Part shown: piece by piece, positions 1-64,000 of the stretch | Numbering within the stretch: position 1 is the first letter of the stretch | How the letters are laid out: each line of letters opens with the position of its first letter | Origin: Austropuccinia psidii | Taxonomy: Eukaryota; Basidiomycota; Pucciniomycetes; Pucciniales; Sphaerophragmiaceae | Direction: 5' to 3' | DNA: 64,000 bases | Assembly (NCBI GenBank): GCA_023105745.1 | Contig: JALGQZ010000014.1 | Span: 4,683,888 to 4,747,887, forward strand | Notes under the pieces: generated by a model | What the model was told of the DNA's origin: nothing | The model's input: only the letters and a program-made list of their open reading frames with translations | The model's database searches: none | Translations under genes and position numbers: made by a program

Positions 1-3000
1 ACTGCCAACAAAAACTTGTGTAAACATACACAAGATGCACAAACATTCCTGGTTACACCAACCAAAGGAATGGCATATATACATGGAACAGCCACAAAAA
101 TGACTGTATGTATTGACAATGCTCAGCACCCACTGATCATTGACAGTGGAGCACACTGCTCCATAGTGACCAGAAATTATCTGGATAAACACTTCCCAAA
201 CTGGGAAAAAGAACTCTTGCCCACCAGGGCAAAGAACTTTAAGAGTGCATCTGGAAAGATGACCTCTATTGGGACAATTATCAAAGAGATAATTATACCC
301 CACAGAAAAGGTAATATCAGACTCAACCCAGAGTTTGTAGTGCTTGAATATGCCCACATCCAAGGGTTTTTACTGGGGACAGATTACCAGAGGATGTATG
401 GCATAGATATTTACAATAGTAAAAATAGGCATATTACCATTGGTACTAACAAGGAAAAGAAATTTTCTCTTGATATATACCAGATATCTTCTCAGGACCC
501 ACTGGAAGAACTTCTGAAAGAATTCAGAGAGGGACAGTTTAGCACTACCCTCACCAGTAAACAAAAGCTAAGTTTACTGAAGATGCTGAGGAAGAATAGA
601 CCAGCATTTGCCATTGGTGAAGAACCATTAGGCAAGATCAAAGGCCATGATATAGAACTATATCTGGATGTGGAAAGGCCTTATCCACCCATGTTAAGGA
701 GACCTCCTTACCCAGCAAGTCTGGAGACCAGGAAAGAGATTGAGAAACATATCAATGAACTCCTGGACATGGATGTCATTAGGAAGATTGGACATAATGA
801 GATAGTGGAAATTACCACCCCTGTCCTAATCACCTGGCATGATGGCAAGTCTAGATTGTGTGGAGACTTCAGAGCCCTGAATAACTACACAAAAGCAGAC
901 AGGTACCCTATACCAAGGATACCTCATGCCTTGGATAAACTGGCTAAAGCCAAATACATAACCAAGATGGATTGTATGAAAGGCTTCCACCAAAATGGAG
1001 TTAAACCAAACTCCATGAAGTTGCTCAGAATAATATGCCATATGGGCATATATGAGTACACCAGGATGCCATTTGGCATCAAAAATGCACCAGCCCACTT
1101 CCAAAGGATGATGGACACCATATTTCAGGAAGAAATAATGGAAGGCTGGATGGTAGTATATATTGATGATATCATTATATACTCAGAGACATGGGCAGAC
1201 CATGTACATTACATAGACAAAGTGCTAAGTAAATGTACACCCATCAATCTAAAAATTTCACTTAAAAAGTGTAATTTTGGCCAACAAGAGCTACTAGCTC
1301 TAGGACACAAAGTCTCAGGCCTTAGTCTGGCAATTGACCAGAACAAAGTAGCAGCAGTACTGCAAAAGCCAGTACCAAAGAGAATTAAAGAAATGCAATC
1401 TTTCCTTGGGTTTGCTAGCTACTATAGAAACCACATCAAAAACTTTGCCCACATAACTAGTAGCTTATACAAGTTATGCTCAAAGGATGTAGTTTTTGAA
1501 ATAACCAAGGAAAGGAGGGATGCATATGAGAGGATCAAATATGAACTCACAAATGCACCTGTGCTCATCTTGCCTGACTTTGAACTACCATTGAAGTTAT
1601 ACATAGATGCAGCATGCAGCCAAGGCTTAGGAGCAGCCCTTCACCAAAGACAAATTGTAGATGGTGAACCAAGAGAAGGTGTAATATGTTACATCTCCAG
1701 GCAGCTGAAAGATTCAGAAGCCAGGTATGGGGCCACCCAGACAGAATGTCTATGTCTAGTCTGGGCTCTAGAAAAACTCCATTACTATTTGGAGGGTGCA
1801 GTCTTTGAAGTCTACACAGACTGCACAGCCTTGAAGTCTTTACTAAACATGAAGACTACTAATAGACATATGCTGAGATGGCAAATAGCCATCCAGGAGT
1901 ATAGAGGGAACATGACCATCATATACAAGGAAGGCAAAAGCCATACCAATGCAGATGGCCTTAGCAGATGGCCACTGGACAATGTCAAAAGCAATCCAGC
2001 TTATGACCCTGAAGTTGCTGCAAAAATTCCTATCCATTTTATGGAGATCAATAGGAAAAAGAACTTCAGATTCTCTGAATGGGCACCAGAGAGTGGTACC
2101 CTTGACAGTGGAAACACTGATTCAGAAGGGACAGAAACTCCCATACTGGGAATAAGTTCCTCAGCACTGCACAATGAATTTTTCAATGCAGTGCTGAAAT
2201 CTTATGCTAAGCACAAACAGTGTAGCATATTACTCCAACTCCTTCAACAAAAATACAGGAGCCCAGAACTGGAAACCCAGCTGGAGGAACCCTGGTTGAG
2301 AGCCTATAAGGACAATAAATTCTTCCTTATAGATGGCCTGATTTATCACAGAGAAAAGCACACCAGTGCACTCACAGTGATAGACAGAGACCACATCTCT
2401 CTAATCCTGCAGGAATGCCATGACTGCCCCTATATGGGACACATGAGTGAAGACAGGACCAAAGAGAGGGTAGCAAGCACAGCTTGGTGGCCCAAGTGGG
2501 AACAAGAGTTGAGTGAATACATCAACACTTGTGAAAGATGCCAAAAGGCAAATAGAAAACATGGGAAGAAATATGGGTTACTTCAACATATAGAAGAACC
2601 CAAGCACCCATGGGAAACCATTAACATGGACTGGGTCACAGGACTTGTCCCAGGAGGCAAAGAAAACTACAATGCCTGCTTAATCATAGTTGATAGGTTC
2701 AGCAAAAGCATGAGATGTCTACCATGCCATAAAGAGGACACAGCCATGGACACTGCTCTGTTATTTTGGAATAACATCATATCCACCTGTGGAGTCCCCA
2801 AGATCATAATTAGTGACAGGGACCCAAAATTCACATCTGAATTTTGGACCAACTTATATGACATGCTTGGCACCAAACTTGCTTTTTCCACAGCTTACCA
2901 TCCCCAAACAGATGGCCTGGCTGAGAGAATGATCCAAACAATGGAGGACATTCTCAGGAGGTTCTGTGCCTATGGCATGGAATACAAGGACCATGAAGGA

Positions 3001-3747
3001 TACACCCATGATTGGGTTACCCTCTTACCAGCAGTCCAGCTGGCTTATAACACAAGCCAGCACTCTACCACAGGAAAATCACCTGTACTGGTAGAGAAAG
3101 GGTGGAATCCCCTGTTACCTGTGGATCACTTGAAGAAAAATCTTCTGACCATCCACCCCACAGCCAAAGACTTCCATGATATGTGGAAGAAAGCCTGTGA
3201 TACTGCAGCCAAATGCATAGCTGAGGCCAAAGAGTATAACAAGCAGAGGTGGGACAAATCACATATGGAACCTGACTTCAAGGAAGGGGACCAGGTGTTA
3301 GTGTCTACACTGAACTTCAACAATCTCAAAGGACCTAAGAAAATGAGAGACTCATTTGTAGGGCCCTTCACTATCATTAAGTTAATAGGGAAAAATGCAG
3401 TAGAGGTCAAGCTCACTGAGGAGTTTTCTAGGAAACACCCAGTCTTTCCAGTGAGCCTGGTCAAGCCATACTTCCAAACAGAGGAGGAAAAATTCCCCTC
3501 CAGGAAGAAGAACATCACTCCACCAGAAATAGTGGAAGTAGAAGACTCTCCTGGACCTGTGAGTAAAATCATCAGGGCCAGAAAAATCAGACTTAATGGA
3601 AAGGATCAAAGACAATACCTAGTCAGATTCAAAAACCAGACAGCTGATAAAGACAAATGGTTGGCAGAGGATGCCATACCAGATGGGAACCTTCATTTAA
3701 GGAGATTCAGAGCCTCTAGGAGGACTGAACAGTCTCATCAACGATGA
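1..3747 (+). CDS. pol: Gag-Pol polyprotein C-terminal part (PR-RT-RH-IN-chromodomain), copy A, intact
   Basis: The frame is open from base 1 to TGA at 3745-3747 (about 1248 residues). Retropepsin DSG is at about nt 142-150. The RT has its catalytic YIDD near nt 1160-1170. RNase H starts near nt 1600 (LYIDA). The integrase HHCC finger lies near 2412-2540. Its catalytic triad is D at 2629, D at 2815 and E at 2923, with exactly 35 residues between the last two. A C-terminal chromodomain-like segment follows at about 3530-3735, the hallmark of chromoviruses, where it targets integration to modified chromatin. I see no stop or frameshift and no obvious loss of a catalytic residue, unlike copies B, C, D and E. 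This makes A the best candidate for a recently active source of pol. N-terminal gag is not in view. Confidence 0.93.
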
Positions 3748-3756
3748 GCCTTTTTT

Positions 3757-3768
3757 AGAGGGAGGGTA
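3757..3768 (+). promoter_or_regulatory. Polypurine tract of copy A
   Basis: A purine run AGAGGGAGGGTA directly abuts the TG of the 3' LTR. It is the expected primer site for plus-strand DNA synthesis. The same run precedes the 3' LTR of B exactly, and that of D with a single change. Confidence 0.8.
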
Positions 3769-5198
3769 TGTCAGCCTGTGACTCAAAACCAGAGCACAAG
3801 CATGACAGCCAATATACCATAAATCAATGGTATAGCCAAGATACCACCAAAACATGGAACTGAGCCAAATTAGCTCAAAAGGTATCAAAAGAAAGAGGAA
3901 ACTCACCTCTTTCTGAAAATACAAGTCCCATCACCATAGGACAAGAAATAACAAAGTTATTCCTGCTCAAAGTCATTGCTGAGCATAAACCTTAATTTTC
4001 ACCTCTCATCTAAAATCTAGAAGGAGAGGCTTAACCCCATCAAATGGGTATTCAAAATGAAGCTCTAAGCCAGGGCTATCCAATGGTACCAGCCAAACTG
4101 AGCTAGCACCAGTATTACTTGAGTTATGGTCAAATTCAGACCAAATAAGGGTGAACAAAACATTCACCTCTCATCTAACTTTTACAGTTTTAGTGTGAGA
4201 TACTTAAAGTGGGGTCTTTTTGGAAAGAGCACAATCAGGGCTATCTGATGGTGTCATCCATTTCCCCATAACTCAACTACAACAGAAGTTATTGACCAAA
4301 CAAGCTTAATACAGCTTTTTGCCCAAACCACGCCAATGTACAAAATACTTGTACATGGGATAACTTTGTCATATTTAATGATAACCATGTCAAGTTGGGT
4401 ACCATTGTGTAGAGCTCATATAGAGCTATTCAATGAACCAACTTTGAGCTTGATATCTCAAAAACTGACAGAGTTATGACCATTTTAAGGTCAAAATCCC
4501 ACCAGCTGTCATATACAGCCTTACCATGGGATAACACCCCATAATCATGAATATGAGGTGTCAACAGACGAAGAAGCATGTTTTTACTTCAATACCTCAT
4601 ATGTCAGTCAATACTGGGGTCCCATACAGTTTCTGTACAGCATTCTACGCGTCATACACGTCAGAATCAGGCTGTGAGGTCCCCAGATGAAAATTTTCAC
4701 CCTGTATTGGTGAAAACCGCCCAGATGTGGTTTCAAAACCACATCTGAGCCCAATACAGTGTATACAGGTTGTTTGCAAACCACAAGCCTGTCATGGGGA
4801 GTGAAAAATCTTCACTCCCTCTACGTGAAAAGGTTTAATCACCTTTTCACCTCAATTTCAGGATAAAAGGAGGGCTTTTCACAGCCAAAAACCTTTCCTC
4901 ATCCTGCTCTTGAATACCCTACGTAGTAAACTGTCAAAAACAGTTTTACTCTTGGGTAATAATCATGTATTATTATAATCTTAATAATTGTAGTCTTTAT
5001 TATTGTAACCCAACAGGTAAAGCTGCACCCAGGGCTTTCAACAGCGCTCACCACCACTATATCCACTATAGTAAAGCCCTTTAATTATTAAATTAGAACC
5101 ATCTTCAACTCTTATAAAACCTTTTTTACACCGTGTCACAGTCATAGTTAAAAGTTGTAAATACACTTTATTACTCTTATCATAGACTCAACCTGACA
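3769..5198 (+). repeat. 3' LTR of copy A (1430 bp)
   Basis: It starts TGTCAGCCTGTGACTC and ends CCTGACA. It has the same length as, and is highly similar to, the LTRs of B (12964-14393 and 21190-22619), and it matches the LTRs of D and E in reverse orientation. It contains two hairpin-forming blocks described under B. Short ORFs inside it are not conserved in all copies, so I treat it as non-coding. Confidence 0.93.
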
Positions 5199-5942
5199 AC
5201 CACTCTATCTTTGAATAATAATAACTTGGCTTGAGGTTCAAGAGAATAATCTGGAACTTACTCAACTCTTGCTAGTTGCTTGAGTATTTATTCATAATCA
5301 TTGTCTTACCATCCTTCTTTTTGAATCTTTTCAACTAAATCTGAGAATATTTCCACTTTGATTAAGAATAATCCTGACTCTTGAATTCCATCTTGCTTGA
5401 TTACTTGATGAAAATTATGAGGATTCTTACTGATGAAGTCCACCCCCCTCTCTGGGTACACGTTGTCCCAACGTGACAAGGCATCTGGTAAAGTATCCAG
5501 ACTGCCAGGGCGGTAAGTAATAGTGAAATGAAACTCAGAAAGAAATTCAGCCCAATGGGCCTGACTACAAGTAAGGACTTGAGAAGACATGAAATACTGA
5601 AGGGAAGAGTGGCCTGTCAAGACCTCAAAGGAATTTGAAAGAGAAAGAAGGAATGCTCTCCAGCGCTTGAGAGCCCAAACTATTCCAAGGAGCTCCTTGC
5701 CATGAATTTCATAGTTTAGCTCAGCTGGAAGAAGCTTTCAACTATCAAATGCAATAGAATGCTTTCCTGAGTCATTCACCTGACTCAGTACAGCACCCAA
5801 AGCATACTCAGAAGCATCAGTCTCCACTATAGCTGGTAGAGAAGGATTGAAATGAGCAATGATAGGTGCAGTGGTGAATGCTTCTTTGAGTATTTGAAAC
5901 TGGCTAAGAGCATCCTCATTGAAGATATAGGGAGAGCCTCTT
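5199..5942 (-). pseudogene. Element G: RT connection and RNase H domain
   Basis: The minus-strand translation carries the RNase H start (ETDAS near 5820), then an AELNYEIHGKELL block (with a stop just before it near 5740), then TGHSSLQYF and the terminal LPDALSRWD motif near 5480. At least one in-frame stop and frame changes interrupt it. The 104-residue stretch 5306-5620 is the longest open piece. Integrase should follow but is absent, because copy A lies at the boundary at 5198/5199. Confidence 0.8.
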
Positions 5943-6645
5943 TTAAGAAGGGAAGTGAGAGAAGTGATTTTTTATGAAACAACGATTAAAGTTGGAAAAG
6001 ACAAGAAAGGATTGAAGAGCCTTGATGTTTCTGGGCTGAGGCCAATTGAGGATTTGCTGATTCTTTGAAGAATCCATCTTGAGGCCTTCACTTGAAACAA
6101 CATAGCCCAAGTATTCCACACTTGAAACATGGAATACACACTTGGAGGCTTTAGAAAACAAATTATTCTCTCTCAGCCTTTGGAGGACAGAGGTCACATG
6201 TTTGACATGTTCTTCCTCAGAACTGGAGAAAACCATAATATCATCTAGATAAACCACAACAAACACATCCAAATATTCTGCAAATATATCATTCACTAAA
6301 TTCTGGGAAGAAGCTGGAGGATTGGTCAAACCAAATGGCATTACCAAATACTCATAACTACCATACTTGGTTCTAAAAGCAATTAAGTGCTCATCACCCT
6401 CTTTGATTCTCAGAAGTTTATATGCACCAGGAAGGTCTATCTTGGAGAAGATAGTGGAACCGTTGAATACAGTAAGGATCTGGTTCATAGGAGAGACAGG
6501 ATACCTGTTCTTCCTAGTGACAGCATTGAGTTTGTGGTAGTCAACACACAAACAAAGACCTCCATCCTTTTTCTTGACAAAAAGGACAGCTGCCCCTGTT
6601 GAAGAGGAGCTAGGTCTTATGAAACCTTTCTCTACATTCTATGAG
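5943..6645 (-). pseudogene. Element G: reverse transcriptase
   Basis: A 202-residue open stretch at 6551-5943 contains CVDYHKLN, the FSKIDL block with the first catalytic Asp, VMPFGL, and the VVYLDD catalytic motif. These are standard Ty3/Gypsy RT blocks. The usual Tyr after LGF is replaced in a diverged FLVFSNFNR segment, and PASSQ replaces the more usual PATFQ. The frame stops at 5943 where the RNase H region should continue, so the gene is broken. Confidence 0.88.
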
Positions 6646-6647
6646 AT

Positions 6648-7526
6648 TTAGGCCCTCAGTGTTTCTGACTCTTGGTTTGATAATGAGTAGATAACACCAA
6701 TTGGAGGTAGAAGACCCTCCAATTTGATATGATGATCACAGGCGCAGTGTGGACAAAGTTTCTCTGTTTTCACCTTGTAGAATACATCCAAATATTGGTG
6801 ATAAGCATGAGGGACTACCTTAAACACAGTTTCAATCTCTTCGGGCTCTTCCTCCTCATCCCACTGCTCCTCCAGGGAGGCATGAAAAGATAAAGGAGGA
6901 AGGTCCATATCCCCTTGAAAGAGATGAAGCAAAGATATAGCAACATCTTCTCCAACATCTTTTATCTCTTTGAAGACTTCATCTCTTAATGGAAGTAAAA
7001 ACTGAGGAGGAATGATGGAGGGGATATGGAAAGAAGAAGGAATGGATGGTGTCTTAAGTTCACCAACCAGAGAAACACTGTTGACAGCAGTGGCAAAGTC
7101 ATTACTAGGAGAAGGAAGAATTCCACTAGAATCTTTATGACTAGAATCATTGGTGATCAATCCATTTTTCCAATCAATAATGGGATTGAAATGGTAAAGG
7201 AAATCATAGCCCAATATCAGGTCTTCTCCTGTGGGTGAATCTATGATAAAAAAGTACCATTCAAAGCTTGGGAAGGAAGGCAAGTCAACTACCCACTTGG
7301 TATAATGGGTGATGAACAAGGAAGGGGATTTATTTGAATCCAGAATGAAAAGAGGAATATTTTCAGGGAGCTCTGACAGAGTCAATGAGTACTTGAGAAC
7401 AAAATTCTTTGCAATAAAAGAGTTTGTAGAACCAGAATCAATGAGAATACTATAGAAAATATCATAGACAGAAGGAAAAATAAGAAAATTTAAAGATTTC
7501 TTGACACTAGTATTCAGATTGCACAA
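6648..7526 (-). pseudogene. Element G: retropepsin and N-terminal RT linker
   Basis: A 292-residue open stretch. The aspartic protease active site is DSGST near nt 7440-7425, followed by a flap-like region and LILGYDFL (the usual ILG.DF motif). The C-terminal part reaches the pre-RT block with HHIKLEG, where Gypsy elements usually have DH.I.L. A frame break separates it from the RT at about 6645. It is non-functional as read because gag and RT are in other frames. Confidence 0.85.
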
Positions 7527-7579
7527 TTGTGCTCTTTAAGGAAATAAGTGAGAACCATTGAACACATCATGATCCCCAC

Positions 7580-8940
7580 TCAGGATTTTCCCTGCGTGCT
7601 AGGGAAGCCTCCTGATGACCCAGGCTTGTTCTGAGGTCTCTTGAAGAATTTATCAATTGGGTGCTTTCCACCACAATAAGTAGACAACCCCTCTTTTATC
7701 CTCCTCTCCTTTTCAGAACCAATTAATTTATTGTCCTTATTGAGGAGAGCAGCATGGGGCTTGTCCTTTGAAGATTGAAATTGCTTGCCCTTCTTATTCT
7801 TCTTTTGGTGAGGCCTCTTTGAAGATGAGTTCTGAGGAGGCCTAGCTTGATTGGACCCAGTAGCAGGAGGCTTCTTCTCTTGATTTCCAACCTTTTCTTT
7901 TTGCCTCTCATGATATCTTGTGTCTAATTCTAAAGTGACATCCATAAGTTCTTGAAGTGTGTCAAAGGTTCCAGGGTGAGAAGCCAACTGATCCAATAAT
8001 CTCGATCCCAATCCTCTTCTGTAAGCATGGATATAAGCTCTTTCCCCCCCAATCTCCAATTTTTGACATTAAGCTTCTGAAATCAGCAATGTACAAGAAT
8101 ACATGACCACTTTCCTTCATCCTGAAACTATCCACCTCCTGTTCAGCCTTTCTGACTTCATTGGGGTCACCAAACAGAGTGAATAATTGAGTTTCAAATG
8201 ACTGCCACTTATTGATGAGGTAGGAAGGATCTTCATTGGAAATATTTGAGAGATAGGGTTTAATCCACTATCCAGCTCTACCAGTGAGAAAAGAAGTTGA
8301 GTAAAGAACTTTCTTCCTTCCAGAGAAGAAATTTGCTGGGTCATTGTGGAAGATTAATTGACAGGATTGGAGAAAATCCTCTCAATTTATGAGTTTGAGT
8401 ACCATCAAAAGAATTGGGTGCCTTCATGGATGGAGTCTTGAAAGCAGGGGCTTTGGAATTGTCCCTGGGGGTAACTTCTTGAGTGAGTTGCCCCATGAAT
8501 TGAGTCATTTGCTCCATCATCTTGAGGAGACTTGGTTTGGTCTAAGAGACAAGAGGTTGATTAGAAAGGTCTAGATTAGAACCCTGAGGCACCTCTGGAG
8601 CATTTCCCAAAGCATCTGCCACTTGAGTCTCCCCAGAATCTTCCTCTTCCACAGACTCTTCCCCCTCTTCATCTTCAGCTTCCCCTAGCCTTGCTCTTGC
8701 ACCTTCAGACATGCCAGGGTAGCCACCCAAGAGTCCAGAGAAAGATATTGACCTTCTGGATTTTATTCCCCCTCTTCTTGAGGGTGATGCTCCTTCCATT
8801 GGTGGTCCTCTGTCCAATTTTGCACTCAGTTTATGAACTGATGGTGTGCAGTCAAGAGGAACCCTTGCTGTAGGAGTGAGAACAGCTGTATTTCTTTGAG
8901 ATCTAGTGTCCTTGGCTGGAGGGCTATTCTGAACTGGCAT
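7580..8940 (-). pseudogene. Element G: gag with degraded zinc knuckle
   Basis: Three pieces in different frames (8940-8542, 8344-8117, 8059-7580) make up gag. The first is acidic and low-complexity (EDEEGEESVEEEDSGE). The last has the gag C-terminal layout of a basic linker followed by a knuckle-like segment, YCGGKHPIDKF, in which expected Cys positions are lost. The start at 8940 is the first ATG after the leader. Frameshifts near 8540-8345 and 8117-8060 make it a pseudogene. Confidence 0.75.
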
Positions 8941-9681
8941 TATGAAGAATTAGAATAATAAATTGATAGTATTAAAAACAGAAATCAAAGCTTGGCCAAA
9001 TCAGTCACAATAAAAATCTTGATGAATCTTGAGGAACCAATCAACAGTCTTGAGGTGAAATCAAATTCAATCATCAATTAATCAATCAATTCAATTCAAC
9101 CAATATCAACAATTAATTTGAATTCAAATATCCATAATCTTGAGGAAGTCAATAATCAAGCAATAAGCATCTTCATTATGAAAATCAGCGTCTTGAGGAA
9201 TCAATCAGTCATATCAATATCATCAGGAATCAGTTCAATGTCTTGATGAGTCAAAATCAATCAATAATCAAAATCAATTGTTAAGGATCAATCAAATATC
9301 TTGAGAATTCAGAGTCAATCAGTCCAATCCAAATAAAATCCTGAATTGCTGAGTCAATAACCCAAATCAATCCCAATAAATAATCCAATCAATCAACCAA
9401 TCAATCAACCAATCAATAACCCCTGATAAAACCTGAATATAAAGACAAAGAAGTTTGAATTGAAATATAAAAAATGAAATGAAATGAGATGGTTAGCAAT
9501 TATCAAAGAAAATAGGAAGAATCCATTTATATATGAATGAAATGAATGAGATGAAAATTGATGAGAGAAAAAATCATAATCATTAAAGAATCATAAAGTC
9601 ATAAAAATCATAATTGATGAATGAGAGAAATAAATTTAAAAGAATGAATAGAAAGAATCAAATATGAGTTAATTAATTTAA
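8941..9681 (-). repeat. Element G leader with degenerate TCTTGAGGAATCAATCA-type repeats
   Basis: There is no ORF. From about 9010 to 9430 the plus strand repeats variants of CTTGAGGAATCAATCA and runs of AATC. The rest is rich in ATGA and GAAT words. It lies between gag and the 5' LTR, so it is the untranslated leader of the element. Short, similar CTTCAAGA words occur in the leader-like stretch near 60300-61070. Confidence 0.6.
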
Positions 9682-10456
9682 TGTCACAGGGGCTCTTCTA
9701 AGTGAAGAGGGCCTGGCACTCATTAAATGGGGACTCCCTTATGGAGGGCTCAAGGATATGATAAAGAGGAATACAATTAAGAGTTTTAAGAGATGAATGA
9801 CTAATAGAAGAAATATAAGAAAAGCAGAAACAAAAGAATAAGAGTAAGAAATAGAAGAGCCAACCACAAACAAGTCCAAGTCCACTGTTTCAACCTGTCA
9901 GAATGCAAAGAGAAGGGTTAATAAGGATATGGCTACCCAACTCATGCTGTACAGGCGAAGAAAGAAAATGAAAAGACTAACTTAATATTAAATAAATATA
10001 ATACCCAAAGTAATGATAAGAACATTCATAAAATAATAAATAAACTGAATTAATTAACTGGGGAAAAGTCCCCAGGGGCGAGAAAGAGGGGCTGGTATAT
10101 GTGAGAATCACCAGCCCTGATCCAGAGAGAGAATTTTCATGAGAGGATTGGATGATTGAATTGAGTCTGGCCAATACAGGTCCTGTACAGCTGTACAGGG
10201 CCTGTACAAGAGGAGTGGTAGTATTGAGTGATCATGCAGTTTGGAAATGGTGTATCCAAACTGTATTGGGTAATTCCAACCTGTACAAGTATGGGAAGGC
10301 TGTATTGATGAACCAGACTGTATGCATGTTTCAGCAAGGAAGATTTCTGGAACTGAATGCTGACACATATAGTGGATCTGCTGATTTGAGGTGTTTGAGT
10401 GGGTGTATTAATGAATACCCTTACCCCTGGTGAGTGGTTGTTACAATTTTGTAACA
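9682..10456 (-). repeat. 5' LTR of element G (about 775 bp)
   Basis: Plus-strand ends are TGTCACAGGGG and TTGTAACA, so on the sense strand it runs TGTTAC...GTGACA. Its inner part (AGGGGCTCTT, and CCCCAGTTAA read on the minus strand) matches the plus-strand LTR ending at 60271, which supports the assignment. The outer boundary could be shifted by a few bases because TTACA occurs twice. Directly beyond it lies Copia RT sequence. Confidence 0.7.
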
Positions 10457-10722
10457 ACTATAATCCCAAATTGATAGTCAAATCCTGCCACTGTTGAAGA
10501 TGGAATCAATTGTTTTGATCATTGAAAGATGGTGGGATTACTTAATTACTTATCAACCTGTACTTGACCAGATGTAGCATTTATAACTTGAGCCCTATCT
10601 CATTTCCTGAAGAAACCAACAGAAGAACATGTGATGGTGTTCAAGAGGATATTAAAATACTTGGAAGGTACCAAAAAAGACGTCTTGGTACTTAGGGGAA
10701 AATACTTGGATGATACAATAGT
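10457..10722 (+). pseudogene. Ty1/Copia element H, part 1: C-terminal reverse transcriptase
   Basis: The plus-strand frame reads NYLSTCT-stop-PDVAF and then ALSHFLKKPTEEH and ILKYLEGT. These are the Copia blocks YL...TRPDI and P...H..A.KRILRYLKGT. A TGA replaces the Arg codon (CGA) of TRPD, and other stops occur, so it is dead. It is cut at LDDTIV by a solo LTR. The same frame resumes at 12644 with GFCDLYWG, proving that the two parts were contiguous. Confidence 0.85.
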
Positions 10723-12643
10723 TGGAAGCATTGAGGTATATTTTACATCCCCAAATTAGCCACAATTATCTTGAAAATAAATTCTGAACTATGCATAACC
10801 CATAAGTCATGCATATATTCAAAATTCATCATTTTTGACTTCAGAAAAGATGAATAACTTTTTATTGAGTAAGTAAAGCCATGGATTTAAGGCCAGATTT
10901 GGATTCTACACAAACATTCACCTAGGGTCACTCCATAGAGTGAATAAGCTCAAATCAACTCTTTGAGGTGGTAATATGGAAAATATTTGAATACCACATC
11001 ATCAATACCACATAAAAGATCCGTGAAAAGTTTTGTTTTTCTCTATTTCATGCCAAAATAATGGGAATGTTAGAAATCCCATGTTACGTACACACTAAGA
11101 ATAGTGTTATGAATGTTTTGAGTACTTGAAACTATGGTATTCTTAGATTCACTTTTGGTACTTACATAGTGGATATCTCACTTTAAGCTTAAAATTCTAT
11201 TTTGACATAAAAAATAGGCAAGGGGGACAAAAGACATCAAAGAAAGCCAGGGTACCCAACTTCTGAGGCCTCTGAGGTGTGGACAGCTCCAAAGCTTGGA
11301 TCCATGGCTGATCTTGGCCCAATTAGTAAACTAAAACTTTTTGGGAACTTGGTTACCATGTTACACCTACAGTAAATTATAAGAAAATAGCAAATAACCT
11401 GCTATTTTGACGTGCCAAGGAGGTAAAGAACAACTTAGACTCCTGTAACCATGTCAATTCTTAATGAATTACCATGGATAAACCCCAAAAGAGAAATAAA
11501 ACCCTTTTTGGACTATTATTCATTGATTTACCTCATACCACCCAGCTATATACTGCTATTTGCAACTCTACATAGAATTGAGGTAGAAACCTCAAAAATT
11601 CATTAAAAATACAATTCTTAATGATTCTTCCTGAAATTTTCAGGACCAATTAAGAACTGTTTAATTCATATTAAAACCAAAAAGAATTATACTTCTATAT
11701 GTAAAATTGAAAGTTTTACTTACAGTCCATTTTTGATGATTCCACATGAAACACAGAATCTTCAAAATTTTACAGAGAATAAATTCTGTGATTAAATTTC
11801 CAAAAACATTGATAACTTTAAGAAATAAATCATTATCTTAGAATAAAAGAAGATTTACAGTTTTTACTCCTTTTATTCTTAACCATAAATGGGTTGGTAG
11901 TCACATAAAAGTCTCAATTAAGTAATTATGATAATCTTATGTGACAACAAATGATGCAATCAATAATCCAAAACGTTTTATTGTTTTCTCACTCACTGGC
12001 TTTTCATTTTTCTCTATTGCACACCTCTGTGAGATTTCTTAGACTTAAAAGAGGCCTCCTCTTGCTGTTTTTTCCACATCATCACATTATTATATTATAC
12101 CTTTATTACCAAACAAGTAAGTATTAGTTAAAACTATTTCTTAAGTGTTTTATTCTTTCAGAAATCAATCAGAAAGACGTGAAATAATGGAAATAAGCTA
12201 TAATTTGCTGTAATACTGTTATAAATCAATTTTGATCCATTAAATCCACAATTCCATGTCAAATTTCTCTACTATTATGATCTAAAAGTTTCATTGGATT
12301 AATAGTGAGTAATATATCTCAATTCTTAAAGTTTCTCTCTAGTAATAGTTTTCTTCAAGAATTATCTTCATAATTATTCTTGTAAAAGATAATTATATAT
12401 TCAAATAATTTTATTATTTTAATAAAAGAAGTTTTTATTATTACATTCTTCTTGTAATTGATTCTTGTAGACAATTACTGCTTACTTTTATATTCACTAG
12501 AGGTGTATAACACGTAAAAGACATAATTCTTTAATTATTTAATTGAGTTTATAATCATTTTTTATTATTATATATCATAAGAACAGTAATAGTGCTGTTG
12601 ATTAATAGTAATATTATCAACAGTTTCATAGACACATCTTACA
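10723..12643 (+). mobile_element. Family 2 solo LTR (1921 bp) with 5-bp target duplication ATAGT
   Basis: It begins TGGAAGCATTGAGGTATA and ends TTTCATAGACACATCTTACA. Both ends align with those of the LTR of element C read on its sense strand. An internal block at about 11220-11290 matches the reverse complement of C's CCTTTGTCCCACC...GGGTACCCC region. The bases ATAGT flank both sides (10718-10722 and 12644-12648). No internal region remains, so this is a solo LTR left by LTR-LTR recombination. There is no coding content. Confidence 0.85.
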
Positions 12644-12963
12644 ATAGTGGGTTTCTGTGATTTGTATTGGGGAAGAAACTTTGGTGGTAAATATTTCTCT
12701 GTGTATGGACTTCTGTGTGGTGTTTTAATTGCATGTAAAACAAAAAAGAAACAAATAGTGGTTCTATCAAACACTGAGGAAGAGCTTAAAGTGATGACCA
12801 AACTCATTCAAAATGTAATATGGGTAAAAGGTTTGATGGTGGACTTCAAGCTCCAACCAAATATCAAAATACAATTTGATAATCAAGGGGAAATAGCTTT
12901 GCTCAGAAATCCTCTTTATCATAATTGAACAAGGAACATTAATATCTAGGTCAACTGGCTGAG
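12644..12963 (+). pseudogene. Ty1/Copia element H, part 2: RNase H
   Basis: The frame continues from part 1: GFCDLYWG, then VVLSNTEEE (Copia VALSS.EAE), then FDNQGEIALLRNP (Copia DNQ.AI.LA.NP). Stops occur at HN-stop-TRNINI-stop-VNW. Both are where Arg codons stand in intact elements, consistent with CGA/AGA decay. It is interrupted at VNWL by element B and resumes at 22620 with RDLIEHRG. Confidence 0.88.
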
Positions 12964-14393
12964 TGTCAGCCTGTGACTCAAAACCAGAGCACAAGCATGA
13001 CAGCCAAAATACCATAAACCAATGGTATAGCGAAGATATCACCAAAACATGGAGCTGAGCCAAATTAGCTCAAAAGGTATCAAACGAAAGAGGAAACTCA
13101 CCTCTTTCTGAAAATATAAGTCCCATCACCATAGGACAAGAAATAACAAAGTTATTCCTGCTCAAAGTTATTGCTGAGCATAAACCTTAATTTTCACCTC
13201 TCATCTAAAATCTAGAAGGAGAGGCTTAAGCCCATCAAATGGGTATTTAAAATGAAGCTCTAAGCTAGGGCTATCTAACGGTGCTAGCCAAACTGAGCTA
13301 GCACCAGTATTACTTGAGTTATGGTCAAATTCAGACCAAATAAGGGTGAACAAAACATTCACCTCTCATCTAACTTTTACTGTTTTAGTGCGAGATACCT
13401 GAAGTGGGGTCTTTTTGGAAAGAGCACAATCAGGGCTATCTGATGGTGCCATCCATTTCCTCATAGCTCAACTACAACAGAAGTTATTGGCCAAACAAGC
13501 ATAATACAGCTTTTGCCCAGACCACGCCAATGTACAAAAATACTTGTACATTGGATACCTTTGTCATATTTAATGATAACCATGTCAAGTTGGGTACCAT
13601 TGTGTAGATCTCATACAGAGCTATTCAATGAACCAATGTTGAGCTTGATATCTCAAAAACCGACAGAGTTATGACCATTTTAAGGTCAAAATCCCACCTG
13701 CTGTCATATACAGCCTTACCATGGGATACTATCCCATAACCATGAATATGAGGTGTCAAATAGACAAAGAAGCATGTTTTTACTTCAATACCTCATATTT
13801 CAGTCAATACTGGGGTCCCATACAGTTTCTGTACAGCATTCTACGCGTCATACATGTCAGAATCAGGCTGTGAGGTCCCCAGATGAAAATTTTCACCCTG
13901 TATTGGTGAAAACCGCCCAGATGTGGTTTCAAAACCACATCTGAGCCCAATGCAGGGTATACAGGTTGTTTGCAAACCACAAGCCTATCATGGAGAGTGA
14001 AAAATCTTCACTTCCTCTACGTGGAAAGGTCTAGCAGCCTTTCCACCTCAATTTCAGGATAAAAGGGGGGCTTTTCACAGTCAAAAGCCTTTCCTCATCC
14101 TGCTCTTGAATAACCTATGTAGTAAACTGTCAAAAACAGTTTTACTCTTGGTTAATAATCAGGTATAATTATAAGTTTTAATTATTGTAGTCTTTTATTA
14201 TTGTAACCCAACAGATAAAGCTGCACCCAGGGCTTTCAACAGCGCTCACCACCACTATAACCACTATAGTAAAGCCCTTTAAATTTATTTTTAATCATCT
14301 CAAAACCTTCTTAAAGAATTTTTACCATGTCACAAACATAGTTTTAGTTGTAAATAGCCTATATTACCACTCTTTCATAGTTTCATCCTGACA
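12964..14393 (+). repeat. 5' LTR of copy B
   Basis: TGTCAGCCTGTGACTC to CCTGACA. It carries two perfect inverted repeats. One has a 9-bp stem GGTGCTAGC/GCTAGCACC at 13280-13305 with an 8-nt loop. The other has an 11-bp stem CCAATGTACAA/TTGTACATTGG at 13527-13554 with a 6-nt loop. The promoter and polyadenylation site must lie in it but I cannot place them. Confidence 0.95.
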
Positions 14394-14412
14394 TTTTGGG
14401 GGCCTGGCCGTG
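14394..14412 (+). promoter_or_regulatory. Candidate primer-binding site next to 5' LTR (copy B)
   Basis: Directly after the LTR comes TTTTGGGGGCCTGGCCGTG. The equivalent blocks are TTTGGGGGCCTGGCAATG in C and TTTGGGGTCCTGGCCGTG in D. The position and the embedded TGG fit a tRNA primer-binding site. The sequence is not the usual initiator-Met site, and I cannot name the tRNA. A self-priming site is an alternative. Confidence 0.5.
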
Positions 14413-14440
14413 TTTTTTAACTTTTTTTGGACCTTATAAA

Positions 14441-14988
14441 GTAAGTCTTTTCTCTTTTTTATGACTTATTGATAAGTGTTTTATCTTTTTTAGGCGTAAT
14501 TTCTCTATTTAAATACATATTTTATATATATTTATCCTTTTTTATATATATACTCATATTATAAGAGTATTATTCACGTGGTTAATACCCACCCCAAATA
14601 AACATTTTTGGCGTGTTTTGTATATAAAAACACATAAGCCATCAATAAGTCCTGTATTCTTGACTGAATAAGGACACCTCTGACTGAAAAACCATCGGTT
14701 GAGGCGTGGATTAAGTGTATTGTTAACTCAATAACACCTATACAAAGCCACTTGTACAGAATACACTTGAAAACCCAAGTGTATCTATGGGATACTGGCA
14801 CACAAACAGTGTGACAGGGTACCAAAAGCTGTAATTCTGACATGGAATTGTTGATTCAATTACACTGTCATTATACAGGGCACATTGTAGTAACATTAAA
14901 GCCCAGAGGCCAACCTTAGATGTGCAAAGCCAGCATTTTTAAGAAGTCTTAACTGACATAACCCCTCCCTCTTCTGCCTTGATTTCAG
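14441..14988 (+). other. Predicted leader intron of copy B (548 nt) that builds the ORF1 start codon
   Basis: The donor GTAAGT at 14441 is a perfect consensus site. The acceptor is a pyrimidine-rich stretch ending TTGATTTCAG at 14988, with branch-like CTGAC near 14953. Exon 1 ends in A and exon 2 starts TGGAAGAA, so splicing creates ATG GAA GAA in the ORF1 frame. D has the same donor, acceptor and junction (57588 to 57044). C keeps an AG|TG acceptor. The intron holds no conserved ORF. Splicing is inferred from motifs only. Confidence 0.6.
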
Positions 14989-16057
14989 TGGAAGAAAATT
15001 ATATCCCACTTGAGACCCAGTCACAGGCCAACACACCAGTGACACCCTCAGAACCAGAGGGCAGCAAGGGCAAAGGACAGAGGCACAGTGAAGGTCTCAT
15101 CACAGCCAAGAAGTGGACACCAATAGCCACTCAGAGAAGTAGAAAACCACGAAACTCTGCATCCATACAAGGTAAACCAACCTTAACCACTTGTACAGGA
15201 AAGATTACAATTATTAACCCAGTTGTAACTTCCAAAGGCAAACTGCCCAAATCAGCAGATAACAAATTTGTACAAGGCACAGTCAAAGGTAAATACCCTA
15301 AGAACATAGAGTTTTTCACTGCTTGCAAACACTGATATGTCCCCTGCATACCTCAGAGACCTTGGCTTCCAAAGGAACCAGCCAGAGGATAGAGCAGGAA
15401 TGTCTAGAACCAGAAGACCTGAAAGAAGACACATTGGACACAGTGGTGGATGGCAAAACAATGAGGGAGATAATATCAACCTTGCCATTTACACTCCAAT
15501 TCAACAGAAACCTCAAACCAGAGGACTGGAAGGATATGGATCAAGTTCTTCAGATCCACCAACTCCTCAAAGATTTATTTCAATGGAGCATGGACAACAA
15601 GAGGTTCAACCTAGCAACTCACTGGGCAAAACTGGGATCAAGTTGCCAGAAGATCTGTCTCAAAGAGATAGACTTCAAAGACCTTATGGTAATCACCAAG
15701 GGTTGGAATCCTACCAGGCAGCACAGACTCCTGAAGACAAGGGCACAGAGGATAAGGGAGAATCAAGCCACTATCCTAGCTATAGAAGAACAGTTGACCC
15801 AGACAGGGCCTACTCAGATTCGTTCAGGTTCACAAGGAGCAGGCCAAATCAGCTCTCCAGTGGCTTCACACCATTCAGAAACCAGCAGATCAGTGGCCAA
15901 GAGTCACCATTCTTCACAATTCCAGGAAGTTTCCAGGAGAAGACAAGGAAACAAGGGCAAGAACAAAACCTCCTTCAACCAGAGGAGGAAAGAGTCAGAC
16001 CCCATGATCCAGAAGCTGTTGGATTTAGTAAAGGAAGTACACAAGAACCAGAAGTAG
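14989..16057 (+). CDS. Predicted spliced accessory protein ORF1-ORF2 (333 aa), copy B
   Basis: The exons are 14989-15288 and 15357-16057. The first base of the start codon comes from the leader exon at 14440. The joined frame is exactly in phase (split codon G|AG) and skips the ORF1 stop at 15333-15335. The first 100 residues are Ser/Thr/Lys-rich and low-complexity. The second exon has a more protein-like core ([33 protein letters not shown]) and a basic tail with [11 protein letters not shown], suggestive of RNA binding or nuclear import. D encodes a 333-residue counterpart with no stops. C, from another family, keeps KGWTP and the same intron position. I recognise no named domain. It could be an extra Gag-like subunit rather than a regulator. 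Confidence 0.6.
15289..15356 (+). other. Predicted 68-nt intron containing the gag-pol start codon, copy B
   Basis: The donor AAAG|GTAAAT is at 15289. A branch-like CTGAT lies at 15331-15335. The acceptor CATACCTCAG ends at 15356. D has an intron of identical length and matching ends (56743-56676). C has a 62-nt version (30921-30860). In all three the intron encloses the stop of unspliced ORF1 and the ATG of gag-pol. Removing it joins ORF1 to ORF2; keeping it leaves gag-pol translatable. Confidence 0.6.
15333..15339 (+). promoter_or_regulatory. UGA-N-AUG stop-restart site between ORF1 and gag-pol, copy B
   Basis: TGATATG: the ORF1 stop TGA is separated by one base from the gag-pol ATG in the +1 frame. 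D has TGATATG in the same place and C has TGAAATG. Tight stop-start arrangements are known to allow termination-reinitiation in some retroelements and fungal viruses. Its use here is inferred from position and conservation. Confidence 0.5.
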
Positions 16058-19000
16058 TTGTAAACCACTCTAGAATCAGTAGTCCTAGTAATAGAAACAT
16101 TACCCCCACTCAGACTGAAAATAACATTGTCACATCTGAGAGTAACATCAACAGTGATACACTGTGGTTACAAGTGTCCCAATATGCTGAACAATCTGCA
16201 AAGCAATTTGCAGAAATTAAAGCCAGCCAAGAGAGGATGAGACAAACTCAAGCCTCCTTGGAACAAATAGTTAAGAATCTTCAAGAAGGATATGCTCAAC
16301 TGAGCAAAGCCTCTGAAGAATCCAAAAAAAGACTGAACCAAGTCTTTGAAGAACAACACCACAGCACAAGGGACAGGGAGTGTCTGGATCAAGACATTAA
16401 CAAATTGTTTAATGCCTATCATAGCTTAAAGCCCCAACCACAAGGCCAAGCTATGGAGAATCCATATCAACCAGATGACATCAAACCAGATGCCATGATG
16501 TTGAATAAGGCAAGATCTCCATCACAATACCAGGATGGAGATGGCATGTCTTATTCAGAGAAGGAAGCCTTGAAACAGCTTCCTGAGGCCTCAAACTGGC
16601 CCAAATTCTCTGGATCAGGAGAATATAATCATATGGAACTCATAGATTATATTGATGGACTCTTCATTGATGTACCCAGCATACCAGATTACTGGATTAC
16701 TGCTAGACTGAATACTGCATTTGAAGGTCATGCAAGTATATGGTACACAGAAATGAAAGAAATCCATGGCAGAAGAAACTGGCCATGGTGGAAGAGTCAA
16801 ATAATCCAAAAGTACAGTAATGGAACTTGGATATGGCAAAAGACCATGTCATTTGAAAATGACAAATACTCTGTGGACAAAGATCCATATGAGTGGTGTC
16901 TCAGACAGTCTAAAAGACTTAAAGCCATTGATCCTCAGATGAACATCCAGATGAGGAATCACAAACTTCTGACACAACTGCCAGGAGAATTAGAGCATGC
17001 AGTGAAATGCAGATGCAACCAAAATTGCATTCTACATGACATAGCCAATACCTTACAAGACATAAGGAAAAGGACAAATATAGGGAAATTCACCCCATAT
17101 AAGACCAGTGGTTTCAAAGAGAAACAACCTTTCAGGGTGGAGTTTAAAGACAAACCCAGAGAAAGAGTGGCAGAAGTGGCAAGGAAAAAGAATTCTTGTC
17201 ACAATTGTGGTTCAACAGACCACTATGCCAACAACTGTCCAAAAGCAAAGAAAAAAGTCTATGCTATAGAAAAAGTCCCTGAAGAAGAACCTCCAACAGA
17301 AGATTCTGAATCAGACTCTATGGGAGATGCCATCAGAGAACCATCTGATGATGATCAAGAGCCAAGAGAGGAATTTCTAGTGGAATACCAAGAGGAAACC
17401 CCATTGGAAATCCAGGATATACAGTTGGAAGCAGGCATGCCACAGGACACTGCCAACAAGAGCTTGTGCAAACACACACAAGATGCACAAACATTCCTGG
17501 TTACACCAACCAAAGGAATGGGTTTTATAAATGAAACAGCTACAAAAATGACTGTATGTATTGACAGTGGAGCACATTGCTCCATAGTGGCCAGAAATTA
17601 TCTGGATAACCACTTCCCAAACTGGGAAAAACAGCTCTTGCCCACTAAGGCAAAGAACTTTAAAAGTGCATCAGGGAAGATGACTTCCATTGGGACAATT
17701 ATAAAAGAGATAATTATACCCCACAGGAAGGGTAATATCAGACTCAACCCAGGGTTTGTAGTGCTTGAAGATGCCCACATCCAAGGGTTTTTACTGGGAA
17801 CAGATTACCAGAGGATGTATGGCATAGATATTTACAACAGTAAAAGCAGGCACATTACCATTGGTACCAACAAGGAAAAGAAATTTTCACTTGATATATA
17901 CCACATATCTTCACAAGATCCACTAGAAGAACTCTTGAAGGAATTCAAGGAGGGACAGTTTATCACTACCCTCACCAGTAAACAAAAACTAAGTTTACTG
18001 AAGATGCTGAGGAAGAAAAGACCAGCATTTGCCATTGGTGAAGAACCACTAGGCAAGATTAAAGGCCATGATATAGAACTATATCTGGATGTGGAAAGAC
18101 CTTATCCACACATGCTGAGGAGACCTCCTTATCCAGCAAGTCTGGAAACCAGGAAAGAAATTGAAAAACACATCAATGAACTCCTGGACATGGATGTCAT
18201 CAGGAAGATTGGACATAATGAACTAGTGGAAATCACCACTCCTGTCCTGATCACCTGGCATGATGGCAAGTCTAGATTGTGTGGAGACTTCAGAGCCCTG
18301 AATAACTACACAAAAGCAGACAGGTACCCTATACCAAGGATACCTCATGCCTTGGATAAGCTGGCAAAAGCCAAATACATAACCAAGATGGATTGTATGA
18401 AAGGCTTCCACCAAAAAGGAGTTAAACCAAACTCTATCAAGTTGCTCAGAATAATATGCCATATGGGCATATATGAGTACACCAGGATGCCATTTGGCAT
18501 CAAGAATGCACTAGCCCTTTTCCAAAGGATGATGGACACCACATTTCAAGAAGAAATAATGGAAGGCTGGATGGTAGTATATATTTATGATATCATTATA
18601 TACTCAGAGACATGGGAAGACCATGTACAATACATAGACAGAGTGCTAAGTAAATGTACACCCATCAATCTGAAAATTTCACTTAAAAAGTGTAATTTTG
18701 GCCAACAAGAGCTACTAGCTCTAGGACACAAAGTCTCAGGCCTTAGTCTGGCAATTGACCAGAACAAAGTAGCAGCAGTACTGCAAAAGCCAGTACCAAA
18801 GAACATCAAAGAGATGCAATCTATCCTTGGATTTGCTAGCTACTATAGGAATCACATCAAAAGCTTTGCCCACATAACTAGTAGTTTATACAAGTTATGC
18901 TCAAACAATGTAGTTTTTGAAATAACCAAGGAAAGGAGGGATGCATATGAGAGGATCAAATATGAACTCACAAATTCACCTGTGCTCATCTTGCCTGACT

Positions 19001-21165
19001 TTGAGCTACCATTCAAGTTATATATAGATGCAGCATTCAGTCAAGGCTTGGGAGCAGCCCTTCACCAAAGACAAATTGTGGATGGTGAACCAAGAGAAGG
19101 TGTAATATGTTACATCTCCAGGCAGCTGCAAGATTCAGAAGCCAGGTATGGGGCCACCCAGACAGAGTGTCTATATCTAGTCTGGGCTCTAGAAAAACTC
19201 CATTATTACTTGGAGGGTGCAGTCTTTGAAGTCTACACAGACTGCACAGCCTTGAAGTCTTTACTAAACATGAAGACTACTAATAGACACATGCTGAGAT
19301 GGCAAATAGCCATCCAGGAGTATAGAGGGAACATGACCATCATATACAAGGAAGGTAAAGGCCACACCAATGCAGATGGCCTTAGCATATGGCCACTGGA
19401 CAATGTCAAAAGGAATCCAGCTTATGACCCTGAAGTTGCTGCAAAAATTCCTATCCATTTTATGGAAATAAATAGGAAGAAAAACTTCAGATTCTCTGAA
19501 TGGGCACCAGGTAGTGGTACCCTTGACAGTGGAAACACTGATTCAGAAGGGACAGAAACCCCCATACTGGGAATAAGTTCCTCAGAACTGCAAAATGAAT
19601 TTTTCAATGAAGTACTGAAATCTTATGCTAAACACAAACAGTGTAGCATACTACTCCAACTCCTTCAACAAAAATACAGGAGCCCAGAACTGGAAACCCA
19701 GCTGGAGGAACCCTGGTTGAGGGCCTATAAGGACAATAAATTCTTCCTTATAGATGGCCTGATTTATCACAGAGAAAAGCACACCAGTGCACTCACAGTA
19801 ATAGACAGAGACCACATCTCTTTAATCCTGCAGGAATGCCATGACTGCCCCTACATGGGACACATGAGTGAGGACAGGACTAAAGAGAGGGTAGCAAGCA
19901 CAGCTTGGTGGCCCAAGTAGGAGCAAGAGTTGAGTGAATACATCAACACTTGTGAAAGATGCCAAAAGGCAGATAGAAAGCATGGGAAGAAATATGGGTT
20001 GCTTCAACACATAGAAGAACCCAAGCACCCATGGGAAACCATCAACATGGACTGGGTCACAGGACTTGTCCCAGGAGGCAAAGAAAACTACAATGCCTGC
20101 CTAATCATAGTTGATAGGTTCAGCAAAAGCATGAGATGTCTACCATGCCATAAAGAGGACACAGCCATGGACACTGCTCTGTTATTTTGGAATAACATCA
20201 TATCCACCTGTGGAGTCCCTAAGATGATAATTAGTGACAGGGACCCAAAATTCACATCTGAATTTTGGACCAATTTATATGACATGCTAGGCACCAAGCT
20301 TGCTTTTTCCACAGCTTACCATCCACAAACAGATGGCCTAGCTGAGAGGATGATCCAAACAATGGAGGACATCCTCAGGAGGTTCTGTGCCTTTGGCATG
20401 GAATACAAGGACCATGAGGGATAAACCCATGATTGGGTCACCCTCTTACCAGCAGTCCAACTGGCTTATAATACAAGCCAGCACTCTACCACAGGAAAAA
20501 CACCTGCACTGGTAGAGAAAGGGTGGAATCCCCTTTTACCTGTGGATCACTTGAAGAAAAATCTTCTGACCATCCACCCCACAGCCAAAGACTTCCATGA
20601 TATGTGGAAGAAAGCCTGTGATACTGCTGCCAAATGCATAGCTGAGGCCAAAGAGTATAACAAGCAAAGGTGGGACAAATCACATACGGAACCTGACTTC
20701 AAGGAAGGGGTCCAGGTGTTAGTGTCTACACTGAACTTTAACAATCTCAAAGGACCCAAGAAAATGAGAGACTCATTTGTAGGGCCCTTCACTATCATTA
20801 AGTTGATAGGGAAGAATGCAGTAGAGGTCAAGCTCACTGAGGAGTTTTCTAGGAAACACCCAGTCTTTCCAGTGAGCCTGGTCAAACCATACTTCCAAAC
20901 AGAGGAGGATAAATTCCCCTCCAGGAAGAAAAACATCACTCCACCAGAAATAGTGGAAGTAGAAGACTCTGCTGGACCTGTGAGTAAAATCATCAGGGCC
21001 AGAAAAATCAGACTTAATGGGAAGGATCAGAGACAATATCTAGTCAGATTCAAGAACCAGACAGCTGACAAAGACAAATGGTTGGCAGAGGATGCCATAC
21101 CAGATGGGAACCTTCATCTAAGGAGATTCAGAGCCTCTAGGAGGACTGAACAGTCTCATCAATGA
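15337..21165 (+). pseudogene. gag-pol: Gag-Pol polyprotein, copy B, broken
   Basis: ORF3 starts ATG TCC CCT inside the small intron and is open for 1527 codons. About 240 N-terminal codons overlap ORF2. Then come a coiled-coil gag segment (roughly residues 270-350), a CCHC knuckle [14 protein letters not shown] (about 621-634) and DSG protease (about 742). RT, RNase H, integrase and chromodomain follow. Defects: a 27-bp loss before DSG; YIDD changed to YIYD (TAT at 18586-18588), which removes a metal-binding Asp; TAG at 19918-19920 in place of Trp after WWPK; and TAA at 20422-20424 in place of Tyr. The last piece, 20542-21165, ends in the chromodomain. The layout equals that of A, so it is a dead copy of the same lineage. 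Confidence 0.93.
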
Positions 21166-21177
21166 TGAGCCTTTTTT

Positions 21178-21189
21178 AGAGGGAGGGTA
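21178..21189 (+). promoter_or_regulatory. Polypurine tract of copy B
   Basis: AGAGGGAGGGTA directly before the 3' LTR, identical to copy A. Confidence 0.8.
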
Positions 21190-22619
21190 TGTCAGCCTCT
21201 GACTCAAAACCAGAGCACAAGCATGACAGCCAAAATACCATAAACCAATGGTATAGCCAAGATACCACCAAAACATGGAGCTGAGCCAAATTAGCTCAAA
21301 AGGTATCAAAAGAAAGAGGAAACTCACCTCTTTCTGAAAATATAAGTCCCATCACCATAGGACAAGAAATAACCAAGTTATTCCTGCTCGAAGTTATTGC
21401 TGAGCATAAACCTTAATTTTCACCTCTCATCTAAAATCTAGAAGGAGAGGCTTAACCCCATCAAATGGGTATTTAAAATGAAGCTCTAAGCCAGGGCTAT
21501 CTAACGGTGCTAGCCAAACTGAGCTAGCACCAGTATTACTTTAGTTATGGCCAAATTCAGACCAAATAAGGGTGAACAAAACATTCACCTCTCATCTAAC
21601 TTTTACAGTTTTAGTGTGAGATACTTAAAGTGGGGTCTTTTTGGAAAGAGCACAATCGGGGCTATCTGATGGTGCCATCCATTTCCTCATAGCTCAACTA
21701 CAACAGAAGTTATTGGCCAAACAAGCATAATACAGCTTTTGCCCAGACCATGCCAATGTACAAAAATACTTGTACATTGGATAACTTTGTCATATTTAAT
21801 GATAACCAGGTCAAGTTGGGTACCATTGTGTAGAGCCCATACAGAGCTATTCAATGAACCAATTCTGAGCTTGATATCTCAAAATCCGACAGAGTTATGA
21901 CCATTTTAAGGTCAAAATCCCACCTGCTGTCATATACAGCCTTACCATGGGATAATATCCCATAACCATGAATATGAGGTGTCAAATAGACAAAGAAGCA
22001 TGTTTTTACTTCAATACTCCATATGTCAGTCAATACTGGGGTCCCATAAAGTTTCTGTACAGCATTCTACACGTCATACACGCCAGAATCAGGCTGTGAG
22101 GTCCCCAGATGAAAATTTTCACCCTGTATTGGTGAAAACCGCCCAGATGTGGTTTCAAAACCACAGCTGAGCCCAATACAGGGTATACAGGTTGTTTGCA
22201 AACCACAAGCCTGTCATAGAGAGTGAAAAATCTTCACTTGCTCTACGTGGAAAGGTCTAGCAGCCTTTCCACCTCAATTTCAGGATAAAAGGAGGGCTTT
22301 TCACAGTCAAAAGCCTTTCCTCATCCTGCTCTTGAATAACCTACGTAGTAAACTGTCAAAAACAGTTTTACTCTTGGTTAATAATCAGGTATAATTATAA
22401 GTTTTAATTATTGTAGTCTTTTATTATTGTAACCCAACAGATAAAGCTGCACCCAGGGCTTTCAACAGCGCTCACCACCACTATAACCACTATAGTAAAG
22501 CCCTTTAAATTTATTTTTAATCATCTCAAAAACTTCTCAAAGCATTTTTACTATGTCACAAACATAGTTTGAGTTGTAAATAGCCTACATTACCCCTCTT
22601 TCATAGTTTCATCCTGACA
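21190..22619 (+). repeat. 3' LTR of copy B
   Basis: It has the same ends and 1430-bp length as the 5' LTR. It starts TGTCAGCCTCTGACTC (one change from the 5' copy) and ends CCTGACA. CTGAG follows as the target duplication. Confidence 0.95.
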
Positions 22620-22772
22620 CTGAGAGATTTGATTGAACATAGAGGGATGGATCTTGCTTATATCTCAACAAATGAAATGTGGCCAGACATATTAACAAAA
22701 GGCCTTGGGAGAGTCAACAAAATGGAATTCAAGAGGTCTATTGATTTAATTACACACACAAACATGAAGGGG
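22620..22772 (+). pseudogene. Ty1/Copia element H, part 3: end of RNase H and polypurine tract
   Basis: The frame resumes after element B as RDLIEHRG, then LAYISTNEMWPDILTKGLG (Copia Y..T..M.AD.LTK.L), and ends in a short C-terminal tail with a stop near 22777. GAAGGGG at the end is a polypurine tract placed directly before the LTR. Confidence 0.88.
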
Positions 22773-23220
22773 TGTTAAGATTATCATTTAAAGTAAGTTC
22801 AACATAGTATTGTAGCAATTTGTAAATTAAAAGTAAAACCAGGGTTTTGAGATCACCCTTTACTTTGATGGATTGCAACACCATGAGAATTGTTGTTATC
22901 TAAAATCTATCCCATGTGCACCTGTGAGGATTAAACCAAGCTCTACAATCACAACTAAAGATTCCTTAGGACTAGTTAAACAGACAATACTTGTATTAAT
23001 TTTTTTGCTCATCTGTGTTGTGAGTAGTCAGTTTCTAAAATATAGAACTCTTATCCTCACAGCTACATGATGATGGAAGGGAATAGCTGTATTAATTGGA
23101 AGAGTAAAAAGCAAAGTACCATCCAAACCTCTTCCAGTGAAGCACAATAAAAAGTTCAGTATGAAGGGGGAAATGATCTTATGTTTGTGAAGTTTTACAA
23201 CTAATAGTTTTTAATTAACA
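22773..23220 (+). repeat. Probable 3' LTR of Copia element H (448 bp)
   Basis: It begins TGTTAAGA right after the polypurine tract and ends TTAATTAACA, giving TGTTAA/TTAACA inverted termini. No second copy is in the window, so the right end rests only on the terminal symmetry and a typical Copia LTR size. The 66-codon ORF inside it has no recognisable product. Confidence 0.55.
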
Positions 23221-23278
23221 CACAATAATCATGATAGAATAGTTGAAAAGGGATGAGATAGAACTACTTAGCTAAAGG
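23221..23278. other. Short spacer between Copia LTR and dispersed repeat
   Basis: 58 bases of AT-rich sequence with no recognisable feature. Confidence 0.4.
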
Positions 23279-23781
23279 TGGACTTCAAAGTGAAGTAAAA
23301 CAAATTAAACAGTGATATGATGTAGGAAAAATAATCAAGTAGCTGTGTTTTAAGCATGGGTTAGTATGTATGCAAAGATGAAGAAACAAGTGATTTCAGA
23401 ACTCTACCTGGTTCAAATCTTCTAAGGAAGTATGAGAACAAGGAATAATTAAAGACAGATAAGAAATATAAAAGAAAACTAATTATGATGATGATAATTG
23501 AATGATAAAATAAAGAAAAGATATACAAAGGAAAAATGAGATGATAAAGAAAAGATGGATGAAGGAAAATGTTCATCATTCCTTCAACTTGGTGCAAGCC
23601 CCTGAGTGAGCTTTGGCTCAGGGGGTCAAAGCATTGGGAGTAGTGTGAGGAATAGAGTAAGTTTTTACGTCATGAGTTATTTGAGGAATATTGGGAATAG
23701 GAGTGGTAAGTGTGGTTCTGACCTAAAGAATTTTGGGACAGGAATTTTGAGCTCCCCCCTCACTCCTATTCCTACAATGTG
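23279..23781. repeat. Unclassified dispersed repeat, copy 1
   Basis: From TGGACTTCAAAGTGAAG to about CCTACAATGTG it closely matches 34820-35360. Both contain a B-box-like GGTTCAAATC or GGTTCGAATC, an ATGATGATGATAAT stretch, GAAAAATGAGATGATAAAG words and the block CCTGAGTGAGCTTTGGCTC. Copy 1 has about 24 bases near its end that copy 2 lacks. No coding potential is convincing. It could be a tRNA-derived SINE or a diverged Copia LTR. Confidence 0.6.
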
Positions 23782-24050
23782 CAAGTTTTTGAGAATATGG
23801 TGCAGCACTACCCTGTTGATGGACTTTGTTAAGAATTCAGCCAAAATTTCAGAGGAGGATGCATACTCAAAGGAAATGATGGAAGATTTCACCACCTCCT
23901 TGATGAAGTGTAATTGTATATTAATGTGTTTAATAATTTTTTTGTTAAAACTGCAATCACCATTGGTGGTGTTGATACAACTTTGGCTGATATCCCATAC
24001 AGTTATTGGTGCTTTTCAAGTAAAAATGTTTGCCTCCTTGCACAATCTGA
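23782..24050 (+). pseudogene. Possible Copia-like coding remnant
   Basis: Two frame pieces read ISEEDAYSKEMMEDFTTSL and, after a frameshift, TIGGVDTTLADIPYSYW followed by CFSSKNVCLLAQSEL. The end resembles the Copia RNase H block SW.SKKQ..VA.S..EAE, but weakly. It is cut abruptly at about 24050 by the truncated LTR of element C. Confidence 0.3.
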
Positions 24051-24984
24051 ACTTATGAATAGATAATAGTAAATTGTAAGCTGTGTGCAATTATCAAGCA
24101 AATCCATTGAGAATTGGATTTTTAATGAATTTTTGAAGTTATTACTATTTTTCCAACTAAAATAGCAATACACACTAAACCTTAACTTTTGATAAGGTTT
24201 TAATGCTTGTAACCTCAAAGTTTTGAGCTTATTTAAGCTTTGACAGGTCTCAAAACTTTAATATCAAGCCTGCATATTGGGATTTACCCTTTGGCAGCTT
24301 GAAATTCCTGTCCAAATTGGGATAAAACCAGTTCAAACTTTAAGGTTGGATCAAGGTCTAATATTAAAGTTTAAATAAGGTTGAAAATCCTCCAATACAG
24401 GTGGACAACCTTAATTGAATCCTTGAAGATCCAAAAAGTTGGGTACCCCAGCTCTACATGGTCTTTTTCCTTTGTCCCACCTTTTTGTGCAGATTTTGCC
24501 CTTTTATTTATTTAAAGCCATACTATGGCCTTGAACACTTTTAAATTGAGCTCACACAGGATTCACATTCTGTATGGAAAATCCTTAACCAATTCAGTCA
24601 ATATACACAACACCTCAATTTTAACTAAAATTTTTGTAAGTTTGCATAAACCTTGTGCAACTTTAAATTTAAGCGTATTTACGCTTAAATTTAGCAATTT
24701 TAAAAAAATGTTAAAAAAGTTACATTAGTAATGTGAGCTTCTTAAATCTTACAATAACATAAAAAATAAGACTTTCTGGGTATAACAGTCTATGGGTGTA
24801 CCCTAGGTTATTTTTGGTGTAGAATCCAAAAATGACATAATATTCATAGCTTTGTTTATCCAAAAAAAGCTATACTTATTTTTTATTTCGAATTAAATTG
24901 AAAAGTCTGTTGAAGACTAAATCAACTGTATATACAGTCATTTGTGGCCTTATGGGTATGTTCTACATACCTCACAGGCTGACA
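24051..24984 (-). repeat. Truncated 3' LTR of element C
   Basis: It matches 32790-33727 with few differences, including GGGTACCCCAGCTCT, TTGTCCCACC and CCTCACAGGCTGACA at the outer end of the internal junction. The portion equivalent to 31586-32790 is missing. The 67-codon ORF 24525-24728 recurs in the other LTR only because the LTRs are similar. Confidence 0.88.
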
Positions 24985-25059
24985 TTCCCTACCCCCCAAA
25001 AAAATTGTACCACAATTTTCTTTTAGTAGTATACCCCCAAGTTAATTAGGAGGGGTATC

Positions 25060-28000
25060 ATCCACTGTCCAACCTCTCTACTTATACTTTCAAGTATGTA
25101 AAGCACAAAGTTCAGAGGTTTTATGAGTAATTGGTCTTCTCTCATGTCTGAATCTTCTGAGAAACTTTTGGGAATCAGGTATCTTCTCTGCTACAATCCA
25201 TTCATCTTCATTTTGTGGATTTCTGTACCTGACCAAGTATTCTCTTTCATTTTTTCCCCTAAGTCTTCTTTGTTTCAAGACTTTTAGTACCTTTTTCTCT
25301 TCACTTTGATCACATGGAGGTCCTTCTAAGGGTGTTTCATTTCTCTAAGGAAATGATTCCTTATCACTTGAAGTGTAATGCTTCACTAGGCTAACAGGGA
25401 AGGTTGGATGTTTATTTTCCAATTCTCCTGATAGTTTGACTTGTACTTCATTTGTCTCATGAAGAGCTTTAATAATAAATGGTCCTGAAAAGGAATCTTT
25501 CAATTTCTTCAGGACTTTAATATTCTTCAAGTTCAAGGTTGAAACTAGTATTAAGTCCCCTACTTTGAATTCTTGGGTTTTATGACTTTTATCCCATTTC
25601 TGTTTTGCATATTCAAAGGCATCATTCATGCTTTGATTTTCATAATGCCTTACTTTTTCAAGAATAACTTAAAGCTTGAAGCAGTTGAATGAATATCAAC
25701 TAAATCTTTCTTCAAAGTATCAACTGGAAGTTTAGGTTTCCATCCTTTTTCCAACATTGCAGGAGGTTTGCCTGTTGAAGCATGGATGGAGTTCTTGTAG
25801 GCTAATTTCAATGCTGGTATGAGAGTACACCAATCATGAGTGAAGCCATCAGAATCTTTAAGCTCCAGGCCATAAGCTCAAAATCTTCTGATCATGTCCT
25901 CAAGGGTTTGTATCATGCTTTCTGCTAGCCCAAATTTTTGTGGATGGTATGCTGTTGAGAATGATAATTTTGTACCCAAAAGATTATGTAAATTAGTCCA
26001 TAAGGCTGATGTGAACTTTGTGTCTCTGTCACTAATGATATTTTTAAAGAGACCATCATGGGATATGACTCTATTCCAAATCAAAAGAGCCGTATCAATA
26101 TCTGTGTCATCTTTATGACATGTTAAAAAGATTGGTGTTTTGCTATATCGGTCTACAATGACAAGACATGCATTGTAACTTTTATCACCTCCAGGTGGTA
26201 AGGCAGTTACCCAATCCATATGAACCACTTTCCATGGGGTACGTGGTTCCTGGATGTGAATCATCAAACCAAAGCTTTTACCAGTAGCTTTATTGGCTTT
26301 CTGACATCTATCACAACTATGACAGTACTCAATGACATCTTTTCTCCAAGATGGTCACCAGGCACATGTCTTAATTCTTTCCATTGTCCTGTCTTCAGAC
26401 AGATGTACAGAATAAATGTTATCATGGTGTTCTAGCAGTATTGTGTTAATTAACATTCTACTACACAGGACCAAGACACATGTGTGTTTAGATCTATGAT
26501 ATAAAATACCATCAAATAAACGGAATCTCCCATTTTCATAAGATGTTTTCCAAATATCATCCAGAGAATTAGCCAAATCTGCATATTTGCACTCTTTGTC
26601 AAGTATAGTAGCGAGAATATGACAATTCTTATCCAGCTTATAGCTTTCTCTAACTTCTTCAAAGAATTCTGTCCCAACATCTGTGATTTCAATTCCTTCA
26701 ATTGGAATTTGAGGCTCTGAACCTGTGGGAACATAGGCAGGGTTGTCAGGTGTATTGGGTAGTTCCCATCTACTCAAGCCATCATCATTCTTGTGAATAT
26801 TTCCAGCTTTCTGTACTATGGTCATATTGCCTGTATAATCCTGTATAGCAATCTGCCATCTTAACATGTGTCTTTTTGGAGTTTTCATGTTAAGAAGTGA
26901 ACTTACTGCATTACAATCAGTAATTACTTCAAGCACACTACCATCAAGGTAATAATGAAGTTTTTCCAGAGGTCATACAAGGCAAAGGCACTCCATTTGG
27001 CTGGCTCCATATCTGTCCTCAGTAGGTTTGATTTTTCTTGAAATAAAACAAATTGGACCTTCATAAGGTTTGTCATTGACAATTTGAACTTGATGAAGAT
27101 CTGCACCTAGGCCCTCACTGCATGAATCAATATACAGGTTGAAAGGAAGTTTCCAGTCTGGAATCAGTAGTAATGGTGCATTGGTCAAGGCATATCTGAT
27201 CTTTTCATATTCTTGAATCCTCTCTTGTGTCATTTCAAAGACAGTTTGTTGATTACAAATTCTGTACAATGATCTGGTATGGATTGCAAAATCTTTCAGG
27301 TGTTGCCTTTAATAACTGGCAACCCCTAAGAAAGACATCATTTCTTTTTTGTTCTGGCGCATTTGTTTCAGTAACACTGCAGCCACTTTGTTTTTATCAA
27401 CACCAAGGTTCAGTCCTGAGACTACATGTCCTAGAGCTTTCAGCTCATGAAACCCAAAGTTACATTTTTTAAGAGATATTTTCATGTTCACTTGAAGAAT
27501 TTTCTTAAGCACTAATGAAAGTCTCTCTAAATGCAATTTCCAGGTTTCTGAGCAAATGATAATGTCATCAATATAAATGATCAACCATCCCTCTGACAAT
27601 TCATGTGTGAAAATGGTGTTCATCATTCTTTGGTAATGAGAGGGTGCATTTTTAATACCAAAAGGGATCCTCAAGTATTCATTAATACCACAATTAGCAA
27701 TGACCCTCAATAATTTCCTAGAATGAGGTGTTAAAACATTCTGATGGAAACCTTTAAGAGCATCCATAGAAGTGATAAACTTTGCTTTGGATAATTGAGT
27801 CAAATTTTCATGGATTCCAGGGATTTGGTACCTATCTGGAATAGTATAGGTATTCAATGCTCTAAAATCACCAACCATCCTGGATTTATCATTATGCCAA
27901 TCAATAATTACAGGAGTTGTGACTTTTACTTCTTCATTTTGTCCAACCTCTCTAAGAACTCCCAGTTTCATTAGTTCATTAATGTGACTTTCTAATGCTT

Positions 28001-28060
28001 CTCTGGCCCTAGGCCTAGCTGGTTAAGCTGGTCTTCTTAATAGTGGAGGGTAAGGCCTTT
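25060..28060 (-). pseudogene. pol: Element C pol: RT, RNase H, integrase, chromodomain (broken)
   Basis: Minus-strand pieces in order: 27971-27309 RT with [22 protein letters not shown] and the intact catalytic YIDD; 27269-26973 RNase H start ([11 protein letters not shown]); 26936-26355 the rest of RNase H with NDDGLSRWE and the integrase finger region; 26267-25878 integrase core with [18 protein letters not shown] and [11 protein letters not shown] (all three acidic residues kept); 25629-25345 integrase C-terminus (KVGDLILVSTLN, HPTFPVSLVK); 25278-25090 chromodomain (EYLVRYRN). The pieces are separated by stops or frameshifts at about seven places, so the element is dead. Confidence 0.92.
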
Positions 28061-28321
28061 CCACATTAAGCATAATGTACACTTCATGACCTTTGATAGC
28101 CCCAAGTGGTTCATTATCAGAAGCAAAGGCTTCCCTGTATTGAAATAAAATTTAAATAAGTTCTTCCTTCATTTATGGTGTTAGTTCAGGGCTAATTTGT
28201 GCTTCAATTAATTGATCTGACACAAATATTCCCTTATTAAAATTCTTTACTTGTTTAATGTTAGTTATTTCTCTTTTTTCTAGAGGAAAAGCAAATTTCT
28301 GCATTTATTTTCCCCTATAGT

Positions 28322-30034
28322 TTAATATCTGTCTTTATGATTATTAATATTGATACCATAAATATTAAGATAATCATTTCCAAGTATGAAGTGTTGTGAA
28401 TTACCATTATTCATAAAAACAAATGCAACTTTTAATCTGGTACTTCCTGTAGGATGAGGGAATATCATTGCTGCTTCAAATATACTCAAGGGGTGCATAT
28501 TTTGGCTGGCACTGCTGAATTTTATAACTTCAATTGGCATTAACTTGTCTTGCCAATTGGCATAAATCTTGTCAATATAATCTTTTCCAACACAAGTACA
28601 AAAATCATCTGAGTCAAGATTTATCTTGGCTTCTCTGTTTTTTATCACAATATTAGTGATACAAGATGATCCAGCTGTATAACCTTTACCTCTGGCAGGT
28701 TTGGCTTTCTGCATTTTAGCATCTTGCACATGTATGAGATTTATACATTCATCACTGTACTGTGGTAATTGAGTATGTACTTCTGTGACTTCAAAGGAAA
28801 CATTAATATTTTCTATACTAAGGTCATCTGGTAATTCCTCCTCTTCAGAAGCCTCAGAATCACCTTCATGTGTAGAGACATCATTTGTTTCTTTTGTGTC
28901 ATCTTTTTCAATTTCTATCTCATTGATTCTGGTCTTTTTGGGACAAGTATTAGCCAAATGAGATGTACTTTCACACTTATGACATTTCAAAGGAGCTTTG
29001 TCATGTGGTTTATTGGGTTTTGGAATTTGTTTCTCACTGGTCTTCTTGTTCAGTGGGAGTTTATACCAATTTCTACCAATTTTTGTTCTAGTAGTGATGT
29101 CATCCATAGCATTGATATAATCTTGTGTAGAGAAAGGCTCAATACATCTGCTTCTTATAGCATGCTCAAGGTCACCACCACACTTTCTTAATATCCATTT
29201 ATGTACCATTGTTTCAGATATGTCAGGATGAAGAGCAGTTAATATGTCCTTTTGTTTAAGAAACCAAGACATGGGCCTGTCCCTCTCAATATCAAAAATG
29301 GCTTCTTGAAAAGAATTCTCCATTTTAAATCTCCAGGAATCATTTGCCCATTTAAAAATGATTTGTTCTTTCCACCAAGGCTAAGAATTTTCACCATGGT
29401 CTTGACTCATTTTGTAATACCATTTCTTTGCTAATTTAGTACACAATGAGTGTAATCTGGCGCTTATGTATTCATCTGGTAAGTTAAAGTCTTCTTCAAA
29501 CATATAAATTGTTTTCATAAATTCCATATGATTATACTCCCCTTCACCACTGAAGGTTGGCCATTCCTCTAATCTTTTAATACTCTTACAATTGCAATCA
29601 GTTCCTAATTCTGCATTACTTGAAACAGTATGATGTAAGTCATTATTCAAGTTTAGCACATTTCTGTCAAGAATTGGTGTAGACTGTCTTGTAAAATCAT
29701 TCTTCAATAATATATTATTAATACTTGATTGAATATCTTCTTTCAGTTCAAGTCTTTCTTTAGCACTTTTTTTCAAGTGTTCTTGAAAAAGAGCTGCATT
29801 GTGCCCAGTTGCATTTTCCAAGTTCTGAACTTGTATCCTTAATTCTTTTAACCGTCTAGTTATAAAGGAAATAAAATTGTCATCCTGTTGATTGAGTAAG
29901 GCAACCTTTGACTCAATTCTTGCACAGATTTGTGTCAAAGACAAAATATTGTCTTTATTAACATTTTCAATGCCAATAATGGTATTTTGTGATTCTTTTA
30001 TTTTCAGTATTTCATTACCCAACTTTTTTTGCAT
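28322..30034 (-). pseudogene. gag: Element C gag and protease (broken)
   Basis: 30034-29381 carries a coiled-coil-like Lys/Glu-rich segment and then EWPTFSGEGEYNHME, which matches family 1 [14 protein letters not shown]. 29323-28322 carries the rest of gag, a CCHC knuckle CHKCESTSHLANTC, an acidic linker and the protease. The protease active site reads LDSDD where family 1 has IDSGA, so the conserved Gly is lost. A stop near 29380 separates the two pieces. Confidence 0.88.
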
Positions 30035-30108
30035 ATACTCAAATGTTTTGAGCTTTGTTATAATTTATTTATTACAAGTTTCAATTTAGTTTACAAGCTT
30101 TACAAGAT

Positions 30109-31077
30109 CTACTTCTTTGGAAAAGATTGGTTCAATCTTTCCTCTTCCTTGTCTTTGAATTCCATCAGAGTTCTTTCCCTAATGAATAAATTGTCCATGG
30201 CTGTCTTCTCTTTCTTGACAATCCTATAATTCTGCGGGTAAGGCTTGTTCCACTTGGGCTTTTGCTTGCCCTTCTGGTTGATCTTTGGAGTTTTCTTGGG
30301 CTTCTTTGGCACTTGTTGAGGTGGAGTTTTGCTTGTAGAGGCTTGGGGAGCTTCCACTGGGCTGTTTTCCTTGCCTTGGGCCAACTTCTTCTTCTGGTCC
30401 TCTGATAACATGCTTTGGTTTTTCAACCAAGCTTTTATCTGTTGGACTTGTCCTTTGCAAGACATGGGTGTCCATCCCTTCAGAAGTTCCTCTTTCTTTT
30501 CTGGCCCCATGAACTTCTTCACTTGAATATATGAGCTCATGGTGCCTATCCAAGTACTTGGGAGAAGTTCCCACTGTTGCTGTTTTGCTTCCATAAACCA
30601 GTTCTTTTACTGAGACTGTTATATCTCTATTGTTTCCTGTTGAACATGATTCAGGTCTAACAACAGCAATAGCAGTTATGTAGCTTCTGGACTCTCAATA
30701 AGAGTGTCAAAGGTATGGGATAACCTTTGGGAACTTGTGGAAGCTCTGGAACCCTCCATTTGTGCCTCTCCTCTGGGCTGACATTCTTGTCTTTTGGGTT
30801 TATGACTTGAATGTCCTGGTCCAGATCCATTTGATTGGATGGAGTAGTTACTTCCACTTCTAGTAGGACTCATTTCACATCAATATAAAGCAATTAAGAC
30901 TAATAAATAAATTGAATTCACCTGCTGGACCTTTAAAGGGTTCTTTGGTAATTAAAGCCCTTGGTTCTGGGCTAGTTTGAATTTCAATACTTGACTCTGA
31001 GGCTTCAGAGTGTGAAGAACTTTTTCTGATGGATGACAATAGAGAATAAAAAATATTAGAAGTTATTTTATCAAACA
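30109..31077 (-). pseudogene. Element C accessory ORF1-ORF2 unit (broken)
   Basis: Exons: 31077-30922 (ORF1 part, MFDKI if the A of the ATG comes from the leader exon), then 30859-30109. Splicing the 62-nt intron gives a split codon G|AA in frame, continuing VEVTTPSNQMDL. The second part has KGWTPMSCKGQVQQIKAWL, which matches KGWNPTRQ of B and D, and a basic tail KINQKGKQKPKWNKP. One frameshift between 30657 and 30594 breaks it. Conservation of both the intron position and the ORF2 core in a second family is the main reason to believe the unit is real. Confidence 0.6.
30860..30921 (-). other. Predicted 62-nt intron with embedded gag-pol start, element C
   Basis: The donor GCAG|GTGAAT is at 30921. 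The acceptor TCCTACTAG ends at 30860. Inside it the unspliced ORF1 stop TGA (30877-30875) is followed after one base by ATG AGT CCT (from 30873), the gag-pol start. Both families begin this protein Met-Ser-Pro. Confidence 0.55.
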
Positions 31078-31585
31078 CTAAAAAGAACCTATAAACTAAG
31101 CTTATTGGATAGAGTTGTTTTAATGTAATTTATGGCAAATTACGTCAAAAAGAAAGAAAAATGTCTAAGATTGAAGAAAAAATGTTTTTAGTAAAAATTT
31201 TAATTTTTAAATTTTTTTATTTGAGTTTAAATTTTCTTTAAAGAGATAATAATTATGAAATTAATAAGTTATTGATCAAAATAGTATCATTATTCACTTT
31301 ATACTAGAATAACTCAAAGAATAAATTTCAAGTCTCTGATTTGAAAAAGCCACTAGTTAGAAAAAAGAAATTTATTTCAAGTCACTCAATAGTATATTGT
31401 TTCAAACAATATATTTAAGAAAAAAATAACTTTATTAATATTATAAAGATTATTTATAAGGTACAAGTCCCAAAAAAGCCAATATTAAAGTAAATACGGC
31501 AATTTTACATCAAAAAACAGTAAAATAAGGTCTAGAATATGATTTATGTCCCAAAATTGGTTAAAATCATTGCCAGGCCCCCAAA
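31078..31585 (-). other. Element C leader with post-LTR block
   Basis: AT-rich untranslated leader. Next to the LTR, at 31585-31567 on the minus strand, is TTTGGGGGCCTGGCAATG, equivalent to the candidate primer site of B and D. The acceptor TTCTTTTTAG|TG ends at 31078. The donor expected near ACCTTATAAA (about 31460) reads ATAATC rather than GTAAGT, so it appears to have decayed. Confidence 0.5.
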
Positions 31586-33727
31586 TGTAATTTTTTTCTA
31601 TGAAACTCTTGATAATAGTGACAATATAAAGAGTACTATGACTGTCCTCAGTAGAAATATATAATATAATAGGATATTATAACCACAAATGGAAATAAAA
31701 TTATTAAAAATAATTATATAAAAAAATAAATTCAATTATTATTATATGAAATAATAATAGAAAAAATTTAATTTAATTATTGTCATAGTCACTGACAATT
31801 ATAACAATAGAAAGTGTAAAGCTCTTAATGAGACAATTAAGTGTGGAAAATATGAATATTTAACAACTTATAAATAATATATAAACATTATTTATCAAAT
31901 AATTATAACACACACTGTGCAGAAATAAATCTCAAAGAAAAATTCTATCTAAAAAAACTAATGATAGATAAAAAAATATAGCATTTTATAGAAAACTTAC
32001 TTATAATATAGCTTTAATAAAACAAGTCAAATACAACAGTTATTCTATTAAATAGTTATTATAAGTTAAAAATATTCCATAAATAAATATTTTTAAATGA
32101 TAAATCATCTTTTTAAGATAAAAAATATGAGTAAGGAGTTTTTGAGAGGAATTTGTGGATTTTAAAAGATATTTTAAAGACAACAATTTCATAAAAAAAA
32201 TATATTATAGGTGATTACAACAATAATCTAATTTCTATGATTTCAATTCTTTAATTTAAGACTTATAAACAATAGAATACTTAAGAAATACTTTAATAAT
32301 AGGATTTTATATATAATAAAGCTTTACCTGTTTAAATGTCTAATATGATTGGATTGATAAGTGATGATGGACAAAAACAGTGATTAAAAGACTCTTTTTA
32401 TGTCTACAGAGCAGCTCTCATGATTTATAATGGATGTAGAGGGCGTGCTCAGGTCAAAACCGAAAGACCTTGCTTACAAATAAGGTTCTTAGCTTAAGGC
32501 AACTTATTTTTAATTCCAATTTAAAGTTACCAGTGTTATTCTTGACTTCAAGTAACTTTAATCCTCACTTAATCTGTCATTTTGAGTTTTAATAGAAAAA
32601 AAGTTTATTTATATTAAAGTTCATCACATGAACAATTTAAAAATAAAGTTTCAAGCAGAAATCTCTCAAACTCAATTTTTAATTAATTTTTAAAGAAATC
32701 TTAATTTTCTTTAAGAGTAATTAAAAAAGTAAATTTCCCGGCTAATTACCCAGGAATTCTATTTAAAAAAGATACTTAAAAATTAATTTATGAATAGATA
32801 ATATTAAATTGTAGGCTGGGTGAAATCTTCAAGCAAATCCATTAAAAATTGGATTTTTAATGAATTTTTGAAGTTATTACTATTTTTCCATGTAAAATAG
32901 CAATACAAACTAAACCTTAACTTTTGATAAGGTTTTAATTCTTGTAAACTCAATGTTTTGAGCTTATTTAAGCTTTGACAGGTCTCGAAAATTCAATATA
33001 AATCCTGCATATTGGGATTTACCCTTTGTCAGCTTGAAATTCCTGTCCAATTTGGGATAAAACCAGTTCAAACTTTAAGGTTGGATCAAAGTCTAATCTC
33101 AAAGTTTAAATAAGGCTGAAAATCCTCCAATACAGGTGGACAACCTTAATTGAATCCTTGCAGATCCAAAAAGTTGGGTACCCCAGCTCTGTTTGGTCTT
33201 TTTCCTTTGTCCCACCTTTTTGTGTGGATTTTGCCCTTTTATTTATTTAAATCCATACTATGGCCTTAAACACTTTTAAATTGAGCTCACACAGGATTCA
33301 CATTCTGTATGGCAAATCCTTAACCAATTCAGTAAATATACACAACACCTCAATTTTAACTAAAATTTTTGTAAGTTTGCATAAACCTTGTGCAACTTTA
33401 AATTTAAGCGTATTTAAGCTTAAATTTAGCAATTTTAAAAAAATGTTAAAAAAGTTACATTAGTACTGTGAGATTCTTAAATCTTCCAATAACATAAGAA
33501 ATAAGCCTTTTTGGTTGTAACACCCTATGGTTGTACCCTAGGTTATTTTTGATGTAGAATCCAAAAATGACATAATATTTATAACTTTGTATATCCAAAA
33601 AAAGTTATACTTATTTCTTATTATTTTTATTTTAAATTCAATTGTAAAGTCTGTTGAAGACTAAATCAACTGTATATAAAGTCATTTGTGGCCTTATGGG
33701 ATGTTATAGATACCTCACAGGCTCACA
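31586..33727 (-). repeat. 5' LTR of element C (about 2142 bp)
   Basis: The plus-strand start is TGTAATTTTTTTCTATGAAAC and the end is CCTCACAGGCTCACA (sense TGTGAGCCTGTGAGG...TTACA). It shares its inner 0.9 kb with 24051-24984. Its outer part matches the LTR-like tracts at 38824 onward and 40754 onward. No ORF is convincing. Confidence 0.85.
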
Positions 33728-34819
33728 CCCACCACCACCATGACTAAACCTTAGGGTGCTTGATTGAACAATCATCAAAACCCAGCATAAAAGGCTACAA
33801 GATCAAGGTTGAATTTCCTTGATATTTTTATGGCATTATAAATCACTGTTACACCATCTGTGACATTTTCATAACCAAGGAGTATTCTTTCTACTCAAGC
33901 TGCTCCTAGCTTCCAATCTTGATCATTCTTGTTTATGACCATAAATGTGAGAAATCAAAATGTTCTGAGGTTATCTAACCTTGGTTTTTAGTTGGTCCAA
34001 AGATAATAGGGAGATTTGTTGTCCCTGGACTTAGTCAGAAACAAATTGGAAATTTGTACAGCTGTATTTACTGCTTCTGCCCAGTATTCATTTGGTAGAT
34101 TGCATGATCCCATAAGACATCTGGTCATTTATAATATTGTTGTGTTGGTCCTTTCAGCAAAACCGTTGTGTTGAGTTGTTTCTGGTGTCAAAAACGTGTG
34201 CAAGAATCCATGTTCTTTTGTGAGTAGGTTGAAGTTTTTGCTCAAGAATTCACCTCCTTGATCGGATACAACTCTTTTGATCCTATGATCCTGCTTGTTT
34301 TCCATGTAAGTTTTTGCGGTGATGAATTCTTCAAGCACATTGGATTTGTTCTTTAGGAATTCAACAATTTTGAAAGACGTTACTTAATCAACGATGCTCA
34401 GGAAGTATTGGTATCCCCAGAGTGAAGCCAGATGGATTTGTCCAACGAAGTCGAGGTGTATGCAGTCTAAAAGGTACACAAATTCCTCGAATTTGTTGTG
34501 GAAGGGCTGTTTGTGTGCTTTGTTGAGCTTACATACTATACATAGTTCATCATGAGTGGTCAATCAAAGAAGTTTGAGGACGATTGGACTGGGATGGCCT
34601 AGCCTTTGATGCCAGAGATTGTTGTTGCTTTTCGTTAGGTTCGCTTTTGGGAGGTCATAGTAGATCTACATTAGTTTGTTGATGATTCTTCCTTTTAGTA
34701 AGATAGAGTTGTTTGACTCAAGAGATAAAATTTTATCATTGCAATTAATCATGAGTTTCTTTTTGAATAAGGCAAGTAGGCTGATTAGGTTGCATTTGAG
34801 GTTCGGAACGTAGAGGCAA
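33728..34819 (-). pseudogene. Ty1/Copia fragment J: pre-integrase and integrase
   Basis: On the minus strand: YVPNLKCNLISL, then WHQRLGHPSP (GAG-pre-integrase finger) and CKLNKAHKQPF. The integrase core has LDCIHLDFVG, RVVSDQGGEF and NGFAERTNTTIL, so the D, D and E residues are visible. Stops and frameshifts are numerous; the longest open part is 34338-34129. RT and RNase H do not follow on this strand because element C begins at 33727. Confidence 0.88.
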
Positions 34820-35360
34820 TGGACTGCAAAGTGAAGTACAACAAATTAAACAGTGATATGATGTAGGACAAATAACTAAGTAGCTGTGTTTTAAGCACGG
34901 GTTAGTATGTATGCAAAGATGAAGAAACAAGTGACTTCAGCACTCTACCTGGTTCGAATCTTCTGAGTAAGTATGAGAACAAGGAATAATTAACGACAGA
35001 GAAGAATTATAAAAGAAAATTAATGATGATGATAATAAGTGAATGAGACGAAGGAAAAATGAGATGATAAAGAAAAGATGGACAAAGAAAAAATAAGATG
35101 ATAAAGAAAAGATGGACGAAGGAAAAATAAGATAAGAGAAGGACGATGTTCATCGTTCCTTTTAATTTGGTGCAAGCCCCTGAGTGAGCTTTGGCTCGGG
35201 GTCAAAGCATTGGGAGTAGTGTGAGTAGTATGGTCCCTGTGACGAATAGAGTTAGTTCGTCAGTGTAAGTTTTTACGCGGTGAGTTATTTAAGGAACATT
35301 GGGAATAGGAGTGGTCAGTGTGGTTCTGACCTAAAGCGTTTTGGGTCAGGAATTTCGACA
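34820..35360. repeat. Unclassified dispersed repeat, copy 2
   Basis: Matches copy 1 at 23279-23781. CAATG occurs at both borders (34818-34822 and about 35361-35365) and may be a 5-bp target duplication. It contains the B-box-like GGTTCGAATC. It separates Copia integrase on the minus strand from Copia RNase H on the plus strand. Confidence 0.6.
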
Positions 35361-35653
35361 ATGTGGTCGTGAAGACTATTTGAAGATCTCCATATACCAG
35401 TACCAAGACGGCTACAACTATTTGTAGATAATCAAGGTGGAATTGCCTTGGCAAAAAAAATCCTCAATTTAATGAAAGATAAAAGCAATTTGATGTTATT
35501 CTATATTGGATTCAAGAGAAGACAGCAAATGACACTTTGACAGTGAATTATGTTGCGACGCAGGATATGTCTTCTGATGGCCTAACCAAGTCTTTAGCTC
35601 GGCCATCGCATCTCAATTTCTTAAAAAGTTTAGCTTTAATGAATGCAATGAGT
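35361..35653 (+). pseudogene. Ty1/Copia fragment: C-terminal RNase H
   Basis: The plus-strand frame reads RLFEDLHIPVPRRLQLF, then VDNQGGIALAK, and after a frameshift NERSK-like and VNYVATQDMSSDGLTKSLA. The last is the Copia block T..M.AD.LTK.L. A TGA stands before RLFEDL where Arg is usual. The open piece 35537-35773 runs on into the G run and the LTR and is not a separate gene. Confidence 0.85.
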
Positions 35654-35669
35654 GGGGGGGGGGGGGGGG
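35654..35669 (+). promoter_or_regulatory. 16-G homopolymer, polypurine tract of a Copia element
   Basis: Sixteen consecutive G follow AATGAGT and immediately precede the LTR. It sits where the polypurine tract is expected and has probably lengthened by slippage. The exact count may also reflect sequencing error. Confidence 0.6.
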
Positions 35670-36152
35670 TCTTACAAAACACTTATAGATTAGTTAACGT
35701 ATTAAACACTCATTACTTATCAGAAAACCCTCACGCAAGAGGTGTCCCAATCACCCCAACCAACATCATGTGAGGCATATTAATTGGAACTGTTGTCAAC
35801 ATAGAAAGAGTCGATGGGATGTGCCTTGTCCACCCATCGACTCACAATCTTTCTTATCTTACACCGCTAGGTGTGTTGTCATTTGTTTTTGTCTCTCCAA
35901 CGTTATCATAAGCTGATAATACCTTATTAAGCAGTTGCTTTTATACGCATTAACTAGAGATTTAAAGTAATCTTTAATATTCTGTTGGCTTGTTTTAATA
36001 TTCAACAATTTTTCTTCTTGCTCACTTATAGCTTAGCTGTAGCATAATTGCTGTACGTACCGATATATAATAGCTCTCGTATCTAACCCATGTTTTACAA
36101 TAAAGTTTTCATATTTTTCTTCTCCGTTCTACTGCAACTAATCTCATCAACA
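35670..36152 (+). repeat. Probable Copia 3' LTR (about 483 bp)
   Basis: It begins (TG)TCTTACAAAAC after the G run and ends CTCATCAACA. An AATAAAG polyadenylation-like signal lies at about 36101 in the position expected for R/U5. No second copy is present to fix the right end. It contains more CpG than its surroundings. Confidence 0.5.
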
Positions 36153-36526
36153 AAATCGTGTTTCAAAAAAGTGACAAAAGCTCTCGCGAGCGTCGAAAAC
36201 TCCCTCATATTCACAATGTGACAATAAGATTTGGATCAATATCGGAACACTAATCTCCAAAACGGGTTGCAGTGTTTCAGGGATCGCATGCTAAATTATG
36301 GTTTTGGGCGCAATAGCTTTTCTAGGCCTTCGAGATATAAGAAAGTTGTTTTTCTGAAAACTCAAATTCATTGAAACCCATTCAATTCACCCAAATCTTT
36401 AGTTAGTCTCTTTTTTTAGCTTCCTCCTCAAATAGTGACCACAAGCATGGGCTACTCTTAAAGATGTATTGGAATAAGAGAAATTTAAGCTATTTCAGAA
36501 GTTTAAATGAGTCCTCAGTCTTGAGG
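36153..36526. other. Host-like flank upstream of the broken secreted-protein gene
   Basis: No transposon similarity is seen. CpG-containing words such as CTCTCGCGAGCGTCG contrast with the neighbouring elements. It could hold the promoter of the gene at 36527 but I see no defined motif. Confidence 0.3.
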
Positions 36527-38053
36527 ATGCCTTCAATATTCTTATTTCTATGGCCATTGATCCTTTCCAACGCCTTTAATTGTTATATAAAAATTACAGC
36601 CGAAGAGTCTACCTCTCAAGCAGACGCGACCGTAGATCTCTACCAACTTCCCTTAATCACGGCTTTCGACCCACCCAGTGAACAAAAAGCTTTCAAAACT
36701 ATGGAGCTCCACAACCTTGATTATGTCAATTTTGTGATTAATATGGGCCGCAATACTTGCGAACGTAAGTCAAGTTCTGCTTGGGAACTTACTTTGCAAG
36801 AATGTCTCCGACCTAAGACCCTGAAATTTATATAAAGATTCAAAATCAAGCTCAAAAGCTCTGAAGCACCCAATTTTTCAAAGTGTGTAAAGTTTCTCTT
36901 AGATTGAGTTCCACTTCTAAAAAAAATGTGTGCCGTTTTTAGAAAATATTAATCATGCTGACCATCTTACGAAACGTGAGTAATCTTCTAAAACAAGATG
37001 ATGAATTGATTGTTTCAAGTTACTGTTTAGCTCAAGTGGTTGGTTAAAAACTCCTTTGGCTGGTTTGGCCCATCTCTGATTTAGTTGCGAGTCGTGAAGA
37101 CGTCGCCTTTAAGACACCCCAATTAAAATGGTTTTCAGACGCGTGGGAGAAAAACAAATCGAATTACAGCCAACAACTACTTGACGTTCACTCAGCCTTG
37201 AGGTATCTCTTAGACAGCAAAGAGGTACTTCCCCAAGAAATTGCAGAATGGATAGATATGTTTGCGCGTGTTACCCTTATTCACTCCGAAACTTTTGTCT
37301 CGTTAGACTTAGAGGCACTCATGCGTTGTGGCCTTTATAGTCTAATCGTCAAGTTTGGAGGATATGATAATGATATTTTGGCGGCGCTAAATCGCCATAT
37401 TAGCGCCCTGACAAACCTCCTCGAAAAACGGCTTGAGCCTCTCGAATTCAAAGATAGGAGTGCGGTCTGGATTTCAGGTAAGGAAATGAGACCTCTTAAA
37501 TTGTCAAGTGACTTATGAGAGTGGTGATGATAAAATAAGGAAGCTAAAGAATTCATTCAATAGAACTATTGTTTCCTCGATATGGAGTCAGCCAGCCAAT
37601 GAGTAGGTGAAATTCATTAGTGAGATTTTAAACAGAGTTCCAGCTAATTTGCTCAAAGTGACGCCTTAATTAGGGGACTATAAAACCTTCGTTAAAGAAA
37701 CATCTTATGACAGTCAATTCAAAGCGTTTTATCATTTGGTCGATGAGAAGGACTCAGCCCAAATTCAATCGAAGATTAATAATTTAATAGAGCTGAGTAA
37801 GAAGTCTTCTCGTGGGGTATCAGCAGCATCCAAAGCAGCTGCAATAGTTTTCCTTTACCACCTAGCCAGACAAAAAAAGAATCAAGTCCTCCGTATCCAA
37901 GCGCTTGATGGCATTCGGTTTTTAAATGACACAAAGTATACTAACCTCTTCATACATGATAGAAAACTATTGGAATGGATTCGTGAGAACATATCAATTG
38001 AAAGAAAAAATGAAAAAAATAAAGCTATCCTGCCTGTCATACTTGAGGAGTAA
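36527..38053 (+). pseudogene. Broken gene for a predicted secreted protein
   Basis: The first piece starts MPSIFLFLWPLILSNAFNC, a typical signal peptide. I prefer the ATG at 36527 to the in-frame ATG at 36464 because it places the hydrophobic core at the N-terminus. The frame meets stops near 36832 and 36909, shifts near 36950, and resumes as ILRNVSNLLKQDDELIVS. After another stop it runs through 37198-37518 (LRYLLDSKEVLPQEIAEWI). GTAAGG at 37479 and TCAATAG ending near 37560 could bound an intron. Two further stops precede 37736-38053, which ends VILEE. Codon use and base composition are richer than in the flanking elements. I recognise no domain. An alpha-helical, secreted rust-type protein is a guess. 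Confidence 0.6.
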
Positions 38054-38823
38054 GATTTTTGAATGGTCTTTTACGAAAAATTATTTTGTAGGATTGGTTT
38101 CAAAAAATTGGTAAAACATTTTTAATAAAGCATGAAAAATTTATTTTCGCAAGAATGTCGGAATTATATACTGTACAGTATAGGTCAAATCCTCTTGTTT
38201 TTTTTGCTTATTGATGAAATTGTTAGGTTTGTAATTTTGTGTCTAAGATTCAAGTTTGGCGCTGAGGCTGAGACAGACCACAAGCCTAGTTTCACCCTGC
38301 TTCCTAGGCAATAATCCGCAATCGTTTCAGCCGGAGTTTTTAGAGAAAGATTGTTTTTTAAGAAAAAAGAGTCATTGAATTCTCTTATGACACTCTCGCT
38401 TGAAGACAAAATTGGAATCTTCCTATACTAGGCGACAAAAATGAATATATTTTAAACAAAGACTAACTATTCATACTATATTCCTAACGAATCTGAGTAT
38501 GATATATTGATTTTTTGAACTAGGGCATTTAGACTGCTAAAGCCACCGGATCAGGTGCATAAGTTCTCAAATAAAAAAAGGTAGATTCTTACGTCAAGGA
38601 AATGTCTGATACATGGTTGTTCAGATGAACCAATCACTCAAAGAAATCATGATACCAGTTTAAGCACAAAAAGGAACCACATTAAAATACTAAGCAACTT
38701 TAAAATTTCAAAAATTTTGGGTGTAAAAACTAATAAATTAGATTTTTCTGAAAAAAAAAATATGATTTGGAAAATATGAAAATTTTGTTTGACTAAAAAG
38801 TCATTTATTTTTTACATTGTTAT
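38054..38823. other. Non-coding stretch between the broken host gene and element F
   Basis: Short ORFs only, none recognisable. The sequence becomes strongly AT-rich toward 38823. I see nothing else in it. Confidence 0.4.
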
Positions 38824-41800
38824 TGTAAGGTTTGTTTATGAAACTCTTAATACTATGAGTGTCCTCAAACGAAAAGGAAAAATGAGTAAATGTTGCAACC
38901 ACAAATATAAATATAATGATTATTAATATTATTAACTTTAATATTAATAAAAAGTCATACAAAAAAATTAATATTATCAAGACTTTAAATAATAAAATGT
39001 ATAATAATTATATGTTCTAATAATAGAATTATTGTATTATTATTATAAGACACTGAAAATTACAATAATAAGAATATAAAAGCTCTACTGGACACAATTG
39101 GATTTGGTTTATAAAGAATGAAACCAAGTTATAAGTAATATAAGATATTATTTATAAATTAATTATTATACACCACTTTGCAAACAAAATTATGAGAATG
39201 ATTCTAAAAAAATACAACCATAAGTTAAAAGAGTAGAACATTGATAAAAAATTCCTTATAAGTTACTAATTCAAAACACTTCCAAAAAATGTGAGAAACA
39301 ATTATTAAACAATACATAAAAGCTAAAAAACGCCAAAGATAAGATTTAAGGGATTTTCATAGGATTTTTTGATTTTTACAAATCATCTTATAACAAGATT
39401 TTGTAAAAATAAACAAATCATAAACTATTATAAAAATATAATAAAGCTTTAATATTTAATTCTTTATTTATAAAAAATATGAACATTAAAATTCTGAAGA
39501 ATTATTTATGATTATATAAGATCTTATTCAATCAAATATTATGTTTCGAAGATTGATTGCACTTATTGGTGGTCAAAAAAGAGTAATGAACTGGGTCTTT
39601 TTATTCCTTAAGTTATCTTTTCTGTGATAACAAATTCTCTCAGAGGGCATTTACTAAACAATACTGATAAAACCCTCATAAAAATGATTTTCAACTTAAA
39701 AAATCTTAATTTTGAATTGCAATTTAATTAACAGGAGTTATTCTTAACTCCAAGAAGCTTTGAGCTTTTATTTTGCTTATTATTTTGAAGTTTTGATATA
39801 AACATAGCTTATTCATTTTGAATTTCATGATATGAAAATCTTCAAAACAAACTTTAAAGCTAAAATATTCAAAAGAAGATTTTAAATCAATTTTTGGAGA
39901 AATATTGAATTCTTCGAGGAATGATCAAAAGAGGTACTTTGAAGGCTAATTGCCAAAGAAACCTGATTATAAAAGATACTGAATTTTTTTTTAGACAAAC
40001 ATAATGATTAAATGTGAGGTATATGAAAATTCTAAGTGAATACATTAAAAAATTAAATTTCTATTAATTTTTCAAGTTATTGCTTTTATTCCATGTAAAA
40101 ATGGGAATATACACCAAACCTTATCTTCTGATGTGGCTTTGATGTTATCAGCTTCGAATATAAGGTTTTATAAACCTTATTGATCTTTGAAAGTTCACAG
40201 AAACTTGATTAAAAGAATGTATGAAGGGATTTACCCTTTTGAAGCATGTAATTCCTATCCAAATAGAGGGAAAGCCCTTTTAAACTCTAATATTCAATCA
40301 AAATTTAATTCTAAATTCTAAATAAGGCTGAAAATCCTCCAATAAAATACAAAAACCTTATTTGGCTGTTGCAGATCCCGAAGGTTGGGTACCCTGGCAC
40401 CTTTGTCTCACTTTATTCCATGGATTTTTCCAATTTCTTTATTTGAAATCATGCCATGTCTTTAAACAAATTTGAATTTATCTCATGCATGAATTACATC
40501 CTTTTTGGAAAATCCTTAGCCAATTCAGTTAATCTGGACAATAACTCAATTTTAGCATAATTCAAGGAAATTTTCATAAACCTAATGAAACTTTAAATTT
40601 AAGGTTGAAATTAACAGTTTCAAATTTTGAACAAATCTTTTTAGATTGGGTAAGTGTAATGTGAAATTATCAAATCTTTCAGTAATAGTGAAGATTTCCA
40701 TTTTTGGATATACCACCCTATGGATGTACCCTAGAGTTTTTGGTTTAGAATGATGTAGGGTTTGTCTATAAAAACTTTGATAATGTTAAAAATCAAGAGT
40801 CCTATGACTGTCCTCTGTAGAAAATATGATATAATCAAATATCATAACCACAAATATAAATGTGATTATTATTAATATTAATGACCTTAAAATTAATAAA
40901 AATTAATACTGTTAAAAGAATTTTAATAATAAAAATGATAATAGCTATACATAAAATAATATACTTATTCCATTATTATTATAAGTCACTGAAAGCTATA
41001 ATAACCAGAAGTGTAAAGCTCTTAAAGTGAAAATTGAAAGTGGAAAATGATAACATTAAACCACTCATAAAAAATAAAAATATGATTTAGAAAATAATTG
41101 ATTGCACACACTTTGCAGGGATAATTCTTATAGAGAAGTTATATAAAAAACTAATAATAAATGAAAAACATATAGTAATTCAGATAAAGACTTACTTGTG
41201 ACATTTATTTGATTTAATGAGTCAAATAGAACCATTATAGTATTAAATGATGTTTATAATTTGAAAACACGCAAAAACTCAATATTCTTAAATAATGAAA
41301 CAACCTTCATGATAAAAATGAGATTTAAAGAAATTTGAGAGGAAATTTGAGGTTTTAAAAGATACTCAAAGCCAAAATTTAGAGGATGAAACCAAATATT
41401 GGTTATTAAGACAATATAATCTGAAACCTATTATTTCAATAATTCCATTTAAAATCTATATAGAATGAAATACTTAAGAACCACTTTAACAATATAATAT
41501 TTTGCATTTCAATAGAATATTACATGTTTAAAATGTCTTATTGATTGAATTCTGATTGTGGAGAAAAACAGTGGTGAAAAGGCTTCTTTTATATCTTCAT
41601 AGATTCCCTCAAAATCAATAATGTATATAGAGGGAATCCTAAAATCAAAGCTCAAAACTATACTTAAAATAAGTTTCTTAATGTAATGTAACTTATTTTA
41701 CATCTCAATTTCAAGTTACAAGTGTGATTATTAACTCTAAGTAGCTTTTATCCTCAATTAATGTTAATATATTTGTATCAACCTTAATCACATGAATAAC

Positions 41801-42309
41801 TCAAAATCAAACTTCTAAGAAAAACTCTTTTCCATGAGATCTTTCATTAATTTTTTTTGAAGAAATCTTAATTTTATTTTAAAATAATTAAAAGAGTTAT
41901 TTTCAAGGCAAAATAGCAAAGAATACTATCAATAAGAGATACAGAGAATGTGATTTAAACACCAGCAACATTAAAGTTTAAGCTGTGTGAATCTCTCAAG
42001 GAAATCCATTAAGATTTGGATTTTCTAAAAATCTTTGAAGTGCTTGTTCTATTCCCACATAAAGTAGAAATAAACACTGAGAATCAAATTTTGATAAGAT
42101 TTCAATTCTTTTAACTTTAATTTGAAATTTTTTAGGCTGATTTAAGCTTAAATAAGATCTTACAGTCCTTAAACCCTTGAGTAAAATCCTGCATAGAGGG
42201 ATTTACCCTTTACCAACTTGTAATTTCTTTCCAAAATAGGAATGAGTCAGTTTGAACTCTAATTTTAAATTAAGCTCTCATCTTGAAGCTTAAATAAGGT
42301 TGAAATTCG

Positions 42310-44048
42310 TGCATGTGAGCGGTAGAGGTATGTTCATATACCCAAAAAATGCACAAATAATAAAATTATTTTTAAATAAAAAAAAATTAATCATAAATAA
42401 AAAATAAAATAAAAAATAAGACATATAATTCAAATTTTGAATTAAAATTATATTATAATTGAAATATGTGAAAATACAATTCTAATTGAAAAAATTAAGC
42501 AAAAATATTAAAATTGAGATGTATTTGGAAATGTTTTTAATAAAATGTATTATAAATTGTTTTCCAATAAATAAACTTATGGACATTATTTAACCATTGG
42601 ATTCCTACTAAAAACTTAGGTGTGGCCACCATTGGGTGAAAATTTTGTAACTCAATTGTAAATAAGCATCAATTAAGTTTTTAGTATTTTCTGTATGAAA
42701 ATCTGAAAGCTATCAAAAATTTAATTTAATTCACATTGTATGTGGTGTTGACCATAATGTTTGTGTTAAATTTGGGGTGTGCCATGTATTGTAGAAGTCA
42801 TGAGGAATTGAAATATTTTCATTTGAAATGTCAAAATGTGCATGTGTATAAAATAAATGAACTTGGATTTACATATGTGAAATCAATAAATACAGTTGTT
42901 GAATGTCAAATTTCAATTGGATTAAATATGTAAATTTTTAGTATAATACATGATGAGGGATTGAAGAAAAATGAATTGGAAAGATTAATTTTTTTGGGGG
43001 AAAGGAATCTTGGCTCTAAGGGTGCCAGATTACCCAAAATTCCTTGCTGACAAGCAAGAGATGTCAAAAAACACACAAACATTAATCCGGTTTGGCCTTT
43101 AATTGAGTCACAGGGTCTTTGAATCAATTGATCATGAGGTTCTGATACCAATAAGCATAGTTTTGACTGTTGCCAAAGGGGTAAAACTACCCTTCAATCA
43201 AAGTAATCTTAGTAAACACAGTTTCAACCAGTTTTGAAGTCTCTTGCACAAGTTCTGACATGTTTTTAAGGCTTGAAACCAAATATTACTATAGCATTGG
43301 CTGATTTAAGTGACCAAAATGGCTGAAAATAGCAAAAAATGGATAAAACCAGCCCTTTTTGGGTCCAAAACAGGGTTCAATTGGGTCATAATTGGCTTTT
43401 CTGTTGTAAGTGTGTTTCTCACTACTGATTTGAGTAAGAAGGTTCGCGCCTATAAAATAATTTCTTCTTTGCCACAATTTTATCTTCATTTAGGAATCTT
43501 TTCCTTTTATAATTAGTTTAAAAAATGTTAAAACAATTAATAAAAGATCCCAGCCACCCTTTTTCAATAATTTTAGACCTTTTAATGATATGAAAAAACC
43601 ATTTTAATAATTTTTAACCTTGAGCTACCCCAAAAGTGAACTAAAGCATCTTTCATTTCTGTTAAATTTGTCACTTTGTTTTCAAATTCACTCTGGTCAC
43701 TTTTGAGCTTGTTTTCTCTTTAATATTCTTTTTAAAGACTATGTTCTCACATTAATTTCCTGAAGCTCTTTTCTAAATTAATTCAAATTGAAATTACTCT
43801 TGAAGAAATTGCAGTTGCAGCCATAAATATTTCTTGTAGAGTAATTTTTGGAAAAAAAATTATTTTTGGTAAAACAATAACTTTTTATTAAATTATTTTT
43901 CTATACTAAAAAGGATAAAAGGATATATGTGGTGTGTTTTCTGATAAAACTCTTATAATTTACTATTTTTAATTATAATGTAGCTTATACAAAGTTTTAA
44001 GACAGGAAGAGTATTTAATTTTTGATAACACTTTCATATTCACACCTT
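42310..44048 (-). mobile_element. Retroelement-like insertion with initiator-Met primer site
   Basis: It interrupts the LTR above. On the minus strand a primer-binding-like TGGTATCAGAACC sits at 43150-43138, followed by an open reading stretch (43151-42906) in the place of gag. The sequence from about 43151 to 44048 would then be the 5' LTR. Plus-strand ends TGCATGTGAG and CTTACACTGCA are roughly inverted. I cannot classify it as Copia or Gypsy. The 65-codon ORF at 42736 is not recognisable. Confidence 0.4.
43138..43150 (-). promoter_or_regulatory. Initiator-Met tRNA primer-binding site (candidate)
   Basis: The minus strand reads TGGTATCAGAACC. The usual retroelement site complementary to initiator Met tRNA is TGGTATCAGAGC, one base different over twelve. 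Confidence 0.5.
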
Positions 44049-44807
44049 ACACTGCAGTACAGCACAAAAGCCTAATTGGGGCTTTTGTGTATCCCAAAAG
44101 TTAGATACCCTGGAAGTCTTTTGCCTTTTTCCCTTTGTACTACCTTTTTGCATGAAGTTTTCCCTTTTATTTAGTTTAAGCCATATGATGGCTTTAATCA
44201 ATTAAGTTTGAGCCCATTGAGGATTTAAGTAATTTATTTAGAATCCCTAGCCAATTAAGTAAATATACACAACAAATCAAATTGAATTGTATTTTTTTGA
44301 GTTGGCATAAACCCTATGCAACCTTAAAATTAAGCTTAAATTTAACAATTTTAAATTTTCAGGATTTTGTTTTCAAATTTTGTCATTGAACTGTGAGATT
44401 ATTCAATATTTCAATAAAACTAGAAATAGCCATTTCTGGGTATGCACCCTAGGAATCTACCCCAGATTATGTTTGGTGTATAATTCAAAAATGACATAAT
44501 ATTGATAACTTGGGTTATATAAAAAAATTTATTCATTTTTTGTTATTTTTTGCTTTAAATTCATTTAAAAATCAGGTTTATGACTGAATCAAATTTATAG
44601 AAAGTCATTTTTGGGCTTATGGGTATGTCATACTTGACTCACAGGCTCACAAATCCAAAAATCAAATGATAATTATAAATTTGTTTATCCAAAAATAAAG
44701 TTATTGTAATTTCTGATTTTTTTCTTTGAAAGCATTTTATAGAATTAAATCTTTAAAATAATAATTGTGGCCTTATTGGTATTTTATAGATACCTCACAG
44801 GATCACA

Positions 44808-46310
44808 TTCCCTACCACCAAAAGAAACAGGTTGTACTACAATTTCTCATTGAATACTATAACCCCAAATGAATTGTGGAGATACAATCTACTGTAATAC
44901 CTCTCTACTGAATTTTTCCAAGTATTTGAAGCACACATTTTAACTTATTTTGAGGAATTTTTCTCCTCTCATGTCTTAATATTCTGAGAAACCTTTGATG
45001 ATTAGGTATTTTATTTTCTGAAATCCACTCATATGAATGTTGTCAGTTCATGTACCTTTAAAAATATTCTCTTAGATTATTCACCCAAAGTCTTCTTTCT
45101 TTTAACAATTGCAATACATTTGGCTCTTTAGTTTTTTTAAGTGGTGGTACTTCTGAGGGGGTTTCATTTCAAAAAGGGAAATGTTCCTTAGAGCTTGAAG
45201 TATAATTCTCTGCTAAACTCACATGAAAAGCTGGATGTTTATTTTCCAAGTTTCCTGTAAGTTCTATATGTACTTTATCTGTACCTTGAAGGGATTAAAA
45301 AATAAGTGGTCCTGAAAAATAACTTTTAAATTTATTGGGACCTTATATATCAGTAGATCTCAAGGTTTAAACCAAAATTAAATCCCCCATTTGCAGTGTG
45401 GGATCTTATGACTATTGTCCCATTTTATTAGAATATTCAGAATCATCAGTAATGCTATGTTTACCATGATCCCATACTTTATAAATAAGTACTTGAAAGC
45501 TTGAAGAAGTTGGAACAATATCTACAAAATCTTTTTTTAAAGTATCAACTGGATGTTTGGGGTTAAATCCTTTTCCCATAATTGTATGAGAATTTCCTGT
45601 TGAAGCATGGATGGAGGTCTTCTAGGCTACTTCCAATTCTGGTAGAAGTGTATAAAAAATGGGTAAAGACATAAGAATCACTAAAATTCAGGCCATAAGC
45701 ACAAAATATTTTTATCATTTCCTCAAAGATCTGAATCATTCCTCTGCTAATCCATAGACTTTTGGATGATAATCTTTTGAGAATGTAAGTTTAATCGTAA
45801 AATCATGATGTGAGTTTGTCCATAAGGCTGAACTCAATTTTGCATCTCTATCATTAATGATATTTCCAATGAGACCAGGGTGATATACAAATATGTTCCA
45901 AATCAGAAGAGCTGTATACATGGCTGTGTCATCTATATGACATGGTAAAGATACTTAAGCTGTTCTATATATTTATAGCATGAAAAGACATGTGTTTTAA
46001 CGTTTCCTACAACCAGGTGGTAAGGCAGTTACCCAATTCATATGGGCTGTTTCCTGTGGGGTGGTTGGCTCTTGGATATGAATAGTTAAGCATAATGTTT
46101 GACAAGTCCATTTATTGGCCCTTTGACACCTGTAGAAACTGTGAATGTACTCAATGACATCTCTTCTACAAGATTTTCAGCAACCACATCTCTTAATTCT
46201 CTCCATAGTTCTCTCTTCAGACAGAGTTTCATAATATATTCTGTAATGGAGCTCTAGTGATATGATTTAAATTAACATTATACTAAATGAGACCACTGCA
46301 CATTTCACCA
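44808..46310 (-). pseudogene. Element F pol remnant: integrase and chromodomain
   Basis: The sequence tracks element C from 24985 to about 26460 in order but with heavy decay. The best piece is 45921-45736, with ALLIWNIFVYHPGLIGNIINDRDAK-like integrase core features and the downstream YHPKVYGLAEE holding the catalytic Glu. The chromodomain side is at 44880-45110. Similarity ends near 46310, where RNase H should continue, so the element is truncated. Confidence 0.8.
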
Positions 46311-48989
46311 TGAAAAAAGGGCAGACCCTATTGTCATGAGCTGCAGGTCAAACAGGGACTCAAAATGAAATGCAAATGATTGGAACATGACTCCTAACAT
46401 GGAATTATTTATGCAGATCCATAATTGACTCACAATATATACTCTTGCAAACTTACTCAATTAAATAGGAACTCATAATAAACCTTTATATTTATGTTTT
46501 GAAAAATGCAAATTGATCAAATTTGATATTAAAAACTGCTTTATTATGAATCAAGCAGTCAAATTAATGCTTCAGTATTAAATGCTCAATTTTTCCTGAT
46601 AATTGGAGAGCTCTGAAATTTATTTTTGGAAGAAAATATATCTTTTGACTCACAGATGAAGGCATTTGACAACACATAATATTTAACAGAAAAAATAAAT
46701 CTAACAAAAGCTCCACTCAAAAAAACTGCCCCATTTTATCAGAATAAAAAATTTAGAAAGGAAATATTTCTATCCAAATATATATAAGATGCCAATTAAT
46801 TTGTAAATGTAGATCCTTTATATTAATTAATTTCCAAATTCAACAAATATAAAATTTAAAAGGTAAAATAATATTAATTTTAATCCTAAAGGTTTTTTGA
46901 AACTATTTTCTTGGTTTCTATTCTTTATTATGATTTCCCAAAGCATAAATTAGACCAAAATCTTATGTATTTAACATCCATAAAAATGAGCAAAAATTAA
47001 AGTTGTAGTGCTTACATCCTGACTTATATTGAGGCCTTCAAAGTTTTTTACTACAGTTTTGATAGTTATCTTGTAAAATGACATTAAAAAACTGTTTTTG
47101 AAATATAAATTTCATCTCTAATCCCAGCTGCCTTTCTTTTAGAGTAGCCTTCTCTCATCCTTTGGCAAAATATTTGGTACTTTTTCCATTTGAATTTGTT
47201 GAATCCTCCTTTTATTAATCTGCATTTAGATATAATGATTTAAGAAAATATTAGAAATTATTCTTCAAAAAATTTTGAACCCTCAAATAATATTGAATAG
47301 TCATTTGGAGGTAATTGAGATTTTATTCTATACCTGAGTAATCTTAATATTTGTTAATATTTTCTTTGAAAAAATTTCTTCAGTTGAAGAATGTTTAAGC
47401 TAGATTATATTATTAATTTATCATCTCTTTCCTAAGCAGAAATCCTCAAATATCCAAGTCAAATAATTTCAATCCCAACAGATTCCTTGATAATATTTAA
47501 GAATTCATTTCCAAGCGAAAGAAATGTAGTGCTTCAAGGTTTTCAATAAAAATCACAAACATTCAATATTAGAATATAGAAAAAATCTTTTTGAATAATC
47601 TTAAGGATATATTTTCTGTAAAGTTTCTTTAAGGGAATTGGAGTAGTTTTGGCCATATCCCATCCAAATGTTGAATCAAGAATTTTGTGAAAAAGAATAT
47701 ATTTGATGAATATGATTTTTGAATATATCAGTGTTCCTTTAAATGAAAGCGATATTATGAGATGATATGATGGCTTAAAGTTACATAATATGAATATCTC
47801 ATGGGTGATGAATCAAAACAGAATCTTCTAACAAAAAAACTCATTCTTCATGATTACAATTCTCATGAAACGTTTTTGCAGACTTGGACCCACAGGATAA
47901 ATAAAAATAATAATTCTCTCCTTTCTCCAATAAGTGAATTATTAAATAATATCATTTGAGATTTTAAAAATGATATATAAGATTTTTGATTCAAGTATTG
48001 AATTTTGTTAACAACTAATTTGGCTCAATTCAGATTGTATCTCTATGTGGTTTGAATTTAAATCAGATCTGAATTGATAAGAAGTTTTCATTGTTGATAC
48101 TTTACATTTGAACATATAGAATTTTCAATTAATTATATTTGTGTCACAAATAGATATCACACATGTGGATAAATTACACCAACCAGTTAAAAATGTATCA
48201 TAATAATTAATCACAGATTCTCCACCATATTAAAAAAATGGTAAGTAAGGTAATCATAAGCTTGAAATAATGAGGAGACTTCTAATTTATAGTATTCCAA
48301 AAACATATGTGAAGAAAATGAAATTATTCAAAATGTATATTTGATATTTGGATTTTTTTTCCAAATTTTATCTCTCAAAAGACTAAAAGGAGCTAAAATA
48401 AGTACCAATAATTTTGCATCATTACTGAAAAGCTAGGAGACAAGAAGATATCATCTATACTTAACAAGTCCAGGTATTCAGTCACTGTTGCTCAACAACA
48501 GTTTATTTCTCACAGAGTAATTTTGAATTTCATAAAAAATGAGAAAAGGTGTGGTAATCTGATTTTATAAGAATTAGTAAAAAGAAAATTTTTCTGATTA
48601 ATCACATCAAATAAAGATTATACATAAAAAGAAAAATTTAGTCACCAAACTTTATTAATCTGAATCTTATATATGTATGGGGTATAGCAGAGCACTTTGA
48701 CCATGAATCAAAACTTGATTTCAGATTTGGAATTTACTCCACCAATATTTACACAAATTCTGATATAAAAACAGTCGATGTAAATTACCACAATATCCTG
48801 CTAAAAAGAAAGCTTTTTGAAAATAACACAACTCCAATACAAAAGTCAAAAAAGTTTTCCTTTAAGATTAAGTTTTTCATTTGAATTGGATATTCACCAA
48901 ATGAGATATTAAACAGTTAATATTTAAAATCTTTAATCTTAATCTTCTAACAATATTCCACAAAATTAATGAAACTCTTTCTGTCTTAC
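46311..48989. other. AT-rich stretch with no recognised gene
   Basis: No ORF of note on either strand and no match to the LTR families in the window that I could find by eye. It contains only scattered A/T homopolymers. It may be very old element debris. Confidence 0.4.
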
Positions 48990-49260
48990 TGTCACAACAA
49001 TGGCAATTCACCCTCTTGGACCTCTATATGGCATATCAATGCCATATCCAATTTATGGCAATTTGGCCATATCCATAATCCTAGGCCAAATGGGCCATTT
49101 CATTTCTTCTGCCCTTTTATGGCCTTTTCACTATCTGATGCCAGCTTGGACCTTTTATCATAATAAGGCCCTTCCTGGACAGTCTTTGCTTTTGGGAACT
49201 CTTAGGTATTTTCCAGTCAACGGGGAAAATACAGCCCAAAAGCCTGTATTTAGCTTTTGG

Positions 49261-50699
49261 TGTCAGGCTGAGTCTATGATGAGAGTATTAAAAAGTATTT
49301 ACAACTCTTAACTATGACTGTGACATGGTAAATAAAGATTTAAAAGGGTTTTATAAGGGTTAAAGATGGTTTAATTTAATAATAAGAGGGCTTTACTATA
49401 AGGAATATAGTGGTGGTGAGCGCTGTTGAAAGCCCTGGGTGCAGCTTTACCTGTTGAGTTACAATAATAAAGACTACAATACTTTAAATTAAGAGTATAC
49501 CTGGTTATTACCCAAGAGTAAAACTGTTTTTGACAGTTTAATACATAGGGTATTCAAGAGCAGGATGAGGAGACAATTCTGGCTGTGAAAAAGCCTCCTT
49601 TTATCCTGAAATGGGGTGGAAAGGGTGCTAGACCTTTCCACATAGAGGAAGTGAAGACTTTTCACTCTCTAGGACTGGCTTTTGGTTTGCAAACAGCCTG
49701 TATAGCCTGTATTGGGCACAGATGTGGTTTTGAAACCACATCTGGGAAGTTTTCACCAATACAGGGTGAAAATTTTCATCTGGGGACCTCACAGCCTGAT
49801 TCTGACGTGTATGACGTGTAGAATGCTGTACAGCAACTGTATGGGACCCCAGTATTTACTTACTTATGAGGTATTGAAGTATTAACATGCTTCTTTGTCT
49901 TTTTGACACCTAATAATCAGAGTACAACTGTATCCTGTCATAATACAGCTGTATTGGTCATATTGTGGGATTATAGCTTTCAAATGGCCATACCTCTGTC
50001 AGTTTTTGAGATATCATGCTCAAGGTTGGTTCATTGGATAGCCCTGTATGCGCTCTACACAATGATACCCAATTTGGTATGGTTATCATTAAATATGACA
50101 AAGTTATCCCATGTACAAGGTTTTTGCACATAGGCATGGTTTGGGCAAAAAGCTGTATTGAGCTTGTTTGCCTCATAACTTCTGTTATAGTTGAGATATG
50201 AAGAATTGGATGGCACCATCAGATAGCCCTGATTGTGCTCTTTCCAAAAAGACCCCACTTCAAGTACCCCACACTAAAACTGTAGAAGTTAGATGAGAGG
50301 TGACTGTTTTGTTCACCCTTATTTGGCCTGAAATTGAGCATAACTCCAGTAATATTGGTGCTAGCTCAGTTTGGCTGGTACCATTGGATAGCCCTGGCTT
50401 AGAGCTTCATTTTGACTACCCATTTGATGGGGTTAAGCCTCTCCTTCTAGATTTTAGATGAGAGGTGACAATTAAGGTTTATGCTCAGCGATAACTTTGA
50501 GCAGGAATAACTTTGTTATTTCTTGTCGTATGGTAATGGGACTTATGTTTTCAGAAAGAGGTGAGTTTCCTCCTTTTTTTGATACCTTTTGAGCTGGTTT
50601 GGCTCAGTTCCATGTTCTTGGTGGTATCTTGGCTATACCATTGGTTTATGGTATTTTCGCTGTCATTCTTGTGCTCTGGTTTTGAGTCACAGGCTGACA
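49261..50699 (-). repeat. 3' LTR of copy D (1439 bp)
   Basis: Plus-strand start TGTCAGGCTGAGTC and end GAGTCACAGGCTGACA. It is the reverse complement of the A and B LTR type but more diverged. The polypurine tract at 50711-50700 (minus: AGAGGGAGGTTA) abuts it. Confidence 0.93.
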
Positions 50700-50723
50700 T
50701 AACCTCCCTCTAAAAAAGGCTCA

Positions 50724-53700
50724 TCATTGATGAGACTGTTCAGTACTCCTAGAGGCTCTGAATCTCCTTAGATGAAGCTTCCCATCTGGTATGGCATCTT
50801 CTGCCAACCATTTGTCTTTATCAGATGTGAGGTGCTTGAATCTGACTAAGTATTGTCTTTGATCCTTTCCATTAAGCCTGATCTTCCTGGCCCTGATGAT
50901 CTTACTCACAGGTCCTGGGGAGGCCTCCACTTCCACTATGTCAGGTGGTGTGGGGTTCTTCTTCCTGGAGGGGAATTTATCCTCCTCTGTTTGGAAGTAT
51001 GGTTTCACCAAGCTTACTGGGAAGACTGGGTGCTTCCTGGAAAATTCCTCTGTAAGTTTGACTTCCACTGCATTCTTTACTATCAACCTAATGATAGTGA
51101 AAGGCCCTACAAATGAGTCTCTCATCTTCTTGGGTCCTTTAAGATTATTAAAGTTCAATGTAGACACTAGCACCTGGTCCCCTTCCTTAAAGTCGGGTTC
51201 CATGTGTGTCTTGTCCCACCTCTGCTTATTATATTCTTTTGCCTCAGCTATGCATTTGGCAGCTGTGTCACAAGCCCTCTTCCACATATAATGGAAGTCT
51301 TTGGCTGCAGGGTGGATGGTTGGAAGATTCTTTTTTAAGTGATCCACAGGCAACAGGGGATTCCACCCTTTCTCTACCACTGCAGGTGTTTTTCCTGTTG
51401 TAGAGTGCTTACTTGTATGATAAGCCAGCTGGACAGCTGGTAGAAGGGTAACCCAGTCATGGGTGTATCCTTCATGGTCCTCGTATTCCATGCCATAGGC
51501 ACAGAACCTCCTAAGGATGTCTTCCATAGTCTGGATCATCCTCTCAGCTAGGCCATCTGTTTGGGGATGGTAAGCTGTGGAAAAAGCAAACTTGGTGCCA
51601 AGCATGTCATACAAGTTGGTCCAAAACTCAGATGTGAATTTTGGGTCCCTATCACTAATGATGATTTTAGGGACTCCACAGGTAGATATGATGTTATTCC
51701 AAAATAACAGGGCAGTATCCATGGCTGTGTCCTCCTTGTGGCATGGTAGACACCTCATGCTCTTGCTGAACCTATCAACTTTGATTAATGAAATGAAACT
51801 TTGGCTGCTTCCTGCGGAATAATGCCTCTGACCATTGGGTGCCACTCGGGCCTGGAGTGGGTTGTCCCGGGGTTTGCTCACAAGGCAAACTAGGAATGGG
51901 AGAGTCTTGTTGGGGGGGATTCGGGGGGTTTTGTTCTATGAGTAATGGAAAAAAGTCAGTATTATTTCATGAACAGAAAGGTCTCCCATGGGTGTTTGGG
52001 TTCTTCTATATGCTGAAGTAACCCATACTTCTTCCGTTGTTTCCTATTTGCCTTTTGGCATCTTTCACAAGTGTTGATGTATTCTCCCAACTCTTGTTCC
52101 CACTTGGGCCACAAAGCTGTGCTTGCTACCCTCTCCTTGGTCCTGTCTTCACTCATGTGCCCCATATAGGGGCAGTCATGGCATTCCTGCAGGATCAGGG
52201 AGATTTGGTCCCTGTCTACCACTGTGAGTGCACTTGTGTGTTTTTCTCTGTGGTAGATAAGGCCATCTATAAGAAAAAGCTTGTTGTCCTTATAGGCCCT
52301 CAACCAGGGTTTTTCCAGCTGGGATTCCAGTTCTGGACTCCTGTACTTTTGTTGAAGGAGTTGTAGTAATATGCCACACTGTTTGTGCTTGCCATAAGAC
52401 TTCAGTACTGCACTGAAAAATTCATTGTGTAGTTCTGAGGAACTTATTCCCAGTATGGGAGTTTCTGTTCCTTCTGAATCAGTGTTCCCACTGTCAAGAG
52501 TACCACTTTCTGGTGCCCATTCAGAAGATCTGAAGTTCTTCTTCCTATCCACTTCCATGAAATGGATAGGAATCTTGGCTGCAACTTCAGGGTCATAAGC
52601 TGGATTGCTTTTGACATTGTCCAGTGGCCATCTGCTAAGGCCATCTGCATTGGTATGACTTTTACCTTCTTTGTATATGATGGTCATGTTCCGTCTATAC
52701 TCCTGAATGGCTATTTGCCATCTCAGCATGTGTCTATTTGTAGTCTTCATGTTTAGTAAAGACTTCAAGGCTGTGCAGTCTGTGTAGACTTCAAAGACTG
52801 CACCCTCCAGATAATAATGGAGTTTTTCTAGAGCCCAGACTAGACATAGACATGCAGTCTGGGTGGCCCCATACCTGGCTTCTCAATCTTTCAGCTGCCT
52901 TGAGATGTAGCAAATTACTCCTTCTCTTGGTTCACCATCCACAATTTGTCTTTGGTGAAGGGCTGCTCCTAGGCCTTGACTGCATGCTGCATCTATAAAT
53001 AACTTTAATGGTAATTCAAAGTCAGGTAAGATGAGCACAGGTGCATTTGTGAGTTCATATTTGATCCTCTCATATGCATCCCTCCTTTCCTTGGTTATTT
53101 CAAAAACTACATCTTTTGAACATAACTTGTATAAACTACTAGTTATGTGTGCAAAGTTTTTGATATGGTTTATATAGTAGCTAGCAAACCCAAGAAAGGA
53201 TTGCATCTATTTGATGCTTTTTGGTACTGGTTTTTGCAGTACTGCTGCTACTTTATTCTGGTCAATTGACAGACTAAGACCTGAGACTTTCTGTCCTAGA
53301 GCTAGTAACTCTTGTTGGCCAAAATTGCACTTTTTAAGTGAAATTTTCAGATTTATGGGTGTGCATTTACTTAGCACTCTGTCTATGTATTTCACATGGT
53401 CTTCCCATGTCTCTGAGTATATAATGATATCATCAATATATACCACCATCCAGCCTTCCAATATTTCATCTTGAAATATTGTGTCCATCATCCTTTGGAA
53501 GTGGGCTGGTGCATTCTTGATGCAAAATGGCATTCTGGTGTTCTCATATATGCCGATATGGCATATTATTCTGAGTAATTTCATGGAGTTTGGTTTAACT
53601 CCATTTTGGTGGAAACCTTTCATACAATCCATTTTGGTTATGTATTTGGCCTTTGCCAATTTATCCAAGGCATGAGGTATCCTGGGTATAGGGTACCTGT

Positions 53701-56695
53701 CTGCTTTTGTGTAGTTATTCAAAGCTCTGAAATCTCCACACAGTCTAGACTTGCCATTGTGCCAGGTGAGTAGGACAGGGGTGGTGATTTCCACTATTTC
53801 ATTATGTCCAATCTTCCTGATGACATCCATATCCAGCAGTTCATTGATATGTTTCTCAATTTCTTTCCTGGTTTCCAGGCTTGCTGGATAAGGAGGTCTC
53901 CTAAGCATGGGTGGATAAGGTCTTTCCACATCCAGATATAGTTCTATATCATGGCCTTTGATCTTGCCTAATGGTTCTTCACAAATGGCAAATGCTGGTC
54001 TGTTCTTCCTCAGCATCTCCAGTAAGCTTAGTTTCTGTTTACTGGTGAGGTTAGTGCTAAAATGTGCCTCTCTGAATTCCTTCAGAAGTTCTTCTAGTGG
54101 ATCTTCAGAAGATATCTGGTATATATCAAGTGAAAATTTCTTTTCCTTGTTAGTACCAATGGTGATGTGCCAATTTTTACTGTTGTAAATGTTTATGCCA
54201 TACATCCTCTGGTAATCTCTTCCCAGTAAAAGCCCTTGGATGTGGGCATCATTAAGCAATACAAACTCTGGATTGAGTCTGATATTACCCTTCCTGTGGG
54301 GTACAATTATCTCTTTGATAATTGTCCCAATGGAAGTCATCTTCCCTGATGCACTTTTAAAGTTCTTTGCCTTAGTGGGCAGGAGTTGTTTTTCCCAGTT
54401 TGGGAATTGGGTATCCAGATAGCTTCTGGCCACTATGGAGCAGTTTGCCCCACTATCAATGATCAGTGGATGCTGAGCATTGTCAATGCAAACAGTAATT
54501 TTTGTGGCTGTCCCATGTATATATGCTGTTCCTTTGGTTGGTGTAACCAGGAATGTTTGTGCATCTTGTGTGTGTTTGCACAAGGTTTTATTAGCAGTGT
54601 CCTGTGGCATGCCTGCTTCCAACTGCATGTCCTGAATTTCTAGTGGGATTCCCTCTTGGTATTCCACTAGAAATTCCTCTCTTGGGTCTTGATCATCATC
54701 AGATGGTTCTCTGATGACATCACCCATGGAGTCTGATTCAGAATCCTCTGTTGGAGGTTCTTCCTCAGGGACTTTCTCTATGGAATAGACTTTTTTCTTT
54801 GCCTTTGGACAGTTGTTGGCATAGTGGTCTGTTGAACCACAATTGTGACAAGAATTCATCTTCTTTGCGACTTCTGCCACTCTTTCTTTGGGTTTGTCTT
54901 TAAACTCTACCCTGAAAGGTTGTTTCTCTTTGAAACTGCTGCTCTTATATGGGGTGAATTTCCCTATATTAGTCCTTTTCGTTATGTCTTGTAAGGTGTT
55001 GGCAATGTCATATAGAGTGCAATTTTGGTTGCATCTAAATTTTACTGCATGCTCTAGTTCTCCTGGCAGTTGTGTCAGAAGTTTGTGATTCCTCATTTGG
55101 ATGTTCATCTGAGGATCAATGGCTTTACGTCTTTTAGACTGTCTAAGACACCACTCATATGGATCTTTGTCCACAGAGTATTTGTCATTTTCAAATGAAA
55201 TGGTCTTTTGCCATATCCAAGTTCCATTACTGTACTTTTGGATGATTTGACTCTTCCACCATGGCCAGTTTCTTCTGCCATGAATTTCTTTCATTTCTGT
55301 GTACCATATACTGGCATGACCTTCAAATGCAGTATTCAATCTAGCAGTGATCCAGTAGTCTGGTATGCTTGGTACATCAATGAAGAGTCCATCAATATAA
55401 TCTATGAGCTCCATATGATCATATTCTCCTGATCCAGAGAATTTGGGCCAGCTTGAGGCCTCAGGAAGCTGTTTCAAGGCTTCCTTCTCTGAATAAGAAA
55501 TTTCATCTCCATCCTGGTATTATGATGGAGATCTTGCCTTATTCATCAACATGGCATCTGGTTGATATGGATTCTCCATAGCTTGGCCTTGTGGTTGGGG
55601 CTTCAAGTTATGGTAGACATTAAACAATTTGTTAATGTCTTGGTCCAGACAATCCCTGTCCCTTTTGCTGTGGTGTTGTTCTTCAAAGACTATATTCAGT
55701 CTTTTGTTGGTTTCTTCAGAGGCTTTGCTCAGTTGAGCATATCCTTCCTGAAGGTTCTTAACTATCTGTTCCAAGGAGGCTTGAGATTTTCTCATCCTCT
55801 CTTGGCCAGCTTTAATTTCTGCCAACTGCTTTGCAGATTGTTCAGCATATTGGGACATTTGTAACCACAGTGTATCACTGTTGATGTTACTCTCAGATGT
55901 GACAATGTTATTTTCAGTCTGAGTGGGGGTAATGTTTCTATTACTAGGACTACTGATTCTAGGGTGGTTTACAACTACTTCTGGTTCTTGTGTACTTCTT
56001 TCACCAAATCTAACAGCTTCTGGATCATGGGGTCTGACTCTTTCCTCCTCTGGTTGAAGGAGGATTTGTTCTTGCCCTTGTTTCCTTGTCTTCTCCTGGA
56101 AACTTCCTGGAATTGTGAAGAATGGTGACTCTTGGCCACTGATCTGCTGGTTTCTGAATGGTGTGAAGCCACTGGGGAGATGATTTGGCTTGCTCCTTGT
56201 GAGCCTGAAGGAATCTGAGTAGGCCCTGTCTGGGATAACTGTTCTTCTATAGCTTGGATAGTGGCTTGATTCTCCCTTATCCTGTGTGCCCTTGCCTCCA
56301 GGAGTCTGAACTGCCTGGTAGGATTCCAACCTTTGGTGATTACCATCAGGTCCTTGAAGTCTATCTCTTTGAGACAGATCTTCTGGAAACTTGCTCCAAG
56401 TTCTGCCCAGTGACTTGCCAGGTTGAACGTCTTGTTGTTCATGCTCCGTTGGAATAAATCTTTGAGGAGTTGGTGGAGCTGAACAGCTTGATCCATATCC
56501 TTCCAGTCCTCTGGTTTGAGGTTCTTGTTGAATTGGAGTGTGAATGGAAAGGTTGATATTATCTCCCTCATTGTTTTGCCATCCACCACTGTGTCCAAGG
56601 TGTCCTCTTCCAGGTCTTTCGGTTCTGGACAAGCCTTCTTTGTCCTCTGGCTGGTTCCTTTAGAAGCCAAGGTCTCTGAGGTATACAGGGGACAT
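50724..56695 (-). pseudogene. gag-pol: Gag-Pol polyprotein, copy D, broken
   Basis: It starts ATG TCC CCT at 56695, as in B. TAA at 56662-56660 replaces a Gln codon. The frame then reopens through the ORF2 overlap and the gag coiled coil to TAA at 55522-55520. From 55477 it carries the gag core, the [14 protein letters not shown] knuckle, DSGAN protease and RT with intact YIDD, up to TAG at 53209-53207. A TGA follows at 52885-52883 in RNase H. Integrase loses its first catalytic Asp to a foreign patch at 51790-51979, which also shifts the frame. The piece 51881-50724 keeps [14 protein letters not shown] and the chromodomain. Confidence 0.93.
51790..51979. other. Foreign GC-rich patch replacing part of the integrase core in D
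   Basis: Between VDRFSKS and the segment HPWET the other copies have about 70 bp encoding MDWVTG and NACLII. D instead has about 190 bp with no similarity to family 1, including CCACTCGGGCCTGG and a TTGGGGGGGATTCGGGGGG tract. It is more GC-rich than its surroundings. Its origin is unknown to me; repair filler DNA or an organelle-derived insert is possible. Confidence 0.7.
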
Positions 56696-57043
56696 ATCAG
56701 TGTTTGCAAGCAGTCAAAAACTTTATGTTCTTAGGGTATTTACCTTTGACTGTGCCTTGTACAAATTTTTTATCTGCTGATTTGGGCAGTTTGCCTTTGG
56801 AGGTTACAACTGGGTTAATAATTGTAATCTTTCCTGTACAATTGGTTAAGGTTGGTTTACCTTGTATTGAAGCAGAGTTTCGTGGTTTTCTACTCCTCTG
56901 TGTGGCTATTGGTGTCCACGTTTTGGCTGTAATGAGGCCTTCACTAAGTCTTTTTCCTTTGCCCTTGCTGCCCTCTGGTTCTGAGGGTGTCACTGGTGTG
57001 TTGGCCTGTGACTGGGTCTCAAGTGGTATGTAATTTTCTTCCA
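55975..57043 (-). CDS. Predicted spliced accessory protein ORF1-ORF2 (333 aa), copy D
   Basis: Exons are 57043-56744 and 56675-55975, with the A of the start codon supplied by leader base 57589. Length and split codon equal those of copy B, and no stop interrupts it. The C-terminal ~70 residues (from [10 protein letters not shown] through [11 protein letters not shown] to VHKNQK) are almost identical to B, with one Thr/Ser change. More substitutions occur in the middle (QRTKKACPEPKDL against [13 protein letters not shown]). The protein has no domain I can name. Staying open in a copy whose gag-pol has several nonsense codons suggests, but does not prove, constraint. Confidence 0.6.
56676..56743 (-). 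other. Predicted 68-nt intron containing the gag-pol start codon, copy D
   Basis: Minus-strand donor GTAAAT, branch-like CTGAT and acceptor TATACCTCAG, the same length as in B. It contains TGATATG (56699-56693), in which TGA ends unspliced ORF1 and ATG starts gag-pol. Confidence 0.6.
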
Positions 57044-57588
57044 CTGAATCAAACAGGAAAAGAGGGCTTATGTCAGTTAAGACTTCTTGAACGGCTGGTT
57101 TTGCACGTCTAAGAATGGCATCTGGGCTTGTATATTACTAAAATATGCCCTTGTATGATGACAATGTAATTAAATTAACAATTAAACATCAAAAATACAG
57201 CTTATTGATATGTGATAGACTGTTTGTATACCAATATCTTACAGAATACTTGTAGTTAGCAAGTATAATCTCTGAAAGGTGGTGTATTACAAGGAAATTG
57301 AGTTAACAATGTGCCCAAACACGCCTCAACTGTTGCTTTATCAGTATGAGCTGTCTTGATTCAATTAAGAATTAAGACTGTATTAGTGGCTTACAAGTGT
57401 TTTTATATACAAAACACACCAAAAATACTGGTCTTGTGGTTATTAGCCACATGACAGATACTCCTTAAAATATGAGTATTTTTTTAAAAAAATAGAGAAA
57501 AATATATAAAAATATATATTTCTAAAGAAAATGACGCCTCAAAAGGTAAAACAAGTGTCAATAAATGATGAAAAAGAGAAAAACTTAC
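57044..57588 (-). other. Predicted leader intron of copy D (545 nt)
   Basis: The minus-strand donor is CAA|GTAAGT at 57588. The acceptor CCTGTTTGATTCAG ends at 57044, with a pyrimidine-rich run before it. The joined junction reads CAA|TGGAAGAA, giving ATG GAA GAA as in B. The candidate primer-binding block TTTGGGGTCCTGGCCGTG lies at 57636-57618, in the short leader exon. Confidence 0.6.
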
Positions 57589-57636
57589 TTGTAATAAGTC
57601 CAAAAAAGATTTTTAAAACACGGCCAGGACCCCAAA

Positions 57637-59074
57637 TGTCAGGCTGAGTCTATGATGAGAGTATTAAAAAGTATTTACAACTGTTAAATATGACTTTAAG
57701 ACAGTAAATAAAGATTTAAAAGGGTTTTATAATGGTTAAAGATGGTTTAATTTAATAATAAGAGGGCTTTACTATAAGGAATATAGTGGTGGTGAGCGCT
57801 GTTGAAAGCCCTGGGTGCAGCTTTACCTGTTGGGTTACAATAATAAAGACTACAATACTTTAAATTAAGAGTATACCTGGTTATTACCCAAGAGTAAAAC
57901 TGTTTTTGACAGTTTACTACGTAGGGTATTCAAGAGCAGGATGAGGAGACAATTCTGGCTGTGAAAAAGCCTCCTTTTACCCTGAAATGGGGTGGAAAGG
58001 GTGCTAGACCTTTCCACATAGAGGAAGTGAAGATTTTTCACTCTCTAGGACTTGCTTGTGGTTTTCAAACAGCCTGTATAGCCTGTATTGGGCCCATATG
58101 TGGTTTTGAAACCATATCTGGGCAGTTTTCACCAATACAGGGTGAAAATTTTCATCTGGGGACCTCACAGCCTGATTCTGACATGTATGACGCGTAGAAT
58201 GCTGTACAGCAACTGTATGGGACCCCAGTATTTACTGACTTATGAGTTATTGAAGTATTAAAATGCTTCTTTGTCCGTTTGACACCTAATAATCAGAGTA
58301 CAACTGTATCCTGTCATAATACAGCTGTATTGGTCATGTTGTGGAATTATAGCTTTCAAATGGCCATAACTCTGTCGGTGTTTGAGATATCATGCTCAAA
58401 GTTGGTTCATTGGATAGCCCTGTATGAGCTCTACACAATGATACCCAATTTGGTATGGTTATCAATAAATATGACAAAGTTATCCCATGTACAAGGTTTT
58501 TGTACATGGGCGTGGTTTGGGCAAAAAGCTATATTGAGCTTGTTTGCCTCATAACCTTTGTTATAGTTAAGATATGAAGAAGTGGATGGAACCATCAGAT
58601 AGCCCTGATTGTTCTCTTTCCAAAAATACCCCACTTCAATTATCCCACACTAAAACTGTAGAAGTTAGATGAGAGGTGACTGTTTTGTCCACCCTTATTT
58701 AGCTTGAAATTGACCATAACTCCAGTAATATTGGTGCTAGCTCAGTTTGGCTGGTACCATTGGATAGCCCTGGCTTAGAGCTTCATTTTGACTACCCATT
58801 TGATGGGGTTAAGCCTCTCCTTCTAGATTTTAGATGAGAGGTGACAATTAAGGTTTATGCTCAGCAATAACTTTGAGCAGGAATAACTTTGTTATTTCTT
58901 GTCCTATGGTGATGGGACTTATGTTTTCAGAAAGAGGTGAGTTTCCTCCTTTTTTTGATACCTTTTGAGCTGGTTTGGCTCAGCTCCATGTTTTGGTGGT
59001 ATCTTGGCTATACCATTGGTTTATGGTATTTTCGCTGTCATTCTTGTGCTCTGGTATTGAGTCACAGGCTGACA
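57637..59074 (-). repeat. 5' LTR of copy D (1438 bp)
   Basis: It has the same ends as 49261-50699 and is close to it throughout, with scattered substitutions. TTTGG follows at 59075-59079. Confidence 0.93.
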
Positions 59075-60271
59075 TTTGGAGCTTCAAATACAGTTTTGAA
59101 AATTTTTCTGTAATCAGATTTTTTAGGAAACCTACCCATTCAACATGGGAAATATGCCCAAATCGCCATATTAGGCCATTTGGGGCTTAATTAGCAGTTT
59201 TTTGCATTTTGCACATTTTTTGTGCACTTTACACAAACAAAGTTTCAAATATGTGTAAGCTGTATTTGTCCAAAACACCAAAAACCACTTTGTCACCTCT
59301 GAAGCCACCCAAAACCCATTTCTCATTTATATCCTCCTGTGCTCCTTCCAAAAGACCTTTGTCTTCTTTCACCCTTGAATAACCAAAAGTTCGATAAATG
59401 GTGTTATACACCATTATGCATCTTTTTTCACCAGCAATCCAATGGTGCCAAGATAAAAGGGTTATTTCAATATTCCATAAATTCATCAAGGCATCATTTC
59501 ACCCAGAAGATTCATCAAGGCTCAAGGACAAGTGTCACTTTTAAATATCAGTGATTCCATCAAGAAATCATTGCAAATTCTCATTCACAGAATTCCTCCA
59601 AGGGAATACTGGTAGTTCATTCTCAAGGGATATTCAAGAGGTAGTTCCAAAACAATCTGTAAAGCGTCAATGCTCCATCAATCCACCTTGGAAACCACAT
59701 TCATTCAATACAGTCTGGATTCATCAAGACCTTTATTTAAATCATACACCATGGGAATATCATTAAACCCAGTTCATTTCTCACTTTGGCAAGGTATAAA
59801 TTTGATGATACAATCAATACAGATGAGCTGCCAGCCTGAAGGAGTCAAGCTCTCAACACTTCACATATACCTGCCTCCTTTTACCCTGCAGGTTTTCTAC
59901 CCCAGTTAAGCAATATATTTTTATTTTATCTTATCTCTTTTTTTAAATGAATAAGGAAATTATCAAGTCAGTAATTTAGCACCTTTCTCTCTTCTTTCTC
60001 TGCCTGCTGGTGGATATTGGTGGTCATATCCTTTACTCATTCCATTGTTCATTCTGGCAGGTTTAAACAGTGATTAAGGAATTACTTTGTTGGCCCTTGG
60101 GCAATTTGGATTGTTATTTCTATTATTGTATCTCATTTTATACATGTAAATTTCCTAGAGAAATTCATTGCTTTTATTTTCTGTCTTCTTTATTCTTTGG
60201 AGTCTGCGGAATGAGCTCCTGGTTTACTGGGTGCCAGGACACTCTTGTTTTTCCCAAGAGCCCCTGTGACA

Positions 60272-61072
60272 TTAAACTAATTAACTCATAGTTTCTTTTC
60301 ATTTTGTTCATTCTTTATTTACCATTTTATTCACTCATTTCATCAAACTTATGACTCTTTAATGCTTATGAACTTCATCATTTCTTGTCACCTCTCAATT
60401 TTTTCTCACTAATTCTTCATTTTGAAAATTGAAAAGCTGAACCATTTTTATTTTGTTTCTATTTTGAATCTTTATTCAGATCATCAAGTTAATTAATTCA
60501 TAATTGAGGTTTTGTCACAATGCTGTCTGCCAGACCTCAGCAAAGGGAACTCTTGCCAAAAAGGCCATTAAACCAGTTGAAAGACCAATTAATACTGGCC
60601 AGTTGTAGATCACATTCCACCATGTGACAGTACCCCCGGGTTTAGGGCACTGCGTCCCGAAGTGCATGTAACTGATGTTATTACCCATGTCACCCTCATG
60701 GAGTTACATTAGTCACAACAGGAGCCTACAAGGAGCCCTTGTACGCCAATGGAGCGGAAAACCCAGTGATCTCTGGTTGTTTTATTGAGACCTCCTCTTG
60801 TCGCCAACTGGAATCAAACCCATGACGTTGGTAACCAGTTTATTGTCACAATGCTGTCTGCCAGACCTCAGCAAAGGGAACTCTTGCCAAAAAGGCTATT
60901 AAACCAGTTGAAAGACCGATTAATACTGGCAAGTTGTAGATCACATTCCACCACGTGACAGGTTTTTTTTAATTTGATTTTTAAATTGGTCATTAAAATT
61001 TATTAAGACACATTCTTCAAATCAAGATTCAATTTGATTCATTCTTCAAGAATTTTAATTTCTAAGAAGAAC
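60272..61072 (+). other. Leader of element K, interrupted by a TRIM and cut by element E
   Basis: It begins TTAAACTAATTAACTCATAG directly after the LTR. It is AT-rich and contains TCATTCTTCAAGA-type words like those in G's leader. No ORF is present. At 61073 the LTR of E starts, so gag and pol of K are missing. Confidence 0.5.
60513..60960 (-). mobile_element. Miniature LTR element (TRIM-like), 448 bp, TSD GGTTT
   Basis: Two 117-bp direct repeats (60513-60629 and 60844-60960) differ at four positions. Each starts TGTCACAATG and ends GTGACA. They enclose 214 bp with higher GC than the surroundings and no ORF. GGTTT flanks both sides (60508-60512 and 60961-60965). On the minus strand a TGGTTACCAACG block lies six bases inside one repeat, where a primer site would be. 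CCCGGGGGTAC abuts the other, where a polypurine tract would be. Orientation is therefore tentatively minus. It must be mobilised by another element's enzymes. Confidence 0.8.
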
Positions 61073-62482
61073 TGTCAGGCTGATTCTATGATGAAGTGGT
61101 AATAAATGTATTTAAAACTTTTAATCTGACTTTGACATAGATGATTAAGATAAAAAAAGGTTTTGGTTGATATTATGAGGGCTTGACTATGGGGATGTTG
61201 GTGGCAAGCACTGTTGAAAGGCCTGGGTGCAGTCTTACCAGTTGGGTTACTATAATAGAAACTACAATAAACTAGATTAAGGTATACCTGATTATTTTCC
61301 AAGAGTATAGCTGTTTTTGACAGTTGTACTATGTAGGAATTTCAGTGCAGGATGAAGATTTGTTTTCTTGCAGAAAAAAGGCCTATTTTTATCCTAAATT
61401 TGGCTGGAAAGATCCTCTAGACCATCCACATAAAAGAAGTGAAGCTTTTTCACTTCAGAGTGCTGTTATGTGGTTTTCACAAGGCTTTTATTCTCTGTGT
61501 TGGGCTCAGATGTGGCTTTGAAACCACATCTGGCATTTTCCCCCAATACAGGGTAAAATATTTCATCTGGGGACCACACAGCCCTCTTCTGACGTGTATG
61601 ACACATAGAAAGGTGTATAGAACCTGTATAGGACCCCAGTATTGAATGAAATATGAGGTAATGAAGTATAAACAAGCTTCTTTGTCTATTTGACACCTCA
61701 TAATCACAGTTATGGGATAGTATCCCACATTAAAGGTGTATTGGCCATACTGTGGGATTTTAAGCTTAAACCTGCTATACTTTTGTCAATTCTTAAAATA
61801 TTGAGCTCAAGATTGGCTCATTGTGTAGCAATGAATGAGGTCTGCAAAATGAGACCTCATTTGGTATGGGTAACATTAGATATGGAAAAGCTATGCCATG
61901 ACAAATTTTTGTTATCCAGATATATGATTTTCTAAAAATCTGTATGGAACTTGTTTTCCCCATAACTTTTGTTCTAGATAAGATATTGGGAGATGGATGG
62001 AAGCATAAGATAGCCCTGATGGTTCTCTTTCCAAAATGACCTAACTTTGGGTGTCTCACACTAAAAGTGTATAAGTTAGATGAGAGGTGAAGATTTTATT
62101 CACCCTTATTTTCCCTAATTTTGGCCATGAGTTCTGTAGTCTCAGTAAAAGCTCAGTTTGGAAAGTACCGTTGGATAGCCCTGACTTATAGCTTCAATTT
62201 TCATACCCCTTTTCTGGGGTTAAGCCTCTTCCTCTGGATTTCCGATGGGAGGTGAAAATTAAGGTTTATGCTCAGCAACTTCTTTGAGCAGGAATAACTT
62301 TGTTATTCTTTTTCTTATGAGATGGGAATTCTATATTTGGAAACAGATGAGTTTCCTCTTCCCTTTTATACCTTTTGAGCTGGTTTGGCTCAGCTCCATG
62401 TTTTGGTGGTATTTTGCTCTACCATTGGTTTATGGTATTTGGTTGTCATGCTTGTGCTCTGGTTTTGGGTCATAGGCTGACA
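61073..62482 (-). repeat. 3' LTR of truncated family 1 copy E (1410 bp)
   Basis: Plus-strand start TGTCAGGCTGATTC and end CATAGGCTGACA. It aligns with D's LTRs throughout but is more diverged. It inserted into the leader of K. Confidence 0.88.
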
Positions 62483-63045
62483 TACCCTCCCTCCCAAAAA
62501 AGGCTCATCATTGATGAGACTGTTCAGCCCTCCTAGAGGCTGTGAATCTTCTCAGGTGAAGTTTACCATTTGGTATGGCATCTCCTGCCAACTATTTCTC
62601 TTTATCTACTGTTTGGTTCTTGAATCGAACCAAATACTGTCTCTGGTATTTACTATTCAGTCTGATATTCCTTGCCTTGATGATCTTTCTCACATGGCCA
62701 GGGGAGTCTTTCACCTCCACTATGTCTTGGGGGTGTAGGTCTTGTTCCTGGAGGGGAACATATCCTTTCCTGTGTGGAAGTAGGGTTTGAGCAAGCTTAC
62801 TGGGAATACTGGGTGTTTCCTAGAGAATTCCTCTGAAAGTAAAGCTTTCACTGAATTTCTCCCTATCAGTTTGATGATAGAGAAGGGTCCCACAAATGAG
62901 TCTCTCATTGTCTTAGGTCTCTTGAGGTTTTCAAAGCTGAGTGTAGATACTAACACTTGGTCACCTTCTTTGAAGTCTAGTGCTATGTGTGCTTTGTCAT
63001 ACACCAGGGCAAATGTTATGTCAATTTCCAGCAATTGACTCCACA
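62483..63045 (-). pseudogene. Copy E pol remnant: integrase C-terminus and chromodomain
   Basis: It starts at the polypurine-like side (CCCTCCCTCCC on plus) and carries the chromodomain tail and then [30 protein letters not shown] and [13 protein letters not shown], all matching family 1. Similarity ends abruptly near 63045, in the spacer before the integrase core. The rest of the element is missing. Confidence 0.88.
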
Positions 63046-63312
63046 TTGCACCACAGTCAGTATAAAATATTGCTTCAGTTGTGTTAGTGTCAGATTATAG
63101 TCACTGGATTTAGTGGGTCACATCACATCTGCGTCAAGACAACATCAATTGACAAATGTGTCACATGAGTATGTCACTCAAAACAAAAACCCATATCACC
63201 ACCATTTGTAAGGTTCGGGTAATTACCTCATGGTTCAAGGGAGCAGTTTGGCATGGTCATATTTGTGCATGAGCTGACTTCTGCCCCACTGCCTGATCAT
63301 CTCACCCCTTTA
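63046..63312. other. Unassigned sequence at the truncation of E
   Basis: About 270 bp with no ORF and no match to the elements in this window that I can see. It has several TGTCAC/GTCACA words but no clear repeat structure. Confidence 0.4.
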
Positions 63313-63795
63313 CCATGCCTATTCTTGCACATGAATTGGCTTCTGCACAGCCCACTAATCATCTCTGCCAGCAGCCAAGATATGCTTCCACTCCTGCCAC
63401 CACACATCCACAATCACCCCCACCACTTACCATTCTTATCCTCCCGCAGTACCCTCAAGATATGACTCCAATGCCACCACCTCATCTTCTCTGCAGCTTA
63501 CCATGCTCACGCCCCCCGAACCCTCATGATATGCCTCTGATGCTACAACCCAATGTCTGTGCTCACCCATCCTTATGCTTCCACACCCCGCCACTTCCCA
63601 TGCTTACACTCCGGCAGGACCCTCAATATATACCTCTGATGCTGCCACCCCATGTCTGCCCTCACCCATCCTTAGGCTTCCGCACCCCCCGCTTACCATG
63701 CTTATGCTCCCGCATGACCCTCAAGATATGCCTCCAATGCTGCCACCCCATGTTGGCCCTCACCCATACTTAGGCTTCTGCACCCCCACTGCTGT
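63313..63795 (+). repeat. C-rich degenerate minisatellite, period about 97-98 bp
   Basis: CCATGCTTA-type unit starts occur at 63501, 63598 and 63696 (spacings 97 and 98). More diverged starts lie at 63313 and 63430. Each unit holds CCCTCAAGATATGCCTC, GATGCTGCCACCCCATGT and CTCACCCATCCTTAGGCTTC. The two Pro-rich ORFs across it (63315-63773 and 63575-63823) are in different frames because the period is not a multiple of three. Confidence 0.75.
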
Positions 63796-64000
63796 GGGAT
63801 ACTCCTCTGTGTGGGATAAATGAGGCAGTACCTGGAAGGGGAAATTACAAGAAAAAGTTTTGAATTGCTTTTATGCTTGTAACCCTTGCTCTGCTTGTGT
63901 GCTAGAGTACTCTAGACTGCCCTTCCTAATAATGCTGAATTATCTTGACTTGAGTTCCACAATCAATTTATTTATTTGATGGTGGCTGGGTCAGAAAAGT
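63796..64000. other. Unassigned right edge
   Basis: About 200 bp of non-coding sequence running off the window, with no recognised feature. Confidence 0.4.

Follow-up and report, generated by a model that had tools for sequence, protein, structure and literature searches.

Two predicted introns and a possible exchange of start codons by splicing in Ty3-type retrotransposons of Austropuccinia psidii

Two diverged families of Ty3-type LTR retrotransposons in the genome of Austropuccinia psidii carry a short predicted intron, intron 2, that encloses both the stop codon of one reading frame, ORF1, and the start codon of gag-pol. We consider it moderately probable that these elements exchange start codons by splicing, Gag-Pol being made from unspliced RNA and an ORF1-ORF2 protein from doubly spliced RNA. 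The fuller version involves two introns: splicing would assemble a start codon, A|TG, from a nearly ATG-free leader and would also remove the gag-pol start, leaving each RNA form with one usable first start, and it would do so in two or more diverged families of a rust genome. To this version we give even chances. The scope is one species and two families.

On unspliced RNA ORF1 would have no start; ribosomes would scan through a long leader with almost no ATG, and the gag-pol ATG within intron 2 would be the first start, or nearly the first, that they meet. Removal of the upstream intron 1 would bring an exon ending in A against an exon starting with TG, creating the ORF1 start codon, and removal of intron 2 would take away the ORF1 stop together with the gag-pol ATG. 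The doubly spliced RNA would then encode the ORF1-ORF2 protein; the coding sequence of its second part overlaps gag-pol in a different frame. RNA that had lost only intron 1 would carry ORF1 with its stop and, a single base further on, a possible site of restart. The anatomy, conservation, reading frames, selection and ATG depletion reported below are direct observations on the sequence.

The elements and the predicted intron around the gag-pol start

The haploid genome of A. psidii is just over 1 Gb and consists mostly of Gypsy/Ty3-type repeats, according to the available parts of two reports (PMC8063080, PMC12774611). The window, by which we mean the whole 64,000-nucleotide stretch analysed here, contains three elements related in pol: B on the plus strand, and D and C on the minus strand (Table 1). 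B and D are ~94% similar and were treated as a single family, and the pol of B and C is 51% identical. The two LTRs of B correspond over 1430 nt, as is characteristic of LTR elements, and its pol order of RT, RNase H and integrase is that of Ty3. Pfam matches above cutoff in the gag-pol ORF of B were RVT_1 (residues 977-1133), RT_RNaseH (1221-1329) and Integrase_H2C2 (1490-1527); zf-CCHC at residues 620-636 scored 20.0 bits against a cutoff of 20.8. B, D and C are Ty3-type LTR retrotransposons. We take ATAAAAGG to act as the TATA box of B. The window copy of C is decayed, with its upstream acceptor altered (Table 1) and stops in the gag-pol frame. No relative was found among the viral contigs searched.

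Other repeats also lie in the window. Three ORFs occupy 5943-8059 on the minus strand, and 5946-6566 is 33% identical to the RT region of B, indicating another diverged retroelement. LTR pieces at 38987-42308 and 44091-44820 are 69-74% like the LTR of C and are remnants of further families. Three tandem copies of a 98-nt unit (63497-63787) lie beside a 152-codon ORF (63315-63773), and 60512-60961 holds a 119-nt direct repeat whose copies, 331 nt apart, are 97% alike.

Table 1. Features of elements B, D and C, in window coordinates
Feature	Position	Strand	Remark
5′ LTR of B	12964..14393	+	96.9% to 21190-22619
TATA-like motif ATAAAAGG in 5′ LTR of B	14059	+	motif search
Primer-binding-like site of B, TTTTGGGGGCCTGGCCG	14394..14410	+	adjoins LTR end
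Predicted intron 1 of B	14441..14988	+	GTAAGT..TTTCAG, 548 nt; base 14440 is A
ORF1 exon of B	14989..15288	+	starts TG; (A)TG GAA GAA AAT.. only with intron 1 removed
Predicted intron 2 of B	15289..15356	+	GT..AG, 68 nt
ORF1 stop TGA of B, in unspliced RNA	15333..15335	+	TGA in 31/31 rows
gag-pol ORF of B	15337..19920	+	ATG within intron 2, in 31/31 rows; Pfam RT, RNase H, integrase zinc domain
ORF2 exon of B, including stop	15357..16057	+	overlaps gag-pol in a different frame; open in 26/31 rows
3′ LTR of B	21190..22619	+	LTR pair comparison
Predicted intron 1 of D	57044..57588	-	donor ACAA|GTAAGT
ORF1 exon of D	56744..57043	-	direct reading of sequence
Predicted intron 2 of D	56676..56743	-	GT..AG, 68 nt
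Predicted intron 1 of C	31039..32000	-	donor within LTR; primer-binding-like site inside; acceptor AG is AT in window copy
ORF1 exon of C	30922..31038	-	direct reading of sequence
Predicted intron 2 of C	30860..30921	-	GT..AG, 62 nt; TGA 30877-30875, ATG 30873-30871
Probable third intron, within C ORF2	30657..30724	-	GTT..TTAG, read from sequence

The genome searched for copies comprised 1,015,390,075 bases on 84 contigs. Both families are large: a first look gave 42945 candidate places for C and 2538 for B, which are lower bounds or loose counts. Of the B-family candidates 40 were scored, and the sample consists of 31 rows, namely 30 genome loci (window B among them) and D. The B loci were picked by DNA similarity to 14984-15500, so variation in that stretch is understated. 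For the C family 70 places were fetched (30 and 40) and 69 were measured, L068 being left out. The primer-binding-like motif TTTTGGGGGCCTGGCCG occurs in 30/31 B rows and 29/30 C loci.

The original prediction held that the stop of ORF1 and the ATG of gag-pol lie within one GT..AG stretch and that removing this stretch joins ORF1 to ORF2. Direct reading of B, D and C bears out both points. In each element the stretch holds the in-phase ORF1 stop TGA followed, one base on, by the gag-pol ATG, and once it is removed ORF1 runs in frame into ORF2 through a split codon, G|AG in B and D and G|AA in C. The sharing of this design by two diverged families, and the conservation of splice sites and phase that was proposed as a check on it, are likewise seen in the genome copies. 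In the B family intron 2 is 68 nt long in 31/31 rows, with GT in 30 (one has GC) and AG, TGA and ATG in all 31, the full TGA-T-ATG being kept in every row. In the C family 68 of the 69 measured copies carry the intron, at 63 nt in 66 and 60 nt in 2, and it is bounded by GT..AG in 67/68. The stop-start pair there is TGA-N-ATG in 59/68 copies, TAA-N-ATG in 4 and otherwise in 5; G ends the preceding exon in 67/68 and AA begins the following one in 68/68. A branch-like motif lies ~20 nt before the AG, CTGAT in B and TTGAC in 62/68 C copies, and may be the branch point. Across the copies sampled, the intron 2 pattern exceeds chance in both families.

A predicted ORF1 start codon and the ATG-poor leader

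Despite its name, ORF1 is not a self-standing ORF. No in-phase ATG lies between ORF1 and the preceding stop in any of 31 B rows or 30 C loci, and in all 61 copies ORF1 reads instead as an exon. The bases at its 5′ edge are CAG|TG in 31/31 B rows and CTAG|TG in 30/30 C loci. We surveyed the leader for three donor patterns, with no condition on the preceding base, and counted a site as recurrent when it was present in 8 or more copies. The sole recurrent GT[AG]AGT in the B leader is at 14441, in 31/31 rows and always after A; the sole one in the C leader occupies one column in 27/30 loci, again always after A, with a weaker A|GTGTGT-like site ~90 nt further on. The donor follows the primer-binding-like site in B and falls within the LTR in C, as a related LTR ends at 31585. 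Either splice would produce A|TG followed by ORF1, giving MEENYIP in B and MSSIRE in C. Among B copies the length just upstream of the acceptor varies by a few bases, while downstream a 1-nt change occurs only in L002, L016 and L021, as expected for an intron next to an exon. Splicing of intron 1 would thus build the ORF1 start codon in both families.

The leader is also poor in ATG. Mean observed counts against those expected from dinucleotides were 1.48/9.76 in intron 1 of B and 0.03/3.47 from ORF1 of B to the gag ATG; for C they were 0.93/13.48 in intron 1, with none in 12/27 copies, and 0.14/1.58 from ORF1 to the gag ATG. The gag region of B, used as a control, gave 27.06/28.13. Apart from 14461, the last common ATG before that of gag-pol is 13921 (29/31 B rows), which is upstream of the TATA-like box. 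The ATG at 14461 is present in 26/31 B rows, 20 nt past the intron 1 donor, and opens a three-codon uORF in window B. Intron 1 of window B contains four ATGs, more than the family norm, and this may be an aged copy. Other trinucleotides are scarce in the leader, namely GAT in C (4.37/13.54) and partly TAG in B (3.19/8.97), so composition explains part of the ATG scarcity. The depletion nevertheless suggests that unspliced RNA would be scanned as far as the gag-pol ATG.

These observations alter the role given to intron 2. It had been read as a retention switch setting the ratio of accessory protein to Gag-Pol, and the anatomy, phase, conservation, occurrence in two families, selected ORF2 and the existence of a copy without the intron all agree with that reading. 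However, the fate of intron 2 by itself cannot determine that ratio, since ORF1 would acquire a start codon only when the upstream intron is removed as well. Similarly, a retained intron 2 does keep the gag-pol ATG, which lies inside it, but Gag-Pol is more likely to come from fully unspliced RNA since the leader is nearly ATG-free. We therefore infer splicing of both introns, with translation from either RNA. In C, where intron 1 carries the primer-binding-like site, the spliced RNA would not be copyable in the usual way.

The rival nearest to the ratio switch is termination-reinitiation. Intron 1 would always be removed; with intron 2 kept, ribosomes that had translated ORF1 and terminated at TGA would begin again at the ATG and make Gag-Pol, and with intron 2 removed they would make ORF1-ORF2. 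Stop and following start are indeed only a few bases apart, as in known pairs of this kind, and the one-base spacer is found in both families (31/31 rows in B; 59/68 copies and the 4 with TAA-N-ATG in C). Moreover, no ATG intervenes between the ORF1 start and the gag-pol ATG in 30/31 B rows and 25/29 C loci, and stop-start coupling is described for non-LTR retrotransposons in the available part of PMC5902531. Yet intron 1 is also ATG-poor, which would be irrelevant if intron 1 were always removed. In addition ORF1 of B has 100 codons, which is long for an upstream ORF from which efficient restart is expected. We regard this explanation as unlikely, though it stands better than those considered below.

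Selection, gene models and a copy without intron 2

Between B and D, ORF1 differs at codon positions 1, 2 and 3 by 1, 3 and 14 changes, and the changed codons of the overlap are 18 synonymous and 29 non-synonymous in the ORF2 frame, and 7 and 40 in the gag-pol frame. Among shared variants, defined as those present in at least 2 of the 31 B rows, ORF1 has 17 synonymous and 7 non-synonymous. In the overlap the ORF2 frame has 21 synonymous, 22 non-synonymous and 0 stop (expected ~25, 70 and 5%) and the gag-pol frame 9, 34 and 0; gag downstream of the overlap has 25 synonymous and 20 non-synonymous, and 27 and 14. Variants seen once are near neutral (synonymous, non-synonymous, stop: ORF2 39, 90, 6; gag-pol 25, 99, 9), and five sub-windows of the B overlap follow the same trend with small numbers. 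In C, ORF1 has 12 synonymous, 3 non-synonymous and 0 stop variants. Over ORF2b the counts are 44, 14 and 1 in its own frame and 6, 52 and 0 in the gag-pol frame; over ORF2a the pattern is reversed, with 8, 4 and 1 in the gag-pol frame and 2, 11 and 0 in that of ORF2a. Loci L031-L060 of C were picked by ORF2 protein similarity, which lowers the non-synonymous counts there. Judged by these counts, ORF1 and ORF2 are under purifying selection.

The overlapping gag-pol frame was compared with 2000 shuffles of each tested copy that preserved the ORF2 protein and codons. The shuffled sequences carried a mean of 8.2-9.2 stops in the gag-pol frame. Six of the 7 copies carry none (0/2000 shuffles as low) and D carries 1 (2/2000), although the copies were hand-picked and nearly all have open frames. 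By this comparison the gag-pol frame is kept stop-free in the tested copies. The reverse test is weak, with 1.1-1.5 expected stops in B (not significant) and 2.9-3.4 in C (11-25/2000). The number of open copies among the 31 B rows is 29 for ORF1, 26 for ORF2 and 23 for gag-pol across the overlap, and the third frame has 7-16 stops. At 15/30 C loci the gag-pol frame runs without a stop as far as the locus extends, ~759 codons, and one has ATT for ATG. Against constraint on this frame, gag-pol in the B overlap lacks it at the amino-acid level (9 synonymous, 34 non-synonymous) and has stops in 8/31 rows.

Protein searches returned, among the best 120 matches listed for each query, only gene models of A. 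psidii MF-1. Of the best 120 relatives of the B protein, 105 span the ORF1-ORF2 junction, 83 without a gap within ten residues and 22 gapped near it; 11 of the best 120 relatives of C span their junction. Among the best 120 relatives of the C gag-pol start, 40 begin exactly at the intron 2 ATG, and the annotation thus contains both forms. The ORF1-ORF2 protein had no Pfam match above cutoff. Structure models of the two families have mean pLDDT of 56.9 and 63.6 and share, at low confidence, a predicted order of disordered first part, helical core, linker and C-terminal helix; a Foldseek comparison of these models with the PDB gave a best E of 8.3. Profile comparison of the B and C ORF2 proteins did not reach significance (E 0.14 and 0.13, against 0.74 for a reversed control) and homology between them is not claimed. 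The probable third intron of C was noticed at loci L031-L060 as well as in the window copy, and at L031 only an AG at 66 nt yields the protein join of the gene models across it. The gag-pol frame at this locus stays open across that probable intron.

The same models bear on a second alternative, that intron 2 is spliced and ORF1-ORF2 made but from another upstream exon or start, A|TG being coincidental. Some MF-1 models join ORF1 elsewhere upstream (e.g. ..RYWHTNSVPDI), and the donor survey covered the three patterns scanned. However, the 5′ ends of the models are themselves predictions and disagree with one another, whereas a single strong donor recurs after A (31/31 and 27/27) and an exon starting with TG is found in both families. 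This alternative seems to us decidedly doubtful.

One C-family copy, L054 (contig C3, ~23.92 Mb), reads AAGGTCCTACAG|AAGTGGAAG with intron 2 exactly absent; its intron 1 remains in place, and so does the intron 3 donor. It ranked first in a genome search favouring unbroken copies, with 83/83 residues matched; no second C copy of this kind was found among 150 scored of 14223 candidates. Such an exact loss is what copying of spliced RNA would leave, and the retention of intron 1 fits the need for the primer-binding-like site inside it. It is a single case of 69 and both ends of the deletion share AG, and a chance deletion could also have produced it. That nothing is spliced at all, ORF1 and ORF2 being relics or open by chance and L054 having lost the stretch through an ordinary deletion at a 2-nt repeat, is very improbable: gene predictors do tend to join open frames and only one copy lacks the intron, but both frames are under selection, splice sites and phase are kept in two families and the loss in L054 is exact.

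If start codons are indeed exchanged through splicing, the gag of fungal Ty3 elements would conceal an accessory gene under selection, and the choice between accessory protein and Gag-Pol would be made by that exchange. The long ATG-poor leader would be explained, and so would many of the 'hypothetical proteins' that a rust annotation leaves unnamed. Moreover, the separation of genome RNA from mRNA in such elements would become testable in existing reads.

Comparison with known systems

This design was not described for fungi in the titles and abstracts searched, whose coverage leaves subscription journals mostly outside, and the available part of PMC12210899 makes no mention of gag or splicing. 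The closest precedents are CERV of Cer1, P4 of rice tungro bacilliform virus (RTBV) and BARE1. More distantly, the UAAUG coupling of non-LTR retrotransposons also sets a stop codon beside the next start; stop and start overlap there (PMC5902531, in part), whereas in the A. psidii elements they are one base apart and both lie inside a predicted intron.

In BARE1 of barley a short optional intron of an LTR retrotransposon likewise alters the protein made, and the translated RNA differs from the replicated one (PMC3735527, in part). Splicing of BARE1 is described as yielding Gag only, whereas here it would replace Gag-Pol by a protein in another frame. A switch of the BARE1 type was rejected for our elements: when intron 2 is taken out, the gag-pol ATG goes with it and ORF2 is opened.

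P4 (ORF IV) of RTBV depends on a splice in the long RNA that connects a start in the leader with another frame, and a downstream ORF is reached by scanning of ATG-poor sequence, as described in the available part of PMC5902531. RTBV is a pararetrovirus in which a leader uORF with its own start is fused to a distal ORF; in the A. psidii elements the start codon itself would straddle the splice junction and that of gag-pol would be lost.

Cer1 of C. elegans is, like B, D and C, a Ty3-group LTR retrotransposon, and it makes its extra protein, CERV, from a spliced mRNA, where splicing here is predicted (PMC10309623, available part). The same source places CERV partly in a non-gag frame with Gag-Pol on the unspliced RNA, and in the A. 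psidii elements the selected ORF2 frame lies over gag-pol. The two differ in that exons 1-3 of CERV are in the gag frame and its main ORF follows pol (PMC10309623), whereas in our elements the second frame runs over the beginning of gag-pol, and splicing would create the start codon. CERV is needed for export of unspliced Cer1 RNA, a role tested experimentally (PMC10309623). The likeness is one of gene arrangement, and by analogy our guess is that the ORF1-ORF2 protein may act on genomic RNA, for example in its export or packaging.
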